A stretch of DNA of 61,952 nt. Origin: an uncultured Patescibacteria group bacterium (lineage in GTDB: Bacteria > Patescibacteriota > JACMRA01). Both the position numbers and the translations under genes were made by a program. Below the pieces are notes generated by a model. It was not told where the DNA came from. It saw only the letters and a program-made list of their open reading frames with translations, and made no database searches. Of this stretch, positions 1 through 61,952 are shown piece by piece (within the stretch, counting starts at the first letter, position 1; each line of letters starts with the position of its first letter). Where the stretch lies: the NCBI GenBank assembly GCA_938041505.1, contig CALITC010000002.1:1-61952 (forward strand), in the 5' to 3' direction.

Positions 1-1245
1 GAACTCTTCACCATAGTATTCTGATAGCGGCTTGTCGAGATGTAAGGCGACAGTGCCTGGATCGAATAGCGTCCACTTGGCCTCTCCTTTGTCTTTGACT
101 AGGCGCTCGAAGAAGATATCATTCATCCATAGAGCGTAGAATAGATTCTTACACCGCTTCTCTTCGATTGTGAAGTGATTACCCGCATCTAAGAAATCAA
201 GAATATCAATATGCCATGGCTCCAAGTAGACAGCACATGTCCCGGCCCGCTTACCGGACTGGTTGACAGCTCCGATTACCGAGTCAAACATTTTCATGAA
301 TGGGAGAATTCCGTTGCTCTTACCATTGGTCTTGCGGATTGGAGAGCCAGCCCCGCGCAAATCATGGATATTAATGGCGTTCCCTCCACCAAACTTAGAC
401 TGGTGAGCAAGCTGCGACATTCCACGCATAATTCCACCTACTCTGCCAGTCTCGTTGTAGTCATCACCCACGAGCGAATCTCCAATATATTGCAAATAGC
501 ATGAGGCCATCTGGTTGTACTTCGACCCAGCATGCAAGAGAATTGGTCCAGGCAAAGAAATCTTGCGATTCACCAATTGATGGTAGTACGCTTTGATCTG
601 CTCAAGTCGCTGCTTATCGTCCATTTTTTCGATATGCGATGGGTTTAGTTTGACACCTGTTGTCTGCTCAAACTCTGCAATCTCCCGATCACTACGTGGG
701 TTAAAAGTGTTGAGTCCGGTAGCTACGCGCAGAAGCATTTGACTTGGTGTCTCGGCAATCTGGCCGTCGATATGCTCAAGACCACGCTTGAAGAAGGACT
801 GAATTGCAGAGTAATCATACTCCGTGAAGTCTTTATCGTAATCCACTAGATCCTCAAAAAAATCTTGATTGGCTTCGATGAATCGATAGACTCTTTCACT
901 GACACGAGTGGATTTTTCACCGAGGATTTTGTGATTATAGAGCTTGGTAAGGTTTTCGAAGAAGCTGGTTTTTGGGATGTCGAGTCGCTTATGCAGCCGA
1001 GACATCAAGATCCGGGCGCCGAGCTTAGAATAGTCAGGGTGATGAATGGCAAGAGAGGCTGCGATTCCCGCTGAAAGATTATCTAGCTCGTCGGTTGTAA
1101 TGCCATCTACCATGCGTTCGATAGTCTTCTGGGCGACAACGTCTACGTCGACTAATTCGTGAAGATCTTTGGCGAATGATTCGAGTTTTACTAAAATTTT
1201 GTTGAAGTCTACTGCTTCGATTCCGTTGGATGTTTGTACTTGCAT
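1..1245 (-). CDS. nrdA: Class I ribonucleotide reductase, large (alpha) subunit, 3' part outside window
   Basis: Reduces ribonucleotides to deoxyribonucleotides together with the NrdB radical subunit. The frame stays open for 415 codons from the ATG at 1245 to the window edge, so the C-terminus is missing. Residues 1-85 form an ATP-cone allosteric domain ending in an HHPDYSKLGARI segment. The catalytic barrel follows: ASCYLQ with Cys249 (equivalent to one of the two redox-active cysteines), FGGGNAINIHDLRGAGSPIR, and the family signature KRAGTCAVYLEPWHIDILDF at 332-351. The finger-loop cysteine that forms the thiyl radical would lie beyond the edge. It is separated from nrdB by three unrelated genes in the same orientation. 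About 210 bp lies upstream of the start, without an obvious NrdR box. The family assignment is secure. Confidence 0.96.
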   Translation of the reverse strand, partial: MQVQTSNGIEAVDFNKILVKLESFAKDLHELVDVDVVAQKTIERMVDGITTDELDNLSAGIAASLAIHHPDYSKLGARILMSRLHKRLDIPKTSFFENLTKLYNHKILGEKSTRVSERVYRFIEANQDFFEDLVDYDKDFTEYDYSAIQSFFKRGLEHIDGQIAETPSQMLLRVATGLNTFNPRSDREIAEFEQTTGVKLNPSHIEKMDDKQRLEQIKAYYHQLVNRKISLPGPILLHAGSKYNQMASCYLQYIGDSLVGDDYNETGRVGGIMRGMSQLAHQSKFGGGNAINIHDLRGAGSPIRKTNGKSNGILPFMKMFDSVIGAVNQSGKRAGTCAVYLEPWHIDILDFLDAGNHFTIEEKRCKNLFYALWMNDIFFERLVKDKGEAKWTLFDPGTVALHLDKPLSEYYGEEF

Positions 1246-1456
1246 AAGCTGGTGGTTGTTTTTGAAATAATTTCTTGTTTGGTAATGTAATGAATTCTTA
1301 ATTCGACCATTTGCAGGCTGTGGGACGTATTGAATTCTGATATATAAATAACAGCCGAAACCGGTCGAGAGTTTTTGCGTCTCGTTTTGGCGGTCCAAAA
1401 TGAGACCTTAATCTTTAAACTTAAATAAAGATAATGTAGATGAGTAAAGTTGTTTT
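1246..1456. other. Intergenic region upstream of nrdA
   Basis: About 210 bp. No ORF, RNA gene or clear terminator was recognised. No convincing NrdR box is visible, in contrast to the region upstream of nrdR. Confidence 0.5.
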
Positions 1457-1723
1457 CTAGACTTCTCCTTTTTCTAGAATATCCAGGGCTTCAATTACCG
1501 CGTCTTCGTCCAGTTCTCTAGTATCCTCGGCGCGGTTCATTTCGTCGTTTACCATGTATTTTACTTTGTCGATGATGATGTCGCGGTCTTGCTCTGTTAC
1601 TTCGACATCTTCGTCACACACCAGATCCACTAGTTCTTGAGCAATTACTCCTGCTTCTTTGACAGGGTCTGTGGTTTCTAACAAACGGTCGGCGAATGAT
1701 TTGGTAAATTCATCTCTAGTCAT
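1457..1723 (-). CDS. Small acidic protein of unknown function
   Basis: 88 residues, rich in Asp and Glu (many in the segment from residue 34 on) and predicted largely helical, with no signal peptide or membrane segment. It starts with ATG at 1723 and ends in TAG. It lies between the nucleotide-metabolism genes and nrdA, in the same orientation, but 110 bp from the upstream membrane-protein gene. I do not recognise a family. Its position suggests only that it may be co-expressed with the reductase cluster; no function should be assigned. Confidence 0.6.
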   Translation of the reverse strand: MTRDEFTKSFADRLLETTDPVKEAGVIAQELVDLVCDEDVEVTEQDRDIIIDKVKYMVNDEMNRAEDTRELDEDAVIEALDILEKGEV

Positions 1724-1832
1724 ATATTTGTATAATTTTATTATTTTTAAATTAGTATTTTGTATTTTCTGATCTTGGTTTAACTCCCTTATGTAAAGAA
1801 TTTAAATCAAAACCAGAATTAAATATTAAGAA

Positions 1833-2357
1833 CTAATCAATTTTTTCTATCTCAGTGTAACAACCTCGTGGTTGAGATCCTTCGATGTAATTTCCATTTT
1901 CATCAAAGGAATTATCGAGATAGAGCTCTTCAACTTGTTTTGAGTACTCGCCAAATTGAAATTTTTCACCATCAATGAGTATGTAACTTTCTCCGCCTCC
2001 TATATAATCAGATTTGGAATAAGAGGTTAAATTTCTGTCATCACATGAAATAGTAGACTGTGACCAAAATCCTCCTAGCGCATAAGAATAAAATCCTATT
2101 ATCGTAATAATACATTGAAGAACTAGTAAAATAAGGAATATAAAAGATCTTTTTTTCGTCTTTTTTGTCACACGGATGATGTAGGTGAGAGCACAAGTAA
2201 CAGCGATAAATAAAGATAGAAAAGTTATGTAGGCATATCCATATTCACTTAGCTCAACTCCGATTTTAACTAACAACCACTCATTAATAATAAATAAGAG
2301 ACTAAGCAACGTAGACACTATGTATGGTACAATATAAATCAAACTTTTTTTTGTCAT
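1833..2357 (-). CDS. Integral membrane protein of unknown function
   Basis: 174 residues. Three, perhaps four, hydrophobic helices occupy roughly residues 5-110, separated by a short basic loop (RVTKKTKKRS). A soluble tail of about 60 residues follows, with several Tyr and Gly-rich turns and two Cys. It starts 4 bp after the stop of the deoxyribosyltransferase-like gene upstream, so the two are almost certainly cotranscribed. No family is recognised. The topology (membrane anchor followed by a small C-terminal domain) is all that the sequence supports. Confidence 0.6.
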   Translation of the reverse strand: MTKKSLIYIVPYIVSTLLSLLFIINEWLLVKIGVELSEYGYAYITFLSLFIAVTCALTYIIRVTKKTKKRSFIFLILLVLQCIITIIGFYSYALGGFWSQSTISCDDRNLTSYSKSDYIGGGESYILIDGEKFQFGEYSKQVEELYLDNSFDENGNYIEGSQPRGCYTEIEKID

Positions 2358-2361
2358 AATT

Positions 2362-3219
2362 CTAGATAAACATATTACTAAATATTTTTTCTATATTGCC
2401 ATATAGAATATTCGGTTTCATTCCGAGAGCTTCTAGTCTTGTTGCTTTATCTTGAGGATCTTCTAGTAAATAGATTGGTTTGTTAGCGGCATATGCAACT
2501 GCCATTTCCATTATTGTATTTGGCCCTATGTACCCAGCTTTTCCATGCTTCTCCGGATTCCAAATCAGAACTTTATCTGCTTCTTTTATTTCTTGAAAAT
2601 ACGTGTTGGTAATTCTATTCTTCTCTTCAACTAATTCTATCTCTTTCATTTTGTCCCAGTGAGTGTCTATTTTTTCTCTTTGCGGTGTTATGATTGTAAT
2701 CTTTTCTGATTCGAATCGCTGTTTAAAACGGCTCACCTCATCAACAAACTTCATTGAAGTACAAATTACGATTTTTTGCTGAGAATTATCTCGCATGCGT
2801 ATTTCTATTTGAGGAGGTTCTACGAAATAGAATTTATCGTGTTTGTGTTTGAGGGATATTCTTATATAAGCTGCTGCCCTGCTCCCTACTAATTCAGTTT
2901 CAAATACTCTTGTTGCGATTCCAGCATTTTCGTTTTCTGAACTTTTTTTGGCATTAAGTGTGCCAGGTAAGACACCATTTATTGTATAGCTATGATCATG
3001 CAGAATCTTGACCAACCCTTTGCATACTTTTTGAGATGCGTACCAGTGAGCCGGGTGCAGAATTGTATTAGGTATCTGATCACCTGCATCTCTGAGATCG
3101 AAGCTTTGATTGTTTAACCACTTATCAAATTTCTTCAGGTCTTCGTAATAACTCTCACTTTTGAATCTCTTCCAGTTCTGTTCTATACAGTTTTGTAATT
3201 TGATTTGTAGCTCAAGCAT
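2362..3219 (-). CDS. Nucleoside 2-deoxyribosyltransferase-like C-terminal domain protein
   Basis: 285 residues. The C-terminal half (about 147-285) looks like the Rossmann-like fold of the nucleoside 2-deoxyribosyltransferase superfamily: a first strand KIVICTSMKF, then a segment EADKVLIWNPEKHGKAGYIG, then NTIMEMAVAYAANKPIYLL, matching the usual 'D...N...GyiG..t..E...A....kpiy' arrangement, with Glu in the position of the family nucleophile. The N-terminal half (1-146) is not recognised. The gene starts 18 bp after the nrdB stop, so it is probably cotranscribed with nrdB. A nucleotide-salvage or nucleotide-hydrolysing role is plausible from fold and context but is inference. Confidence 0.55.
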   Translation of the reverse strand: MLELQIKLQNCIEQNWKRFKSESYYEDLKKFDKWLNNQSFDLRDAGDQIPNTILHPAHWYASQKVCKGLVKILHDHSYTINGVLPGTLNAKKSSENENAGIATRVFETELVGSRAAAYIRISLKHKHDKFYFVEPPQIEIRMRDNSQQKIVICTSMKFVDEVSRFKQRFESEKITIITPQREKIDTHWDKMKEIELVEEKNRITNTYFQEIKEADKVLIWNPEKHGKAGYIGPNTIMEMAVAYAANKPIYLLEDPQDKATRLEALGMKPNILYGNIEKIFSNMFI

Positions 3220-3237
3220 ATTAAGAAAAATTCCGAA

Positions 3238-4203
3238 TTAAAAGCTGATGGCGGCGAAGTCTAACTCCTTGTTGACTGTTTGGCGGCCGTAATTGGTACG
3301 GGTTTTTTCGTGGAAGTTGTCTTTGCGCTTCTGACCGATGGTGGCCATGAAGTTGAATGGTTGCTCTACGTTGTATTCTTTTTCACACCCAAGTTGAGTC
3401 AGCCAAGTATCTGTCACGAATTCTAAGTATTGGATCATCAGGTCTTGATTGATACCGAAGAGTCTTTCTTTGAGGGCATGACGAGTGAATTCTTTTTCTA
3501 GGTCTAGGGCTGAGATTAGGATTTCTCTGATTTCATCTTTGCTGACAGTACCTTGGTTAAATTCGTTGAATAAGAGGCAGGCAAACTCTGCATGGAGAGT
3601 CTCGTCGCGGCTAATGTACTCATTGGCTACCCCGAGAGAATTAGCTAGAATTCCGCGATCCCTGAGCCAGAAAATTGCAGCAAACGATCCGGCGAAGAAA
3701 ATCCCTTCTACAGCCAAGAAAGCTAGCAGCTTATGGTAAAACGTAACCCCTTCTCGCTCCATCCACTTGAAGCACCAGTCAGCTTTTTGTTTGATCACTG
3801 GGTGGTTGTTGATTGAGTCAAATAGTTTGTCTCGCTCTTCTTGAGTTGGGATAAATGTGTTTACAAGATTAGAGTATGTCTTAGAATGCACCGCTTCCAT
3901 CATCATCTGAAAATAGTAAAAGTAACGCACTTCAGGGATTTGCACCTGACCAACAAAATTATTAGCAATATTCTCATCCACAATACCGTCGCTAGCTGCA
4001 AAAAATGCAAGTATTTGCTTGATATAGCTCTGCTCCGCAGGTGTCATTTTGAGCCAATCTTTGTCGTCATGGGTGAGGTTGATATCAGAAGCCAACCAAA
4101 TATTTGCTTCTTGTTTATCACAAAGCTCTACCACTTTTTTGTTCGCGTTCTCAGTAAATACTGTATATCTTTTTGTGGACTGTGTTAATAATTTGTCTGA
4201 CAT
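3238..4203 (-). CDS. nrdB: Class Ia ribonucleotide reductase, small (beta) radical subunit
   Basis: Houses the di-metal centre and tyrosyl radical that activate NrdA. 321 residues, typical length. All six expected metal ligands are visible: Asp72 (SDGIVDENI), Glu103 and His106 (MEAVHSKTY), Glu166 (AVEGIFF), Glu201 and His204 (RDETLHAEF). The radical tyrosine is Tyr110, four residues after His106, so this is a Tyr-bearing (class Ia/Ib type) subunit and not one of the Phe- or Val-substituted variants. It starts with ATG at 4203, with no obvious Shine-Dalgarno sequence, 109 bp downstream of nrdR and probably in its transcript. A possible extra promoter (TTGTCG, 16 bp, TACAGT) lies in that gap. 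The identification is secure. Confidence 0.97.
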   Translation of the reverse strand: MSDKLLTQSTKRYTVFTENANKKVVELCDKQEANIWLASDINLTHDDKDWLKMTPAEQSYIKQILAFFAASDGIVDENIANNFVGQVQIPEVRYFYYFQMMMEAVHSKTYSNLVNTFIPTQEERDKLFDSINNHPVIKQKADWCFKWMEREGVTFYHKLLAFLAVEGIFFAGSFAAIFWLRDRGILANSLGVANEYISRDETLHAEFACLLFNEFNQGTVSKDEIREILISALDLEKEFTRHALKERLFGINQDLMIQYLEFVTDTWLTQLGCEKEYNVEQPFNFMATIGQKRKDNFHEKTRTNYGRQTVNKELDFAAISF

Positions 4204-4312
4204 AATAATCTAGGTTTATAATATATTTTTATGATAAATGTACTGTATTCTATAGTTTTTGGACGACAAAATACTCACCCTTATAATTCTTAAGAGAAAT
4301 GTATTTCGTGTT

Positions 4313-4759
4313 TTACGATTTTGATTGAATAATGTGAATGAAGTCTTCTACATTTTCAAAATTACTAAACATAGCAGAATAGCAAATGAATGCTACCTTG
4401 TCTACTTCTTTGAGATGCTTAAGAACGAGCTTCCCTACTTTTACTGCAGTGATTGGGCCACCTTCCAATAATAATATATCCTCTGTAACTTTTTGCGCGA
4501 TCATCTGAATGGTTGAAGTATCTACCGGCCGCTTATTGAATGCTTTTCGAATACTTCCTTCTAACTTATCTTCAGAAAATGCTACCAGGTTTCCGTTCCT
4601 TTTCTTAATCATAAGATCGAGAACTTTTGCCTCTTCTACGGTGGTGAATCTATATTTACAACTTAGGCATTCTCGGCGACGACGCATTGCTTTGCCATTT
4701 TTTGAAGACCTAGAATCATAAACTTTTGTATCACTTTTTTTACATTTAGGACAAATCAT
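4313..4759 (-). CDS. nrdR: Transcriptional repressor NrdR
   Basis: Zinc-ribbon plus ATP-cone repressor that senses dATP/ATP and controls ribonucleotide reductase genes. 148 residues, standard length. The N-terminal ribbon has Cys3/Cys6 and Cys31/Cys34 around the usual DSR.....RRRREC core. The ATP-cone follows from about residue 45 (VLDLMIKKRNGNLVAFSEDKL...). It is located directly upstream of nrdB in the same orientation, and its own promoter region contains two NrdR boxes 31 bp apart, so it probably autoregulates and controls nrdB with the downstream cluster. Confidence 0.97.
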   Translation of the reverse strand: MICPKCKKSDTKVYDSRSSKNGKAMRRRRECLSCKYRFTTVEEAKVLDLMIKKRNGNLVAFSEDKLEGSIRKAFNKRPVDTSTIQMIAQKVTEDILLLEGGPITAVKVGKLVLKHLKEVDKVAFICYSAMFSNFENVEDFIHIIQSKS

Positions 4760-4765
4760 GTCGTT

Positions 4766-4806
4766 CTATATTTAGTTGTGATTGTAAGTAGTGATACTAT
4801 ATATAG
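4766..4806 (-). promoter_or_regulatory. Tandem NrdR boxes upstream of nrdR-nrdB
   Basis: Core 4797-4806 is CTATATATAG and core 4766-4775 is CTATATTTAG. The first matches the published NrdR-box core (CwAtATaTwG) exactly and the second with one change on the opposite strand. Their centres are 31 bp apart, three helical turns, which is the known spacing of paired NrdR boxes. They lie 7-47 bp upstream of the nrdR start. Confidence 0.85.
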
Positions 4807-4840
4807 TAATCTGTATCTCTTTCTATCTACTACACCTTCA

Positions 4841-4869
4841 ATAAAAAGTCATTTTTGAGTGCACGTCAA
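4841..4869 (-). promoter_or_regulatory. Candidate promoter of nrdR
   Basis: Reading leftwards: -35 TTGACG (4869-4864), 17 bp, -10 TTTTAT (4846-4841). The NrdR boxes would then sit in the 5' leader, downstream of the start of transcription. A promoter overlapping the boxes cannot be excluded. Confidence 0.4.
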
Positions 4870-5170
4870 GCGTTTTTTTAAGTTTTAATTACTCTTCCCT
4901 ACAACACGGGATAAACACAGAATTGCTTATATTAAACTTCGTATAAATATTGATTTTTGCTTATCACATTGACATTATGATATCATGTATATGCTGTATT
5001 TGAGATATCAATTACTTTACGTAGTAAGCTACTGCTCGTTGTAGATTACTTCGTCTTTGAGGTGGCATCCTTGTATGCGCTTTGTTGAATTATTACTTAA
5101 TAACTGCGGTTGCCTTGCTACCACTGCTAAAGTATAGCACAAAACTTGCGATTAAATATTTTGCTAGGAT
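4870..5170. other. Intergenic region with no recognised gene
   Basis: About 300 bp. A TTGACA hexamer (4969-4974) is followed 15 bp later by TATGCT on the plus strand, but no ORF or terminator follows it convincingly. Nothing else recognised. Confidence 0.4.
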
Positions 5171-5851
5171 TTACTTTTTGGCTTTTTTGTCTAGAGCAAA
5201 TAGATGCTTCTTAGTCTCAATGCTCACAAATATTCCTAAGAGAGTGATGGCAAGCATTTCTACATATTCCTCACCGATAACAAATTTGTAATAGTGACTC
5301 CCTACTCCAGAAGTACCCCACAATTCAATAAGCGGTATTAAGGCAATGACACCAAAGGCCCAGGCAAGATACACAAGGCTGTCCCGATAATTCTTCACAG
5401 CGTACTTGAATATAAAGTAAGCTACTACAGCAAAAATTAATAAAAATGGGATTACATAAAATACCCAAAATGATCCAATGTACCCTGTGCTGCTTATCCA
5501 GCTATTAATGCTGGCTACAAGTTGCGGGAAGTTTTGCGTCAGCGTCGACTCAAGACTCTCGTGAATCTGTCCTAGCTCGTCAATACCAAGCATTAGAAGT
5601 ATTCCTCCAATTGCACCCCAAAAAGCTTTGTAGGCACGACTTGTTTCTTTGTATAAGTATTTAAAAGCCCAGATATTGAAAAAGCTCAAATGGGCAAACC
5701 AGTAGTATTTCGCCGACTGGTATATTGTGGGAAGATTTGCCTCGTAGTCTAGATTGAAGAATGTATTGTACTTTCCTAGTGCGAGGTGAATGGGTATTAA
5801 TAAAAGGTCAAAGATTACAAACCATTTTATGTAGTTGGGTATGCGCTTCAT
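5171..5851 (-). CDS. Six-helix integral membrane protein, function unknown
   Basis: 226 residues with six hydrophobic segments (approximately 8-27, 47-66, 78-97, 122-150, 158-180, 196-213) and a Lys-rich C-terminus (DKKAKK). Between helices 3 and 4 is a polar stretch with the acidic motif GIDELGQIHESLE, which could be an active or metal-binding site. It is monocistronic, with more than 300 bp on its upstream side to the next minus-strand gene. I do not recognise a family; a membrane-bound enzyme or transporter-like role is only possible. Confidence 0.6.
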   Translation of the reverse strand: MKRIPNYIKWFVIFDLLLIPIHLALGKYNTFFNLDYEANLPTIYQSAKYYWFAHLSFFNIWAFKYLYKETSRAYKAFWGAIGGILLMLGIDELGQIHESLESTLTQNFPQLVASINSWISSTGYIGSFWVFYVIPFLLIFAVVAYFIFKYAVKNYRDSLVYLAWAFGVIALIPLIELWGTSGVGSHYYKFVIGEEYVEMLAITLLGIFVSIETKKHLFALDKKAKK

Positions 5852-6007
5852 TTTCTGTTTATGTTAGATTAACTAAGTATACATTATTTAGCAAGTGTCG
5901 TCAAAACAATAGTAATTTTCTATTTATACTTGCCAAGACATAGTATTTACCCTATCAATTACACAGAAATACTATTCTGCTCTTGTAATTGAGTATATGT
6001 AAATATA

Positions 6008-6229
6008 ATGAAATTCAAATATAAAAAAAAGTCTTATTATGTTGATTTTGATTTGTATAGGGTATATATGAATAATTTACCCATATTAATACCTAGAGTT
6101 GGATTAGTAGAAGTCTACTGCACTCGCAGAGACTATTCAAACGCATTATATATTATTTGTGCCGACAGATGCGAGCGAGATCTATCCGATTTTAGGATGA
6201 CAGTATTGCCCGTTGCCCGCCAATTATAA
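6008..6229 (+). CDS. Small hypothetical protein
   Basis: 73 codons from ATG to TAA, basic at the start (MKFKYKKKS), with four cysteines later (YCTRR, IICADRCER). No Shine-Dalgarno sequence, no recognised domain. A possible promoter (TTGCCA, 17 bp, TATCAA) lies about 60 bp upstream. It is isolated between two minus-strand genes. It may be a real small gene or a chance ORF. Confidence 0.35.
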   Translation: MKFKYKKKSYYVDFDLYRVYMNNLPILIPRVGLVEVYCTRRDYSNALYIICADRCERDLSDFRMTVLPVARQL

Positions 6230-6254
6230 TTTGTTATGCCTCCCAAAATTAAAA

Positions 6255-6280
6255 GCCCTATAGTTATTATATTATAGGGC
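6255..6280 (-). terminator. Rho-independent terminator of the RNase III-like gene
   Basis: An 8-bp inverted repeat GCCCTATA/TATAGGGC, followed on the minus strand by a T-rich tail (TTTTAATTTT). It lies about 60 bp after the stop at 6340. Confidence 0.6.
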
Positions 6281-6339
6281 ACTGCTTATGAAATACTTGT
6301 AAATTATCAAATAGAGAATAAGACATCACTCCACAGAAT

Positions 6340-7080
6340 TCATTCTATGGCTTTTTCATATTTTACAATATATTCATTATCAATAGCTGCGATCGCTTTG
6401 CTGGCTGCTGTTTCGATTGATTTTTCGTAATTGCCGCGTGATTCATAATACGACCTGGTATCAGCTTGATCACAGTTAGGTTTTGGTATTGATATTTGCA
6501 ATTCTACTCCATATCTACTTTTGGTTGATTCTCTTATTTTTACATGGCTATTAAATAATACCAACATGAGAGATTTGAGGTAATGATAATGAGTACCAGG
6601 AATATCCAGGCATATTACATTATATTTAAAATCTGTTCCTCCAAATATATGGACTAAGGAGGTCATTTCACGAAAATAGTTTATTACAAAATCATGAGCA
6701 GCGAGAAAGTTGTGCTGAAGATGGATACCAGCTACTATCGCTTCAAAAAAAGTTCCGTATTCGTGTTCTTCTTTTTTCTTCGCAGAATAAGTAGCTTTAA
6801 TTTTTAAGTGCTTATGCCAACCCATATCCCAGATATAGTGGTACATGAATTTGTTTGAATAGAGCATGTTTGTAGGTAATACCATATACACCTCTTTGTC
6901 TTCGTACATCTTGCCTATATCTTTGATTAGGCGATCACCAAACAGGGCTAGAGCCTCTTGATTATTTCCATATTTTTTAAGAGCTAATGATTGATGAACA
7001 TGACTCTTGTGTGCACAGATTGCAAGTCGTAGCTTCCTATCGAATTCAAAACCAATATCTTCTTCAAATTTTGTAACCAT
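6340..7080 (-). CDS. Divergent RNase III-like protein with partly lost catalytic residues
   Basis: 246 residues. The layout resembles ribonuclease III: an early helix with AICAHKSHVHQS (compare ALTHxS), then NQEALALFGDRLIKDIG aligned to ERLEFLGDxVL, then YGTFFEAIVAGIHLQHNF aligned to ADxxEAxIGAIYLD. A C-terminal part from about 165 has strands ending in a helix with AASKAIAAIDNE, as in a dsRNA-binding domain. In this alignment Glu38, Asp45 and Glu117 (E. coli numbering) are kept, but Glu41 is Ala and Asp114 is Thr. It ends in TGA. Catalysis may be altered or lost. Alternative: an unrelated helical protein with chance similarity. Confidence 0.45.
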   Translation of the reverse strand: MVTKFEEDIGFEFDRKLRLAICAHKSHVHQSLALKKYGNNQEALALFGDRLIKDIGKMYEDKEVYMVLPTNMLYSNKFMYHYIWDMGWHKHLKIKATYSAKKKEEHEYGTFFEAIVAGIHLQHNFLAAHDFVINYFREMTSLVHIFGGTDFKYNVICLDIPGTHYHYLKSLMLVLFNSHVKIRESTKSRYGVELQISIPKPNCDQADTRSYYESRGNYEKSIETAASKAIAAIDNEYIVKYEKAIE

Positions 7081-7167
7081 TAGAAACCTCTCCTCTTCTA
7101 GAAGGATCGAATCTCAGTAACTAGTAATTGTCAAAGTTAATTTAACAATAAACTTGGAAGACTAACA

Positions 7168-7533
7168 TCATTCTATTGTTGAGCAATTTTGACAAACACC
7201 CTCAATAACAATTGATGAATACTCTCTTTTGAAAGAATTTGTCGCATCGCTTTTTATCTTAATCTCCTCTTCCAAACATTCTACTTCATTGCAGGTCTTA
7301 CAATGAGTATGTGCATGACTATCTATGGATTCTGTCTGTTCGTAAAACGCACCCTTGTTGGTTTCTATTTTGGTAATTACCTTGGAATTTAGCATTTTTT
7401 CTAACTGACGATATATTGATGTGCGGTTGAACTTGTGCGAGAGTTTTTTTTCGATATCATTGAGACAAAGTGGAGCGCTGGTCTTTGAGAAAATATTGAG
7501 GAGTAATGATTGAAGGTTGTATTTTTTGGTCAT
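7168..7533 (-). CDS. Fur-family metal-responsive transcriptional regulator
   Basis: 121 residues, at the short end of the Fur/Zur/PerR family. The N-terminal winged helix includes the recognition region NRTSIYRQLEKMLNSKVI. The dimerisation domain has the regulatory-site segment HAHTHCKTCNEVECLE. Two CxxC pairs (CKTC and, near the end, CQNC) form the structural zinc site. Which metal or peroxide it senses cannot be read from the sequence. It is divergent from the CooC-like ATPase, sharing an 88-bp region with two palindromes. It ends in TGA. Confidence 0.88.
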   Translation of the reverse strand: MTKKYNLQSLLLNIFSKTSAPLCLNDIEKKLSHKFNRTSIYRQLEKMLNSKVITKIETNKGAFYEQTESIDSHAHTHCKTCNEVECLEEEIKIKSDATNSFKREYSSIVIEGVCQNCSTIE

Positions 7534-7570
7534 ATGGTATTGTTTGATAGTAAAGCATATTTAAAAGAAT

Positions 7571-7621
7571 TTGACAATTTTGCAATTGTGTTGCATTTTG
7601 AACTAGTTAACTTTGTAAACT
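7571..7621 (+). promoter_or_regulatory. Promoter with two palindromic operators between fur-like gene and ATPase gene
   Basis: TTGACA (7571-7576), 17 bp, CATTTT (7594-7599). Palindrome 1 (7574-7589) is ACAATT-TTGC-AATTGT and overlaps the -35 and spacer. Palindrome 2 (7605-7621) is AGTTAAC-TTT-GTAAACT and ends directly before the ATG at 7622. They are candidate binding sites for the adjacent Fur-family regulator; neither is a classical Fur box. Confidence 0.5.
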
Positions 7622-8476
7622 ATGAAAATTGCTGTTCTTGGTAAAGGTGGAAGCGGCAAATCGAGTCTCTCTTGGCTGCTCATCAAGCAGCTGCTTGCAA
7701 ATAGCGATAGTGTGTTGGCTATTGATGCGGACCATAATATGGATCTAATGGTTAATCTTGGGTTGAATACCCCGCCAGAGATTACTGTTGCTCAGTCTGA
7801 TAAAGATTTTCGATCAACTGTATTGTTGGATCAGACAGCGAATTATAAGCAATTATCTAAAAAAAGCTTATCAGATCTACCTATTATCTCTATACGTGAG
7901 AATGAATTTATTAGTAAGTATTCTGAAAAGGTTGATTCGCAACTAACCTTCATGAATGGTGGCTTGGGATATGATCAGGTGCTATTCGGAAATAAATGTG
8001 CTCACGGGCACCTCTCACCACTCAAATACATGTTACCACTTATCAATCTCAAAGATAATGAGATGGTCGTCATTGATTCGGTAGCTGGCATAGATATGGT
8101 TAATTTCGGCTTATACGCCGGAGTTGATGCAATTATTGTTGTAGTAAATAATCACCCGCATAGTGTCCGAGTTTTGGAGCAGATTATCAGAGCAAACGAC
8201 ACAATCGCTACTCCGGTTTATTGTGTAATCAATAAATACGATCCTGATAAAGACGGTCAATTTTTAAATATGATGAGAGAAACTTACCCTTCTACCTTGC
8301 TAGGAATAATCGGTTATGATGAGGCTATTCTTAAACTTGATTACAATATGATTTCTTCGGCTATTAAAGAAAATTTGCAGCAGATTATTGACCACCTCCC
8401 TGCACCGCTATCAAGAGAAGAGGCTTGGAGCAAAGTAGCAAGGATTGATGAATTGAAGCTTTCAGGAGTAGTTTAA
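7622..8476 (+). CDS. CooC/MinD-type P-loop ATPase
   Basis: 284 residues of the SIMIBI (ParA/MinD/CooC) class. The deviant Walker A is GKGGSGKSSLS at residues 7-17, followed by the switch AIDADHNMDLMVNLG and a later VVIDSVAGIDMVNFG (the usual 'vvDt.aG' Walker B region). The nucleotide-specificity region is CVINKYDPDKD. CooC-like members mature nickel or other metal enzymes or act as iron-sulfur scaffolds, which fits the divergent Fur-family regulator, but no client enzyme such as CO dehydrogenase is visible here. The specific role is unknown. The following gene (8586) may be in the same unit. Confidence 0.8.
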   Translation: MKIAVLGKGGSGKSSLSWLLIKQLLANSDSVLAIDADHNMDLMVNLGLNTPPEITVAQSDKDFRSTVLLDQTANYKQLSKKSLSDLPIISIRENEFISKYSEKVDSQLTFMNGGLGYDQVLFGNKCAHGHLSPLKYMLPLINLKDNEMVVIDSVAGIDMVNFGLYAGVDAIIVVVNNHPHSVRVLEQIIRANDTIATPVYCVINKYDPDKDGQFLNMMRETYPSTLLGIIGYDEAILKLDYNMISSAIKENLQQIIDHLPAPLSREEAWSKVARIDELKLSGVV

Positions 8477-8585
8477 AATGCTTATATATACGCACTGTAT
8501 TTACCAGGTACTGTTCAATTATTTGAAAGGCTCCTGGTGAATATATCGCCAATAAGTAAAATTACAAAAATAAAGAGGTGTAACC

Positions 8586-9269
8586 ATGTGTTCTATTAAC
8601 GAAAATAGGCCGCAGCGACCATTAGATCAATTAGATGTAATAGAAGTATGCAATTATTATGGAATCGATCTTCAATTTGGTCAGCTTATTTACAAAGCGA
8701 TTACAGACCACCTGGTTCCGAAAATCGCGAACTTTGTGTTAATTTGCGACCTTATAAAAAGATTCTATGATGCTGACTATGGAAGAAATCAAGACTTTGG
8801 TCCTTGGATTCCACTTTCTGCAATATCACTAGATGGAACCAATACAAGGTATCTTACTCCTGCGATGGAGGTCTTTGAGAATGCGTTCGTTCATTTCAAT
8901 ATGTCCAAAAGAAATATTGATTTATTGAATGAAGTCCTCGCCGAAGAAGGTATACAATTAGTCACGTGTTTCTGTTGTTGCCTTACTGTCCTACCTACTT
9001 CAAAAGTTGAGTGTTTCTTGAATTCTAAGATTCACCTTACTCGTAACTTTGTGAGATCTGTGGCTGATTCGACAGAAGCTCCAATTTTTAAGGTGGGATC
9101 ATTCGATGAAATATCTACCACAATAGATATGGGCAGCTCTGAGAGACAAGCTTACAGTAGAATGGAAGAAATTCTCTCACGATTGCCATGCAGAGAAGTG
9201 CCTTCGATCTCTCAAGATTATCTTGATTATTTATTATCAATTGATGACAAGGCATTGGTTGCCGTATAA
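8586..9269 (+). CDS. Protein of unknown function downstream of CooC-like ATPase
   Basis: 227 residues, no signal peptide or membrane helix. A clear ribosome-binding site (AGAGGTG) precedes the ATG. Notable features are a cysteine cluster CFCCCLTVL near residue 125 and a predicted helical fold. It follows the ATPase gene by 109 bp and ends in a good terminator. No family is recognised. The cysteine cluster and the metal-regulator/ATPase neighbours make a metal-linked role conceivable, but that is inference only. Confidence 0.6.
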   Translation: MCSINENRPQRPLDQLDVIEVCNYYGIDLQFGQLIYKAITDHLVPKIANFVLICDLIKRFYDADYGRNQDFGPWIPLSAISLDGTNTRYLTPAMEVFENAFVHFNMSKRNIDLLNEVLAEEGIQLVTCFCCCLTVLPTSKVECFLNSKIHLTRNFVRSVADSTEAPIFKVGSFDEISTTIDMGSSERQAYSRMEEILSRLPCREVPSISQDYLDYLLSIDDKALVAV

Positions 9270-9303
9270 CAGATTGTTTTTAGTGAGATTAATAATTTAT
9301 TTA

Positions 9304-9333
9304 CCTCACCTGTGTATCTCAGGTGGGTTTTTT
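9304..9333 (+). terminator. Rho-independent terminator after 8586-9269 gene
   Basis: Stem CTCACCTG (9305-9312) with CAGGTGGG (9320-9327), loop of 7, then six T. Confidence 0.8.
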
Positions 9334-9457
9334 ATCTATATAAAAAAAAGAAACCTATACATGGATGGTTTCTATAGCCTGACAGAGTAATTGTCTTATA
9401 CGTAAAATTGTAGATAAATTATTAGGTATTTCACCTGATCAACACTAATATAGTATA

Positions 9458-10099
9458 TCAGTTATTTTTTAGCTCGTAGCTCAAACTAGCTATTTCGAAA
9501 ATTATGTTATCCTCACTATCTAGCGTCAGTAACATAACCTTATCACCAAGCAAGATTCTATCTTTTGATTCTAAATCTATACGATCTAAGACAAACGGAT
9601 CGTCTATAGCAGGTAATTTGTTTTTGATAGCAAGATCATCAAAAGCAACTTCCCTTGTCGATACTTCACTTGCTCTGCTTTCAAATAAACTCTGTATTTT
9701 CTCATCTGGTTTTATAAGCATGTACCAATTGGATGGCGCAAAAAAACCATGTTTGGGATTATAAAAGAACGATCCCAAGAGAGCCTCTGCACTCGGTTTT
9801 ACTGTTGCAGTGCGGATCTGGGCAATATCAGACGTATACACCTCCCAGGATTTGATACATTCCAAGATTTCGTCAAACACACTAGGATCAAAACAAAGGT
9901 GCTTTATTGATAGGTTGTCTGGCCTATGAATTGCTAAGCATTTCTCAATATACTCTTGTTTATCTTGTGGAGAGTTTAACCTCTTTAACCCACTTCCAAG
10001 ACTTCTTATGGCTGACACCCTTCTCGTTACGTAACCCCAATGGGTGCTATCATTGCAGCCTCCTAAACCATTATTGATTTGTTCTAACAACAAACTCAT
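9458..10099 (-). CDS. Hypothetical protein
   Basis: 213 residues, soluble, no signal peptide. It starts with ATG at 10099 and ends in TGA. The N-terminal half is helical. The C-terminal part (from about 165) alternates short strands and acidic turns (DDPFVLDRIDLESKDRILLG). Neighbours are unrelated: a plus-strand gene with its own terminator to the left, a NUDIX gene to the right. No family recognised, no functional clue. Confidence 0.55.
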   Translation of the reverse strand: MSLLLEQINNGLGGCNDSTHWGYVTRRVSAIRSLGSGLKRLNSPQDKQEYIEKCLAIHRPDNLSIKHLCFDPSVFDEILECIKSWEVYTSDIAQIRTATVKPSAEALLGSFFYNPKHGFFAPSNWYMLIKPDEKIQSLFESRASEVSTREVAFDDLAIKNKLPAIDDPFVLDRIDLESKDRILLGDKVMLLTLDSEDNIIFEIASLSYELKNN

Positions 10100-10219
10100 T
10101 AATACTATACTCCAATGTTATATCTGTATTTTACCTTTATGAGGTGGAATTTTTGCTTCCCTTAGTTTACATTAACATAGTTTTTATAACTTTGCAACTT
10201 AATTGCATTTATTCTTCAA

Positions 10220-10693
10220 TTATTTTAATTGAGCTTGTATAAGCTGGCTAAATTCTTCTACGTATTTAATTACGTTTTCTTTAGTATAGAGTTCTTTGAC
10301 TTCATCGATATCATACCAACCAAATTCTACACTTTCCCCTTCTCCCGGAATAATGTCTAATTTTTCGTCGATAATTCCTGCGAAGGTTAAGTCGTAATGA
10401 AAGTGATTTGGAGTTACCTCGTTGCGCTGGATGTGAATGGGTTGATGACAGTTTTCTTTTACTGGCACCAGATATGCCGGGAATTCAATTTGCTTTTGGA
10501 TTAAGCCAGTCTCTTCCTGCACTTCTCTAAGTGCGGCGTCAAAATAATATTCGTTATCATCGACATGGCCACCTGGTGGGAACCAGAACCCTAACTTCTT
10601 ATGTTTTATAAGGAAGGTTTTCGTACCCTCTGAGTTGAAAAGAAAAGTTGTTGTAGAAAAATGATGAATCGGATTATTACTATTTTCAAGCAT
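10220..10693 (-). CDS. NUDIX hydrolase
   Basis: 157 residues. The complete Nudix box GHVDDNEYYFDAAL followed by REVQEETGL fits Gx5Ex7REUxEExGU. It hydrolyses a nucleoside diphosphate linked to another moiety; the substrate cannot be told from the sequence. The flanking region PVKENCHQPIHIQRNEVTPN and the C-terminal acidic motif EGESVEFGWYDIDEV are typical of MutT-like enzymes. It is preceded by a 70-bp gap from the MNT gene on the same strand and may be a separate unit. Confidence 0.9.
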   Translation of the reverse strand: MLENSNNPIHHFSTTTFLFNSEGTKTFLIKHKKLGFWFPPGGHVDDNEYYFDAALREVQEETGLIQKQIEFPAYLVPVKENCHQPIHIQRNEVTPNHFHYDLTFAGIIDEKLDIIPGEGESVEFGWYDIDEVKELYTKENVIKYVEEFSQLIQAQLK

Positions 10694-10764
10694 ATAAAAA
10701 CCTTCCTTAAAATCAAACTCTTGGCAAGAGTAGCCTTAATTAGAGTTCTGAGTAATTACTTCCT

Positions 10765-11079
10765 TTACTCAAAATTGATCTGAACACCTTCTTTTTCAAT
10801 ATTTTGTCTAAGTTGTTGATTTGTAAGCTCATCCCAGAATACTACATCTACGTTATACGGAATACTCACATCTTCCCAAATTGTTGCTATCAAAGCTCGA
10901 CTTCTCCTAGACATTCTTCCGGAGAGTGGATAAAAGCACATATCTATATCAGAAAATTTTTGATAATCCCCGCGAGCTCTGGAACCAAATATTATTATTT
11001 TTTGGTTTTTTTCCCTGAACGGGGCAAGAATTAAAATAATGTTATCCCAATAATGTTGTGGAATTCCAAATTTATTCAT
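10765..11079 (-). CDS. MNT-family nucleotidyltransferase, antitoxin of HEPN/MNT pair
   Basis: 104 residues, minimal nucleotidyltransferase of the DNA polymerase-beta superfamily. The catalytic motif is GSRARGDYQKFSDID (GSx10DxD). Further acidic residues (NVDVVFWDE) supply the third carboxylate. Its start overlaps the end of the HEPN gene by 8 bp, the classical HEPN/MNT arrangement. In characterised pairs the MNT protein adds AMP to a tyrosine of the HEPN toxin and so neutralises it. Confidence 0.88.
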   Translation of the reverse strand: MNKFGIPQHYWDNIILILAPFREKNQKIIIFGSRARGDYQKFSDIDMCFYPLSGRMSRRSRALIATIWEDVSIPYNVDVVFWDELTNQQLRQNIEKEGVQINFE

Positions 11080-11467
11080 ATTTCTGCTTGATCTGTTTTA
11101 TAAACTTTACAAATAGGTCTATGTACTCTCTTTCTATAAGTTGCACAATCTGCGCACTTAACTCCAGATCATAAATATGAGTGGATTCGTTACGTGTTTT
11201 TACTAGCAATAGCCAACTCTCATCATCAATAATCTTTGTTATTAAGGCATCTTTGATTACGGATCTAGGTGAGCTGGCACCAACTATTCCCTCGTGTTCC
11301 AAAATATCTTTCATCAGCTTCCAAGATAGCTCAAAAGCCAGTTCAAAGTGCTTCACCACACCAGATTCCTCGATCGGTGATAGTTTATTAGTAAAGTTAA
11401 TTTGCTCAAGTACCTTCACCACCCTAGTAAGATTGTGTAATCTTTGTTTTATTTTTGATATAGTCAT
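11072..11467 (-). CDS. HEPN-domain protein, toxin of HEPN/MNT pair
   Basis: 131 residues, all-helical HEPN (HI0074-like, nucleotidyltransferase substrate-binding) protein. Near residue 91 is RNESTHIYD, which fits the RNase motif Rx4H and also the extended Rx4HxY motif whose tyrosine is AMPylated by the partner MNT antitoxin in studied HepT/MntA systems. It is the first gene of a two-gene operon overlapping MNT by 8 bp. It is likely a toxin-antitoxin locus; the toxin would be an RNase acting on cellular RNA. Confidence 0.85.
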   Translation of the reverse strand: MTISKIKQRLHNLTRVVKVLEQINFTNKLSPIEESGVVKHFELAFELSWKLMKDILEHEGIVGASSPRSVIKDALITKIIDDESWLLLVKTRNESTHIYDLELSAQIVQLIEREYIDLFVKFIKQIKQKYE

Positions 11468-11501
11468 TTGATACTAGATTAGGTGTCTATCGCATGTTTT
11501 G

Positions 11502-12671
11502 TCAATTTTCTTGGTGTAGTCTACTACCCATTCTTTGTGGATTAATTCCTTCACTTTTTAGCATTGCTGGATAGACAGTTGTCAGGTAATGAACAAATGT
11601 TTTTTTGGATGGTTCATGCTTCATTTTCTGCACGAACTCTAACTTTTCAATATTGTTATACTCACAAAAATTTTTAATAGCTTTTTCAATTAAATTAGAA
11701 TGCATATTATTGAAAGATTTTTTTTCTGGACTAAAAGACGTCCATAGCCCAGTTATCGGCTCACCTTCACTATCTACCATTTGATTTGCTAGACTAAAGC
11801 CGTCTTCAAAATACTCTTTATTTTCTTGGCAATATTTAGCTATAATCTTGGCCATAACTTTTTTTGATTGTTCACCCGCATAGAATAATATTCGATCAGT
11901 TTGCTTAGCTTTTGCCGAATAATCGTTTGTCCTGAAGAAGTTTGGTATTTTTGTTTCTAGGCCATTCTCGTTAATTTCTTCTGTTTTTTCTAGTAGACTG
12001 ATAATATCGGACCATACTTTGTATAAATTCTCCAACTTGGGCTTTAGATAGAATCTTGTTGTGATATCTTCTCGATTATTAACACCTTCACTTACCGGTG
12101 TAACAGTATATACCAACCAGTTATTTATTTGATCACCATTAGGATTGGTAAATTCGTGAACGTTACCTTCTTTACTATGCCACCCGCCACCTTTGAACCC
12201 TTTCATTTTTTTATCAAATGCACTTGCAAACTTCTCTGTTTCTTCTGCCACTCTTAACAGTTTCGGGTCATTATAAATATAATTGATAGGATCACTATAC
12301 TCTTTCGGTTCTTTGATTTTTTGAGTAAGTATATTATATATATTCTCGCGCGGATTGGCCTGCATTTGACTTATTATCCACTCCACCTTATCTTCAGTTA
12401 ATGTGTTTTCTGTTTCAATATTTATTTGCTCTTGATTTGTTTCATAATTATCAATATTTTGGATGATGTTATATAGCTCACCTTCTTCAATACCTGCTTT
12501 ACTTAGTTGTCCAAGATATACTGATCTTGACATCTGTGTCTCTTTCCTCGAATGATATACAAACTCAAGAATTCTTTTCTTGCTGACTGAACCCTTTTGG
12601 TATAGCTTGATTAAACCTTTGATATCTCTTATTACCTCTGAATGAGAGTAGGAACTTATTTTTTCTTTCAT
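11502..12671 (-). CDS. Large soluble protein of unknown function
   Basis: 389 residues, no signal peptide or membrane segments. Residues 1-80 are helical and basic. A middle part contains a Gly/Trp-rich segment (MKGFKGGGWHSKEGNVHEF, near residue 160) and the C-terminus is helical and Lys-rich. It starts 13 bp after the natural end of the disrupted SGNH hydrolase gene and so probably belongs to the metG-hydrolase transcript. It ends in TGA, 35 bp before the HEPN gene. No family recognised. Confidence 0.6.
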   Translation of the reverse strand: MKEKISSYSHSEVIRDIKGLIKLYQKGSVSKKRILEFVYHSRKETQMSRSVYLGQLSKAGIEEGELYNIIQNIDNYETNQEQINIETENTLTEDKVEWIISQMQANPRENIYNILTQKIKEPKEYSDPINYIYNDPKLLRVAEETEKFASAFDKKMKGFKGGGWHSKEGNVHEFTNPNGDQINNWLVYTVTPVSEGVNNREDITTRFYLKPKLENLYKVWSDIISLLEKTEEINENGLETKIPNFFRTNDYSAKAKQTDRILFYAGEQSKKVMAKIIAKYCQENKEYFEDGFSLANQMVDSEGEPITGLWTSFSPEKKSFNNMHSNLIEKAIKNFCEYNNIEKLEFVQKMKHEPSKKTFVHYLTTVYPAMLKSEGINPQRMGSRLHQEN

Positions 12672-12683
12672 GATCTAATTATA

Positions 12684-13374
12684 TCATATATAATATATAT
12701 TGTCAGTATTTTTTCTGCTGTAAATCGTTATTGATTTTATTAGTACTTGATAAATTTTCACATGCCCTGACTCTATTGGATGCAGGCCATCTTCTTTATC
12801 AATATCTTCTTTTGGATCAATATTTTTGATATATCTATATACTGCACATGTTCGAATTTTGAAGCAATTACTCGCAGTGTATCATTATACAAATCGACAT
12901 CTTCTTGAATTCTTGTAAATCCCCTACTGTCCGGTACTTTTGATCTCTGTTCGTTTAGCGGAGTAATTGAACAAAGCAAAACACTACCTCTTCCAGAATT
13001 GATTCCATGGAACCGATTAATTATTTTCGTAATATTTTTTTTGTAGCTGCGAATGTCTGCTTTGTATTTTCCGGTTTGTTTATCTTTGGCTATATCATTT
13101 GAGCCTACTGATATAATCACAATTGAACTCTTATTTGAATTCCAGCGAGAAGTAAATTCTGACTCGACTCTATCCAACAGTTGTGAAGAGGTGTTTCCGC
13201 TTATATCGAGATTAAAAATACGTCTAAATGAAGATTTTTCCACAAATTCTTGATGATGAAATATTTTTTTAACCGCGATACCCAGCCTCCTTCTGGGTCA
13301 TTCAAACCAAATAATATACTGTCTCCAAAGGCAAAAATTTCTTGCTTCTTAAGCTTGTGGTTTATTTTTCTAAC
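12684..13374 (-). pseudogene. SGNH/GDSL-type hydrolase, split by two frameshifts
   Basis: All the family blocks are present but in three different frames. Block I is FAFGDSILFG (near 13329-13300), block III is VGSNDIAKD with neighbouring SITPL in the middle ORF (12773-13243), and block V is DGLHP (near 12790-12776), carrying the catalytic Asp/His. The joins fall at an A7 run (about 13262-13270) and an A5 run (about 12823-12828). Adding one A to each restores a single frame ending in TGA at 12684. No normal start codon is visible in the first frame after the stop at 13375. It would be a lipase/esterase-like enzyme acting on small esters. Either decayed or carrying sequencing errors at homopolymers. 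Confidence 0.75.
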
Positions 13375-14858
13375 TCACCTTCGACTTTTTGGAATAATGG
13401 TTTGGCTTTTGTAATCTGCGCTGCGGTTACTGAATTAATTATTGACTCTCCTGTTTGAGGTAAGAAAATACTTAACACTTCAGCCATATCTCGTAGCAAT
13501 ACAGCCATTTCAGTCAGGATTCTTTTTGTCCCGGCTAGATCAGTCTTAGCCAAAGTCCACGGGGCAGTTTTTTCTAGGTATTCGTTGCCATATCGAGCTC
13601 CTTCTAGCACTACTTCCAGCCCTCCACGAGGATCTAGATCGAGTAGATTTGTGTACGCCTGGCCGAAGTCAAACGGCTTTTCGCTTATGGAATCTAGGTC
13701 TACGACCCCATCAAAATATTTTACAATCAGCGTAGTTACACGCATCAGAAGATTACCAATATTGTTGGCCAGGTGAGCGTTGTAGCTATCGATCATATTA
13801 TTCATATCGAAGTTGGTATCGCCGTCGACATTGACTTCATGAAGCATTAAGAATCTTGTCCCCTCTATTCCAAAAAGCTCTTCCATTTGTCCTGGTGCAA
13901 TACCGTTGCCTAACGACTTCGAGAATTTGCGGCCATCGGCGTCATTGATGAGCCCGTGAGCGAGCACGCGTTCAGGCAAAGGTAAGTCGAGACTGGCTAA
14001 CATAGCTATGAAGATAACCACATGGAACTTGGCGATCTCTTTGGATACATACATTAGATTGATTGGCAGGTTCTCTTGCAAGTCCTTCAGAATTTCACCC
14101 TGGAAATCCTCTGCTTGGTGTGGGAATTCTCGTATTTTGTCGATTGTCTCTGGGTTTATCAAGGCAGTTAGATAGTTTACTAGGGCTTCGAACCACACAT
14201 ACATGACTTGGGTTTCATCACCTGGCACTGGCACTCCCCAAGGAAGGCGTTTTTGCTCGCGAGATATAGAGATATCTTGAAGATCCTTAATAAAATTAGT
14301 GTATTCTTTGGCTATATATTCTGGACGGATTTCGGCCTCTTTGAGATATTCGCCAATCAGTTCTTGGAAGTCAGATAACCTGAAGAAATAATTCTCTTCT
14401 TCCATTTTGATTAATTCTGAGTGATGGACCGGGCACTTACCATCCACAAGCTGGCTTGGTGCATAAAAATCTTCACACCCCTTACAGTATAGACCAGAGT
14501 AGGATTTTTTGTAGATTAAGTCTTGGTTTTGTAGAAGCCGCCAGATAGCCTGCGCAACAATATGGTGGCGTGGAGATGAAGTGTGTACAAAGTCGGAGTG
14601 TCGTACTTCGTACTTGTCCCAAAGGTTTTCGAAATTCTGAGCAAGCTCATCCACAAATTCTTTGGGCTTCTTCCCTTCTTCGAGAGCCTTCTCGTATATT
14701 TTCAACCCGTGCTGATCTACGCCCATCGTCATGAAAACCCCTTCGTTACTCACTCGCTGATAAAACCTGCGCATAGTATCAGCAAAAATACCCTCAAGGA
14801 GGTGGCCAAGATGAGGGTTGGCGTTAGTATAAGGAATTGGTGTAGTAATCAGGTACAT
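13362..14858 (-). CDS. metG: Methionyl-tRNA synthetase
   Basis: Charges tRNA-Met, class I synthetase. 498 residues, the short form without the C-terminal tRNA-binding domain. The HIGH motif is HLGH at 16-19 after TPIPYTNANP. The zinc-knuckle region contains CKGC and CPVH. The KMSKS motif is KFSKS, within GRKFSKSLGN near residue 314. The specificity segment VMYVWFEALVNYLTAL is present. It starts with ATG at 14858 and ends in TAA where the SGNH hydrolase frame begins, so the two are in one transcript. Confidence 0.97.
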   Translation of the reverse strand: MYLITTPIPYTNANPHLGHLLEGIFADTMRRFYQRVSNEGVFMTMGVDQHGLKIYEKALEEGKKPKEFVDELAQNFENLWDKYEVRHSDFVHTSSPRHHIVAQAIWRLLQNQDLIYKKSYSGLYCKGCEDFYAPSQLVDGKCPVHHSELIKMEEENYFFRLSDFQELIGEYLKEAEIRPEYIAKEYTNFIKDLQDISISREQKRLPWGVPVPGDETQVMYVWFEALVNYLTALINPETIDKIREFPHQAEDFQGEILKDLQENLPINLMYVSKEIAKFHVVIFIAMLASLDLPLPERVLAHGLINDADGRKFSKSLGNGIAPGQMEELFGIEGTRFLMLHEVNVDGDTNFDMNNMIDSYNAHLANNIGNLLMRVTTLIVKYFDGVVDLDSISEKPFDFGQAYTNLLDLDPRGGLEVVLEGARYGNEYLEKTAPWTLAKTDLAGTKRILTEMAVLLRDMAEVLSIFLPQTGESIINSVTAAQITKAKPLFQKVEGELEK

Positions 14859-14950
14859 ATGACGAATTTATACCTTAATTATTAGGTAAAGTCAATGTTG
14901 TTAGTCCTTGACTTACGGCCAGTCTCTCATCCAAGTTGGACTAGAAATTA

Positions 14951-15586
14951 TTACTTTTCCTGTTTAGTTAATTTAGATAGCTCTAGGATAAATTCTAAAA
15001 ATTCATCATAGGTAAACGATTCTCCGCTTTTATTGATTTCAGCCAAATAATTATGTACTTCAAAATCAGGTCTTTTCTTTTCATCAGCGCCGTAGTTATT
15101 TGGGTTCATATACTCTTCGTATAGACCACTAAGGTGGCTTTTATTTAGAATAAGCTCGGTATCATATCCTTCTTTCTTTATTCTATCTATCCATTTGTCG
15201 ATTTTTTGATGAAGTTGAATTATGCTATCTTCTTCATTGGCAGGAAGATCTTTAATACTTGCTAATAAACTATACACCATACTCACAAACAGTGTCCTTT
15301 CTTGAAATTTTATTAGGTTAGGATTATCTGTCCCTTCCTCTTTTTTCTGGATAAGAAGGGTTTTAAAAGCTTCAAGACTGATTGATTTAAGCATTTTTTT
15401 GTTTGCGCTTTGGAAGTCCAAAATTGGGACTGCTCCCACTTCTTTGAGGTCAGTAGAGATATGGACCATTGCGTGGTTGGTGAGATTTCTAACACCCATC
15501 ATCTCGTTAGGAGAGTCAAGATTGTTTTGTTTTGCTTCCTGAATATCTTTTTTTCGTGACGTATTTAGCTTTTCTCCATCGAACAT
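14951..15586 (-). CDS. Hypothetical helical protein
   Basis: 211 residues, charged and mostly helical, no signal peptide or membrane helix. It starts 10 bp after the distal stop (15596) of the disrupted gene upstream, which indicates tight operon packing before that gene was interrupted. It is the last gene of the long minus-strand cluster that begins with the membrane-protein module at 28 kb. No family recognised. Confidence 0.6.
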   Translation of the reverse strand: MFDGEKLNTSRKKDIQEAKQNNLDSPNEMMGVRNLTNHAMVHISTDLKEVGAVPILDFQSANKKMLKSISLEAFKTLLIQKKEEGTDNPNLIKFQERTLFVSMVYSLLASIKDLPANEEDSIIQLHQKIDKWIDRIKKEGYDTELILNKSHLSGLYEEYMNPNNYGADEKKRPDFEVHNYLAEINKSGESFTYDEFLEFILELSKLTKQEK

Positions 15587-15595
15587 ATATGTATA

Positions 15596-16471
15596 TTAGT
15601 TTTGCACCACCTCTTCTGTTGTATTTGTCTGGTCTACTGTGTCGGCTTTTTCAATAATTTCTTCGATGGACTGCTTGGCAATATTTCCTCCAGGAGTGCT
15701 AATTTCATTTTGGACTTATTGCCAGACTAGGTTAGTATCGATTTCATATTCTCCATTTTGGTTTTGTCTCGCTTCGAAATTCATATTGCCATTAATAATA
15801 CCATTAATTTTTTCACGCTCAATGTCTGTGATATTTCGGTTAGCAGTTTTTTCGAACGCGGTTTCTATTTTGTAGGTCAAGGTGTTGATCTGTTCTTCTT
15901 TGGTTTTTGGCTTTTCCTCTTCGTTTTTATTGGTGTGTTTGGCTTCTAGCTCGGCTATGGCTTTCTCTCCAATTTCTTGGCGAATTCTTGGCTTATCCCC
16001 TGCATAATGGGTCTGTCCTTTTTTGGTAAGTACGCCATTAGCTACGTAGCTCTGGTAAACTTGCTTGCTCACTTCGGAAAACTCTTTCTGTAAGTCTTGG
16101 TGAGGAATATTCGACTTTGCATGCAGCTCGTTGAGCTTATCGCCCTGCTCTTTCTCGATAATTTTGAGATTAGTCGTTTGAATAAATTCCTGAAGGTTTA
16201 TCTGGCGCTTGAGATCATGATTAAAAAACTCTTCTAAGTTCTCGATGGCAGCTTCAGCGACTTTGTGCATGTCATTCTCTCCATCAGTTTCGAGTAGTGT
16301 TCGGATAGCAATTTTTTCGATAACACCTTCGACTTCTGAGGTTGACCCCAGCTCTTGTTCTAGAGCCGGTCGATATTCTTCGAGCAATTGCTTGATTTCC
16401 TTACCTTTTGGCTGCTGAAGCAGCTCTTGTGGATTCTGAGCCCCTTCAAGTTTTTGTTCTGTGATAGACAT
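15596..16471 (-). pseudogene. Helical hypothetical protein interrupted by an in-frame TAA
   Basis: 251 residues from ATG at 16471 to TAA at 15718-15716. The same frame then stays open for 39 more codons (VQNEISTPGGNIAKQSIEEI and onward) to a second TAA at 15598-15596, only 10 bp before the next gene, and this tail continues the Glu/Gln-rich helical composition. The full protein would be about 290 residues. No domain recognised; residues 175-205 are a Lys/Glu-rich linker. Either a recent nonsense mutation, a base-call error, or a genuine end with a coding-like leader. The 251-residue part may still be functional. Confidence 0.55.
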
Positions 16472-16560
16472 ACTATAATTATAGCATGTTATTTATAATA
16501 TGTAAATTAATAAACCCCTTTTGTTAAGAGGTTTGTTTTATATATTTGGATTAAGAATAC

Positions 16561-17229
16561 TTAAGCATTTCCATTAATTTCTTCAATGAAACCCGCTAAA
16601 AATGATCTCATTCGTATTTCTCTGCTTGTGGCAATTTTCCTGGCCGAATCTGTATTCATGAGATCTTTAAGTTTGAATAATTTTTCGTAGCAATGATTAT
16701 ACCCCGTGCCATCGTGTGCTGCGTATTCTTCTGGGGTCATATTTTCTCTGACTTTGATTGCTGGATCGAAAAATTTTCTCCCACATTGAGTAACATACTC
16801 AATACACCTGACGAGGCCAATATAGCCTAAAGCATCTAGCCTATCTGCATCTTGAACAACCTTGGCTTCTAGACTAAGTAGATCTGATGACGTGGCTTTG
16901 CGAAAACTTATTTTCTCAACAATTTCACAGACACGCTTAATCGTCGCTTCGTCGGCACCTAGTTTAGGCAATTCTTGAGCTATGATTGTTGGCCCTACTT
17001 CTTGTCCGTTATTAAACTTAGCATCCCCAATATCGTGTAGAAGTGCAGCCAGCTCAACAATAATCGCATCAGCTTTAACTTCCTGATTAATTCGTTTAGC
17101 GTTACCGACAACACGCTGTACGTGATCCCATCCATGACCAGCTCCTTGGTTTTGAAGCCTGGATTTTACAAACTCTTGAACGTTATTAATTAATTCTGTG
17201 CTCATTGATGATTGCAATATTCTTTTCAC
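16561..17229 (-). CDS. HD-domain metal-dependent phosphohydrolase
   Basis: 222 residues. The HD-domain signature is visible: GWDHVQRVVGNAKRI (first His), LAALLHDIGDAKF (His-Asp pair), and VVQDADRLDALG (the second Asp), as in the YpgQ/YedJ-type subfamily that hydrolyses (deoxy)nucleoside triphosphates or related phosphate esters. Helical throughout. It lies in the minus-strand cluster, 37 bp after the 282-residue protein gene. The family is secure, the substrate is not. Confidence 0.9.
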   Translation of the reverse strand: MKRILQSSMSTELINNVQEFVKSRLQNQGAGHGWDHVQRVVGNAKRINQEVKADAIIVELAALLHDIGDAKFNNGQEVGPTIIAQELPKLGADEATIKRVCEIVEKISFRKATSSDLLSLEAKVVQDADRLDALGYIGLVRCIEYVTQCGRKFFDPAIKVRENMTPEEYAAHDGTGYNHCYEKLFKLKDLMNTDSARKIATSREIRMRSFLAGFIEEINGNA

Positions 17230-17266
17230 CAGAATAATACATACCTTACCTCGAAGAAGGTGTCAA

Positions 17267-18115
17267 TTATTTGAGAAGATCTCCGAGTCCTTTTGGTTTC
17301 TTGACTTCGTGCTTTTCTGGCTCTGGAGCTGCCTTTTGGAGGTCTTCTGCGGATTTCATTTGGGTTTGATCTACAGGTGCTTTCTTGGCTGGTGCTGTGT
17401 CAGCTTGAGGTACAATCTTACCAATGGATGGCTTTGGCTTGGCGGGTTGTTGATCGAGTTTCGGTGCAGCTTTTGAAGGGATATTGAACTTCTTGAGGAG
17501 GTCTTGAGGAGATAACGGCTGCCCAGTAGCAGGTTTTTTCACTTCTAGTAATTGCAGGCTCTCAAGATCATTGATGTCTAAGCGATGTCCTTGATTTAAT
17601 ACTTTTTCTAATTTATCAAGAGCTAGCTCGTCTTCATTAATCTCATTTTTGATATTTTGTTTAAGATATCTTGGCATTTCTTCTCCTTTTGTAATATAGT
17701 AGAAGAATTCTTCGTGTAGCTCTTCTGGAAGAATATCTACAAGTTGATTGAGATCATGCATCATGTCGTATTGATCAGCCATAGTTAGAGCAACAGACAC
17801 TCTAGCGTCGTGATCATTGTGCAGTTTTATAAATCTTTTAGTTATACCTTCTCTTTCCTCATTCGACTGTTCGTAGAAGTGTAAAAGTGCTTTTTCGATA
17901 TATTCTTTAGTTAAATAATTTTTAGCATACATCTTACGCATTATTCCGAAGAAAGGTATCCAGATGCTCACGTTTTCTTCCTCTTCAGAAGGGATTTCGA
18001 ATCCAAGCTCTTGATTAAGAGCCTCTTCCCTCTCTCTCACAGCTTTTAGCTCTGGGTTGTTATCTATATCGAACAAGTGCTCGTAGTTTGGTTCTATTTG
18101 TGTGTTGTCAGACAT
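17267..18115 (-). CDS. Hypothetical protein with Ala/Pro/Lys-rich tail
   Basis: 282 residues. Residues 1-180 are acidic and helical, with no membrane segment. From about 190 the sequence becomes Pro/Ala/Lys/Gln-rich and disordered, ending in KKPKGLGDLLK. It starts 10 bp downstream of the giant membrane-protein gene, so it is probably its cotranscribed cytoplasmic partner. No family recognised. Its close coupling to the giant protein suggests a role in the same complex (inference). Confidence 0.65.
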   Translation of the reverse strand: MSDNTQIEPNYEHLFDIDNNPELKAVREREEALNQELGFEIPSEEEENVSIWIPFFGIMRKMYAKNYLTKEYIEKALLHFYEQSNEEREGITKRFIKLHNDHDARVSVALTMADQYDMMHDLNQLVDILPEELHEEFFYYITKGEEMPRYLKQNIKNEINEDELALDKLEKVLNQGHRLDINDLESLQLLEVKKPATGQPLSPQDLLKKFNIPSKAAPKLDQQPAKPKPSIGKIVPQADTAPAKKAPVDQTQMKSAEDLQKAAPEPEKHEVKKPKGLGDLLK

Positions 18116-18125
18116 ATAATTAAGA

Positions 18126-21100
18126 TTATTTTGATAATAGTGCTGAGAATTGTAATAGTTCGTTGTTACTTAACCCAGTGTTGCTTTTAGATTTATCCAA
18201 TAGCATTTTAAATTGACCTCGCTCTACTATATCTAGTTTACCTGGAATTTGACTATTAATTCTCTTAATTGCTGGGTCACTACTTGCCAAGTATCTACCG
18301 ACAAAATCCATTTGCCGAGCTTGATCTTGTGAATAACCTTGTGACATAAAGATATTCATATTTCTTGGGTTTGTTTGGAATCCTTTGAAACCATCCACAT
18401 TAGAAAGTTGAGATATTATTTTCATATTATCGCTAAAGCTAGTAGATTGAGGCTTAGGTGTCTCAGATTTAGGTTTTTTTGGACTTTGATTTGATTTATT
18501 GCTTGGCTTGCCTTTACCTACATTACTAGAGGTAACATTGATCTGTGGGGCTTCTTGAGCTGCTTTTCTGGCCTTTTCTTGAGCTGCAGAATTCCCACTT
18601 TTTTGCTGACCGAAATTCGCATTTGGGTTGAATGGGTCGTTTGGGTCACCTAGCTCGTTTTTAATTGGACTGACTATACTTGCTCCTCCTTCGTTGGTAA
18701 ATACATCGTAAGAGAACGATTGGTTATCAATGTCATTGGCATTTATTTTGGGCTGTTGGTTACTTTTTGCCCTTGCAGATTCGTCGCTGACAATTTGTTG
18801 AGCGGTTACAGTTTGCTTCTTTCCTTTCTTTGTTTTGTAATTATATGTTGATTTTGGAGAGGCAACTGGAGACGATTTATCAAATTTATATTTTGCTTCT
18901 ATGTTTGGCGCTGGAGACGCACTCGTTGCAAATGGATTTGCGTTTAAGTTCACATTACTATTCTGCGGTGGGTTGAATGGGTTATTCTGGTTATAATTAC
19001 TACTTTCTGGTTTTTCTGGCTCTCCCGTGAATGGATTTACTGGGCTATTTCCTCCTCCACCACTTCCGCCTCCTTGTGGACTTGTTGGGTTGAATGGGTC
19101 GTTTGGATCTATTGGGTCGTCTCCTCCGCCTCCGTTATCTGGAGCTGGTGGGTTGAATGGGTCGTTTGGATCATCTGGGTTTCCTCTATAGTTTCCTCCT
19201 CCGCCTCCTAGCAACGCACTTGTATCGATATTATTATCTTCAGTTCCGTAGAGCGACCTGTCGGCATCTCCAATCTCAATGTTCTCTATTTTTTTATTTA
19301 TCTTTTCTGTTGCTGACTTGTTTTGATTTTTCAGTTCCTTATTATTATTATTTAATACTCTTCGGACATCCTGGATTTTAGGTGGATTTCCTTTTTTAGC
19401 TCTGCTTTCAATCTGGCGTGCTAATTCCTGACTCTTTTTTTCTCCTTTAGACCTGACTTGGTCAAACACTTGAGAAGAGCTTACATCTAATTGTTGATTA
19501 ATAAAATCTTTTGCTTGATTGTTATCTTTGAAATCTGCCTTCATCTTCTCCATAATTATATTTGCCTCCTTGTCTTTCTTACCAGTTTTTGCTGCAATAT
19601 ATCTACTTGTTAAGTCAGAGAACTGATTTCGCTCTTTAGTACTTAAGGTGTCGAATTTGTAGGTTATACTATCATCATCACTTCCAACCTTTATTGTGTC
19701 TCGGTTTGCAAACTCTTTTCTTAGACCGTCAGTCACCTCTTTAGTTCCGTATACATCATGCATTGATGTGTCGCTTTTTAATTTTTTAACTATAGATTGA
19801 GCATCTTCAAGCTTATTCATCTCATTATTTAATTTGATGATGTTGTTGTTAGGTTCGGTAGCTCCTTTTTTCTCTCGAACACCACCAGTGTGGATTTTAG
19901 CACCTTCGCTCATTACAGTTTTGTATTTACCATCAGCTACTACATAGGCATTTTTACCTTCACCAGTGTAATCTCTACCATACATAGTATTGAGATAATT
20001 ATTTCGAATATTATTAGCTGCATGGAATAGCTTATTTTTATCAGTATCAGAATCAGTTAAATTTCCTGACTTAATTAGCTGCTTACCCAGATCGCTTTTT
20101 TGGAACGTACCAGAATCTATAGCCTTTCTCAATCCTTCTTTGGTATCTATATTATTTGTACCAAAATATCTTCTCTCGTATTTTTTCAACGCCTCTTCCT
20201 TTAGCTTAAATTTCTTCTTTTCATTAATTTCATCGTCTGCATCTATTTGAGCCTCTGCTGATAAGTACTCATCTTCAAAAGTTAACCCTTTTGCAACAGC
20301 TCCGTCAGTCAAATAGTCCACTTCTTTGGTTTCACCCGCATCTAAGCCAGAATAAGTATCAACGTACTTATCCCCATCAAGAGATTTCTCAGTTTTATTT
20401 TCCTTTTTGGACGATATATTTTCAAGCTCTCCAAGCCCTTTGGATCCTGGTACTAACCCTCTTAAATCCTTATTTGAGAGTCCGTTAGCTTGAGCAACGC
20501 GTGCGAAATCTCCATATTTGAAGTTGTCTGCATCGATTTGCTTTCGATAGTATGATTTTCTACCTGCATCTGCAGCGAACCTAGCTCTTGCATCCTCATC
20601 GCCATGCAATACCGGTGCTTTGTTTGCAACGATACTCTCAACTTTTGGATCATTTAGTAGGGCGTACTGATCCTGAACTAAGTCAACCAAATTAGGATCG
20701 TTTAGAATTTGATTTCTTAGGTTGTCATCTTGAATGCTTTGCTTAAGAAGAGATCTGTATTTTTCTTTAGTATCGGCACTCATTGAACTTGCACCGCCAC
20801 TCTGGGCTACTTCATCAGACAAGCTCTTTAATAATGAACCAGCTATGCTTGTGTCGTAGTCGGTTTTCTTACCTGTGGTTTGATCGTATTTGAGCTTTGC
20901 TCTTGCTTTTCCTTCTTCTGCAAAATAATCATCCCCTCTTTCTTTTTTGATCTTTTTCATCTCATCAGGACCAAGACCGGTATATCTATTCCAATTAGGA
21001 TTCAGATCCATATCAAACCCAGAAAGTTTTAATGCTCCATTAATTTTTTTATTTCCTCTTGCTATTCTCTCACCCAAATCAAATGCCCGCTCTTTTAGTC

Positions 21101-23492
21101 GTGCTTGACGACCTTTTTTACCTAAATTTAAATTTTCCCAATAAGCAGCCGGTGCTTCTCCAAAGCCTTTCAATATATCATCTGTAGACTCGATAAGATC
21201 TCCTGCAGTATTAAATGCACCTTGTGTCCTATCTTTGAGTCTTTGTCGTCCAGACTGCTTCTTTTTGTAGTCTTTATCAGCGTCACGTGTTTTCTGACGC
21301 AAGGCGTTAATTTGCGCCAATCTTGCTTTACGGGTTTTCTCTGTTAATTTTCCAGCTTTGGCCTCAGCTACTGTTTTCGCATTAAGATTCTTAATATCTA
21401 ATTTATTTTTATTTTTAAGGGCATCCAGCTTCTTCTTCTGACCTCCATCGACTAGCCTGTTGCGCAACCCAATTCCGGCCGCAGCTATTGCGCCTCCTCC
21501 TCTGAGGGTTTGTCCGATGGCGCCGGTGACGGCGTTGAGGGCTCCACTGGCTATGTCTCCGAATTTTTTCTCGAAGAAATCCACCAGTACTTGTAAAGCA
21601 AAGATCGAGACTACTCCACTAAGAAGTGCGAGAACTAATTTGGTTATTTGACCTTCGGATAGGACTGCGGCATTCGCGCTTACCCCTCCAAGGATGGTGT
21701 TTGAGGCTACTGTTTGATCTGTAATATCCCTCACTGCAGATTCGAATGAGCCGGCAAGTGAGTTGATGAGAATCAGACCGAATACAAACGCTGGATAGAA
21801 TAACGTCATCGACCAGAACATCTCAAGCCACTCTTTGGCATATTTTTTCATCTTATCGATCGGTGATAGGAACATTACCAAAGCTAGTGGTGAGGTGATC
21901 ATGAGTAACCAGATTCCAATAGCTCGGAATAACGCAAGGCGTAGGGCTTTGAGGAAGATAAAAATCGCGTAGAGAATTATCAAAACATAGACTACTTCCT
22001 TAATTAATACTGTAAGCTTCTCACCGCTTTGGAAGGTAACTGCGAACGTGTCACTAACGTTATTAACTTGACAGTCAGCGGCAGTTTCAGACAGATTTCC
22101 ACATCTAATCTCAGATACCTTGGATAGACTATCTGATATGTTGTTGATAGCTACTTGTGAACCGGACTCGCCGTTGACATTAGTATTGGTAACATAAGAG
22201 AAGTATACTAGATCCCCCACTCCTTGTACGATATTTACAAAGGTAGTTGTAGCCGCCAAGGTGAAGTTCATCGCAACAGCGATAATAACGATGTTTACTA
22301 AGAATTCGCTGACTTTCAGTTGCTTCTTGATTTGCTTGATATCTAGCAAATACCCGAATCCTACAAAAGTAAAGGAGGCGAGTACTAGCACATTCGCTAC
22401 CTGGATAACGATACGCCACGGATTAGTTGCCACATTGATCAAGCCTTCTGCGGCGGGATTTACACGCACAATAATTAAGAATGCGTTAGCGATCAGCCAG
22501 AATACAGTGTGCACACCCCAACCAACAACCCAGACAATAATAATTAAGATTGCTAGAATTAGATTAAAAATAGTTTTGATGATGTCCGCTAGACCATTCC
22601 CTCCACTACTATTATTTTGAACTTGTATTAATGAACCGCCTGTTGTGTAAGATCTTCCTGTCTCTTTATCAGTAATTGATCCATTACTGTTTATGGTATA
22701 CTCTCTACCTGTTTCGACATCGGTTAATGTTCCATCTCCATTATCTCTGAACTCTGAAGTATCGCCAATGTTATCTTCTACAGATGCATCTGCAGCAACT
22801 GTTTCAAGTGTGGAAAAACTAGATTTCGCTAGTTGCTCAAAGTCAGAAACTTTTGGCTGACTCTCTTCGTTTAATCCGATACAGTTAATATCTCCATTGT
22901 TCTTCACTACGTTATCAGCGATATTAATTCGAGTAGTGTAATCTGAAACGCCACAAACTTTTGCAAAATCATCTCCAAAACCTTCTACAGCCCCGATTGT
23001 TTTACCTGCTGCTCTGTAAAGGTAGACCGGTTCTGAGAAAAAACCTCCTTTTGATGCCCATATATCTCTCTTAGCATCATTATCACCTGGAAAAGTAATA
23101 GTTCTTTTTTTACACTCAAGTCTGGCATTTTCTGCACCGAAAACACGAGTTATTATTTCTCCTTTTAGGTTCAAGGGGTTTGAAAATGCGATGCACTCGT
23201 CTGGAGTTCCTAATGTTTCACTCCCATCAGGTGCAATACATTTGTTTACAGCAAGGCTAGCATCAATGGTTTCAATTTCACAGGTATATCCTTCACTTCT
23301 TAACGAAATAGTATCTGCAGATACAGCAACGTTGACATGTGAGATGGATGTCAAAACAAAAAATAACACAAAAAGTACTCTGAATAATATATGGAATTGG
23401 TAACGCATTTTTTTGTAGATGATATTTATACCTGTATACCAACTCACAGCCTTACCCTCCTCCGTACTTTTTGTTTGTGTTTTGATTTCCAT
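18126..23492 (-). CDS. Giant polytopic membrane protein, VirB6/TrbL-like layout, with NPF-type repeats
   Basis: 1788 residues. N-terminal signal anchor about 34-58; a Cys-containing ectodomain (59-290) with a short tandem repeat NGDGTLTDVETGREYT/INSNGSITDKETGRSYT; six to eight hydrophobic helices between about 303 and 640; then more than 1100 residues of highly charged, presumably cytoplasmic sequence. Between about 1440 and 1620 are repeated DPNDPFNP/NPF motifs in Gly/Pro/Asn-rich linkers. A polytopic core followed by a long soluble tail resembles VirB6/TrbL proteins of type IV secretion systems, but no motif proves it. Its head (MEIKTQTKSTEE...) and promoter are duplicated at 27 kb. The ATPases of a secretion system are not in this window. 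Confidence 0.8.
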   Translation of the reverse strand: MEIKTQTKSTEEGKAVSWYTGINIIYKKMRYQFHILFRVLFVLFFVLTSISHVNVAVSADTISLRSEGYTCEIETIDASLAVNKCIAPDGSETLGTPDECIAFSNPLNLKGEIITRVFGAENARLECKKRTITFPGDNDAKRDIWASKGGFFSEPVYLYRAAGKTIGAVEGFGDDFAKVCGVSDYTTRINIADNVVKNNGDINCIGLNEESQPKVSDFEQLAKSSFSTLETVAADASVEDNIGDTSEFRDNGDGTLTDVETGREYTINSNGSITDKETGRSYTTGGSLIQVQNNSSGGNGLADIIKTIFNLILAILIIIVWVVGWGVHTVFWLIANAFLIIVRVNPAAEGLINVATNPWRIVIQVANVLVLASFTFVGFGYLLDIKQIKKQLKVSEFLVNIVIIAVAMNFTLAATTTFVNIVQGVGDLVYFSYVTNTNVNGESGSQVAINNISDSLSKVSEIRCGNLSETAADCQVNNVSDTFAVTFQSGEKLTVLIKEVVYVLIILYAIFIFLKALRLALFRAIGIWLLMITSPLALVMFLSPIDKMKKYAKEWLEMFWSMTLFYPAFVFGLILINSLAGSFESAVRDITDQTVASNTILGGVSANAAVLSEGQITKLVLALLSGVVSIFALQVLVDFFEKKFGDIASGALNAVTGAIGQTLRGGGAIAAAGIGLRNRLVDGGQKKKLDALKNKNKLDIKNLNAKTVAEAKAGKLTEKTRKARLAQINALRQKTRDADKDYKKKQSGRQRLKDRTQGAFNTAGDLIESTDDILKGFGEAPAAYWENLNLGKKGRQARLKERAFDLGERIARGNKKINGALKLSGFDMDLNPNWNRYTGLGPDEMKKIKKERGDDYFAEEGKARAKLKYDQTTGKKTDYDTSIAGSLLKSLSDEVAQSGGASSMSADTKEKYRSLLKQSIQDDNLRNQILNDPNLVDLVQDQYALLNDPKVESIVANKAPVLHGDEDARARFAADAGRKSYYRKQIDADNFKYGDFARVAQANGLSNKDLRGLVPGSKGLGELENISSKKENKTEKSLDGDKYVDTYSGLDAGETKEVDYLTDGAVAKGLTFEDEYLSAEAQIDADDEINEKKKFKLKEEALKKYERRYFGTNNIDTKEGLRKAIDSGTFQKSDLGKQLIKSGNLTDSDTDKNKLFHAANNIRNNYLNTMYGRDYTGEGKNAYVVADGKYKTVMSEGAKIHTGGVREKKGATEPNNNIIKLNNEMNKLEDAQSIVKKLKSDTSMHDVYGTKEVTDGLRKEFANRDTIKVGSDDDSITYKFDTLSTKERNQFSDLTSRYIAAKTGKKDKEANIIMEKMKADFKDNNQAKDFINQQLDVSSSQVFDQVRSKGEKKSQELARQIESRAKKGNPPKIQDVRRVLNNNNKELKNQNKSATEKINKKIENIEIGDADRSLYGTEDNNIDTSALLGGGGGNYRGNPDDPNDPFNPPAPDNGGGGDDPIDPNDPFNPTSPQGGGSGGGGNSPVNPFTGEPEKPESSNYNQNNPFNPPQNSNVNLNANPFATSASPAPNIEAKYKFDKSSPVASPKSTYNYKTKKGKKQTVTAQQIVSDESARAKSNQQPKINANDIDNQSFSYDVFTNEGGASIVSPIKNELGDPNDPFNPNANFGQQKSGNSAAQEKARKAAQEAPQINVTSSNVGKGKPSNKSNQSPKKPKSETPKPQSTSFSDNMKIISQLSNVDGFKGFQTNPRNMNIFMSQGYSQDQARQMDFVGRYLASSDPAIKRINSQIPGKLDIVERGQFKMLLDKSKSNTGLSNNELLQFSALLSK

Positions 23493-23549
23493 ATATATAT
23501 TTACATGGTTGATACCCTATAGTATATTCTATAAATTGCTTTTCTACAA
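23457..23549 (-). repeat. Promoter and 5'-coding repeat, copy 2 (giant gene)
   Basis: About 93 bp nearly identical to 26979-27071. It contains the promoter TTGTAG (23549-23544), 17 bp, TATACT (23526-23521), an AUG-UAA start-stop (23506-23501) 8 nt before the real ATG, and the first codons. Confidence 0.8.
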
Positions 23550-23562
23550 TAGTATTTGTATT

Positions 23563-24678
23563 TTATTTTGATTCTCGGGACTTTTTGATCTCTTCTTCTT
23601 GTCTTTGAATGGCATTCTTTAGTGTTTGCTTAATGGAACCTGGTTCATATTTATATATCATACTGTTTAATTCTGGATCATCCATACTATCCACAATACT
23701 TTGAATTATCATTTCTTCCACCCCTTGAAAATTAGATTGTCCAAATTCATCCTCTTTGCTGCCAACATGTTGATCATAAGAGACTCGTTCAGCTGCCTTC
23801 TTGATAAATCTATATCCAAAAGGGTTCTCTCCGTTGTACTCGCTTTTTACTTCTTCCACTGCTTGTATAGCTTTTTTCACAAACTTAGCGTCTACCTTTT
23901 TACTTTTTTTTAAAATCTTTAGCTGATTTGCATAAAACCCAGTAATTCTAAGTCTGAAAGGTATACTTTCTTCTATGTGAGCAATATTTAAATCAGATAA
24001 TTCATTCAGCAAGTCGATGTTTTCTTGCACATCTCGGATGATTTCTTTATCGGTTTTACCTTCCTGGCTATTTCTTACTTGTTCAGTTCTACCACCTTGT
24101 TTGATTTGACCTCCGTCATTGTTACTTGTTACCACTTTAATCGATCCGATGAAGGTACTTGCAATTAATAGAGCCCCGAGACTAGCAATTTTTATTTGGT
24201 CTTTTTTGCTGATTTTTCTTTTTTCCTCGATTTTTGAGCTAATTTCATTAATTTTTACGCTTGCTTCTTTAAGGCCTTCTACCATTTTTTCAGGGCTTGA
24301 CTTCATGGTTTTAGCTTCATTTATTTGGTCTTCATCAAGAATGTTATGTTCTTCTTCGACTTCAACACTTTCTTCTGCCAACTCTGTAGAGTCTTGCATA
24401 GCTTCTAGGCCTTTGATAACTTCATCAAGTTGAGCTATGAGTTCCATGTCTTCACTCTCGTTTAAGGCAGTATCTATACCTGCTTTAAGGTCTACAATAT
24501 TTTTTTGGATTTTGGGATAGAATTTTTCTCTGACTGTGTCTGATTTGCCGCTTAGAAACTCATTTTGTTTTTGGATTTCGGCTAGTTTTGTTTTGGCTTC
24601 CTCAGCTGTTACTGCTTGGATTTTGGTTTCTTGTTCTGTTGCTTGTACTTCTGTTGAATTTAGATTTTCTAAAGACAT
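23563..24678 (-). CDS. Coiled-coil, single-TM protein, paralogue C of a three-member family
   Basis: 371 residues. The first 100 residues are almost identical to the paralogues at 24703 and 27134: MSLENLNSTE, then an EETKIQAVTAEEAK-type helix and FLSGKSDTVREKFYPKIQKN. They are acidic and coiled-coil-like. One membrane segment lies near 167-186 (IASLGALLIASTFIGSI), so the protein has an N-terminal cytoplasmic coil and a C-terminal domain on the other side, or the reverse. The C-terminal 180 residues differ from the other two copies. It precedes the giant gene by 71 bp. Function unknown; probably part of the same membrane assembly. Confidence 0.7.
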   Translation of the reverse strand: MSLENLNSTEVQATEQETKIQAVTAEEAKTKLAEIQKQNEFLSGKSDTVREKFYPKIQKNIVDLKAGIDTALNESEDMELIAQLDEVIKGLEAMQDSTELAEESVEVEEEHNILDEDQINEAKTMKSSPEKMVEGLKEASVKINEISSKIEEKRKISKKDQIKIASLGALLIASTFIGSIKVVTSNNDGGQIKQGGRTEQVRNSQEGKTDKEIIRDVQENIDLLNELSDLNIAHIEESIPFRLRITGFYANQLKILKKSKKVDAKFVKKAIQAVEEVKSEYNGENPFGYRFIKKAAERVSYDQHVGSKEDEFGQSNFQGVEEMIIQSIVDSMDDPELNSMIYKYEPGSIKQTLKNAIQRQEEEIKKSRESK

Positions 24679-24702
24679 AATATTTGTATTTTTTTTGTAT
24701 TT

Positions 24703-25845
24703 TTATTTTGCTGTAATTTGTTTTATGATTCCTGTCTCTTCTCTCGTCTGTGCGTTCTCCCTTATCAATTGATCTTTTTCATCTAACATCCTGTTCCAGG
24801 CTGCATGCACATTGTGACTGTAACGATCTGTAAACTCACTTCTTTTGCTTTGTGACAGCATTGGAGAAGCAATATATTCGAGAATGTCGTTTGCTTGACC
24901 ATAGAGAAATGCAGGATCAGCTACGCCAGCTTTATTAATTTGTTTTCCAAATATTACTTTTCCTAATTCAAGCTTACGTATTGCTTCTTCAACAAAATTA
25001 AGGCTGTTTCTATCCAAACCATATCGCTCAGGATTTTCCATAGCAACCTCTAAAATATCGTAAAATTCTCCTATTTTTTTATCTGTTAAGGCGTCTACCA
25101 TGTCTGTACTTATTTTATAACCGTGCGCCCACGTTCCTTTGTCTTTAGTTGAACCACCTTTGTATACAGCTTTATCTGTTTTTTCGTCCATATACTTTCT
25201 TATAAAGTGTTTGAATTTTAAAGCATTTTCAACACTTCTCTCTTTTCCTTTAGCGTTCCAATTATCTTGAAGCTCGGATTTATCCATGGTAAAATCCCCT
25301 ACCTCAATTGATTTTGAGTTATTTAACGTGTTGGAACCTCCGATGAGGATCAACCCACCGAGTGCTAATTGGGCTATCTTTACTTTATGTTTGTCTAGAA
25401 ATTTATTTTTTTTCACTTTTTCAACCACCTCTTGAATATTTTCGATAGCTTGATTTAGATTATCTACTATTTTTTCTACTTGCTCTGGATTGATTTTTAC
25501 TTCTTGCTCTTCTTTACTTTCAGGCGCATCGGAATCGCTTGTCTCTAATGGTGCAGTATTTAATACAGCTAATTCTTTAATGATTTCATCTAACTGTCCA
25601 ATTAATTCCATATCCTCTGACTCGGTTAGCGCTACTTCTATTCCTGCTTTGAGACTTGAAATTTTCTTTTCCATTTTTGGTAAAAACTTCTCTCTAACCG
25701 TATCTGACTTACCGCTTAGAAACTCATTTTGTTTTTGGATTTCGGCTAGTTTTGTTTTGGCTTCTTCTGGATTGAGAGCTTGAATCTTGGTTTCTTGCCC
25801 TGTATCGATTTGTTGTTCTGTAGAATTTAGATTTTCTAAAGACAT
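24703..25845 (-). CDS. Coiled-coil, single-TM protein, paralogue B
   Basis: 380 residues. It shares the MSLENLNSTE head with its neighbours and, after a TM segment around 155-172 (KIAQLALGGLILIGG), shares a C-terminal domain with paralogue A (VGDFTMDKSELQ; FYDILEVAMENPERYGLDR; EEAIRKLELGKVIFGK). It has its own promoter, the same as that of paralogue A, and runs into paralogue C with only 24 bp between them. No known domain recognised. Confidence 0.7.
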   Translation of the reverse strand: MSLENLNSTEQQIDTGQETKIQALNPEEAKTKLAEIQKQNEFLSGKSDTVREKFLPKMEKKISSLKAGIEVALTESEDMELIGQLDEIIKELAVLNTAPLETSDSDAPESKEEQEVKINPEQVEKIVDNLNQAIENIQEVVEKVKKNKFLDKHKVKIAQLALGGLILIGGSNTLNNSKSIEVGDFTMDKSELQDNWNAKGKERSVENALKFKHFIRKYMDEKTDKAVYKGGSTKDKGTWAHGYKISTDMVDALTDKKIGEFYDILEVAMENPERYGLDRNSLNFVEEAIRKLELGKVIFGKQINKAGVADPAFLYGQANDILEYIASPMLSQSKRSEFTDRYSHNVHAAWNRMLDEKDQLIRENAQTREETGIIKQITAK

Positions 25846-25923
25846 ATTAATATTTTTGTTTTTTTTTACTTAAGTTATTTTTATTTATACAGGTATATCC
25901 AAAGATATACGATGTCTGATAGT

Positions 25924-25952
25924 ATTATATCATACATGCAAATTTTAATCAA
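25924..25952 (-). promoter_or_regulatory. Promoter of paralogue B gene
   Basis: TTGATT (25952-25947), 17 bp, TATAAT (25929-25924). The -35, -10 and following leader (CTATCAGACATCGTATATC) are repeated upstream of paralogue A at 28333-28361. Confidence 0.75.
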
Positions 25953-26032
25953 TCAATTTTTTATTCGGAAAATATGACCCAAACAAGTAGTCTAGGTCAT
26001 TATTTTGTTTTCTCATAAGGTTTTTTGAAACT

Positions 26033-27014
26033 TTATAAGGATGATTTAAACTTCTTAAGGTTGTAGTTGCAGTACTTTCCAACCATCTCCTCAGTATAAG
26101 CAGCTGCATATCCAACATGAGCAAGCGTTTCGTGAAGTTCGTCTACTTGAAGTAGTGGCATTTGGATCATTTTTGCTCCTACTTTGAGCATACTTTGCCC
26201 TCTATCTCCAGCTCGGCATATAGCCTGACTATCCATTGAAGGTGTCATGCATAGTGAGTCAGCATTGTAAGTATCAATTTGGATAAGGGCTTTGTTGATC
26301 GCACTGGTGTCCACTTTTATAGCTTTGAGAGCAGATACTTGCTGAGCAAGTTTGGTAGAAGATATACCACCTACCATGTCATACATACCGTCATCAACTA
26401 ACTTGATGTGCTGACTGGCAAGAATATCAGTATTCTTCGAATACTTTTTAGCCTTGCTTAATCTACTATTAAATAGTTTATTAGGCTGGCTATATTCTGA
26501 TGGCGCTGATTGTTGTAGCTGTTGAGTCTCCTTCACCTCGAAAAGTGCTGACTCTGAAGCAACTACGTCTTTGGTCATCGCTTTCGCCCTCACCACGAAC
26601 ATATGTAACAGTCGCTTTTTCGCAAATTAATGTTGGAGCACCTGAATTAAAAAGAGCAACGGTGCTTCTATTAGAATTAATAATAACACACTCGTCTGGA
26701 ACTTTTCGACCCGGAATAAGCTGACCTGAAGCATCTACACATTGCGCTAAACTTATGTCATCTGTTTCTGTCAGCACGTTGATATCACAGGTAAAACCAT
26801 TACTTGTCCTGGTCTCGGTCTCAAACTCTTGAGCATTACCTAATACGGTAGGTGAGAAAACGCTCAAAACAATCACTAACCCTATTATTTTTAATATGGC
26901 CTTTGGTAGTATTCTTTTAGCTAACTGATGCATGGCTTGATGATTAATCAACCTACTCAACCAACCCTGTTTTCTATCTTCCTCCGTACTTTTTGTATGT
27001 GTTTTGTTTTCCAT
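26033..27014 (-). pseudogene. Second copy of the giant protein's head with a short helical tail, frameshifted
   Basis: Two overlapping ORFs (27014-26490 and 26602-26033) make one protein of about 325 residues if joined by a one-base frame change between about 26602 and 26530. The first part starts MENKTHTKSTEE, has a TM/signal segment (about 40-60) and an ectodomain aligned to the giant protein's (SNGFTCDINV..; VPDECVIINSN; LICEKATVTYV). The second part is helical with four Cys and has no counterpart in the giant. No polytopic membrane core. A programmed frameshift is possible but no classical slippery site was seen; mutation or a base-call error is simpler. Confidence 0.65.
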
Positions 27015-27071
27015 ATATTTATTTACATGGTTGATACCATATAGTATATTCTATAAACTACTTTTCTACAA
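26979..27071 (-). repeat. Promoter and 5'-coding repeat, copy 1
   Basis: Near-identical to 23457-23549. Promoter TTGTAG (27071-27066), 17 bp, TATACT (27048-27043); AUG-UAA start-stop at 27028-27023, again 8 nt before the ATG. Confidence 0.8.
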
Positions 27072-27133
27072 GCTGATTATTCTCAGAGTTTACTCACTAT
27101 TAGATAGTTTTTAATAACTCTTGCAACTTAGTT

Positions 27134-28258
27134 TTATTTTCTTTCAGCTCTTTTGACTCTGCCAAATACACTAACTCTCATTTTTTCCATTTTGTCAGAG
27201 TATTTGTAGGAATAGTCCTGGTTGCGTGCGCTCAGTACAAAATCTGAAGCCATAAATAATAATATTCCATTTGCTTGACTATACATCATTTGATCTTCCA
27301 CTTTTTTATCGGTTCTACTCAAGAATTTTCCAAAGAAAACTTTATTTAACTCTAATTTATTGATAGCCTCCTCAAAAAAATTCTCACTGTTCTTATCTAA
27401 GCCAAACTTTTCTGGTTTTTCTAAGGCTTCGTTTAAGATATCATGAAGTTTTTCAAGATCCTCTTTTGAGAGTGATTCTACCATTTTTATCGCTTGGCTA
27501 TCGCTATATTGAAAGGAAGATTTATCTCGCATCAATGATCCAAACTTTTCTTGATTTTCTTTGATTCTAAGTTTGTATACTTTAATAAGTGGTTCCTTAC
27601 TTTTTAGTGCTAATTCTACACCAAGCTTTCTGCCTTCCATATCTGTATTTTGTTTTAGCTCAGTCTTGTCCATTGTGAATTCCCCTACCTTTACCGATTT
27701 GGTATCATTGAGCAAGTTAGACCCCCCTAGCAATAATATTCCTGCGATCGCCGCTTTGATTATCTTTACTTTATGCTTATCCAAAAAGCCATTTTCTTTG
27801 ACCAGCTTCTTAACTTCATCGATTTTTTCTTTTGCATTTTCCAGTCCTGCAACAATCTTTTCTTGTTGTTCAGAGTTTACTTTAACCTTCTCTTCTGTGC
27901 TTTCTTCAGAATCTTCCACCAGCTCTTCACTTCCTTGAATATCAGTACTTTCTGAGACCAATTCTGTAGAGTCTTGGATTGCTTCTAGGCCTTTAATTAC
28001 CTCATCTAATTGTGCTATGAGTTCCATGTCTTCACTCTCGTTTAAGGTAGTATCTATACCTGCTTTAAGGTCTGCAATATTTTTTTGGATTTTGGGATAG
28101 AATTTTTCTTTGACTGTATCTGACTTCCCGTTCAAGAAATCGTTTTGTTTTTGGATTTCGGCTAGTTTTGATTTAGCTTCCTCAGCTGTTACTGCTTGGA
28201 TTTTGGTTTCTTGTTCTGTTGCTTGTACTTCTGTTGAATTTAGATTTTCTAAAGACAT
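27134..28258 (-). CDS. Coiled-coil, single-TM protein, paralogue A
   Basis: 374 residues. The head is almost identical to paralogue C (MSLENLNSTEVQATEQETK..., also at the DNA level), followed by an acidic linker (about 100-135), a helix and a TM segment near 172-190 (KAAIAGILLLGGSNLL), then the C-terminal domain shared with B (VGEFTMDKTELKQN; LHDILNEALEKPEKFGLDK; FFEEAINKLELNKVFFGKF). First gene of the module, with its own promoter. C resembles A in the head and B resembles A in the tail, which suggests recombination among copies. Confidence 0.7.
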   Translation of the reverse strand: MSLENLNSTEVQATEQETKIQAVTAEEAKSKLAEIQKQNDFLNGKSDTVKEKFYPKIQKNIADLKAGIDTTLNESEDMELIAQLDEVIKGLEAIQDSTELVSESTDIQGSEELVEDSEESTEEKVKVNSEQQEKIVAGLENAKEKIDEVKKLVKENGFLDKHKVKIIKAAIAGILLLGGSNLLNDTKSVKVGEFTMDKTELKQNTDMEGRKLGVELALKSKEPLIKVYKLRIKENQEKFGSLMRDKSSFQYSDSQAIKMVESLSKEDLEKLHDILNEALEKPEKFGLDKNSENFFEEAINKLELNKVFFGKFLSRTDKKVEDQMMYSQANGILLFMASDFVLSARNQDYSYKYSDKMEKMRVSVFGRVKRAERK

Positions 28259-28332
28259 AATATTTGTATTTTTTTGTTTTTACTTTTTATTTAATACACA
28301 TACACTTGTTTAAGGTATACGGTGTCTGATAA

Positions 28333-28361
28333 TATTATATCATAGATTATTATATTAATCA
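28333..28361 (-). promoter_or_regulatory. Promoter of paralogue A gene
   Basis: TTGATT (28361-28356), 17 bp, TATAAT (28338-28333), followed by the leader shared with paralogue B. Confidence 0.75.
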
Positions 28362-28389
28362 AATTAATTTTTTTCCTTTCCCGCTCGTA

Positions 28390-28413
28390 CAAAAACCCTG
28401 TCTAATACAGGGT
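28390..28413 (-). terminator. Rho-independent terminator of the TRM11-like gene
   Basis: ACCCTGT/ACAGGGT stem with a 5-nt loop, followed by TTTTT on the minus strand. It separates the methylase from the membrane module. Confidence 0.8.
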
Positions 28414-28453
28414 GCTATTTATAATGCAAAGCGGGAGTTACAATTATCTAAAG

Positions 28454-29596
28454 TTAGTATTTGGTCACTTTGAAGATGCAGTGACCTACTCGGCTTCGCT
28501 CTCGGCTGTAGAGAATGTATTCTTGGTCGCCAAAGTTGGTGAATTTGTATTCGGTATTCTCAACCAGCTCACTCATGAACGGCATCAGGATTTGCTTACG
28601 CTTGAAGTTGTAGAACGGTAGGCAGAAGATTACCTCCTTGATTCCAGATTGGTCTGCTTTTTTAAGAACTTCTTGCCAGAGCTTTTTGGTTTCTTTGAAT
28701 TGTCTTTGGATTTCCTTTTCGTTAGGTGTTTTCTCAAAGTTGTGACCCAGATCACCTTCTGTGACAATTGCTAGATCTTTGATAGTGCCGTCACGCTTGA
28801 GCTGTTCGACTATATACGTGTCATCTAATTCGCGAGCGTCTAATTCAAAAACATCTTTGACTTCGGCAAGCTTGTTGTATCTCTTAGAGAGTTGAAAATT
28901 TGCATGTTCTATGTTTTTCTCGACATCAGGAACACATACAGCATCGAGGTCGGTGGCGTAAAACCCATCTTTTAGATCTAGCCCACCAACCAGGACTCTA
29001 CCTTGCCCACAGAATGGATCCCAGACGATTTTTTTCTTGGTTAGGTTGAGAAGGCTCCTGGCAAGCTTAAGATTGATTATACCGCGCTTCATGTCGCCCG
29101 CCGGTAATCTTGTGTCCAATTTGGCCCAGAATTGCTGATCTGAGTAATCCATAACCTCGCCGACCATTAAGTCTTTGCCTCGGAAGAATAGTACAAGCCA
29201 ATCATTGGTTTGTTTCCAATGACCGAAATTTGGGAGTTGGTCCTTGAGGATGTTGATTTTTTTGGCACCGGCTTTTTTGCAGAGCTCTAATAGATCTTTG
29301 GAGAGATTGGCGGGTGTGGCGATACCCATTTTTTTGAACTTGTCGTTGGATCTGCCGATTGAGATTGAATCGAACAAAACTTCGTAAAGATCAGGAAGCT
29401 TGCTCTTGTCGAAGTCAGGGAGCTTATACAGCACCACCCCTCCAAAGACGAGACCTCCTGTACGTTGGATCTTGAGGTTTTTTTCTGAATAAATAAAATC
29501 GTCATCATGATCTGCTACGGACATGGTGATTGCTTCAAACTCAGCAATAGAAAGTGCTTGGCAGTGACCAGTCTTATAGAAATATTCGGTTGTCAT
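28454..29596 (-). CDS. TRM11/UPF0020-like RNA (or DNA) methyltransferase
   Basis: 380 residues. The C-terminal Rossmann methyltransferase has an SAM motif DPFCGQGRVLVGGL near residue 190, an acidic loop YATDLDAVCV, and VTEGDLGHNF in the motif-IV position, where relatives carry TEPYLG-type sequences. The N-terminal 170 residues fit the ferredoxin/THUMP-like region of tRNA guanine-N2 methyltransferases. tRNA or rRNA is the likely substrate, but the unusual motif IV (GD in place of PP/PY) leaves this open. Monocistronic with its own terminator. Confidence 0.75.
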   Translation of the reverse strand: MTTEYFYKTGHCQALSIAEFEAITMSVADHDDDFIYSEKNLKIQRTGGLVFGGVVLYKLPDFDKSKLPDLYEVLFDSISIGRSNDKFKKMGIATPANLSKDLLELCKKAGAKKINILKDQLPNFGHWKQTNDWLVLFFRGKDLMVGEVMDYSDQQFWAKLDTRLPAGDMKRGIINLKLARSLLNLTKKKIVWDPFCGQGRVLVGGLDLKDGFYATDLDAVCVPDVEKNIEHANFQLSKRYNKLAEVKDVFELDARELDDTYIVEQLKRDGTIKDLAIVTEGDLGHNFEKTPNEKEIQRQFKETKKLWQEVLKKADQSGIKEVIFCLPFYNFKRKQILMPFMSELVENTEYKFTNFGDQEYILYSRERSRVGHCIFKVTKY

Positions 29597-29668
29597 AGGT
29601 GTATAATGGCACTTTTTTTAGTTGTTGTCGATAGGCCGAAAAAAACAAACCTAAGTAAGAACCCAGGC

Positions 29669-29697
29669 TTGACATTTGTATTAATTTAGGTTATATT
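29669..29697 (+). promoter_or_regulatory. Promoter of the 25-residue peptide transcript
   Basis: TTGACA (29669-29674), 17 bp, TATATT (29692-29697). Near-consensus. Confidence 0.8.
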
Positions 29698-29732
29698 ACA
29701 GGAGTAGTTTAGTAAGTGAAAGGAGGTGTAAA

Positions 29733-29810
29733 GTGCATCATACAGGGGTTATCCTTGTTTTGTTTTCCATTGGAATGCTGACGATAGCAGTTTACTGTTT
29801 GACTCAATAG
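29733..29810 (+). CDS. 25-residue hydrophobic membrane peptide
   Basis: A GTG start is preceded by the strong Shine-Dalgarno AAAGGAGGTG (29719-29728). The peptide MHHTGVILVLFSIGMLTIAV plus YCLTQ is a single membrane helix. A consensus promoter, a strong SD and a terminator at 29871 frame it as a real transcription unit of about 195 nt. The 3' UTR contains a long hairpin. Short hydrophobic peptides of this kind include type I toxins and regulatory subunits of membrane complexes. Nothing shows which applies here, and no antisense RNA was identified. Confidence 0.65.
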   Translation: MHHTGVILVLFSIGMLTIAVYCLTQ

Positions 29811-29820
29811 CATGAACTCC

Positions 29821-29854
29821 ACAAGACATGTTGTTGACGCAACCTCTGTCTTGT
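29821..29854 (+). other. Long hairpin in the 3' UTR of the peptide transcript
   Basis: Perfect 8-bp outer stem ACAAGACA/TGTCTTGT with an inner GTTG/CAAC stem and ACG loop. It is followed 16 nt later by the terminator. Confidence 0.6.
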
Positions 29855-29870
29855 CTTACTTTAGCTACAC

Positions 29871-29899
29871 AGAGTAACCTAAAACGTTACTCTTTTTTT
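29871..29899 (+). terminator. Rho-independent terminator of the peptide transcript
   Basis: AGAGTAAC/GTTACTCT stem, then a run of seven T. Confidence 0.88.
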
Positions 29900-29980
29900 A
29901 TGCTATTTTTTGTTTTTTGTCAAATGCTTGATTCCTAATATACTGTTGTCTGTAATTAAGAAATATGATTGAGTCTTAGT

Positions 29981-30646
29981 ATGATTTTTTTTGTACCTGA
30001 TATTACTAAAAAAGAAGTAGAGACACCCTACTCGGCTCATATGCTTAGTATGCGAGTGCGCTACAAAGATAAAGCTATTATCACAGACCTCCAAGGAAAC
30101 TGGGCTCGAATCCAGATCAAAGAAGTTGATAAGAAAAACCGGCTTATCAAATACCATCTGCGTAAAAGTTATTTTCAAGAAAATACGAATCGGGGAGTCT
30201 TGTTCCAAGCAATTCCAGACAAAATATATTTGGATAAGCTAGTGGAAGTTGCCGCTATTGGGGGGATTAAGAAAATCGTGCTTTTTTATTCAGAGCGGAG
30301 TGTTCGTCAATCTGTGAAGTCTGACCGGCTACAAAGAATCTTACTTCGTGGCTGCGAGCTAGCAGAGCATTACTGGGCACCTGAGATACAACTCATTGAA
30401 AACAAACAAGAGCTTGAAGCAATGATCAACCTCCACAAGCCTATAGTCCTAGAAGGAGAATCAGACATTCTGAAAAAAGCCGACACGTTGACTGACTCTG
30501 TTCTGGTTGGCCCCGAAGGTGGTTGGAGTGAGCGCGAGATCGAAAATTTTGCTGAGATGGGGCTGTCTTTTGCGAGTATGGGTAGTATGGTATATCCGGC
30601 GTGGCTCGCTGGCTACTCTTACTTTGAGCGGCTCAAGGTTGACTAA
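29981..30646 (+). CDS. rsmE: 16S rRNA m3U1498 methyltransferase RsmE
   Basis: SPOUT-class methyltransferase of the small ribosomal subunit. From the ATG at 29981 (MIFFVPDI, as usual for this family) it has 221 residues. A TTG 12 bp upstream is a possible but less likely start. The N-terminal PUA-like barrel is followed by the knotted domain: IGGIKKIVLFYSERSV, then VLVGPEGGWSEREIENF (the diagnostic GPEGG motif), and a last segment with MGSMVYPAWLAGYSY where relatives have LG..ILR.ETA. Its divergence in that last motif is notable. recF follows 27 bp later. Confidence 0.9.
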   Translation: MIFFVPDITKKEVETPYSAHMLSMRVRYKDKAIITDLQGNWARIQIKEVDKKNRLIKYHLRKSYFQENTNRGVLFQAIPDKIYLDKLVEVAAIGGIKKIVLFYSERSVRQSVKSDRLQRILLRGCELAEHYWAPEIQLIENKQELEAMINLHKPIVLEGESDILKKADTLTDSVLVGPEGGWSEREIENFAEMGLSFASMGSMVYPAWLAGYSYFERLKVD

Positions 30647-30673
30647 ACAGAAATAGTAAGGCTTGTTTGGTGT

Positions 30674-31744
30674 ATGAATCAAGCTCTCATGCTCTATAAT
30701 TGGCGGTGTTTTCGGCAGCGGAGCTTCGAGCTACCTACAAGTTCTTTTGCACTGATAGATACCAACGGGGCTGGTAAATCTTCTCTTCTCTCTGCTTTTT
30801 ATAGTCTTTATACCGGGAATAGCTGGCCAGGCGTAAAACTACAGCAGAATATGACAAATGGTCAGAATTATTTTGGCGTGTTAACCGCCGAGCCTGACTG
30901 GTCTTTTAGTGGTCAAATATCCACTATAGGTAGATTACGATCGCGCTATAGCCAACCTGAACGCCTCAGAGAAACGTGGCCGGTTATCTTCACGTATAGC
31001 CCAGATGACAACTACTGGCTTAAACAAGCTAGGAATATCAAGCTACAGGGGCTGGACCACCTACTTTCCAAAATTAACCCTGAATTTTTGGCTTTGGTTA
31101 CGAGTCTCGATAAATATGTCCGAGCTAAACAAAAAATCCTGAAATTAAAACAATTTGCTGACATTCGAATGGTTATTGTGATTACCAAATCTATCGCGGA
31201 TCTCTCTCTTAAGATATGGGAGATTCGAAATGGTTTTTTGATGTACCTTAATGACGCCATGGGAGGCTTTTCTAAATGGATAGACTCAGATTTAAAGGAT
31301 TGGTCTGTATCTTATGAAATAAGCGATATTCAAGGTATTAGAAGACGATACGAATACGTTAAGCCAGATATCGAGATCAGTGAAGCGGCTATTCAACGTC
31401 TATGGGAAAAAGAAAAAATTATTGGGAAAGTTATGTTTGGGGCGCAACGAGATGACTTTCGGATAGAATCACACGGGATGCGAGCCAAAGACTCTCTCTC
31501 ACGCGGAGAGAATAGGTTATTAACTCTCTACATCAAGTTTCTGACGCAGAAAAAAGTAGTTGAGATGAACTCAAACAGTAGAATATGGTGGCTTCTAGAT
31601 GATGTCTATAACGAGTTAGATGGCGAGAGGGAAGATATTCTCCATTCTAGAATCCTAGGTGCTGCAGAGTATTATATTTACAGCGGCACACAACTTCCAA
31701 AAACTCCAATTAGTCATTATTCTATCGCAGATTTGAGTATTTAA
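30674..31744 (+). CDS. recF: RecF, recombination mediator ATPase
   Basis: SMC-like ABC ATPase that loads RecA at single-strand gaps. 356 residues, normal length. The N-terminus LYNWRCFRQRSFELP replaces the usual 'l.l.nFRny'; Walker A is DTNGAGKSSLLSAFYSL; the signature is LSRGENRLLTLYIKF; Walker B with D-loop is WWLLDDVYNELDGER. Divergent but complete. It directly follows rsmE and is followed by a small-RNA candidate. In many bacteria recF lies close to oriC; here it is about 20 kb away. Confidence 0.9.
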   Translation: MNQALMLYNWRCFRQRSFELPTSSFALIDTNGAGKSSLLSAFYSLYTGNSWPGVKLQQNMTNGQNYFGVLTAEPDWSFSGQISTIGRLRSRYSQPERLRETWPVIFTYSPDDNYWLKQARNIKLQGLDHLLSKINPEFLALVTSLDKYVRAKQKILKLKQFADIRMVIVITKSIADLSLKIWEIRNGFLMYLNDAMGGFSKWIDSDLKDWSVSYEISDIQGIRRRYEYVKPDIEISEAAIQRLWEKEKIIGKVMFGAQRDDFRIESHGMRAKDSLSRGENRLLTLYIKFLTQKKVVEMNSNSRIWWLLDDVYNELDGEREDILHSRILGAAEYYIYSGTQLPKTPISHYSIADLSI

Positions 31745-31754
31745 ATTTTTTGTG

Positions 31755-31788
31755 TTGACAGATTCTGGATATTTCCTAATTATATAAT
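31755..31788 (+). promoter_or_regulatory. Promoter of a small-RNA candidate
   Basis: TTGACA (31755-31760), 16 bp, TAATTA (31777-31782); a second -10-like TATAAT at 31783-31788 is 22 bp away. Confidence 0.55.
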
Positions 31789-31789
31789 A

Positions 31790-31859
31790 GCTAGTGAACC
31801 ATTTTGGTTCCTGCACACAAATAGGCTTTAGTGCAATTGGAGGGGTATCCCCTCCTTTT
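31790..31859 (+). ncRNA. Candidate structured small RNA with three consecutive hairpins
   Basis: About 70 nt between a promoter and a terminator, with no ORF. Hairpins: GAACC/GGTTC (31796-31810), TGCAC/GTGCA (31812-31835), and GGAGGGG/CCCCTCC (31839-31855) followed by TTTT. It lies between recF and a convergent minus-strand gene. No known RNA family recognised. Confidence 0.5.
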
Positions 31860-31888
31860 GTCTTGCCTACTGCAAATATTTTATTTTG

Positions 31889-32224
31889 TTAATTCAAGTA
31901 TCCTGCTGCTTTTGCCTCTTGGATATTGCTAAAACAGGCGCTTGCAAACTCACCCTCAGGTAAAGAATACTTGATGGTTTTGTTTCCATCATAACCTACC
32001 CATCCAATTATAGGCTTGTCTTCAGGACACAATGATGTCGATTCTGTTGTAGAAGCTCCCTGCACTGACTTAATTGTCGAATTGTTCTTAGCATTCTGAA
32101 TTAGGTAGCTATCATTACTCAGACCTGATCCATACTGAACACGACTGAAAGCAGTTAAACCCATCAAGGTTACGGATAAAACTCCTAGAAGTAACAATCT
32201 ACGCTGCCTTCCTTTTCTGACCAT
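31889..32224 (-). CDS. Membrane-anchored small protein with Ada-type zinc-binding-like C-terminus
   Basis: 111 residues from ATG at 32224 (MVRKGRQRRLLLLGVL). An upstream in-frame TTG at 32263 would lie in the terminator of rplA, so it is disfavoured. A basic N-terminus and a hydrophobic segment (about 9-25) make a signal anchor. The end, CPEDKPIIGWVG, YSLPEGEFASACFSNIQEAK and AAGY, resembles the short beta-rich domain seen in Ada metal-binding and phage-type 'F.s.eeA.aAGyr' domains, with two Cys. Function unknown; probably an exported small domain. Confidence 0.6.
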   Translation of the reverse strand: MVRKGRQRRLLLLGVLSVTLMGLTAFSRVQYGSGLSNDSYLIQNAKNNSTIKSVQGASTTESTSLCPEDKPIIGWVGYDGNKTIKYSLPEGEFASACFSNIQEAKAAGYLN

Positions 32225-32265
32225 ATTGCTACTAATTAAAAATATATTTTTAATTTTGCGCAAGC

Positions 32266-32286
32266 AAAAACCCCCATAGAGGGGGG
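32266..32286 (-). terminator. Rho-independent terminator of rplA
   Basis: CCCCC/GGGGG stem (32271-32275, 32281-32285), then TTTTT on the minus strand, 25 bp after the rplA stop. Confidence 0.85.
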
Positions 32287-32311
32287 ATACGTATTGAAAA
32301 TTCCTCGCTTA

Positions 32312-33013
32312 CTAGATAACTCTAATACTAGGACTCATACTAGTTGTGATGTGAGCTGAGGCAATAAATTTCTTTTTTACTGCATCTGGTTTTGACTTAC
32401 CTACCGCATCGATGGCTGCATTGATATTCTCAACAAGCTGCTCTTTGGTGAATTCTTTATTAATCTTACCACAGATAAGGTGAATATTAGAAGTCTTATC
32501 GTTCTTGAAATTAATCTTACCTTTGATTAATGGCTCGATTAACTCAGCGATATTATCACCTACTGTGCCAGTTTTTGGATTAGGCATTACCCCGGCTACA
32601 CCTAAGATTCTAGCAATGGCTGGAAGTTTTTTCATCATCGCTGGTTCAGCAACTGCAATATCAAATGTAACTTTTTCAGTTTTTTTGATTTCATCAACGA
32701 GATCCTCACCTCCTACTAACGTAGCTCCGGCTTTTTTGGCTTCATCGACTTTATCTGCAGTTACAAAAGCTGCGATTTTGATTTTTTTGCCTGTTCCGTG
32801 AGGAAGCACAAAACTGGATCTGACTAACTGATCTGACTTTGTTGGATTGATGTTTAAGTTAAGATGTAATTCAACCGTTGATCCTTCTTTGAACTTAGGA
32901 AGGTCTAGGTTCATCAATACCTCTACTGCCTGGTCTACTGTGGCAACCTCCCCTTCTTTGACTACCTCTCTGATTTTGGTTAGGTTCGCTTGATATCGCT
33001 TTGATTTTGACAT
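32312..33013 (-). CDS. rplA: 50S ribosomal protein L1
   Basis: 233 residues from ATG at 33013 (MSKSKRYQANLTKIREVV). The longer frame to 33055 adds 14 residues not found in L1. Typical L1 segments: LPHGTGKKIKIAAF, LGVAGVMPNPKTGTVG, and the C-terminal SAHITTSMSPSIRV. It binds 23S rRNA at the L1 stalk and, in other bacteria, represses the L11-L1 operon by binding its mRNA. Here rplK is not adjacent: two unrelated genes lie between. Confidence 0.97.
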   Translation of the reverse strand: MSKSKRYQANLTKIREVVKEGEVATVDQAVEVLMNLDLPKFKEGSTVELHLNLNINPTKSDQLVRSSFVLPHGTGKKIKIAAFVTADKVDEAKKAGATLVGGEDLVDEIKKTEKVTFDIAVAEPAMMKKLPAIARILGVAGVMPNPKTGTVGDNIAELIEPLIKGKINFKNDKTSNIHLICGKINKEFTKEQLVENINAAIDAVGKSKPDAVKKKFIASAHITTSMSPSIRVI

Positions 33014-33111
33014 AATTAATTGTGGTAATAACGAGATATAGGGTATCTCTCCCATCTTTACGCATTGGTTAAGATACTTTATTTGTAATCTATTATTACC
33101 TTTATGTCAAC

Positions 33112-33135
33112 AAAAAGACCCTCATCGAGGAGGGT
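33112..33135 (-). terminator. Rho-independent terminator after the secreted-protein gene
   Basis: ACCCTC/GAGGGT stem followed by CTTTTT on the minus strand. It lies 26 bp past the stop at 33161 and isolates that gene from rplA. Confidence 0.75.
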
Positions 33136-33160
33136 TTAATCGATATTCTAAGAATGTCTA

Positions 33161-34573
33161 TTAGAAACCACCAGTTCTAATCAAGGCATTGTCAGCCATC
33201 AAACCCACAGGGTCAACAATCCTACCATTGACTGAGCCGTCTTGATCTAAATCGCCACCATCCACAATCGGATTGCTTACTTTGACTACAGATTGACCAT
33301 CAATTGTAATAGCCTCAACTACTGCATCTTCGATTGGTGTTGCTACTCCAGTATCAGTATTGAATTTTGCTGGTTGAACACTAGTATTGTCTGTGTAGAA
33401 ATATAAAGTAACGTCAGCGCTATCAGCTTCTAGTTCGAAGGATACGACACCTTCATCAAGTAACGTCTGAGTATCAAAATCTTCGATACTTGCCGCACTT
33501 GAGCTTAGAAGTATACACCCTTCACAATCAACCTCTAGACCAGTATACTCTCCCTCACCATGACTTAAGGCAACGACGTTAGACTGTATAGTATCTGCAA
33601 TTCCATCGTTGTTAATATCTCCAAGATTAGGAGTATCTATTGAAGGAGATTGACTTACTGAATTGGTCGTATTTATATCAAGTATATTCGCTAAATGCTT
33701 TTTACTGACAAGATCTAATCTGTACATTTTGCCACCTTCAAAGTTGGTAGTAAAACTCTCTGCGGTTGACAATGGCGTCCCAGTTGAGAAAGAGCCTGTA
33801 AGAGTTGAGCACTGCCCGCCGCTGACAGCTACACCTTGAATAGTTCGCACTCCAGCAGGTACAGTGAAGGTCATACTTCCAGAGAAGTCCTCTCCTTGGC
33901 TCTCGCCATCAACACATATACTACCATTAATTACAGGTGAGTCAGATCCTATGTATTCGGAATCGTCCCAAACTATCTTTGCTTCTGTGCTGTCTAGTGA
34001 TGTGTCTGTACCACCTGGACCATCTTGTAAGATCGCATGGTATTCAAAACCTCCAGCGTAGTCTGCTGTACCGTTGATTTCAATATTGGTTACACTATCC
34101 CCGTTATAATAAATAGTATCGTCATAGACAACATCTAGCCGAGTGTCGTCGCAAGAACCTTGATCGGAGGAACTCACTGGCTGATCCGCATTGTAGCTAT
34201 TGGCAAATACTTTGACTCTGTAATCTCCAACAGCTTCCAATGTAGAGCTATTTGGGAATGAATAGTAATAATATCCATCATTCACAAACGCATCAGCAGT
34301 GACAAATTTGAGATTATCTCCCCCCTTGTCACTGACACATAGTTGTAAATCATACTCGAGATCAATGCTATTTTTAGTTAAACCTCCAGTGATACTCATC
34401 GCTTCTGTTTTCACCAAATTATCTTTGATTACTAACGAGGCGACCGTTCCTCCCTGTCCCTGAGCTTGTGCTACACCTTGAACCACAGATGGTATATGAA
34501 ATGTAACCACTAATGCTAATCAAATAACACCACTTAATACGAGTGATGAAACCTTACTTACATATATATTCAT
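33161..34573 (-). pseudogene. Secreted Ca-binding-type repeat protein; signal peptide interrupted by in-frame TGA
   Basis: 449 residues can be read from a GTG at 34510, but the same frame extends upstream to an ATG at 34573: MNIYVSKVSSLVLSGVI, then TGA (34522-34520), then LALVVTFHIPSVVQGVAQAQ. Together these make a perfect signal peptide cleaved after AQA, so the TGA sits inside its hydrophobic core. The mature protein is acidic, beta-rich, with aspartate loops (DINNDGIADT, DLDQDGSVNGR) like dockerin or thrombospondin-type calcium loops and one pair of CEGC cysteines. No catalytic domain seen. The stop is either a mutation or a base error; the genome otherwise uses TGA as stop. Confidence 0.65.
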
Positions 34574-34683
34574 AATAGTTCCAATGATAATATATCATAT
34601 AATTGCTGTCAAAGAAAACTTTTTGCTTTATATATGGCAAAAAACCTTTACAAGACTATGAACTACTGTATTGGATATGATAT

Positions 34684-34704
34684 AAAAAAATTCCCCTAAG
34701 GGGA
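34684..34704 (-). terminator. Terminator of the 34724-35245 gene
   Basis: TCCCC/GGGGA with a 3-nt loop, then seven T (after AA) on the minus strand. Confidence 0.65.
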
Positions 34705-34723
34705 TGTATGTGAGTTTTAGAGG

Positions 34724-35245
34724 TTAATTTTCTATGTCTTCGGTAAGAGATTTGAAAATTTCGTCGAACTCGTCTTGGTCTACAGTTCCCTCTGTGTTAA
34801 TTACGTCACTCGTATTCTCATCTGTGTCATAATCAAAATCAAACTCGCCATTCTGAATTGCAGTGAAGAGACCCCCGGCTAAAGCTAATACTGCAAGCGC
34901 AGAGAACGCAAATTGTATAATCGCCATAATCCCCATTACTTTTGTTACAACCCTTAAATGCTCAAAGCTTTCGATTGCCTTATCTACTGCTTCTGTCTGA
35001 CTAAGGTCAGCCGCTTCTGACATTGACTTTGCTATCTTTCCAGTTTTGCGAACTTTTGAAGCTAGCCAGATATACATTGCACCAAGAGCGATATATATTA
35101 CTCCAAGGCCTAGAACAAATAGCAAAGGAAGACCCATCAGTATTAGGAATCCCGCCGTTATAAAGCCTAAGATTGTAGTGAGGTTAACCCAGTAACCGTA
35201 ACCAGATAATGTTTGTTTTTGAGTATCTGTAAGTATGTTAGCCAT
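34724..35245 (-). CDS. Membrane protein of unknown function
   Basis: 173 residues. Hydrophobic segments at about 18-40 and 42-64, and another pair at about 104-130, with a cytoplasmic-looking charged segment between (KVRKTGKIAKSMSEAADLSQ). A very acidic tail follows (DFDYDTDENTSD...). It lies between rplK and the secreted-protein gene and has its own terminator. No family recognised. Confidence 0.6.
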   Translation of the reverse strand: MANILTDTQKQTLSGYGYWVNLTTILGFITAGFLILMGLPLLFVLGLGVIYIALGAMYIWLASKVRKTGKIAKSMSEAADLSQTEAVDKAIESFEHLRVVTKVMGIMAIIQFAFSALAVLALAGGLFTAIQNGEFDFDYDTDENTSDVINTEGTVDQDEFDEIFKSLTEDIEN

Positions 35246-35349
35246 ATACGAATATTATACAATTCTATGCAACCTTAGTCAATATAGACCTTATAAACCC
35301 GTAAAAAAAGCCCTTTAGAGGCACTTTTAATCAAATTTGTGGATAACTC

Positions 35350-35775
35350 TTAATCAACCACTTTTACTCCCATAGATCGGCATGTTCCTTCGACCATTTT
35401 AGATGCTTGTTCCACAGTGTAGCAGTTCAAGTCAGGCATTTTCTTCTCTGCAATCTCACTTACTTGAGCTTTGGTAATTTCACCAGCTTTGTCTCGTAGA
35501 GGATCGCTTGCACCTTTATCAATTTTAAGAGCTTGTTTTACTAGCTCAGAAACGGCAGGTGTCTTGAGGATGAAATCAAAACTTCTGTCTTCGTATACTG
35601 TTACAACACACGGAACACTTCCAGCCATCCCAGCTGTTTTGTCGTTGAATTCTTTACAGAATTGCATCAAGTTAAGACCATAAGGTCCAAGCGTTGATCC
35701 AACTGGAGGTACTGGTTTTGCTTGGCCTGCGCCGATTACGAGTTTTACTTCTGCTTTGATAGGTTTGTCAGCCAT
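35350..35775 (-). CDS. rplK: 50S ribosomal protein L11
   Basis: 141 residues, exact family length. The N-terminal domain has IGAGQAKPVPPVGSTLGPYG, NLMQFCKEFN, then the rRNA-binding C-terminal domain. It is part of the GTPase-associated centre. The start is ATG at 35775. A weak hairpin with a T-tail (35304-35325) may end its transcript, so rplK appears to be expressed separately from rplA, which is unusual. Confidence 0.97.
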   Translation of the reverse strand: MADKPIKAEVKLVIGAGQAKPVPPVGSTLGPYGLNLMQFCKEFNDKTAGMAGSVPCVVTVYEDRSFDFILKTPAVSELVKQALKIDKGASDPLRDKAGEITKAQVSEIAEKKMPDLNCYTVEQASKMVEGTCRSMGVKVVD

Positions 35776-35885
35776 AAATTTGGTATTATACCTAATAATA
35801 AGACTTATTTACCATCTTTTGTCAAGACAATACTTAAGTGAATAGAATAAATGCGAATTGCAAAGAATAAGATAAGTTTCAACGG

Positions 35886-35914
35886 TTGACATTTATCGTT
35901 ACTAATAATAATGT
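35886..35914 (+). promoter_or_regulatory. Promoter of the 35939 gene
   Basis: TTGACA (35886-35891), 17 bp, TAATGT (35909-35914). Confidence 0.65.
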
Positions 35915-35938
35915 TCGCTTATATCAAACTAAAGGTGT

Positions 35939-36415
35939 ATGTCAGATCCATTCAACGAAATCGATAAATTAGCGCGTGTTCTTGGGAAAGATAATTTTGA
36001 GTCTATTGCAGATAAAACTGACGTTATTGCAATACCTATTGTTTCCGAAACAGATAGTTCGTATCTATATCAGAAGCAAGTGAGCTTTCGTTATCTGCCT
36101 CAACATGATGAGTTTTTGAGCTTTGCTCGCGAACAAAAGCTTAAGATTAAAAAGCCCGAAATCTACGATAAGGATTTGGATAAGAGTGACTACCAGACTT
36201 ATGAGATAATTGCTCAATTTTTACTGAGTAAGAAAGCCCTCCCTATCCTAGTTAAGTTTGTGAAGTCTCGTATTAAGGAGCTCAACACTGATGGATACTA
36301 TAAGATTGAAAATATATATATTCGATTTTATTACACAGATGATGGTGTGGTAATTCCTTGCAAATATGAGGGCTCTTTGGATGGGTTTAAGACCTTTATT
36401 AAGGATATCAAATAA
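35939..36415 (+). CDS. Hypothetical protein
   Basis: 158 residues, soluble, alpha/beta composition (helix 1-25, strands near 28-35 and 45-52, helices 70-120, strands 125-140). ATG start with a weak AAAGGTG upstream and a near-consensus promoter. It ends in an inverted repeat ACACTCC/GGAGTGT (36422-36441) that may terminate both this gene and the convergent glycosyltransferase. No family recognised. Confidence 0.6.
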   Translation: MSDPFNEIDKLARVLGKDNFESIADKTDVIAIPIVSETDSSYLYQKQVSFRYLPQHDEFLSFAREQKLKIKKPEIYDKDLDKSDYQTYEIIAQFLLSKKALPILVKFVKSRIKELNTDGYYKIENIYIRFYYTDDGVVIPCKYEGSLDGFKTFIKDIK

Positions 36416-36421
36416 AGAAAT

Positions 36422-36441
36422 ACACTCCTCGATGGGAGTGT
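36422..36441. terminator. Possibly bidirectional terminator hairpin
   Basis: ACACTCC/GGAGTGT stem between convergent genes. The minus-strand side has the better T-rich tail (ATTTCTTTATTT). Confidence 0.5.
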
Positions 36442-36469
36442 TAAGTTAGCAATATTCCTATAAAAGTAA

Positions 36470-38236
36470 TTATATAGATACACTGGTAAGCTGATCTAAA
36501 TTGATGCTTTCAACTATTTCTCGAATATTTATAGCACTATTGTTATTAGAGAATAGAATCATCGATGTGGCGAAGAAAACTATTCCGAATATTAGTAGAT
36601 TTAATGATAAGCTACTTCTAAGAAATGCAAATCTAGGAGATACACTCTTGGAAGCTTTGGCTTTACTTTTAGATTTCTTTTTGCTCTTGGCACGTCTTGC
36701 TTGCCATAAAGTAGACCAAATGTGTGTGGTTGAAGAAAATGAGAAATATGAGTGAACCAGCAATCCGAAGAGAATCCACACTAATGATGTATATGCATCC
36801 AGGTTCTTGTAGAGGAGCGGATTTTCTAAGAATAAACCGATACCCATACCGACCCAAGTTACCAATAAGAACCGACTCAACCAGACAATGCTGATGAATG
36901 AGCTTGAGACTGTTGTTGATTTAGCGTTGGTTGGAATCCACTCAAGTGACCCACCTAGCATAAACTTAAATGTAGCATATAGATATGTATATACTTGAAC
37001 AAGAGCTGCCAAGATAGTACCTCTTCTCATAGGAGAAACTTTGGTTCTAGGAATTACAAAGATCTTAATGAACATATACGGAACAAACCATAGGAAGTGT
37101 CCGAGAACGATCGAATCTTGGTGGAAAATCAATAGAATGAATAACTGAATAGCAAGTAAGAGAGATAAGGCCTCTGAGATGTAGTACATTCCACCTGCAA
37201 TATAGGTAAGTCTTTGCATCATGGTCATTTTGATTCTCCAGAAGAACGATGAGAATAAGATCATAATCGAACCTGTTGCCCAACGATTATGCTGCTTGAA
37301 GTAACTCTCTGGATTATCAGGGCAAATCCCTCTCGCTAGAATCAAAGGAATATATTTGATTTCGTAACCATGTTTGATCATATTCAGACCGTTTGCAACG
37401 TCCTCTGCATTTTCTACAATCCCTACACTTGCTGTTGTTTTGTTGATTGCCGAACGACGAACGATGGAGTTTGTTCCAACACAAATTGCTGCACCGAAGA
37501 AATCTCTTGCTGGTTGTACAATTCTGTAAAAGTCCTCAACAACATTCCCTGCACCGTACTCAATTGGAGATCGCTTATGAATTCTTTCGCTAGTCTCAAA
37601 ATACTGAGGCGTCTGCACAAGACCAATATGATCATTCTCAAAATACGGAATGGTTTCCTGAATGAAGTCTAGATCTGGAACAAAGTCAGCATCAAGCACA
37701 ACAATGAATTCACCTTTTGAGTTTTGGAATCCGTATTCCATATTTCCAGCTTTTTTCAAATACCCTTTGTTTGGTCTTGATAAATAATTGAACCCTAGTT
37801 CTTTCGCTAGTTTACGAGCCGCAAGATCTACTTTGTCTTCTAAGACGTATACTTTATAGTTATCGTAATTCAGCTTTGCCACTGCTTTCCAGGTATCTCT
37901 TACTAGCGATACTGGCTCACCTGCGATCGGTAGGAATACATCTACTGATGGATTGTTTTCTTTCCAAAACTTATCCTTTTTTTCATCATGCTCTTTTACC
38001 GAAAAGCCTGTATAGAAAATGTTAATAAAATAAGTGAAAGTCCTAGAATATAATACTGGTATGAACAGTGGTGCCATGAAGACCCAGTACCAGATTGAAA
38101 GATCGAAAAACTTAAGTAGTCCGATTGCTGCTAATATCCATGATATTAGAGTTATGAGATATAAAACACGATACATCGCGGGTCGGCGAATTACGTAATT
38201 ATATCGAAAATCCTTATTGTTACTTTTATTTGACAT
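36470..38236 (-). CDS. Processive family-2 glycosyltransferase, cellulose/curdlan-synthase-like
   Basis: 588 residues. Two N-terminal helices (about 19-60), then the GT-A catalytic domain: DVFLPIAGEPVSL, VYVLEDKVD (UDP-binding Asp), IVVLDADFVPD (DxD), ENAEDVANGL (the general-base region, in the TED position), and QHNRWATGSIM (the Q..RW motif). Five or six helices (about 340-500) and a Lys-rich tail with a last helix follow. This layout is that of BcsA-like synthases that polymerise and extrude a beta-glucan or similar polymer. No PilZ domain is evident. Divergent from a GH81 beta-1,3-glucanase, which makes a beta-1,3-glucan product a hypothesis. Confidence 0.85.
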   Translation of the reverse strand: MSNKSNNKDFRYNYVIRRPAMYRVLYLITLISWILAAIGLLKFFDLSIWYWVFMAPLFIPVLYSRTFTYFINIFYTGFSVKEHDEKKDKFWKENNPSVDVFLPIAGEPVSLVRDTWKAVAKLNYDNYKVYVLEDKVDLAARKLAKELGFNYLSRPNKGYLKKAGNMEYGFQNSKGEFIVVLDADFVPDLDFIQETIPYFENDHIGLVQTPQYFETSERIHKRSPIEYGAGNVVEDFYRIVQPARDFFGAAICVGTNSIVRRSAINKTTASVGIVENAEDVANGLNMIKHGYEIKYIPLILARGICPDNPESYFKQHNRWATGSIMILFSSFFWRIKMTMMQRLTYIAGGMYYISEALSLLLAIQLFILLIFHQDSIVLGHFLWFVPYMFIKIFVIPRTKVSPMRRGTILAALVQVYTYLYATFKFMLGGSLEWIPTNAKSTTVSSSFISIVWLSRFLLVTWVGMGIGLFLENPLLYKNLDAYTSLVWILFGLLVHSYFSFSSTTHIWSTLWQARRAKSKKKSKSKAKASKSVSPRFAFLRSSLSLNLLIFGIVFFATSMILFSNNNSAINIREIVESINLDQLTSVSI

Positions 38237-38258
38237 AAATGGGTTAATGCTATATGTT
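38230..38258 (+). promoter_or_regulatory. Promoter of GH81 gene, placing transcription start at its ATG
   Basis: TTGACA (38230-38235), 17 bp, TATGTT (38253-38258). The predicted +1 is about 38265, which is the A of the ATG, so the mRNA would be leaderless. It overlaps the first codons of the divergent GT2 gene. Confidence 0.6.
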
Positions 38259-38264
38259 GGAAAT

Positions 38265-40343
38265 ATGAAACAAGACCGTATTCTCCATTTTTTATATGGA
38301 ATAGTAATTATAGCTTCTATTAGTTTATTGGCAGTAGGATATCATAATCGAACCACTGATAAAAACCAAAATATTACTCCTTATATTAGCCGAGATTTGG
38401 AAAATCTTACTGATCAAGACTTGGCAAATGGGCAGTTTAGAATTAATTCTGAAGCTCCTGTTAAATATTTCTTAAGTGAATCATACCATAAAAATTATTT
38501 CCCGTCAAGTCGTATTTGGTCATCTGTTCCTGCGTCCGGTAATTTAACGGGTAGTTACTTCTATCCATATGCTGTAAAGTCCTTAGATGGAGACCTAATT
38601 ATTGATATTCCGAGGACCAAAGTTGGCGAAACTTTCGTACTTTCAGATATAAGTGCTGATGGACTCAGAATCTCTACAGATCAGCGAGTCACAGAAGTAT
38701 ACCTCAAAGATTTCTCAGATCTAATGGTACGTTTTGAAATGCGTAATGGTGATACGGTTCTATACGAGGCTGTAATGGCTCAAGGGCTCCCTTTTATCTA
38801 TCTCTACCCTAAGGCAGCAAGTGGTTTTGATATTAATCAAGGTCGCTTCGAGTTAACTAATGAAGATAACCAGCAAGATTTAGGCTTTTCTTACGAAAAT
38901 AACCTTATTGCCATAGGAAATGTCGATAGTTGGTCCCAGAACGTTCGCACCATTGAAACTCAGCAAAATAGCGAAAATCCTTTAATTCTTGGGTTTTATC
39001 AAGGCGACAACGAACAATCCATAAGAGACGGTTTTGATACCGAAATTGCTAATATTTGGGCTGATTATATAGTCGAAGATGGTAAAGCTAAAACCATCTA
39101 CTCTTTGACTGATGAAAATGATAAAATTATCGACAAACCAATTCCTTTTGGCTTTCTTCCACACCACGGTAGGTGGCAGGATAATACTACCCCACTCTAC
39201 TCACTACAAACAATTCGTGGAGAGCAAGATTTTTATGCAACAGATACTTTCACTGTTGAAACGCCGTTGGAAGAGCTTAATAAAGAATTGTTATTCGATA
39301 TTCCGAGCGAGGATAAAGATCTCATAGCTGCGCAACTCAAAAAAGATATTGAGGAGCTTGAGATTGAATCAACTTCAGCTTACTTTGGTAATAAATCCCT
39401 AGCTAGAGCTGCCAGACTTATTGAACTGGCACGTGTACTCGATGAAAAATCTCTTGCATTCATGGCTGAAACCAAACTCAAAGAACAACTCGAAATTTGG
39501 TTGAATGATGACGGAGTAAGAAGTAAACAGTATTTTGAGTGGGACACTTCACGTGGAGGTATTATCGCTCATCAAACAGGATTTGGTAATGAAGAGTACA
39601 ATGACCACCATTTCCATTACGGATACTTCCTACACTCAGCAGCAGTAATTGCAGAAAATGATCCAGAGTTCTTAGAGCAATACAAACAAAATATAGATAT
39701 TATTGCTTATGATATTGCTAACGTGGATAGAGAATTTACTGATTTCCCCTATGTTCGTACTTTTGACTTCTATGAAGGTCATAGCTGGGCAGCTGGGTAT
39801 CAGCCATTTGCAGATGGTAATAATCAAGAATCCACATCTGAGGCAGTTAATGCTTGGTATGGCCTATGGAGATGGGGTGAGGCTTCAAGCAATGATAATT
39901 TTGTAGAAGCTGCTCGATATTTGTATACACAAGAGACTAATGCGGCAAGATATTACTGGCTTAATGGTATCGAAGGCCGAGATGCATTCCCAGTTGGATA
40001 TGGGCAGAACACCGCAAGTATAATTTTTGGTGGTAAGATTGAATATGCAACCTTCTTCTCCCCTGACCCGCTTGCAATTGAAGGAATACAATTTATTCCA
40101 ATCACCCCAGGTTCCACCTACCTCTATGACCAAGATAGAATAGAGAGAGACTTCGATTTCTTCCGTGAGAGAGATTTGAGCTTAACTGAAGGCCCGCTTG
40201 TAGATATGCACGTGGGATATTACGCGATGATCGAAGGATGGGATGTCCTCAGCCGCGAGGAAATTGCAGAACTACCAATCGACGATGGAAACACATTATC
40301 TAATCTATATTACTGGATCAGCTATTGGGATGCCCAGAAATAG
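38265..40343 (+). CDS. GH81 endo-beta-1,3-glucanase, membrane-anchored or secreted
   Basis: 692 residues from ATG at 38265; the upstream in-frame start overlaps the divergent gene and is disfavoured. N-terminal hydrophobic segment (about 8-25), then the beta-sandwich domain and an (alpha/alpha) barrel. Family hallmarks: NDHHFHYGYFLHSAAVIA (catalytic Asp), then DFYEGHSWAAGYQPFADG and NNQESTSEAVNAWYG (the catalytic glutamates), as in GH81 laminarinases. It hydrolyses beta-1,3-glucan outside the cell. Known GH81 enzymes come mainly from fungi, plants and some bacteria; finding one in a CPR-like genome, next to a polymer synthase, is unusual. Confidence 0.9.
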   Translation: MKQDRILHFLYGIVIIASISLLAVGYHNRTTDKNQNITPYISRDLENLTDQDLANGQFRINSEAPVKYFLSESYHKNYFPSSRIWSSVPASGNLTGSYFYPYAVKSLDGDLIIDIPRTKVGETFVLSDISADGLRISTDQRVTEVYLKDFSDLMVRFEMRNGDTVLYEAVMAQGLPFIYLYPKAASGFDINQGRFELTNEDNQQDLGFSYENNLIAIGNVDSWSQNVRTIETQQNSENPLILGFYQGDNEQSIRDGFDTEIANIWADYIVEDGKAKTIYSLTDENDKIIDKPIPFGFLPHHGRWQDNTTPLYSLQTIRGEQDFYATDTFTVETPLEELNKELLFDIPSEDKDLIAAQLKKDIEELEIESTSAYFGNKSLARAARLIELARVLDEKSLAFMAETKLKEQLEIWLNDDGVRSKQYFEWDTSRGGIIAHQTGFGNEEYNDHHFHYGYFLHSAAVIAENDPEFLEQYKQNIDIIAYDIANVDREFTDFPYVRTFDFYEGHSWAAGYQPFADGNNQESTSEAVNAWYGLWRWGEASSNDNFVEAARYLYTQETNAARYYWLNGIEGRDAFPVGYGQNTASIIFGGKIEYATFFSPDPLAIEGIQFIPITPGSTYLYDQDRIERDFDFFRERDLSLTEGPLVDMHVGYYAMIEGWDVLSREEIAELPIDDGNTLSNLYYWISYWDAQK

Positions 40344-40379
40344 CACCCTTCGATAATAAAATGTAATTAAGCACAAAAA

Positions 40380-40416
40380 ATGCCGTTTTGATAACGGCAT
40401 TAATTGATATTTTTTG
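40380..40416 (+). terminator. Rho-independent terminator of GH81 gene
   Basis: ATGCCGTT/AACGGCAT stem with a 5-nt loop, then a T-rich tail (TAATTGATATTTTTTG). Confidence 0.75.
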
Positions 40417-40622
40417 TTTTTCATAAAAATATTAAAAACTTTCAGTAATATTTCTTTGTTCTGGCTTAATCAGGAAACGCCATTCAAGTTCAATGAACAC
40501 TTCTATGAAGTCAGTTTCTTTCTTTTCAAATCTATATTTGTAGTATTTTTTTTAAAATTACCATTCTTTTCGCTTTGTTATGTTTTCGCTCTATTTAGTA
40601 AAAGTGCAGCACAAATACAAAT
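40417..40622. other. Intergenic region between two terminators
   Basis: About 200 bp, AT-rich. A 74-codon ORF here runs into the next hairpin and was not accepted. Nothing else recognised. Confidence 0.4.
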
Positions 40623-40656
40623 GAGAACCAGCTTATAAATCTGGTTCTCATTTTTT
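40623..40656. terminator. Strong hairpin terminator between convergent units
   Basis: Perfect 9-bp stem GAGAACCAG/CTGGTTCTC, loop 9, then ATTTTTT on the plus strand. It probably also serves the convergent gdhA. Confidence 0.75.
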
Positions 40657-40670
40657 GACAAAAACTTAAA

Positions 40671-42005
40671 TTACAAGCCTTGGGCTAGCATACTTTCAGC
40701 CACTTTTACAAAACCGGCGACATTTGCTCCATAAGCGTAATCAACAACCCCATCTTTGGCTCCATATTTCACACATAATTCATGGATATTTTGCATTATT
40801 GATTGCAGCTGCGAGTCTACTTCATCGAACTTATATGGTATAAACTGACTATTTTGGTTCATCTCCACGCCAGACATAGCTACACCACCAGCATTTGCAG
40901 CTTTACCTGGAATGTAACCGATGCTACCGTTGTTTATTAGCTCAATAGCTTCTGGTGTTAGAGGCATATTTGCACCTTCGACAACATAACTAATAGCGTT
41001 CTCAACTAAAACTTTAGCATCAGCACCATCAACTTCGTTTTGTGTGGCACATGGCAAAGCAATATCAGCTTTTATACTCCAGGGCTTGCCTTCTTGGTAT
41101 ACGCTATCCTCGATTTTTGAGTTTATTTCGCTCAGAGGTTTGCGGGCCACCTTACCAGCTTTGATTAACTCGATATCAGCTAGAGTAAAGCCAGGTTCTT
41201 TAAATATATAGCCTTTTCGGTCAGAAAGAGTTAGCACCATTGCACCTTTTTCCACTGCTTTTTGGGCGGCGTGTGTAGACACGTTACCTGAACCTGAAAT
41301 AACTACTTTTTTACCTTCTAGGCTATCTTGGCGATGACTCAGCATTGCTTCAAGAATATAAACCACGCCAAAACCAGTTGCCTGGGTTCTGCCATCTAAC
41401 CCACCAAAATCTAGCCCCTTTCCAGTGAGCACTCCGGAGAACTCTCCACCTAATTTGCGATACGCTCCGTACATTAAGCCAATTTGTTCCGCACCAACAC
41501 CAATATCACCTGCTGGAATATCAATTTTGTCACCAATATATCTCTTAAGTTCTATCATGAAAGCTAATGTAAATCTTTCTAATTCTGCTCTACTTAGCTC
41601 TTTCGGATTGATATCACTTCCACCTTTTCCACCTCCAAGAGCAACTCCAGTTAGTGCGTTTTTAAAAGTTTGCTCAAAACCTAAAAACTTTAAGATATCT
41701 TCGTTTACACTTGGATCAAACCTCAACCCACCTTTGTACGGTCCTCGAGCACCATTAAATTGAACTCTCCATCCTCGATTAATTCGAACCTGACCTTGGT
41801 CGTCTAACCAGCGAACCTTGAAGCTAATTACTCTTTCTGGTTCGAGAAGAGAGTCGAGAACGGGGTAATACTTTTCTGGATTGGGAATGCTATCTAAATA
41901 TGACCCTATGGATTCTACCACCTCTTCCAAAGTTTGCAAAAATTGCTTCTGGTGAGGGTATTGATTTGTTTTTTTACTTACTAATTCTTTGATATAGTTA
42001 TTCAT
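40671..42005 (-). CDS. gdhA: Glutamate dehydrogenase, hexameric NAD(P)-dependent
   Basis: Interconverts glutamate and 2-oxoglutarate plus ammonia. 444 residues from ATG at 42005 (MNNYIKELVSKKTNQYPHQK); a longer reading overlaps the promoter and is rejected. Active-site segments: VQFNGARGPYKGGLRFDPSV, GVALGGGKGGSDINPKELS (catalytic Lys), PAGDIGVGAEQIG; the Rossmann loop is VISGSGNVSTHAA. The length and the KGGLRFDPSVN segment are typical of the small hexameric enzyme of the E. coli GdhA type. Few CPR genomes make amino acids, so this may serve catabolism or redox balance (inference). Confidence 0.96.
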   Translation of the reverse strand: MNNYIKELVSKKTNQYPHQKQFLQTLEEVVESIGSYLDSIPNPEKYYPVLDSLLEPERVISFKVRWLDDQGQVRINRGWRVQFNGARGPYKGGLRFDPSVNEDILKFLGFEQTFKNALTGVALGGGKGGSDINPKELSRAELERFTLAFMIELKRYIGDKIDIPAGDIGVGAEQIGLMYGAYRKLGGEFSGVLTGKGLDFGGLDGRTQATGFGVVYILEAMLSHRQDSLEGKKVVISGSGNVSTHAAQKAVEKGAMVLTLSDRKGYIFKEPGFTLADIELIKAGKVARKPLSEINSKIEDSVYQEGKPWSIKADIALPCATQNEVDGADAKVLVENAISYVVEGANMPLTPEAIELINNGSIGYIPGKAANAGGVAMSGVEMNQNSQFIPYKFDEVDSQLQSIMQNIHELCVKYGAKDGVVDYAYGANVAGFVKVAESMLAQGL

Positions 42006-42015
42006 AATGAGAACT

Positions 42016-42044
42016 AGTATACCATACCCTATGGGGTATGTCAA
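42016..42044 (-). promoter_or_regulatory. gdhA promoter with operator palindrome in the spacer
   Basis: TTGACA (42044-42039), 17 bp, TATACT (42021-42016). The spacer is almost filled by an inverted repeat, 42023-42040, CATACCC-TATG-GGGTATG. Its form resembles operators of CsoR/CstR-type regulators; no such regulator is in the window. Confidence 0.7.
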
Positions 42045-42193
42045 ATTTAACAATTTTTTGATGTTTTCAGCTGAGTAATCATATGGAATTAGGAATTGTT
42101 ATTGAGTAGATTCTATATTATTTTCTAAGTATTTATACAGAATTCTTGATACCTTAGATGGGCTTTAGACGATTTATCCAACTTTGGTATTTT

Positions 42194-43714
42194 TTAGTAG
42201 TCTCTTACACTGTTTTCTTTGGCGTATTTATATCTTTGTAGAGCCTCTTCTCTGGCTTTTTTGTGCTCGATAAGTGGCTCTTGGATATTATAATCAGCAG
42301 GTAAGTGCTTTGCTTGGTATAAGCCTTTGTTATCGTACTTTTCTGCCTGGGTATATGGGTTGAATATACGTATTGGCTTTGGATCCGCTCCTACACTAGC
42401 TGCCCATTGCCAACCTCCGTTGTTACTGGCTTCATCTAGATCCAATAATATTGATCGGAAGTATTCTTGTCCCCACCGCCAATCAATACCTAGATTTTTG
42501 GTTAAAATACTTGCCACTATCATTCGAGATCGGTTGTGCATCCAGCCTTCATTAGCTATTTGATGCATCGCGGCATCCACCACTCGATAACCAGTCTTTC
42601 CTTGAATCCATTTTATAAACCAGTCCTGTGCCTCACTGCCGCGCTTCCATTGAATTGTGTTTTGGTATTTGGCTTGATATTCCGTGTTTAATAAGTGCGG
42701 AAGATGGAATAGTTCATACCGGTAAAACTCCCTCCATATAAGCTCAGATATAAAATGAAAAACATCATTGGACTTTTTTGGGTCATGCTTACCAATAACT
42801 ATTTCTTTAAGGGTTCTCGTTGACACTAATCCCCATTTGAGAGCAACACTTATCCGACTTGTTTGACCTTGATCTACCGCATCTGCACCAAGATTATCAC
42901 GGTGACTTTTGTAATTCAAGATTTTGTTGTCATTAAAATCTCTAAACCTAGACAAAGCCTCTTTTTCGTTCGAATACCAGATATTAGTTATTTTTGGCCT
43001 TCCTAACACTTCATCCAAGTTGATTTTAAAGTCATCAGTCACTCTTAGATTCCAATTCGTATCAATTATGGTAAAAATTTTATTGGCCAAATCTTCAACA
43101 GATAAGCCCGAATCAAACTTAATTTTGGCTACTCCTGAGCCGCCGCCTTCGTAATAAGGGTTTTTGGTACCTTCGAGGTACTCGCATTTTGCAGTGTCAA
43201 CTTTTGGAACAACTGGCGCTTGTATAAACTCGTCCCAGACTTTTTTTCGGAATGGACTAAATACTCCATATCTAGTACCTGTCCCAGAAACAGTATCTTT
43301 GTCTACGCTTAACTGATCAGCAAACGAAATAATTTTTCCATTGTTTTTATCTAAGAACTGACTTACTTCTGCATCTCTTTTCCGGGAGTATGGCTCGATA
43401 TCACTGTTAACATAAACTTTTACCTTATATTCTTGAGTTAGCTTATGGAATACATCAACAGGATTACCAACAAGAATCTCAAATTTCTTAAATTGAAGGG
43501 CAAAATCTGCCAGGATCTGCGCCAAATAGCGCCGCCTTGGGTATCCAATATTCCACCTATCCTCCTCCAGTAGTTTTGGATCAAGAATAAAAATTGGAAG
43601 GAGTTTGGTATTATTTTTATTAGAATCTTCTATAGCATAGTATAGAGCTGGATTATCTAACAATCGAAAATCTCTCCTGCACCAGTATATTGTTAGTTTT
43701 TCTTTAGTACTCAT
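42194..43714 (-). CDS. phrB: Deoxyribodipyrimidine photolyase (cryptochrome/photolyase family)
   Basis: 506 residues. Repairs UV cyclobutane pyrimidine dimers with FADH- and light. N-terminal antenna domain (IYWCRRDFRLLDNPALYYAI ... LPIFILDP). The C-terminal FAD domain carries GKTGYRVVDAAMHQIANEGW, MHNRSRMIVASILTKNLGID, WGQEYFRSILLDLDEASNNG and GWQWAASVGADPKPIRIFNP. All are class I photolyase signatures. It suggests that the cell, or its host, is at times exposed to light. Monocistronic or followed by nothing on the same strand. Confidence 0.95.
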   Translation of the reverse strand: MSTKEKLTIYWCRRDFRLLDNPALYYAIEDSNKNNTKLLPIFILDPKLLEEDRWNIGYPRRRYLAQILADFALQFKKFEILVGNPVDVFHKLTQEYKVKVYVNSDIEPYSRKRDAEVSQFLDKNNGKIISFADQLSVDKDTVSGTGTRYGVFSPFRKKVWDEFIQAPVVPKVDTAKCEYLEGTKNPYYEGGGSGVAKIKFDSGLSVEDLANKIFTIIDTNWNLRVTDDFKINLDEVLGRPKITNIWYSNEKEALSRFRDFNDNKILNYKSHRDNLGADAVDQGQTSRISVALKWGLVSTRTLKEIVIGKHDPKKSNDVFHFISELIWREFYRYELFHLPHLLNTEYQAKYQNTIQWKRGSEAQDWFIKWIQGKTGYRVVDAAMHQIANEGWMHNRSRMIVASILTKNLGIDWRWGQEYFRSILLDLDEASNNGGWQWAASVGADPKPIRIFNPYTQAEKYDNKGLYQAKHLPADYNIQEPLIEHKKAREEALQRYKYAKENSVRDY

Positions 43715-43729
43715 TGATATCGTAAATGT

Positions 43730-44731
43730 TTATGATTGGAGGAAATAATCACCTTTGAGCGTATTTAGCTTCTCTTCCAGCGACTCTTCTTGCTTATCCA
43801 GTACAGCTGCCTGATTCTTTATTGTTGAAATCGGACTCTTTATTGCTTCTTTGATCTCTTCAGATTGAAATAGTTTTACATCTTTTTTTGATAGTTCTAC
43901 AAGCTTCGAGGTTGCGCTTTGAACTACAGGAGAATCGTTAGAGCCAAGACCATTTTGCAACTCTTTCAGAGCTTCGCTGTAACTTACATATAGGTTCTTA
44001 TCAGTCTGAATTATTGATTGGAGATCTTGTGAGTAATATTGCTCATACCCTTCTTCGAAACAACTCTCTATTTCGTCTATTAGTTTTAGGTTGTCATCTA
44101 TGTTAGTGGTAGCATTTTGAATGTACGTATTCCTTTCATCAAAACCTACATCAGTATTCTCAGAAAAATTTTTGATCTCCTGACTAAACACTTCAAGATT
44201 GTTTGACTGTTTTACAGCATTATCAATTAAACAAATTTGATACTCCAAAAACTCGCTTAGGCTTTCGAGGGTAAACTTCTTGACTTGGAGTGTATTACGA
44301 ATCTCCCTGCCAAGATCTGTTGTTTCTTCAGTATTCCCCTCTTCAATCTTACTAACGCTGGTATCAATCTCATTATTTATAGTCTCAATGCCTTGAATTT
44401 TTTCTTTAATTTGAGAGATTCTATCGGCCGTGTCTTCTTTGTTTGATGTCTGAAACTCTACCAATTCATTGAGATCTTTGACCACTTCTTTGCTTGGATT
44501 GGTGGTAAGGTTATATTCTTTGATGTTCTTGTTGATAAAACCAATAACGACCTCCCTATCTTCAGACCAATTTTGGTAATACCTATAACCAAAAAAACCA
44601 CCAAACACAACAGCAAGTAAAACAATTGCAATAACAATCAGAACAGGTCTGGAGAGACTTATCTTTTTTTTCTTAAAATTTTTAATATTAAAAGAATGTT
44701 TTTTTGACTTGTTACTACTTTTACCTAACAT
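43730..44731 (-). CDS. Membrane-anchored coiled-coil protein
   Basis: 333 residues. A strongly basic N-terminus (about 1-30, many Lys) and one membrane helix (about 32-52, LIVIAIVLLAVVFGGFF) put the rest outside the cytoplasm. The remainder is helical and acidic with long heptad-like stretches (around 80-130 and 290-330) and two Cys. It lies 15 bp upstream of the photolyase gene, and may be cotranscribed with it. No family recognised. Confidence 0.6.
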   Translation of the reverse strand: MLGKSSNKSKKHSFNIKNFKKKKISLSRPVLIVIAIVLLAVVFGGFFGYRYYQNWSEDREVVIGFINKNIKEYNLTTNPSKEVVKDLNELVEFQTSNKEDTADRISQIKEKIQGIETINNEIDTSVSKIEEGNTEETTDLGREIRNTLQVKKFTLESLSEFLEYQICLIDNAVKQSNNLEVFSQEIKNFSENTDVGFDERNTYIQNATTNIDDNLKLIDEIESCFEEGYEQYYSQDLQSIIQTDKNLYVSYSEALKELQNGLGSNDSPVVQSATSKLVELSKKDVKLFQSEEIKEAIKSPISTIKNQAAVLDKQEESLEEKLNTLKGDYFLQS

Positions 44732-44769
44732 AGTTTGGGTGGTTTTTGTCCTCTTAAATTACCGTGGGT

Positions 44770-45390
44770 TTAGTATGACTTTGAGTACAACACTTCTTCA
44801 CCAGCTTTGGCGTAGCTAGAAACTTCTTCCTTGGTGAACCAAAGGTTGATCTCGGTCTGTGCTTCTTCTGGGATCTCTGATGCGTGAACAACATTGTGAA
44901 TTGCACGTCCTTCTACGTTAGCAACAGCTGGTGAATCCACAGAAAAGTCTCCTCGGATTGTTCCTGGCTCAGCTTTGAATGGTAATGTGTGGCCTACAAG
45001 TTTGCGTACGATATCCACTGCTCCAATGCCTTCGACAATCATGCAGACTACTGGACCAGATTGCATGTAGCCAACTAGAGATTCTGCTACAGACTTACCA
45101 ATTACAGATTTGTCATCAGTTCCAAGAATTTCTTTGGGATCCATACCTAGTGACTCAAAAGTTCCTAGCCCTTTTTCACCAAGTCTATCGACCCAGCTTT
45201 GGTCTTGCATTGGATAATGTGCTCGTATCATCTCTTCAGAGGCGTCTACCATTTTGAGGGCGACAATCTTAAGACCAGTGGCTTCGATACGCTTCATCAC
45301 CTCCCCTGTAAGACCACGCTTTACACCATCTGGCTTCATCATTACGTAGGTTTGTTGGGACTTTAATTTTTCGACTACAGAATTACTCAT
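44770..45390 (-). CDS. ndk: Nucleoside diphosphate kinase with C-terminal extension
   Basis: Transfers the gamma-phosphate between nucleoside tri- and diphosphates. 206 residues, longer than the usual 140-150 owing to an insertion and a C-terminal tail of about 25 residues. MMKPDGVKRGLTGEVMKRIE is the nucleotide-binding start; the active-site His is in RAIHNVVHASEIPEEAQTEI (NVVHASE). An extra segment (about 70-105) containing LGEKGLGTFESLGMDPKEI lies between the core helices, as in the archaeal/CPR-type long form. Promoter candidate: TTGACA, 17 bp, TTCTAT upstream. Confidence 0.93.
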   Translation of the reverse strand: MSNSVVEKLKSQQTYVMMKPDGVKRGLTGEVMKRIEATGLKIVALKMVDASEEMIRAHYPMQDQSWVDRLGEKGLGTFESLGMDPKEILGTDDKSVIGKSVAESLVGYMQSGPVVCMIVEGIGAVDIVRKLVGHTLPFKAEPGTIRGDFSVDSPAVANVEGRAIHNVVHASEIPEEAQTEINLWFTKEEVSSYAKAGEEVLYSKSY

Positions 45391-45563
45391 AATAATATAT
45401 ACTTTGTTTGTTATGGTAATAGAACTTCAGATACCGCATATTGTCAAACAAAATTATAGCTTTTCTAAAGACCTAATGAGGTAGTTTGGCTTGATAAAAC
45501 CTGCAAGCAAAATTAAAGCATGACCATCTATATCACGGCAAAATTTTTTTACTATTATTGTAT

Positions 45564-45592
45564 TGACATAAATGTATTTGTATGGTATATTT
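45564..45592 (+). promoter_or_regulatory. Promoter of secreted toxin-like gene
   Basis: TTGACA (45564-45569), 17 bp, TATATT (45587-45592). Confidence 0.8.
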
Positions 45593-45634
45593 TGTCTGTT
45601 ATTTACTCTAATAATTTCATTTAGGAGGAAAATT

Positions 45635-47131
45635 TTGTATAAGTATTTATTTACTGTACTGTCCGTTGTGACATTTTTGTTTACAGGCAGCTTGCCAGCT
45701 AAAGCTGTTATCAATCAACTTAATCAACTTCGAGACTACACTGAATATAGTTGTCTATTCGATGAAAATGGTAGGGTTTTAGGGCATGATCCTAACAAAA
45801 CTAAGTATGACCCCAACGGTTATACTTATGATGATTTACTTAATGCCTATATTGATGGGTATTACTACTTTAATTTTCAACAATACACAGACTGTAACAG
45901 TCCGTACACCAAGTTTGAAAAAACTAATCAAGTCTATAAAGGTCTTCAAATTGTTGTGTATAAGAATTTTTATGATTCTAAACACTGTTTGGTAGTGATA
46001 CCAAGCAAGAGATATAGTTCATCCAACTATCACTGCGATTTGGCTGTCTTAAAAGCAAAGAGGAATATTTTGGATAAGGTTCCCAGTGGTACCTTAGTAC
46101 TTAACAACTCGACTGCAAGTATCGAAGTCACCAACATCACCGACTCAACTATCTACTCTGATAGTCGCCTTCATACTACACTTAAGGTGACGAATGGTAC
46201 CCCAGCAATCAAGAATGGTTGGCTCATCATTAAAGATGGTGATAATGGAATAGATCAGATTCATAAGTTTGAGAAGTTTAATACCACTGAGTATGTGGAT
46301 GTGACTGCCGGGTTTGTACATTACAAACGAGTCACTATTGAAGCATTGGTGGAATATGAGAATGGAACAAAGCTAACTATTCCATTTAGTAATTCAATAA
46401 CTTACTCTCAATACCCTAGTGATTATATAGAAGGGAGTGCTGAACTGCCTAGTCTATCAAACCCTGGTTTTTGGGTGGGAGCAACTTTACAAGTAGGAGA
46501 TGCAATCAGTGATGACGTGTATCGCTGCGTTGGTAAAGAGCAATCTATTCTTGGCTATGACATTAGTGAGAATAATCGACTACTGAGTTGTGTTGGAGTA
46601 ATAGCCCCTCTACCAGTTGGGAGAATTCTCAATATTACTGGGAAGAAGTATACGGTGGTTAGATCTATTGTGAAAAAAGGAGATACAGTTGTAGAACTAG
46701 CTCCAGTTCGTAAAGCCTTACCATATGTTGATGGTGTGATTCATACTACCTACAGTGGACAGAAGCTTACTAGGTCTTGGTTTGCTGATTTCAAGCTCAC
46801 ACAAGGTGATGATTTCCATGGATATACTCATATTATCAAGAATCATGCTCATAATGTGCATGGAGGTAGAAGAAAAGGTGGGAAATACTTCTTTGAGACA
46901 GATATCAAGAATCTGATTGAAGAAGCCCTCACAACCAAAATCGAGAAAGCTACCATTATTAATGACGTAACAACTAGCGGTGAAGTTGTATATATCGCAG
47001 AAGTTAATATGGGTAGAGTAATTGGATTCCAACCTGTGAATCTCAACACTAACAATTTCAAAGAGCTGTCTAAGCTAAGAATATTGCTTCTAGAAGACGG
47101 TACTATTAAAACAGCTTATCCTATCAAATAG
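45635..47131 (+). CDS. Secreted protein with putative BECR-fold nuclease toxin domain
   Basis: 498 residues from a TTG at 45635 with a strong SD, AGGAGGAA (45623-45630). The 5' extension read from 45572 would begin at the -35/-10 region, so it is rejected. Signal peptide MYKYLFTVLSVVTFLFTGSL plus PAKA, cleavage before VINQ. The middle has paired cysteines (CLFDEN, DCNSP, RCVGKE, SCVGVI). The C-terminal 110 residues contain HGYTHIIKNHAHNVHGG, then KYFFETDIKNLIEEAL and a final TIKTAYPIK, a pattern of polymorphic-toxin RNases of the barnase/EndoU/colicin/RelE group. Toxicity is inferred. The next gene could be its immunity protein. Confidence 0.65.
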   Translation: MYKYLFTVLSVVTFLFTGSLPAKAVINQLNQLRDYTEYSCLFDENGRVLGHDPNKTKYDPNGYTYDDLLNAYIDGYYYFNFQQYTDCNSPYTKFEKTNQVYKGLQIVVYKNFYDSKHCLVVIPSKRYSSSNYHCDLAVLKAKRNILDKVPSGTLVLNNSTASIEVTNITDSTIYSDSRLHTTLKVTNGTPAIKNGWLIIKDGDNGIDQIHKFEKFNTTEYVDVTAGFVHYKRVTIEALVEYENGTKLTIPFSNSITYSQYPSDYIEGSAELPSLSNPGFWVGATLQVGDAISDDVYRCVGKEQSILGYDISENNRLLSCVGVIAPLPVGRILNITGKKYTVVRSIVKKGDTVVELAPVRKALPYVDGVIHTTYSGQKLTRSWFADFKLTQGDDFHGYTHIIKNHAHNVHGGRRKGGKYFFETDIKNLIEEALTTKIEKATIINDVTTSGEVVYIAEVNMGRVIGFQPVNLNTNNFKELSKLRILLLEDGTIKTAYPIK

Positions 47132-47159
47132 GATGGCTACTTAAATGACGTTAATGATA

Positions 47160-47187
47160 CCCTGTATTTACAATACAGGGATTTTTT
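47160..47187 (+). terminator. Terminator between toxin-like gene and possible immunity gene
   Basis: CCCTGTATT/AATACAGGG stem, 3-nt loop, then ATTTTTT. It may attenuate read-through into 47205. Confidence 0.85.
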
Positions 47188-47204
47188 GTTAGTACATATA
47201 CCAT

Positions 47205-47651
47205 ATGGCAGAGCTAACTTACTTTCCAGAAAAAGACTTAGGAGAATTAGTCAATTACGATTCTATAATTATTGAAGATGAGCTCCATGAATACATAAGT
47301 ACAAATCAACTTAGAGAAAATACTAAATTAGTGACAGCAATACAAAATGTGGATAAAAACTTTAAGAAATTTGAAGTCTTTTTTGCCTGGTATAGATGGG
47401 ATGACGAAGAAGTCCCGAACGAAAAACTCCCAATACTCCTTAAAGAGATAGATTTCTTTTTGGATAATTTCTCTGTCATTACTCAGCATTGCCCGCCGCC
47501 AGGAAAAGGTGATTCTGGTAATCTTGGAGATCTCAACTTCAAGGATGATACATTTGGAGAGTATGGATTGTACAACTTTTTAACATGCTTTCGGTATCTC
47601 GTATGTAAAGCTATGAAAATTAATGGGAAAATTGTTATCTTTGGGGATTGA
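47205..47651 (+). CDS. Acidic small protein, possible immunity protein
   Basis: 148 residues, markedly acidic, soluble, no signal peptide, so cytoplasmic. Four Cys, and a Pro/Gly-rich loop CPPPGKGDSG. It lies 73 bp downstream of the toxin-like gene in the same orientation, with a terminator between, and ends in TGA. Cytoplasmic acidic proteins encoded directly after a secreted nuclease toxin are often its inhibitor, which is the only basis for this call. An unrelated hypothetical gene is equally possible. Confidence 0.5.
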   Translation: MAELTYFPEKDLGELVNYDSIIIEDELHEYISTNQLRENTKLVTAIQNVDKNFKKFEVFFAWYRWDDEEVPNEKLPILLKEIDFFLDNFSVITQHCPPPGKGDSGNLGDLNFKDDTFGEYGLYNFLTCFRYLVCKAMKINGKIVIFGD

Positions 47652-47686
47652 GGAATTTCAGATAAATTAATACTTGAAAGTTGATA

Positions 47687-50014
47687 TCACTCTTCATCTA
47701 ATTCTTCTGGTAGAATGTACACATCTCTTGGTTTGGAGCCGTTTTGAGGACCTACCACTCCGTTTTGTTCTAGGCGGTTGATGATTTTGGCAGCCTTTGG
47801 ATACCCTACCCCCATTGTTTGCTGTAAGAAACTCGTGGAGGCTTTTTGGTATTGGACTACAATCTTCTTAGCTTCTTCGTACGCCTCATCACCAGCTGCT
47901 TCTCTACTTGATTTTCCAGCGCTCATGCCTGGGACATTTACCTTAGTCTTTGGTGGTTGCGTAATGGTTTCGTTGTGATTATTAAAGTTCATTTGGTTGG
48001 CTTGCTTTTGCAAACTCTTCACGTGCTCAACAACCTCACTTTCTTCTACAAATGGTCCTTGGAAACGAATTGGCTTCATCAAGCTTGGTGTTGATATTAA
48101 CCCATCTCCCATTCCGAGCAATTTCTCAGCACCACCTGTGTCTAGAATTACACGAGAGTCTATTTGGGAAGCAACCGTGAAAGCGATTCTCGTTGGTACA
48201 TTGGCTTTAATTAACCCAGTTACAACGTTAGTATCAGGTCTCTGAGTACCAAGGACAAGGTGAATTCCGACCGCACGTGACATCTGCGTAAGACGCACAA
48301 TAATTGGTTCTACTTCTGACTTAGCGATCATCATCAAGTCTCCAAGCTCGTCGATTACAAAGACCATGTATGGCATACGCTCTGGTTTATCTTCATCGTC
48401 TTTTTTGAAAGATTTAGCAAAGTCGTTGTAGTCGTTGATGTTGCGTTTACCGTGTTTTTCTAGGAGCGAGTACCGCCTATCCATCTCTAATACTGTCCAT
48501 TTGAGAGAGTTGATGGCTTTGTCAGCCTCAGTGATGACAGAACACATTAGATGAGGAATTCCTTCGTATAGCTTCAACTCAACTCGCTTCATGTCTACCA
48601 TGATCAACTGTAATTCAAATGGGCTGTATGTTGATAGTAAGCTCAACAACATTCCGTTGATCCACACGGATTTACCTGCGCCGGTTGCACCTGCAACAAG
48701 TAAGTGAGGGGCTTTTGCAAGAGAATATACTATTTCCTTACCTGCTACATCTTTACCAACAACAATCGGCAGGTCTCCCTTGAACTGTTGGAATTTTGGA
48801 TGGTAGATTATATCACCGAGCCGGACTGGAGACTTTTTCTCATTTGGGATTTCGATACCGACTAAGCTCTTTCCAGATATAGGAGCCTCAATACGAATAC
48901 TTGGGGACGCCAAAGCTAGGGCTAGATCCCTCTGCAAGCTATCGATTGTTGAAAGGCGAACGCCAGTATCTGGTTTCAGGGTATATTGTGTTACGGTTGG
49001 GCCTACATAAGTATCACTCATGGTCACCTTAATTCCAAAATTCTCTAATGTATTTCTGACAATTTCTTTATTCTGCTCGATTCGTTTTTTTACTTCGCTA
49101 TCAACACCTTTTTTTGCTCTAGATACTTTGAGAAGATTAGTAGATGGAGCCTTCCAACTACCGTCATCTTCCGAAATAGGTGCCATATCCATTGTTCCTT
49201 CGCCCTCAGCTACAGCAGTAAATTTCTTTTTTGCTGGTGAAGGTTTTGTAGGTTTTGAAATCACCACATCGATAAATTCTTTGATCTTGTTGCTTTCTTC
49301 ATTTTCAATACCGTCGTCATTATTTCCACTAGACTTAGCAGGGGTATCCGAGATTGAACCGTCATATATGACGCTACTGATCATTTCATCCAAATTATCT
49401 TCTGGCTGTTCTTTTTCGCTCACATGCTCGGGTTCTGTCTTCCACAGCTCATAAATATCTGGTACCAAATCCCAGAACTTTTTTGGATCTTTATATACTT
49501 TGTTGCATGTCTCCAGAAATCCTGCCACAGTAAGCTGCGAAGTCAGGAAAAATCCAAATAAGGCTGTACTTAATATTAATATAAATCCGGCAATAGGTCC
49601 AAAGACTCCGAATATTTGTGGATAAAGCAAATACCCAATCCAGCCACCGCCGAGCTGAATATCAACCATGGTGTTGGTGCCAAATACCAGGCTAAGCAAT
49701 CCTGCAAAAGCTACAATCATTAAAACAAACCCCCAAATAACTTTGAACCCTGAAACATCTCTTTTAAAATCTGGATTTTGTTGGATTCTTATTAATACTA
49801 TACCCACAATCAAAAATATCAAGGGGAATACAAATGCAGCCCTCCCTAAAAGGTTTCGTAAGAAGCTCCCAATTGAATTGCCAGCTGGTCCAGCCAAACT
49901 TAATAATGAGAGGTATAATAATATGAAAGTAGATAGCGAAGTAATTATCGCTAATGTCATTTTCAGGTTGTTATCAAACTCCGGGAATATCTTAGGTACC
50001 TTTATCTTTTCCAT
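47687..50014 (-). CDS. ftsK: DNA translocase FtsK
   Basis: 775 residues. Pumps chromosomal DNA through the division septum. Four N-terminal membrane helices (about 17-165), an acidic linker, then the alpha/beta motor: Walker A GATGAGKSVWIN near residue 450, VIDELGDLMM (Walker B region), and GTQRPDTNVVTGLIKANVPT. The C-terminal winged-helix gamma domain (YQKASTSFLQQTMGVGYPKA) recognises polar DNA sequences. It ends in TGA: ILPEELDEE-stop. Reading through it would run into the convergent gene, so TGA is a real stop here. Confidence 0.96.
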   Translation of the reverse strand: MEKIKVPKIFPEFDNNLKMTLAIITSLSTFILLYLSLLSLAGPAGNSIGSFLRNLLGRAAFVFPLIFLIVGIVLIRIQQNPDFKRDVSGFKVIWGFVLMIVAFAGLLSLVFGTNTMVDIQLGGGWIGYLLYPQIFGVFGPIAGFILILSTALFGFFLTSQLTVAGFLETCNKVYKDPKKFWDLVPDIYELWKTEPEHVSEKEQPEDNLDEMISSVIYDGSISDTPAKSSGNNDDGIENEESNKIKEFIDVVISKPTKPSPAKKKFTAVAEGEGTMDMAPISEDDGSWKAPSTNLLKVSRAKKGVDSEVKKRIEQNKEIVRNTLENFGIKVTMSDTYVGPTVTQYTLKPDTGVRLSTIDSLQRDLALALASPSIRIEAPISGKSLVGIEIPNEKKSPVRLGDIIYHPKFQQFKGDLPIVVGKDVAGKEIVYSLAKAPHLLVAGATGAGKSVWINGMLLSLLSTYSPFELQLIMVDMKRVELKLYEGIPHLMCSVITEADKAINSLKWTVLEMDRRYSLLEKHGKRNINDYNDFAKSFKKDDEDKPERMPYMVFVIDELGDLMMIAKSEVEPIIVRLTQMSRAVGIHLVLGTQRPDTNVVTGLIKANVPTRIAFTVASQIDSRVILDTGGAEKLLGMGDGLISTPSLMKPIRFQGPFVEESEVVEHVKSLQKQANQMNFNNHNETITQPPKTKVNVPGMSAGKSSREAAGDEAYEEAKKIVVQYQKASTSFLQQTMGVGYPKAAKIINRLEQNGVVGPQNGSKPRDVYILPEELDEE

Positions 50015-50093
50015 GTGCTAATCTTTACAGTTTACAAGTATTCTGGCAAGTTGATTGATTATATATAATATCTGTATCATTGTCTATATAATT

Positions 50094-50864
50094 ATGCCTC
50101 CAAAAAACCTAAATGAGTGGAAAATCATTGCTGCTCATCTTGAGAAACCAGTTGAAGGGATAATTAATTGTTGGAATGATTTATCCGAAGATAAGAAAAG
50201 TAATTTTGAAAACTTATTTAGTAAGTATAGAAAAGGAATTCCAATAGATTACTTAATTCCCTTTGTTGTCATCGGTAAGTATAGATTTTCACTCAATCTA
50301 ATCACCTTAATTCCTAGGCCAGAAACCGAAGAGCTTATTAAAATAATTAATGATACTCCTCACAAACCTTCTGCACTAATTGATGTTGGTTGTGGAAGTG
50401 GTTTGATTGGCATAAGCGTTGCAGAATATTTCAACGAAGTCATCATTAGCGATATCTCTAAGGAAGCATTGGATGTTTGTAGGTCAAACTGCGAGCTTAA
50501 TGGTATTAATAACTGCCAAATTATACATTCTGATTTGCTCACTAACATACCTACCCAATTAGATTTTTGGCTTGTAGCAAACTTACCTTACGTTCCGCTT
50601 GGAGATAAACCAAAAGAGGATGAGTACAATACGACTTTTGAGCCAGATACCGCGTTATATTCTGGAAGTGATGGCTTAGATCTTTTTCGGATTCTAATTA
50701 CTCAAATTTCCCAATTAGATCAGAAACCGTTTAGGTTGTTTTTCGAGTTAGATCCTAGGAATATAAGCTTAGCATCTGATTTAGTTGAAGAAATTGGATA
50801 CCATACTTCAATTGCCTCAGACTCTGGAGGGTTTGATCGTTTTTTGCTTTGCTCGCAACATTGA
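50094..50864 (+). CDS. prmC: Release-factor glutamine methyltransferase PrmC
   Basis: 256 residues from ATG at 50094 (MPPKNLNEWK). Methylates the Gln of the GGQ motif in peptide-chain release factors. SAM motif I is LIDVGCGSGLIGISVAEYF; motif IV is ANLPYVPLG, with NLPY in place of the canonical NPPY. The N-terminal helical part includes IPIDYLI and TLIPRPETEELI, which match the family's 'P.qYi.g...F.g....v...vLiPRpeTE' signature. It ends in TGA. It is directly divergent from ftsK. Confidence 0.9.
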   Translation: MPPKNLNEWKIIAAHLEKPVEGIINCWNDLSEDKKSNFENLFSKYRKGIPIDYLIPFVVIGKYRFSLNLITLIPRPETEELIKIINDTPHKPSALIDVGCGSGLIGISVAEYFNEVIISDISKEALDVCRSNCELNGINNCQIIHSDLLTNIPTQLDFWLVANLPYVPLGDKPKEDEYNTTFEPDTALYSGSDGLDLFRILITQISQLDQKPFRLFFELDPRNISLASDLVEEIGYHTSIASDSGGFDRFLLCSQH

Positions 50865-50931
50865 TTTTAGTTTTGTATTTGACAATAACAGCGGGAAAAT
50901 TCACTAATTTAATATATTAAAACTAAGTATA

Positions 50932-51474
50932 ATGAATATAGGTATGGAAATTGAATATAAGCAACAATTAGTAAAAACACTACAAATGGTCGCAGGTCCT
51001 ATGGTAGATAATCTCACAATTAATGTAGATAAAGAAGGAGATCAATGGCGAGTTAATATTAACTCAGATCAAAACGAAATTCTTGTAGGTCACAAGGGTG
51101 AACATATCAAAGCAATTCAACATATTACGCGGGTTTTGATTCATAGACAGTTTCCTGACGATAGGACGCATTTTTTGATCGATGTGGGAGAATTTCGACG
51201 TAATCGTGAACAAATTCTTAAGCAGAAGATTATTGCAGTAGCTCAGCGAGAAGTTATTGAAAGAGGAACCAGCGTGATTCTTATGAATCTTAATGGCTAT
51301 GAACGCAAACTTGTCCATGATATACTTAGTGATGTGGATAATTTGGAGACTTCGAGCATTGGAGAGGATGAGAAGCGCAAACTTATTATTCGACCCACTA
51401 GCGAGATTGGGGCTAAAGGTTTGGATCAGTCGAAAATTTTAGATATAAAAGATTTGGAAGGTGTGGAAGATTAG
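50932..51474 (+). CDS. KH-R3H RNA-binding protein (Jag/KhpB-like)
   Basis: 180 residues from ATG at 50932 (an internal ATG at 50944 is equally possible). A KH-like domain with VGHKGEHIKAIQHITRVLIH and an R3H domain (YERKLVHDILSDVDNLETSS, GEDEKRKLIIRP). It lacks the N-terminal Jag domain. It binds RNA and in other bacteria affects cell division and sporulation. jag genes commonly lie near oriC with rnpA and yidC, which fits the origin candidate immediately downstream. Confidence 0.85.
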   Translation: MNIGMEIEYKQQLVKTLQMVAGPMVDNLTINVDKEGDQWRVNINSDQNEILVGHKGEHIKAIQHITRVLIHRQFPDDRTHFLIDVGEFRRNREQILKQKIIAVAQREVIERGTSVILMNLNGYERKLVHDILSDVDNLETSSIGEDEKRKLIIRPTSEIGAKGLDQSKILDIKDLEGVED

Positions 51475-51494
51475 TCAATTCTAAGCGATTTACT

Positions 51495-51518
51495 GCTCCT
51501 TATGGAGCTATTTTTTTT
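51495..51518 (+). terminator. Terminator of khpB-like gene
   Basis: GCTCC/GGAGC stem with a 4-nt loop, then TATTTTTTTT. Confidence 0.8.
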
Positions 51519-51527
51519 AATATCAGT

Positions 51528-51872
51528 TGTGGATAAGTTGTGGATACTTCGATCATTATCTAATTTATTGTGGATAACTACTTATACTATCTATTGAGCG
51601 ATGGAGACCATATATATCTTATTTTTAATTTAGTATATGTATTTACTAAATATGTTTTAATTCAGTGTTTTGCTATATTTATTGTCTATATGTGTATTGT
51701 ATATTTGTATACTATATTTAAATATTTACAAATTTTTATTTATGTAATATATATTTTTTTACTATATGTATGCATGTTTATAGATAGTATACTTATATAT
51801 AGTATATGAATATACTATTTGTATAAATATATGCGAAGTTAATAATTAATGCAAAAATGAATCTTATCCACA
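51528..51872. other. Candidate chromosomal replication origin (oriC)
   Basis: Three DnaA boxes in one direction: TGTGGATAA (51528-51536), TGTGGATAC (51539-51547) and TGTGGATAA (51569-51577). A fourth, TTATCCACA, faces them at 51864-51872, inside the first codons of the MarR gene. Between them is about 250 bp of almost pure A/T with TATATGTATTTAC-like repeats, suited to unwinding. A jag-like gene lies just upstream, and gene orientation changes around this point. dnaA itself is not in the window. Confidence 0.75.
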
Positions 51873-52321
51873 CCCCTACTCGTCTGATTAGTTTTATGGT
51901 ATGGAATTCAAGTAAGGGATTGCAAAGGGAGATGGATTTAACATTGAGATATTTTGATTTAACGTATGTACAGTTTTTGATTCTACTAACTATACAATGC
52001 TTAAATGAAGAACAAAAATTTGTTTCACAAACAGACATTGCTGATTATCTTTCAACTAATAAAAATATTATTTCTCAGTGTCTAAAAAGGCTTCATAATA
52101 AGAACTTGATTCGCAAAACAAGTCACCCGGCAGATCAACGCTCAAAAATACTATTTTTGACAGAACTTGGTGACCGGCGGCTTCTCCAGACAAGCAAGCT
52201 TATACAATTGAAAGACATGATGTATTTTAAATTTAAGCTTAGTGGTAAGCGGAGCTTCTCAGATCAGCTAGATACTCTTTCATCGATCAACAGTGTTAGA
52301 TCAGCAACTCTAGAGAGTTAG
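51857..52321 (+). CDS. MarR-family transcriptional regulator
   Basis: 154 residues, winged-helix regulator. Recognition region: VSQTDIADYLSTNKNIISQC LKRL (split here for length), wing with KTSHPADQRSKILFLTELGDRRL, the usual 'D.R....l.lT..G' signature. N- and C-terminal helices dimerise. A DnaA box is embedded in codons 3-5. No target operon is evident; ftsH follows 90 bp later with its own promoter. Confidence 0.9.
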   Translation: MNLIHTPTRLISFMVWNSSKGLQREMDLTLRYFDLTYVQFLILLTIQCLNEEQKFVSQTDIADYLSTNKNIISQCLKRLHNKNLIRKTSHPADQRSKILFLTELGDRRLLQTSKLIQLKDMMYFKFKLSGKRSFSDQLDTLSSINSVRSATLES

Positions 52322-52337
52322 CAAACGAATTATATCC

Positions 52338-52366
52338 TTGACAATACCTGAATTTACACTTATTTT
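52338..52366 (+). promoter_or_regulatory. Promoter of ftsH
   Basis: TTGACA (52338-52343), 17 bp, TATTTT (52361-52366); a further TATATAAT lies at 52373. Confidence 0.6.
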
Positions 52367-52411
52367 TGGTTCTATATAATTCACCTTCCTTCACTGGAAA
52401 AAATCTTGATT

Positions 52412-54331
52412 ATGAATGCAAAAAAGCCCAAAAGAAATAATCGAAAAGCCGCAGTTAATCTTCTTTCACTTTTCGCCCTCGTTACTATAATTGTAATACT
52501 TGTTGCATTTTCTAACGACACCACCACTAGTCCTGAAGAGGCAACCACTCATGCAGATCTTATTACTGAGATTAGAGCTGGGAATGTAGCCAAGATAACC
52601 GAAACTCCAGGTACTAGTGTTTTGGAGGTTGAGATTCTGGAAGAAAATGGCGACACAACTACCAAAGAATTCCCAAATATTACGGCTGATACCTCTGACA
52701 ATCTTATTGAGGTAATCAATAATAGCTTAGGTGAAGATTCTGAATTTAGAATTGGTAACGAAGAAGGTTCGATAGATTACGACAAGAAAGATAAGCCTTG
52801 GTATGTAGCTTTGCTGGATAATGGATTTGTTCAATCAATTATTCCTTTGCTGCTTATCGGAGGCTTGGCGTTACTTATTATCAAGCGCCTTAGTGATGTG
52901 AATAGCAGAAGTATTTCTTTCGGTAATTCTAGAGCTAAATCATATGAGGATATTGCTGGAGACAAGAAGGTAACTTTCAAAGATGTTGCTGGGAACGAAG
53001 AAGCAAAGCAGGAGCTTACCGAAGTTGTAGATTTTTTGAAGCGACCAGAAGTATACATGAAGATGGGTGCAAAACTTCCTAGAGGAGTCCTGCTTATTGG
53101 AGCACCAGGAAACGGTAAGACCTTAATGGCTAAGGCTGTTGCAGGAGAAGCCAATGTTCCATTCTTCTTCGTCTCAGGTTCTGAATTTGTCGAAATGTTC
53201 GTTGGTGTCGGAGCTGGCCGTGTCAGAGACTTGTTTAAGAAAGCCAAGAAAAAAGAGCCTGCTGTAATATTTATTGATGAGATTGATGCAGTTGGTAGAC
53301 AACGTGGCGCAGGACTTGGCGGTGGTAATGACGAGCGGGAGCAGACCCTCAATCAAATTTTAGTTGAGATGGACGGCTTTGATCCAACTACTGCAGTAAT
53401 TGTGATTGCAGCCACAAACCGCCCTGATGTACTAGACCCTGCTTTGTTAAGACCAGGCAGATTCGATAGGCAAGTCACTGTAACCGCTCCAGACCGTAAA
53501 GAGCGCGAACAGATCCTTAAGGTACATGCTAAGAATAAGAAACTTGCGAAAGATGCTGACCTAGGAATCGTTGCTCGAAGGACTTCAGGTTTTTCTGGGG
53601 CAGATTTGGCCAATGTAATGAATGAAGCTGCAATTCTTGCTGTTCGTGAAGGCAAAAAAACTATTGATAATTTTGCAATGCGTGAAGCTATCGAAAAAGT
53701 CGTTCTAGGCCCTTCTTTGAAGACTAAGGTTGTAACAGAAGAGCAGAAGAAGTTAACAGCTTACCATGAAGCTGGGCATGCTTTGGTGAGCACCGTCATT
53801 CCAGAAGCTAGCGATGTTCAGAAGATTACAATTATCCCGAGAGGTAAAGCTGGAGGGTACACATTCTCTGATCAAGGAGATAATGACCCTATTACACGCA
53901 AGAGAAGTGAATTCTTAGCTGATATTACAGTTTTATTTGGTGGTTACACTGTTGAGAAGCTTATCTTTGGTGAGGTTAGCACCGGAGCTTCTAACGACCT
54001 TGCTAAGGCAACTGAGACGGCTCGCAATATGGTTACCAAATATGGTATGAGTGACCTAGGCCCTATTTCGTATGATGAAAGCAAAGGCTTAAGCTTCTTA
54101 GGTAAAGATATGGTCGAAGGCAAGCACTACAGCGAGACTTCGGCAGCGATGATTGACCAAGAAGTTGATAAGATCATCAGCGCTTGTTTCCAGAGATGCC
54201 AAGATATCATAACTAAGTACCGTGCTGAGTTAGATGCACTTGCTGAAAAACTTATTGAGGTCGAAGTATTGGAGCTAGAAGAGTACAACGAGATCACTAA
54301 GGCGATTAATCCAAAACTAGCCACAATTTAA
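52412..54331 (+). CDS. ftsH: ATP-dependent zinc metalloprotease FtsH
   Basis: Membrane-bound AAA+ protease that degrades unassembled membrane and some soluble proteins. 639 residues from ATG at 52412 ([10 protein letters not shown]). TM helix about 16-36, a periplasmic domain, TM helix about 142-162. Walker [15 protein letters not shown] near 231 (Asn where most have Thr), Walker [16 protein letters not shown], second region of homology [20 protein letters not shown]. The zinc site is HEAGHALV near 451, with a third ligand in the later acidic helix. A terminator lies at 54375. Confidence 0.97.
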
Positions 54332-54374
54332 TCAACCTCCCTACAATTTTCTTGTACATGTAACAAAAGATTTT

Positions 54375-54398
54375 ACCCTCATTTAGCTGAGGGTTTAT
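54375..54398 (+). terminator. Terminator of ftsH
   Basis: ACCCTC/GAGGGT stem with an 8-nt loop, then TTATCTT. Confidence 0.6.
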
Positions 54399-54481
54399 CT
54401 TAATCCTTTCTACAGCACCTAGGCAAGTTAAATGATTTATTATAAGTAGTATTTTATAATTAAAAACCCTAAGCTATTTTG

Positions 54482-54510
54482 TTGACAATCTATACTTTTT
54501 TTGCTATTTT
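54482..54510 (+). promoter_or_regulatory. Promoter of the EEP-like gene
   Basis: TTGACA (54482-54487), 17 bp, TATTTT (54505-54510). Confidence 0.75.
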
Positions 54511-54538
54511 TAATTCAAGATAATAGGAGGGCTAGAAA

Positions 54539-55558
54539 TTGAGAGATCTAATTTGCAATATTAGGAATTACTACAAAAGTATTTGTACCAATTATTCAGA
54601 CACTTATGTGACTGATACCTACACTGACTTCCAAAAAGGAACTATTAAGACTATTTCTGGTAATGATGTAGGTTTTTTCTACCCAAAGACTCAAGAAAGG
54701 CGAAAAAGTTCTAAGATTCTTAGCCATAACACCGGTATGTATACTCGTAAGGATTTTGAGTCAACATTGTCCGCAGTTGTTAAAAAGCAACCAAAATCTT
54801 TTCTGTTTCAAGAGAATAAATTTGATCGAAAATCCATATCTCACTTCCAAGAATTAGGGTACTCTTTGTGGGAATTTCCATATATTTTTGGAGAGATTCA
54901 CTCTTCTCTGGTTATTGGTTACTCTGGAAAAATAACCGACCCTATGGGTAAGCTTATGATTCACCCAGAATCATCTTTTCCTAGAGTGCGAAACCTTCTT
55001 AAGAGGTTTGGGATTCCTGACATAGTAGCCATTATGCCGATGATTAACGTAGGTGGTAAGGTACTTGCAACATTCCACAATTCTTCATTTATATCACCTC
55101 GAAAACGCGATAATTTTATGGAGGAAGTTCTTAAGATTTTGAAGCCGTTGTCATTTGTGTGTGCTGGCGATCCAAATACTTATGGAGACATTGTAGATAC
55201 CGAGGTTAAGCGTCTTTATAATTATATAATTCGCCAGATGAACATTGCTGGACCTTACTATTCCGAAGCTTTTAGAGCTTATGGTTTTGAGGCGCCTGAG
55301 ATATGTCGATCGAACTCGAATATTATAGAAGCCGAAGGAGTAAAAGCATCTGCTGAGGAAAAATCACTTTGTTATAATTACTTTGATACATATTTATTCG
55401 ACTTCAAAAAACTTGCACCTTCTTGGCTGAGATGGATTTTTTGGATTTTGCCTAATTATAAACTATCATTGTATTTGGACTGTATAATATCAAGTGATTT
55501 TATTGGAGATGTTAAGAAAATTTCTACCTGCAAAGACCACGATATTTTGATATTTTAG
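54539..55558 (+). CDS. Divergent endonuclease/exonuclease/phosphatase (EEP)-superfamily-like protein
   Basis: 339 residues from a TTG start with SD ATAGGAGGG. EEP landmarks appear in order: KILSHNTGMY (first strand, Asn), FLFQENKFDR (QE for the metal-binding Glu), ATFHNSSF (the T.H position), CAGDPNTYGD (GD.N) and a final CKDHDIL (the DH pair). Phosphodiesterase or phosphatase activity is likely if these are genuine. The substrate is unknown; RNA, DNA, sphingolipid and inositol phosphate cleavage all occur in the superfamily. No signal peptide; residues 296-318 are hydrophobic and could insert in a membrane. Confidence 0.55.
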   Translation: MRDLICNIRNYYKSICTNYSDTYVTDTYTDFQKGTIKTISGNDVGFFYPKTQERRKSSKILSHNTGMYTRKDFESTLSAVVKKQPKSFLFQENKFDRKSISHFQELGYSLWEFPYIFGEIHSSLVIGYSGKITDPMGKLMIHPESSFPRVRNLLKRFGIPDIVAIMPMINVGGKVLATFHNSSFISPRKRDNFMEEVLKILKPLSFVCAGDPNTYGDIVDTEVKRLYNYIIRQMNIAGPYYSEAFRAYGFEAPEICRSNSNIIEAEGVKASAEEKSLCYNYFDTYLFDFKKLAPSWLRWIFWILPNYKLSLYLDCIISSDFIGDVKKISTCKDHDILIF

Positions 55559-55580
55559 TTGACTTTGTTAGTATAGTTTT

Positions 55581-55612
55581 AGTCAGGAACTTTGTGTTTC
55601 TGGCTATTTTTT
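55581..55612 (+). terminator. Terminator of the EEP-like gene
   Basis: AGTCAGGAAC/GTTTCTGGCT stem with one G-T and one G-T-type wobble, then ATTTTTT. Confidence 0.75.
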
Positions 55613-55616
55613 CGTA

Positions 55617-55655
55617 CAAAAAATAACTCTAAATTTTTGCTTACTTAGAGTTATT
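55617..55655 (-). terminator. Terminator of tRNA-Lys gene
   Basis: AATAACTCTA/TAGAGTTATT stem (55622-55631, 55646-55655), followed by TTTTTT on the minus strand. Confidence 0.75.
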
Positions 55656-55658
55656 TTC

Positions 55659-55734
55659 TGGTGGTTCCGATGGGATTCGAACCCATGACCAAAAGATTAA
55701 GAGTCTTCTGCTCTACCAACTGAGCTACGAAACC
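55659..55734 (-). tRNA. tRNA-Lys (anticodon CTT)
   Basis: 76 nt including an encoded CCA. Acceptor stem GGTTTCG/CGGAACC with discriminator A; D arm GCTC...GAGC; anticodon stem GAAGA/TCTTT with loop CTCTTAA, so the anticodon is CTT (reads AAG); T arm ATGGG TTCGAAT CCCAT. All stems pair. The encoded CCA is a useful trait. It is the only tRNA in the window. Confidence 0.96.
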
Positions 55735-55751
55735 GTGATATTAGTACTTTA

Positions 55752-55780
55752 TTTTTAATTGCAAAACCAATAATTGTCAA
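55752..55780 (-). promoter_or_regulatory. Promoter of tRNA-Lys
   Basis: TTGACA (55780-55775), 17 bp, TAAAAA (55757-55752), about 20 bp upstream of the mature 5' end. Confidence 0.6.
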
Positions 55781-55786
55781 GATAAA

Positions 55787-55819
55787 GATCGATGCTGTAG
55801 TACATCGATCACTTTTTTT
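55787..55819. terminator. Hairpin terminator near the 56-residue gene
   Basis: GATCGATG/CATCGATC stem with an 8-nt loop, then ACTTTTTTT on the plus strand. It lies just downstream of the stop of the minus-strand small gene; bidirectional use is possible. Confidence 0.6.
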
Positions 55820-55829
55820 GAAATAAATA

Positions 55830-56000
55830 CTAATTATATTTAGATATTACTAATAAATAACCTTGCCTTGCTACTCCAAGTAACAAAGATATGGAGAATA
55901 TCGATAAATAAATTACGATTACGGCTAATGAAGTTACTGCACTAACAAACTTATTGTATTTGATGATGTGCAGATTAGTATCTGGGTTTTGATATGTCAT
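55830..56000 (-). CDS. 56-residue single-TM protein
   Basis: ATG at 56000 is preceded by a good ribosome-binding site, AGGAGAG. The protein begins MTYQNPDTNLHIIKYNKF and then has one hydrophobic helix (about 19-44, VSAVTSLAVIVIYLSIFSIS LLLG), ending in VARQGYLLVISKYN. It is short but the RBS, the amphipathic head and the clean membrane helix make it credible. Unknown function. Confidence 0.6.
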   Translation of the reverse strand: MTYQNPDTNLHIIKYNKFVSAVTSLAVIVIYLSIFSISLLLGVARQGYLLVISKYN

Positions 56001-56051
56001 CTTTCTCTCCTGTGTTTGTAGCCAAAATAGAAATACCTCGCAAGCGATCAG

Positions 56052-56080
56052 TTGTCAACAAATAAATTATTTGCTAGTAT
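56052..56080 (+). promoter_or_regulatory. Promoter of pgl, leaderless
   Basis: TTGTCA (56052-56057), 17 bp, TAGTAT (56075-56080); the ATG at 56087 is at the predicted +1. Confidence 0.6.
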
Positions 56081-56086
56081 CTTCTT

Positions 56087-56800
56087 ATGCAAATATATCG
56101 ACCTAATATTACTTTTTTCGAAAGTGATGAGATGCTCTACAAACAAACCGCCGATGCTGTTGCAGATATTCTACTTGACGTAACGGGTAATCAAGGGCTA
56201 GCAAAGATGGCTCTTGCTGGTGGCTCCACTCCGATGAAGCTATACAAGAAACTTGGTAACAACCCCGTCCTACCTTGGGAAAGCGTAGAGCTATATCAAG
56301 TTGATGAGCGGTTTATTTTTCCTGAGGCTCCGGAGAGCAATCAATACAATATTGTAGAATCTTTTGGTGAGGAAACTATTGAGAGGATGAAGGACTCATT
56401 TTTTTTTAAAACCGGCGGAGATATTTCCACAGCACTAGCGAACTACGATGAGGTCTTAAACAGCATTGATGGCCAGCTATTTGATGTTACTATTCTTGGG
56501 ATAGGGAATGATGGTCACTTCGCTTCTTTATTCCCTGGAGGGGAATATCTATCCCACCAGGATGCTAAAGCTATCTCAACTCAGGCAGGTCAAGGATTTG
56601 ATGTCAGCACTCGCTTAAGTCTTACTATTGAGTCTGTACTAAGTTCAGAAGTAATTATTGTCCTTTTGAAAGGTGAAGATAAGAAAGACGTTATCAAAGA
56701 ACTTATGGAGGGTAAGAAAACAGCATCCGAATACCCTGCAAAATTTTTACTCAGCCACCCTAACCTTTATATTTATCAGAGCCTTGAAGGAGTAGAATAG
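56087..56800 (+). CDS. pgl: 6-phosphogluconolactonase (Pgl/NagB superfamily)
   Basis: 237 residues. Hydrolyses 6-phosphogluconolactone in the oxidative pentose phosphate pathway. MALAGGSTPMKLYKKL is the phosphate-binding loop, WESVELYQVDERFI and SNQYNIV follow, and FDVTILGIGNDGHFASLFPG contains the diagnostic G.GxDGH motif with Asn for Asp/x. Related glucosamine-6-phosphate deaminases differ in the lid; Pgl is the better match. The partner glucose-6-phosphate dehydrogenase is not in the window. Confidence 0.88.
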   Translation: MQIYRPNITFFESDEMLYKQTADAVADILLDVTGNQGLAKMALAGGSTPMKLYKKLGNNPVLPWESVELYQVDERFIFPEAPESNQYNIVESFGEETIERMKDSFFFKTGGDISTALANYDEVLNSIDGQLFDVTILGIGNDGHFASLFPGGEYLSHQDAKAISTQAGQGFDVSTRLSLTIESVLSSEVIIVLLKGEDKKDVIKELMEGKKTASEYPAKFLLSHPNLYIYQSLEGVE

Positions 56801-56868
56801 ATTTGCCAATATTGATGAAATAGTTTAATCTTAAACCTATTGTATAGCTTTATTCTAGGAGAAAAGTA

Positions 56869-57048
56869 TTGCATAATTTCGTACAGGCCATTCCTAAGGA
56901 ATTTAGAACGGATTTTAAAATTATGTTATCACTCGTCAAAAATTCTGGTTCATTAAATTGCTTATCTCATGCCAATATTAGTGTTGCTTCTCATGTGATA
57001 TCCGTACTTCGAGATGAAGGTTGGGATATACCTCTCAAATTTCGCTAA
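56869..57048 (+). CDS. 59-residue helical, DNA-binding-like protein
   Basis: A TTG start with SD TAGGAG five bases upstream. MHNFVQAIPKEFRTDFKIML leads into a helical segment SLNCLSHANISVASHVISVL and then RDEGWDIPLKFR. The pattern is like a small winged-helix (helix, turn, helix, then 'LR.eGw.I' wing) but too short to be sure. It is bracketed by pgl and a convergent glycosyltransferase. No family recognised. Confidence 0.5.
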   Translation: MHNFVQAIPKEFRTDFKIMLSLVKNSGSLNCLSHANISVASHVISVLRDEGWDIPLKFR

Positions 57049-57070
57049 AAAATTACAGAATATGATAGTA

Positions 57071-58210
57071 TTATATGCTTTTGATAATTTTATTAACTTG
57101 ATCATAAAACACTGATTCATCAAATTTTTTTGCTTGTTTGATACTGGCTGTTTTCATAGCCAGTGCTTTTTTTGGGGTTAGTTCAGTAATAGCTTTGGAT
57201 AAATCTTTTATACTTGGATTTGATGGGATTAGAATTCCTGTTTGCTTGTCTATCACTGTTTCAAGCAAACCTCCCTCTTGGACACCGATAACTGGCTTCC
57301 CGGCAGCCATCAGCTCACACTGGATAATTCCAAAGTCTTCTTGGACTGGGATATAAATACCGGCCAGACACTTCCCTACCAATTCAGCTAATCGCTCGTC
57401 ACTAACCAAGCCTTCGAAGGTGATGTTGGTAAGATTGCGAGTGGTTATTTGGTCTTGTATCCAGTCTTTGAGTGGTCCTGTGGAACAGATAACTAGCTTT
57501 TTATCCGGGTTTTGGGCAAAGGTTTCTACAATTAATTTCATTCTTTTAAGATCTTCTAGACGCCCATAAGAAAGAAAATAATCACCCTGAGAAATATGCT
57601 GGAAACGATTGGTTTTGACTGGCGGATACACTACCTGAGAGTCATGCTTAATGAATTTTTTAAGACGATTTTGGATATTTACTGAATTAGTCATAATTAC
57701 ATCCATATGATCAAGCTCCTTACGATATTCTGCCCGCACCCAACGAGCAAACTGCTTCATCCAAGGTCTTTTCCAGCCTGGTGCAGATTCTAATCTCTGT
57801 TCTAATCTATCAGTAAATGGGCGTGGAGGCGTGTGACAATACATTATTTTTTTGACTTTTGGGTCTAGTCTGCCAGCAACTCCCGCAATATTTCCCGAAA
57901 AGAAAACAATATCATATTTGTTCAATTTTCTGATTTTTGGTGAGAATTTGAAGTATAGCTGGCGCTTGATCTTCCTCCAGATTGGAATGTTACTCTCTTT
58001 GTGAAGATACGTTAGCTGGTAGTTGTTGTCGTATAAGTTGGTGACGAAGCTATCCTGTCCAATTTTATCTCGAGACCAAATATCCACATCTATCCCCCCA
58101 GCAAATAAGTCAGCTTTGAGATGGTTGCGCAGGTCAAAAGTAAAATTCTCTCCCCCACCCTTGGGACGGAAGAATGCGTGGAGAATAGCGATTTTAGGTT
58201 TGTTATTCAT
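57071..58210 (-). CDS. Family-4 (GT-B) glycosyltransferase
   Basis: 379 residues from ATG at 58210 (MNNKPKIAILHAFFRPKGGGE). GT-B fold: an N-terminal acceptor domain with the typical GGGE start, and a C-terminal nucleotide-sugar domain with SYGRLEDLKRMKLIVETFA, VICSTGPLKDW, FEGLVSDERLAELVGKCLA, then PVQEDFGIIQCELMAAGKPV (the EDFGI...E motif) and GVQEGGLLETV. It probably adds mannose or glucose to a surface glycan or lipid. An upstream in-frame start exists (58225) but the closer one fits the family better. Confidence 0.9.
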   Translation of the reverse strand: MNNKPKIAILHAFFRPKGGGENFTFDLRNHLKADLFAGGIDVDIWSRDKIGQDSFVTNLYDNNYQLTYLHKESNIPIWRKIKRQLYFKFSPKIRKLNKYDIVFFSGNIAGVAGRLDPKVKKIMYCHTPPRPFTDRLEQRLESAPGWKRPWMKQFARWVRAEYRKELDHMDVIMTNSVNIQNRLKKFIKHDSQVVYPPVKTNRFQHISQGDYFLSYGRLEDLKRMKLIVETFAQNPDKKLVICSTGPLKDWIQDQITTRNLTNITFEGLVSDERLAELVGKCLAGIYIPVQEDFGIIQCELMAAGKPVIGVQEGGLLETVIDKQTGILIPSNPSIKDLSKAITELTPKKALAMKTASIKQAKKFDESVFYDQVNKIIKSI

Positions 58211-58339
58211 TCTATACATTAACATTTAAATTTCTTTTTTGAACAAGTGCTACAATATGAAGCGGCCTTCTCTTGAATTTTTCCACTTTTTTTGCTTATA
58301 TATTAACGAATACATGTATGAGTATAAAAGTTTATAAAA

Positions 58340-58870
58340 ATGAGACGTTTACTTAGACCAAACAAGCCTTTTAATACCCCGGAAAATGCTTCTGAAGAAG
58401 ACAAGCTCCTTGAATTTAGTGTTGGCTTTTTGAGACTAATTGAATCAATAGATGAAACCAAGCGAATCTCCAGCCAAATTACTGCTTTAATTGAGAAGTA
58501 TTTAAATTTTTCTGTAGACGATGCTAGATTTCTTGGGCAGAGCATTGTTTTTCGTCGTACAAAAGAACACTTCCCTGCTTTTTGTGTAACCCTCAATATG
58601 CAAAGGGATGTTGAAAGCTTCGCAGATGGAGTTTCGGCAGATATCGGAATAAGGATGTCAATTAGCCCTAATGAGAAAAACTTAGAACTCCGTATAGATC
58701 TTAGGCGAGGTTGTGTTACAATAACGAAACCCTCGAAAAATAGATGTAGATCTCAAGACGATCAAGTTATATGTGTAGGTAAAATTGAACCAGGGTTTAT
58801 TCATTTCTATAAAAGGATTTTGAGATTTCTTTCTTACTTTATTCAAAAACAGGAAGCAGGATTAGAATAA
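58340..58870 (+). CDS. Hypothetical protein
   Basis: 176 residues, basic, no signal peptide; a mix of helices (20-60) and strands. Lys/Arg-rich at both ends (MRRLLRPNKP; KRILRFLSYFIQ). No clear SD. It is isolated between two minus-strand genes. No family recognised. The length and continuous coding texture suggest a real gene. Confidence 0.55.
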   Translation: MRRLLRPNKPFNTPENASEEDKLLEFSVGFLRLIESIDETKRISSQITALIEKYLNFSVDDARFLGQSIVFRRTKEHFPAFCVTLNMQRDVESFADGVSADIGIRMSISPNEKNLELRIDLRRGCVTITKPSKNRCRSQDDQVICVGKIEPGFIHFYKRILRFLSYFIQKQEAGLE

Positions 58871-58917
58871 AACAAACAAATCTTAGCGTCTCAAATATTA
58901 TTTCTATGTCGAAATAT

Positions 58918-60489
58918 TTAGATCAAATCCCGGAGGTCAATCACTGATTGATCTTCTTTTTTTTGCTCTACTGGTTGTGGAGCTGGGGCTACTTTTGGAG
59001 TTGGTTGTGGTTGAGCTTTTGGAACAGGCTTGCTGATTCTTGGAGCTGGCTGGGCTTGCGGTTCTGGTCTACGTTCTGGTTTCTGAATTTGCTGCCTTGG
59101 TTGCTCTCTTCGTTGTGGTCTAGATTCTTTTCTTGGAGCTTGTTGCGGGGCTGTTTTTTGCTGTTCTATGGAGGCTACTTTGTTTTGTAGTAACTCAACT
59201 TGTTTTTGCAACCCATCGATACCGAAACTATCTGCATCATTGCTGGTGTTGTGCTCCGAAATTTCTTGGAGTGATTTGCGGATTTCACTTCTGAGATCTT
59301 TGATATCTCGGTAGTTGGCGGTGCTGTCACGCTCTACTCTATCCATACTGTCTTCCAAATCATTAACCTTATTGGATACCTCGTTGCGTGTCTGAGAATT
59401 GGTCTTGGCCTGCTCCTTGATTACTGTATTCATCTGGAGTAGCTTCTCGGTCATCTCTTCCATATAGGCGGTCACCCCTTCAAACTGGGCAAGAATATCC
59501 ATTGATCGCTGCATAAGCTGGCCGAAGCTCTGACTCATCTCTTGTTCTTTAACAGCGACAATTTGTTCAAAATCTTTTCTCGATTGTTGGTATGCGGATT
59601 GTTTTTGCTGGTAATCACTTAGAATTCCAGTAAGTTCTTGTTGAGTTGCGACAACCTTTGCTTGAGACAAATTAAAGTCTTTCTTAGGTGCTGGAGTGGA
59701 TTGCTGGGCCTTTGATACTGGGTTGCCCCCTCTTTCAGAAAGATTTCTTGCGGGTTGTTCTTGACGCTGTTGTCTGTTTTGCTGACCTCTATTGCGATCT
59801 CGATTGGTATTATTATCTGTGCTGCGATTTTGGCGACGATCATTATCTCGCTTCTCTCTTCGCGGTGACTCTTGATTTTGTCTTGGATTCTGATTACTAG
59901 CTACCTGGTTTACTGGTTCTGGGTTTTTAGCTGTAGGTCGCTGCATAGGTTTGGGTTGTTTGTTCTTTACAACTTCCTGTTCTTTTCTCTCTTGTTTTAC
60001 TTCTGGCTCTTGTCTTGTTTCTGGCGCCGCCTGCCTAGGATTATTAGTCTCTTGAATCTTTTCTTTGGTCGTAGGTGCTGGAGCTACAACCTCCTCTTTA
60101 GCTGCCTGTTGCGGGGCTGGTTTCTGTTCTTTTACTTCAGGTGCTTGAACTGGTGGCTGTTGAGGGACCGCTTTTTTCACCGGAGTTGCTACCTCTGGAG
60201 CAGCAGGAGTTACAGGAGTTACAGGAGCTGGTGTAGGCGCTGCCGAAGGTTGGGCTACAGGAGTTGGTTGTGCTGATTTCTTTTCATCAAATCCAGCAGG
60301 TACAACTTGTTTTTGGTTTTCCACCCAGATAGCATGCAAAGTATCTACAAGCTCATTTTGCTGCTCTGGATTAGCCGACTGCAACCATTCGCCCCACTCA
60401 CTTTTTTCCTCCTTGCTTAGGAAGTAAGAGAAGTTGATGGCAGCTTGGGCATCCATTGGGAAGCCATCTTGATACGTTTGTGTTTGCAT
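58918..60489 (-). CDS. Pro/Gln-rich protein with central coiled coil
   Basis: 523 residues. A small folded head (about 1-65, DAQAAINFSYFLSKEEKSEW, GEWLQSANPEQQNELVDTLH) is followed by a disordered Pro/Ala/Gln/Arg-rich stretch (70-270), a coiled coil (about 275-440: QQKQSAYQQSRKDFEQIVAV..., EEMTEKLLQMNTVIKEQ..., LEDSMDRVERDSTANYRDIK) and a second disordered Pro/Gln tail ending VIDLRDLI. No signal peptide or TM. Such layouts occur in cytoplasmic scaffold proteins. The conserved short C-terminal motif may bind a partner. Confidence 0.7.
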   Translation of the reverse strand: MQTQTYQDGFPMDAQAAINFSYFLSKEEKSEWGEWLQSANPEQQNELVDTLHAIWVENQKQVVPAGFDEKKSAQPTPVAQPSAAPTPAPVTPVTPAAPEVATPVKKAVPQQPPVQAPEVKEQKPAPQQAAKEEVVAPAPTTKEKIQETNNPRQAAPETRQEPEVKQERKEQEVVKNKQPKPMQRPTAKNPEPVNQVASNQNPRQNQESPRREKRDNDRRQNRSTDNNTNRDRNRGQQNRQQRQEQPARNLSERGGNPVSKAQQSTPAPKKDFNLSQAKVVATQQELTGILSDYQQKQSAYQQSRKDFEQIVAVKEQEMSQSFGQLMQRSMDILAQFEGVTAYMEEMTEKLLQMNTVIKEQAKTNSQTRNEVSNKVNDLEDSMDRVERDSTANYRDIKDLRSEIRKSLQEISEHNTSNDADSFGIDGLQKQVELLQNKVASIEQQKTAPQQAPRKESRPQRREQPRQQIQKPERRPEPQAQPAPRISKPVPKAQPQPTPKVAPAPQPVEQKKEDQSVIDLRDLI

Positions 60490-60807
60490 AATCAGTTGTT
60501 GTTTTTGTTAGGTATATTAATAGTATACCACAAAATACAATTTTAATAAAGTAATTTAAAGAAATTTATATCTAAGTTAAAAAAAATACGATTTTTGTTA
60601 TTAACATCAGTAAATCTATTGTTACATGAATTAGAACTAATTTTTGCGTTTTGTAAACACTTTCTTCAAAAAGTATCTTGACAAGATCTCGTTTTTCTTG
60701 TATTGTTGCTTTCAGACATTGTAAATCAAAAAATTACAAACTAGTCTGAATTGACAGTTGGATATTTGTACGCAACAAAAAGTAATAAAGCTAGGTCAAC
60801 TTTTTTT
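60490..60807 (+). promoter_or_regulatory. rRNA promoter and leader
   Basis: TTGACA (60678-60683), 17 bp, TATTGT (60701-60706). Directly downstream, a stem-loop 60711-60750 pairs TTCAGAC with GTCTGAA and TTGTAA with TTACAA; it may be a processing or anti-termination element. The upstream 180 bp is AT-rich with nothing recognised. Confidence 0.75.

Positions 60808-61952
<1,145 letters not shown>

Follow-up and report, generated by a model that had tools for sequence, protein, structure and literature searches.

Introduction

The closest described counterparts of the locus reported here are the type IV secretion systems (T4SS) of the Patescibacteria, tiny and host-dependent bacteria most of which have this machine. 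VirB4 is found in most of these bacteria and pilin arrays have also been reported; VirB6 (PF04610) is scarce or absent in some classes, for which extreme divergence is suspected, and in some classes the T4SS parts are dispersed (PMC12102498). Extended VirB6 proteins, which have at least five hydrophobic helices and large hydrophilic domains, have been described as well; their monoderm examples are 700–900 residues in length and the contribution of the extra domains is unknown (PMC12857230).

We analyzed a stretch of 61,952 nucleotides (the window) from an uncultured Patescibacteria group bacterium whose genome (1.12 Mb in 26 contigs) is approximately 69% complete. An earlier reading of the window, hereafter the original prediction, had proposed that duplicated two-gene units around a protein of 1788 residues made up an undescribed envelope or secretion apparatus. 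It is instead very probable that this giant protein is a VirB6-like (TrbL) component of a chromosomal T4SS, of the extended VirB6 kind, and that the genes beside it, referred to as MSLEN and short MExKT, arose by local duplication within the genus.

Results and Discussion

Organization of the Locus

The genes of interest are all on the minus strand, in the order MSLEN-A (374 aa, 27134–28258), short MExKT (174 aa, 26490–27014), MSLEN-B (380 aa, 24703–25845), MSLEN-C (371 aa, 23563–24678) and the giant (1788 aa, 18126–23492), which is the order that had been predicted, and their coordinates were confirmed. A gene for a 282-aa protein (17267–18115, minus strand) is directly downstream of the giant. 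The locus has a methyltransferase-like gene as its upstream flank (28454–29596) and a methionyl-tRNA synthetase (MetRS) gene as its downstream flank (13362–14858), both also on the minus strand. The interval originally proposed for the module, 14951–28361, does hold the module genes, but its start takes in an HD-domain protein and two small ORFs that are unconnected with the module.

Two other regions of the window had identifiable genes. The protein encoded at 38217–40343 matches the C-terminal domain of glycosyl hydrolase family 81 (E = 2e-65), an endo-beta-1,3-glucanase type that was unexpected in a small Patescibacteria genome, and a Glu/Leu/Phe/Val dehydrogenase-type enzyme adjoins a DNA photolyase (40671–42053 and 42194–43714).

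The Giant Protein Is a Divergent Member of the VirB6 Family

The giant consists of an N-terminal signal or transmembrane (TM) segment with a cysteine-containing ectodomain (approximately residues 1–290), a polytopic core (approximately residues 295–700) and a hydrophilic tail of approximately 1090 aa that contains DPNDPFNP repeats. A single-sequence search with the giant identified relatives of the core in four of five genomes from sister genera, and a weak match (E = 1.6e-5) in the distant genome G055. The motif R..G.W.LM..SP.A was conserved in the core. The sister-genus homologues had seven to nine hydropathy segments, the N-terminal one counted, and VirB6/TrbL proteins are expected to have a minimum of four to six such helices. 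The G055 homologue scored above the Pfam TrbL/VirB6 cut-off and is encoded approximately 7.5 kb upstream of a VirB4 ATPase domain.

A profile built from six cores matched 157 of 287 sampled Patescibacteria genomes (55%) at a threshold of E ≤ 1e-5. A profile scan of genome contigs gave three named relatives, submitted as Gracilibacteria, Paceibacterota and SR1. VirB4 was searched for in 50 of the best-matching genomes and was present in 46; in 41 of these 46, virB4 was on the same contig and strand as the VirB6-like match, 3.4–8.8 kb downstream of it. A profile made from the window's own family alone served as a control that a single distant member had not driven these matches. Among 213 ORFs, 55 of which had at least three TM segments, it identified all those that are VirB6-like at E ≤ 1.2e-8; the best of the remaining ORFs had a value of 0.012.

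The profile-to-profile comparisons used the VirB6-like region of the membrane core (21393–22610, minus strand). An hhalign comparison of the window's family with 26 Patescibacteria VirB6-like proteins gave a probability of 99.5 and E = 1.3e-22, and 17 of the 26 matched PF04610. The window's giant itself fell below the PF04610 model in the Pfam search. As the window's family matches these relatives by profile, and 17 of the 26 match PF04610, membership of the giant's core in the VirB6/TrbL family is established at the sequence level, through a chain of homology, as the window's protein has no direct match of its own. The original prediction of a VirB6/TrbL-type layout for the giant was right, and the likeness goes beyond resemblance to homology. 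Comparisons with R388 TrwI and pCF10 PrgH were insignificant for the family profile (E 0.06–0.6) and weakly suggestive for the wider profile (E 0.0005–0.005, probability 7–30%). The core profile had no match among PDB sequences, and the AlphaFold model of the core was useless (pLDDT 42).

The giant shares its polytopic core with the VirB6 proteins of other Patescibacteria; however, it is too divergent for PF04610, is unlinked from virB4, and is longer (1788 aa versus 513–1640 codons of open frame among the relatives listed). It resembles the extended VirB6 proteins in its hydrophobic helices and large hydrophilic domains, and differs from the monoderm examples in having both an N-terminal ectodomain and the repeat-containing tail. 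The giant is a very long, divergent VirB6, and so an already known kind of T4SS part. A possible second large VirB6-type protein was noted in a sister genus, where a weak TrbL match (L040, G004:C23:33597–33857, E = 0.0029), which may be due to chance, is in an open frame of 2108 codons.

Other T4SS Genes Are Dispersed

The original prediction had called for a check for VirB4-type ATPases elsewhere in the genome, and this was positive. A VirB4 ATPase is encoded near dnaA (G000:C6:27724–28632), PrgI/VirB3 (PF12666) near a ksgA-like gene (G000:C10), and VirB2-like pilins (PF18895) on two further contigs (G000:C4 and G000:C7). Since all these components were found, and all on contigs other than that of the giant, the T4SS of this genome is present but dispersed. 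The sister genera, too, have the giant, VirB4 and PrgI on contigs separate from one another. The usual, though not defining, proximity of VirB6 to virB4 was therefore not seen in the window's class, and membership of the two in one machine rests on homology and co-presence. In the sister-genus genome G004, three VirB2-like pilin genes (L032 12269–13807) are close to VirB4, so T4SS linkage has been partly kept in that genus.

The separation of the giant from VirB4 in this class, together with its unusually long tail and genus-specific ectodomain, would be consistent with a VirB6 relative that has been exapted for a role unrelated to secretion by a T4SS, such as one at the cell surface. We consider this very unlikely, as the genomes of the class, which are incomplete, yielded no better VirB6-like gene while VirB4, PrgI and pilins have been retained, leaving the giant as the only good candidate for the VirB6 slot. 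In the reading that we favor, as a T4SS component, the giant would be located in the membrane as the VirB6 central channel or as a pilus platform, probably, by analogy with VirB6 proteins of solved structure, as a pentamer. It would work with the VirB4, PrgI/VirB3 and VirB2-like pilins from the other contigs, and the hydrophilic tail may act as a scaffold for VirB4 or for substrates.

The MSLEN Proteins

The original prediction held that the three MSLEN genes share a head and that two of them share a tail and a promoter, and our analyses agree. The heads of the MSLEN proteins are 72–93% identical, with the highest identity between MSLEN-A and MSLEN-C. The tails of MSLEN-A and MSLEN-B are related (37% identity, score 248 versus a null maximum of 32) and the tail of MSLEN-C is unrelated to either in shuffle controls. 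The regions upstream of MSLEN-A and MSLEN-B were identical at 88 of 108 positions, again with shuffle controls, and have in common a TTGATT-17-TATAAT site followed by a conserved downstream stretch (28312–28372 for MSLEN-A and 25902–25962 for MSLEN-B, minus strand). A genome-wide search for this promoter element found these two copies and no third. Comparison of the MSLEN-A and MSLEN-C heads gave a dN of 0.03 and a dS of 0.29, indicating purifying selection on the heads (dN/dS approximately 0.1), which argues for working proteins.

Of the three MSLEN proteins, only MSLEN-C exceeded a simple hydropathy threshold for TM helices. The proposal that the coil proteins each have one TM segment thus agrees with the result for MSLEN-C, and such a topology is plausible for MSLEN-A and MSLEN-B, which were below the threshold; association with the membrane is probable for the MSLEN proteins. 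AlphaFold modeled MSLEN-A with a head of three helices and a helical tail that was predicted well (pLDDT approximately 75–93 over much of its length). Foldseek with this model found no PDB match at E ≤ 0.001. Searches of Pfam, NCBIfam and PHROGs with the module proteins gave nothing useful, and no MSLEN proteins were found in viral contigs. We found no database family or fold for the MSLEN proteins.

The VirB8-like bitopic proteins of monoderm T4SS (PrgL, TraM) offered one comparison, as the MSLEN proteins may also be bitopic and are encoded beside VirB6. However, VirB8 domains are NTF2-like and the predicted structure of MSLEN-A is essentially all-helical; a VirB8-like identity was ruled out on the basis of this helical model and its lack of a significant PDB match.

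The MSLEN proteins are tied to the T4SS by adjacency only. They probably associate with the membrane, combining a conserved head of three helices with helical tails that vary, and would most likely be accessory to VirB6 assembly or to surface contact, although this is conjecture. A more elaborate possibility, which we regard as unlikely, is that the T4SS of this genus has a recombining repertoire of interchangeable outer parts, made up of MSLEN proteins and free ectodomain copies, in which a fixed head docks on the machine and swapped tails and duplicated ectodomains vary the host-facing display, as VirB2 pilin arrays are thought to vary.

The Short MExKT Gene

The original prediction had also recognized that the two MExKT genes, those of the giant and the short protein, share their first codons and a promoter/leader repeat of 93 bp. 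This repeat (92–97 bp; giant copy 23453–23549, short MExKT copy 26975–27071, minus strand) was confirmed, with 86 of 92 positions identical and a score of 154 versus a shuffle maximum of 37. The sharing is wider than the first codons, as the short protein matches the N-terminal 142 residues of the giant (E = 6.8e-7; score 119 versus a null maximum of 52) and the two have a cysteine pattern in common. The short MExKT protein lacks the VirB6 core and is a paralogue of the ectodomain at the N-terminus of the giant. Within the conserved leader, a few bases upstream of both MExKT starts, is the sequence ATGTAA, a start codon followed by a stop codon (23501–23506 and 27023–27028, minus strand).

An ORF of 189 aa in the next frame (26033–26602, minus strand) overlaps the last 113 nt of the short MExKT gene and is a possible continuation after a frame break. 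Because of this overlap, the short gene may, as judged from its reading frames, be a frame-broken longer gene. The 189-aa ORF had no detectable homology to the giant. An impression by eye that homology to the giant continued past the frame break was unsupported by a shuffle test.

The apparent frame break and the missing VirB6 core raise the question of whether the short MExKT gene is a duplicate that has lost its function and is decaying, as some of the MSLEN copies perhaps are too. This explanation, which concerns the side genes only and is compatible with the giant being a VirB6, is possible but doubtful. The substitution pattern of the MSLEN-A and MSLEN-C heads and the conservation of the upstream regions and leaders speak against it, and the frame break could be explained by a base error in the metagenome assembly. 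If functional, the short MExKT protein might tune assembly or host contact, a role that we can only conjecture.

Conservation in Sister Genera

The five sister-genus genomes were 78–85% complete, and the neighborhood of the giant was present in three of them (G001, G003 and G004). The methyltransferase-like gene of the window shares 41% and 43% identity with genes that neighbor the giant in L014 and L015, respectively. In G001, the methyltransferase and MetRS genes flank the giant as they do in the window; in G004, the methyltransferase gene adjoins the giant with nothing between them. Because this flanking synteny has been kept, the position of the giant between methyltransferase and MetRS genes is, as judged from gene order, old.

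Neither the MSLEN family nor the giant's ectodomain was found in any of the five genomes, including the giant neighborhoods of G001, G003 and G004. In G001 and G003 other coil-plus-TM proteins occupy the place upstream of the giant, and as these have no detectable homology to MSLEN, lineage-specific genes seem to take up the position upstream of VirB6. The 282-aa downstream protein has positional counterparts in two of the sister genera and no homology to the gene in that place in G055; it may be a more stable partner of the giant than the MSLEN genes. Two other neighbors of the giant were noted in these genomes. In G003, a protein of 1263 aa that contains two stretches of peptidase M23 (L013 1438–5229) is encoded two genes downstream of the giant and is a candidate wall-opening partner in the VirB1 role. 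In G001, a protein-kinase-like gene (L014 11435–12166), with a weak Pfam match below the cut-off, is between the coil-TM gene and the giant.

Four of the five genomes have retained the giant, without MSLEN or the ectodomain. This bears on the proposal that MSLEN and MExKT units make up a self-contained envelope or secretion apparatus of a new kind. Both gene types are truly duplicated, with shared leaders and heads under purifying selection, and the MSLEN proteins are without a database family or fold, as such an apparatus would have it. Nevertheless, the giant's core is VirB6-like and phylum-wide, the MSLEN family and ectodomain are missing from the sister-genus sample, and the methyltransferase gene is directly beside the giant in G004. 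We therefore view a new apparatus as extremely improbable. By the refutation criterion given with the original prediction, the claim of an undescribed module fails, because homologues of the giant occur phylum-wide, apart from MSLEN and the ectodomain, and the apparatus corresponds to the known Patescibacteria T4SS (PMC12102498).

Returning to a VirB6 with locally duplicated neighbors, the leader and the start of the giant's gene, along with a neighboring MSLEN gene, would have been copied locally in this genus, with heads and tails diverging separately after the duplication. The MSLEN proteins and the ectodomain look like genus-specific, selectively maintained accessories. What is new here is a divergent, unusually large VirB6 and an unexplained genus-specific side family; the machine itself is known.

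Conclusions

With this locus, a small class in which the T4SS genes are dispersed gains a divergent VirB6. The core profile derived from this protein and its relatives detects VirB6-like proteins in more than half (55%) of the sampled genomes. T4SS genes were essential in the single species tested, in which their role is unknown (PMC11665869), and a better list of the parts of this machine is therefore of some value.
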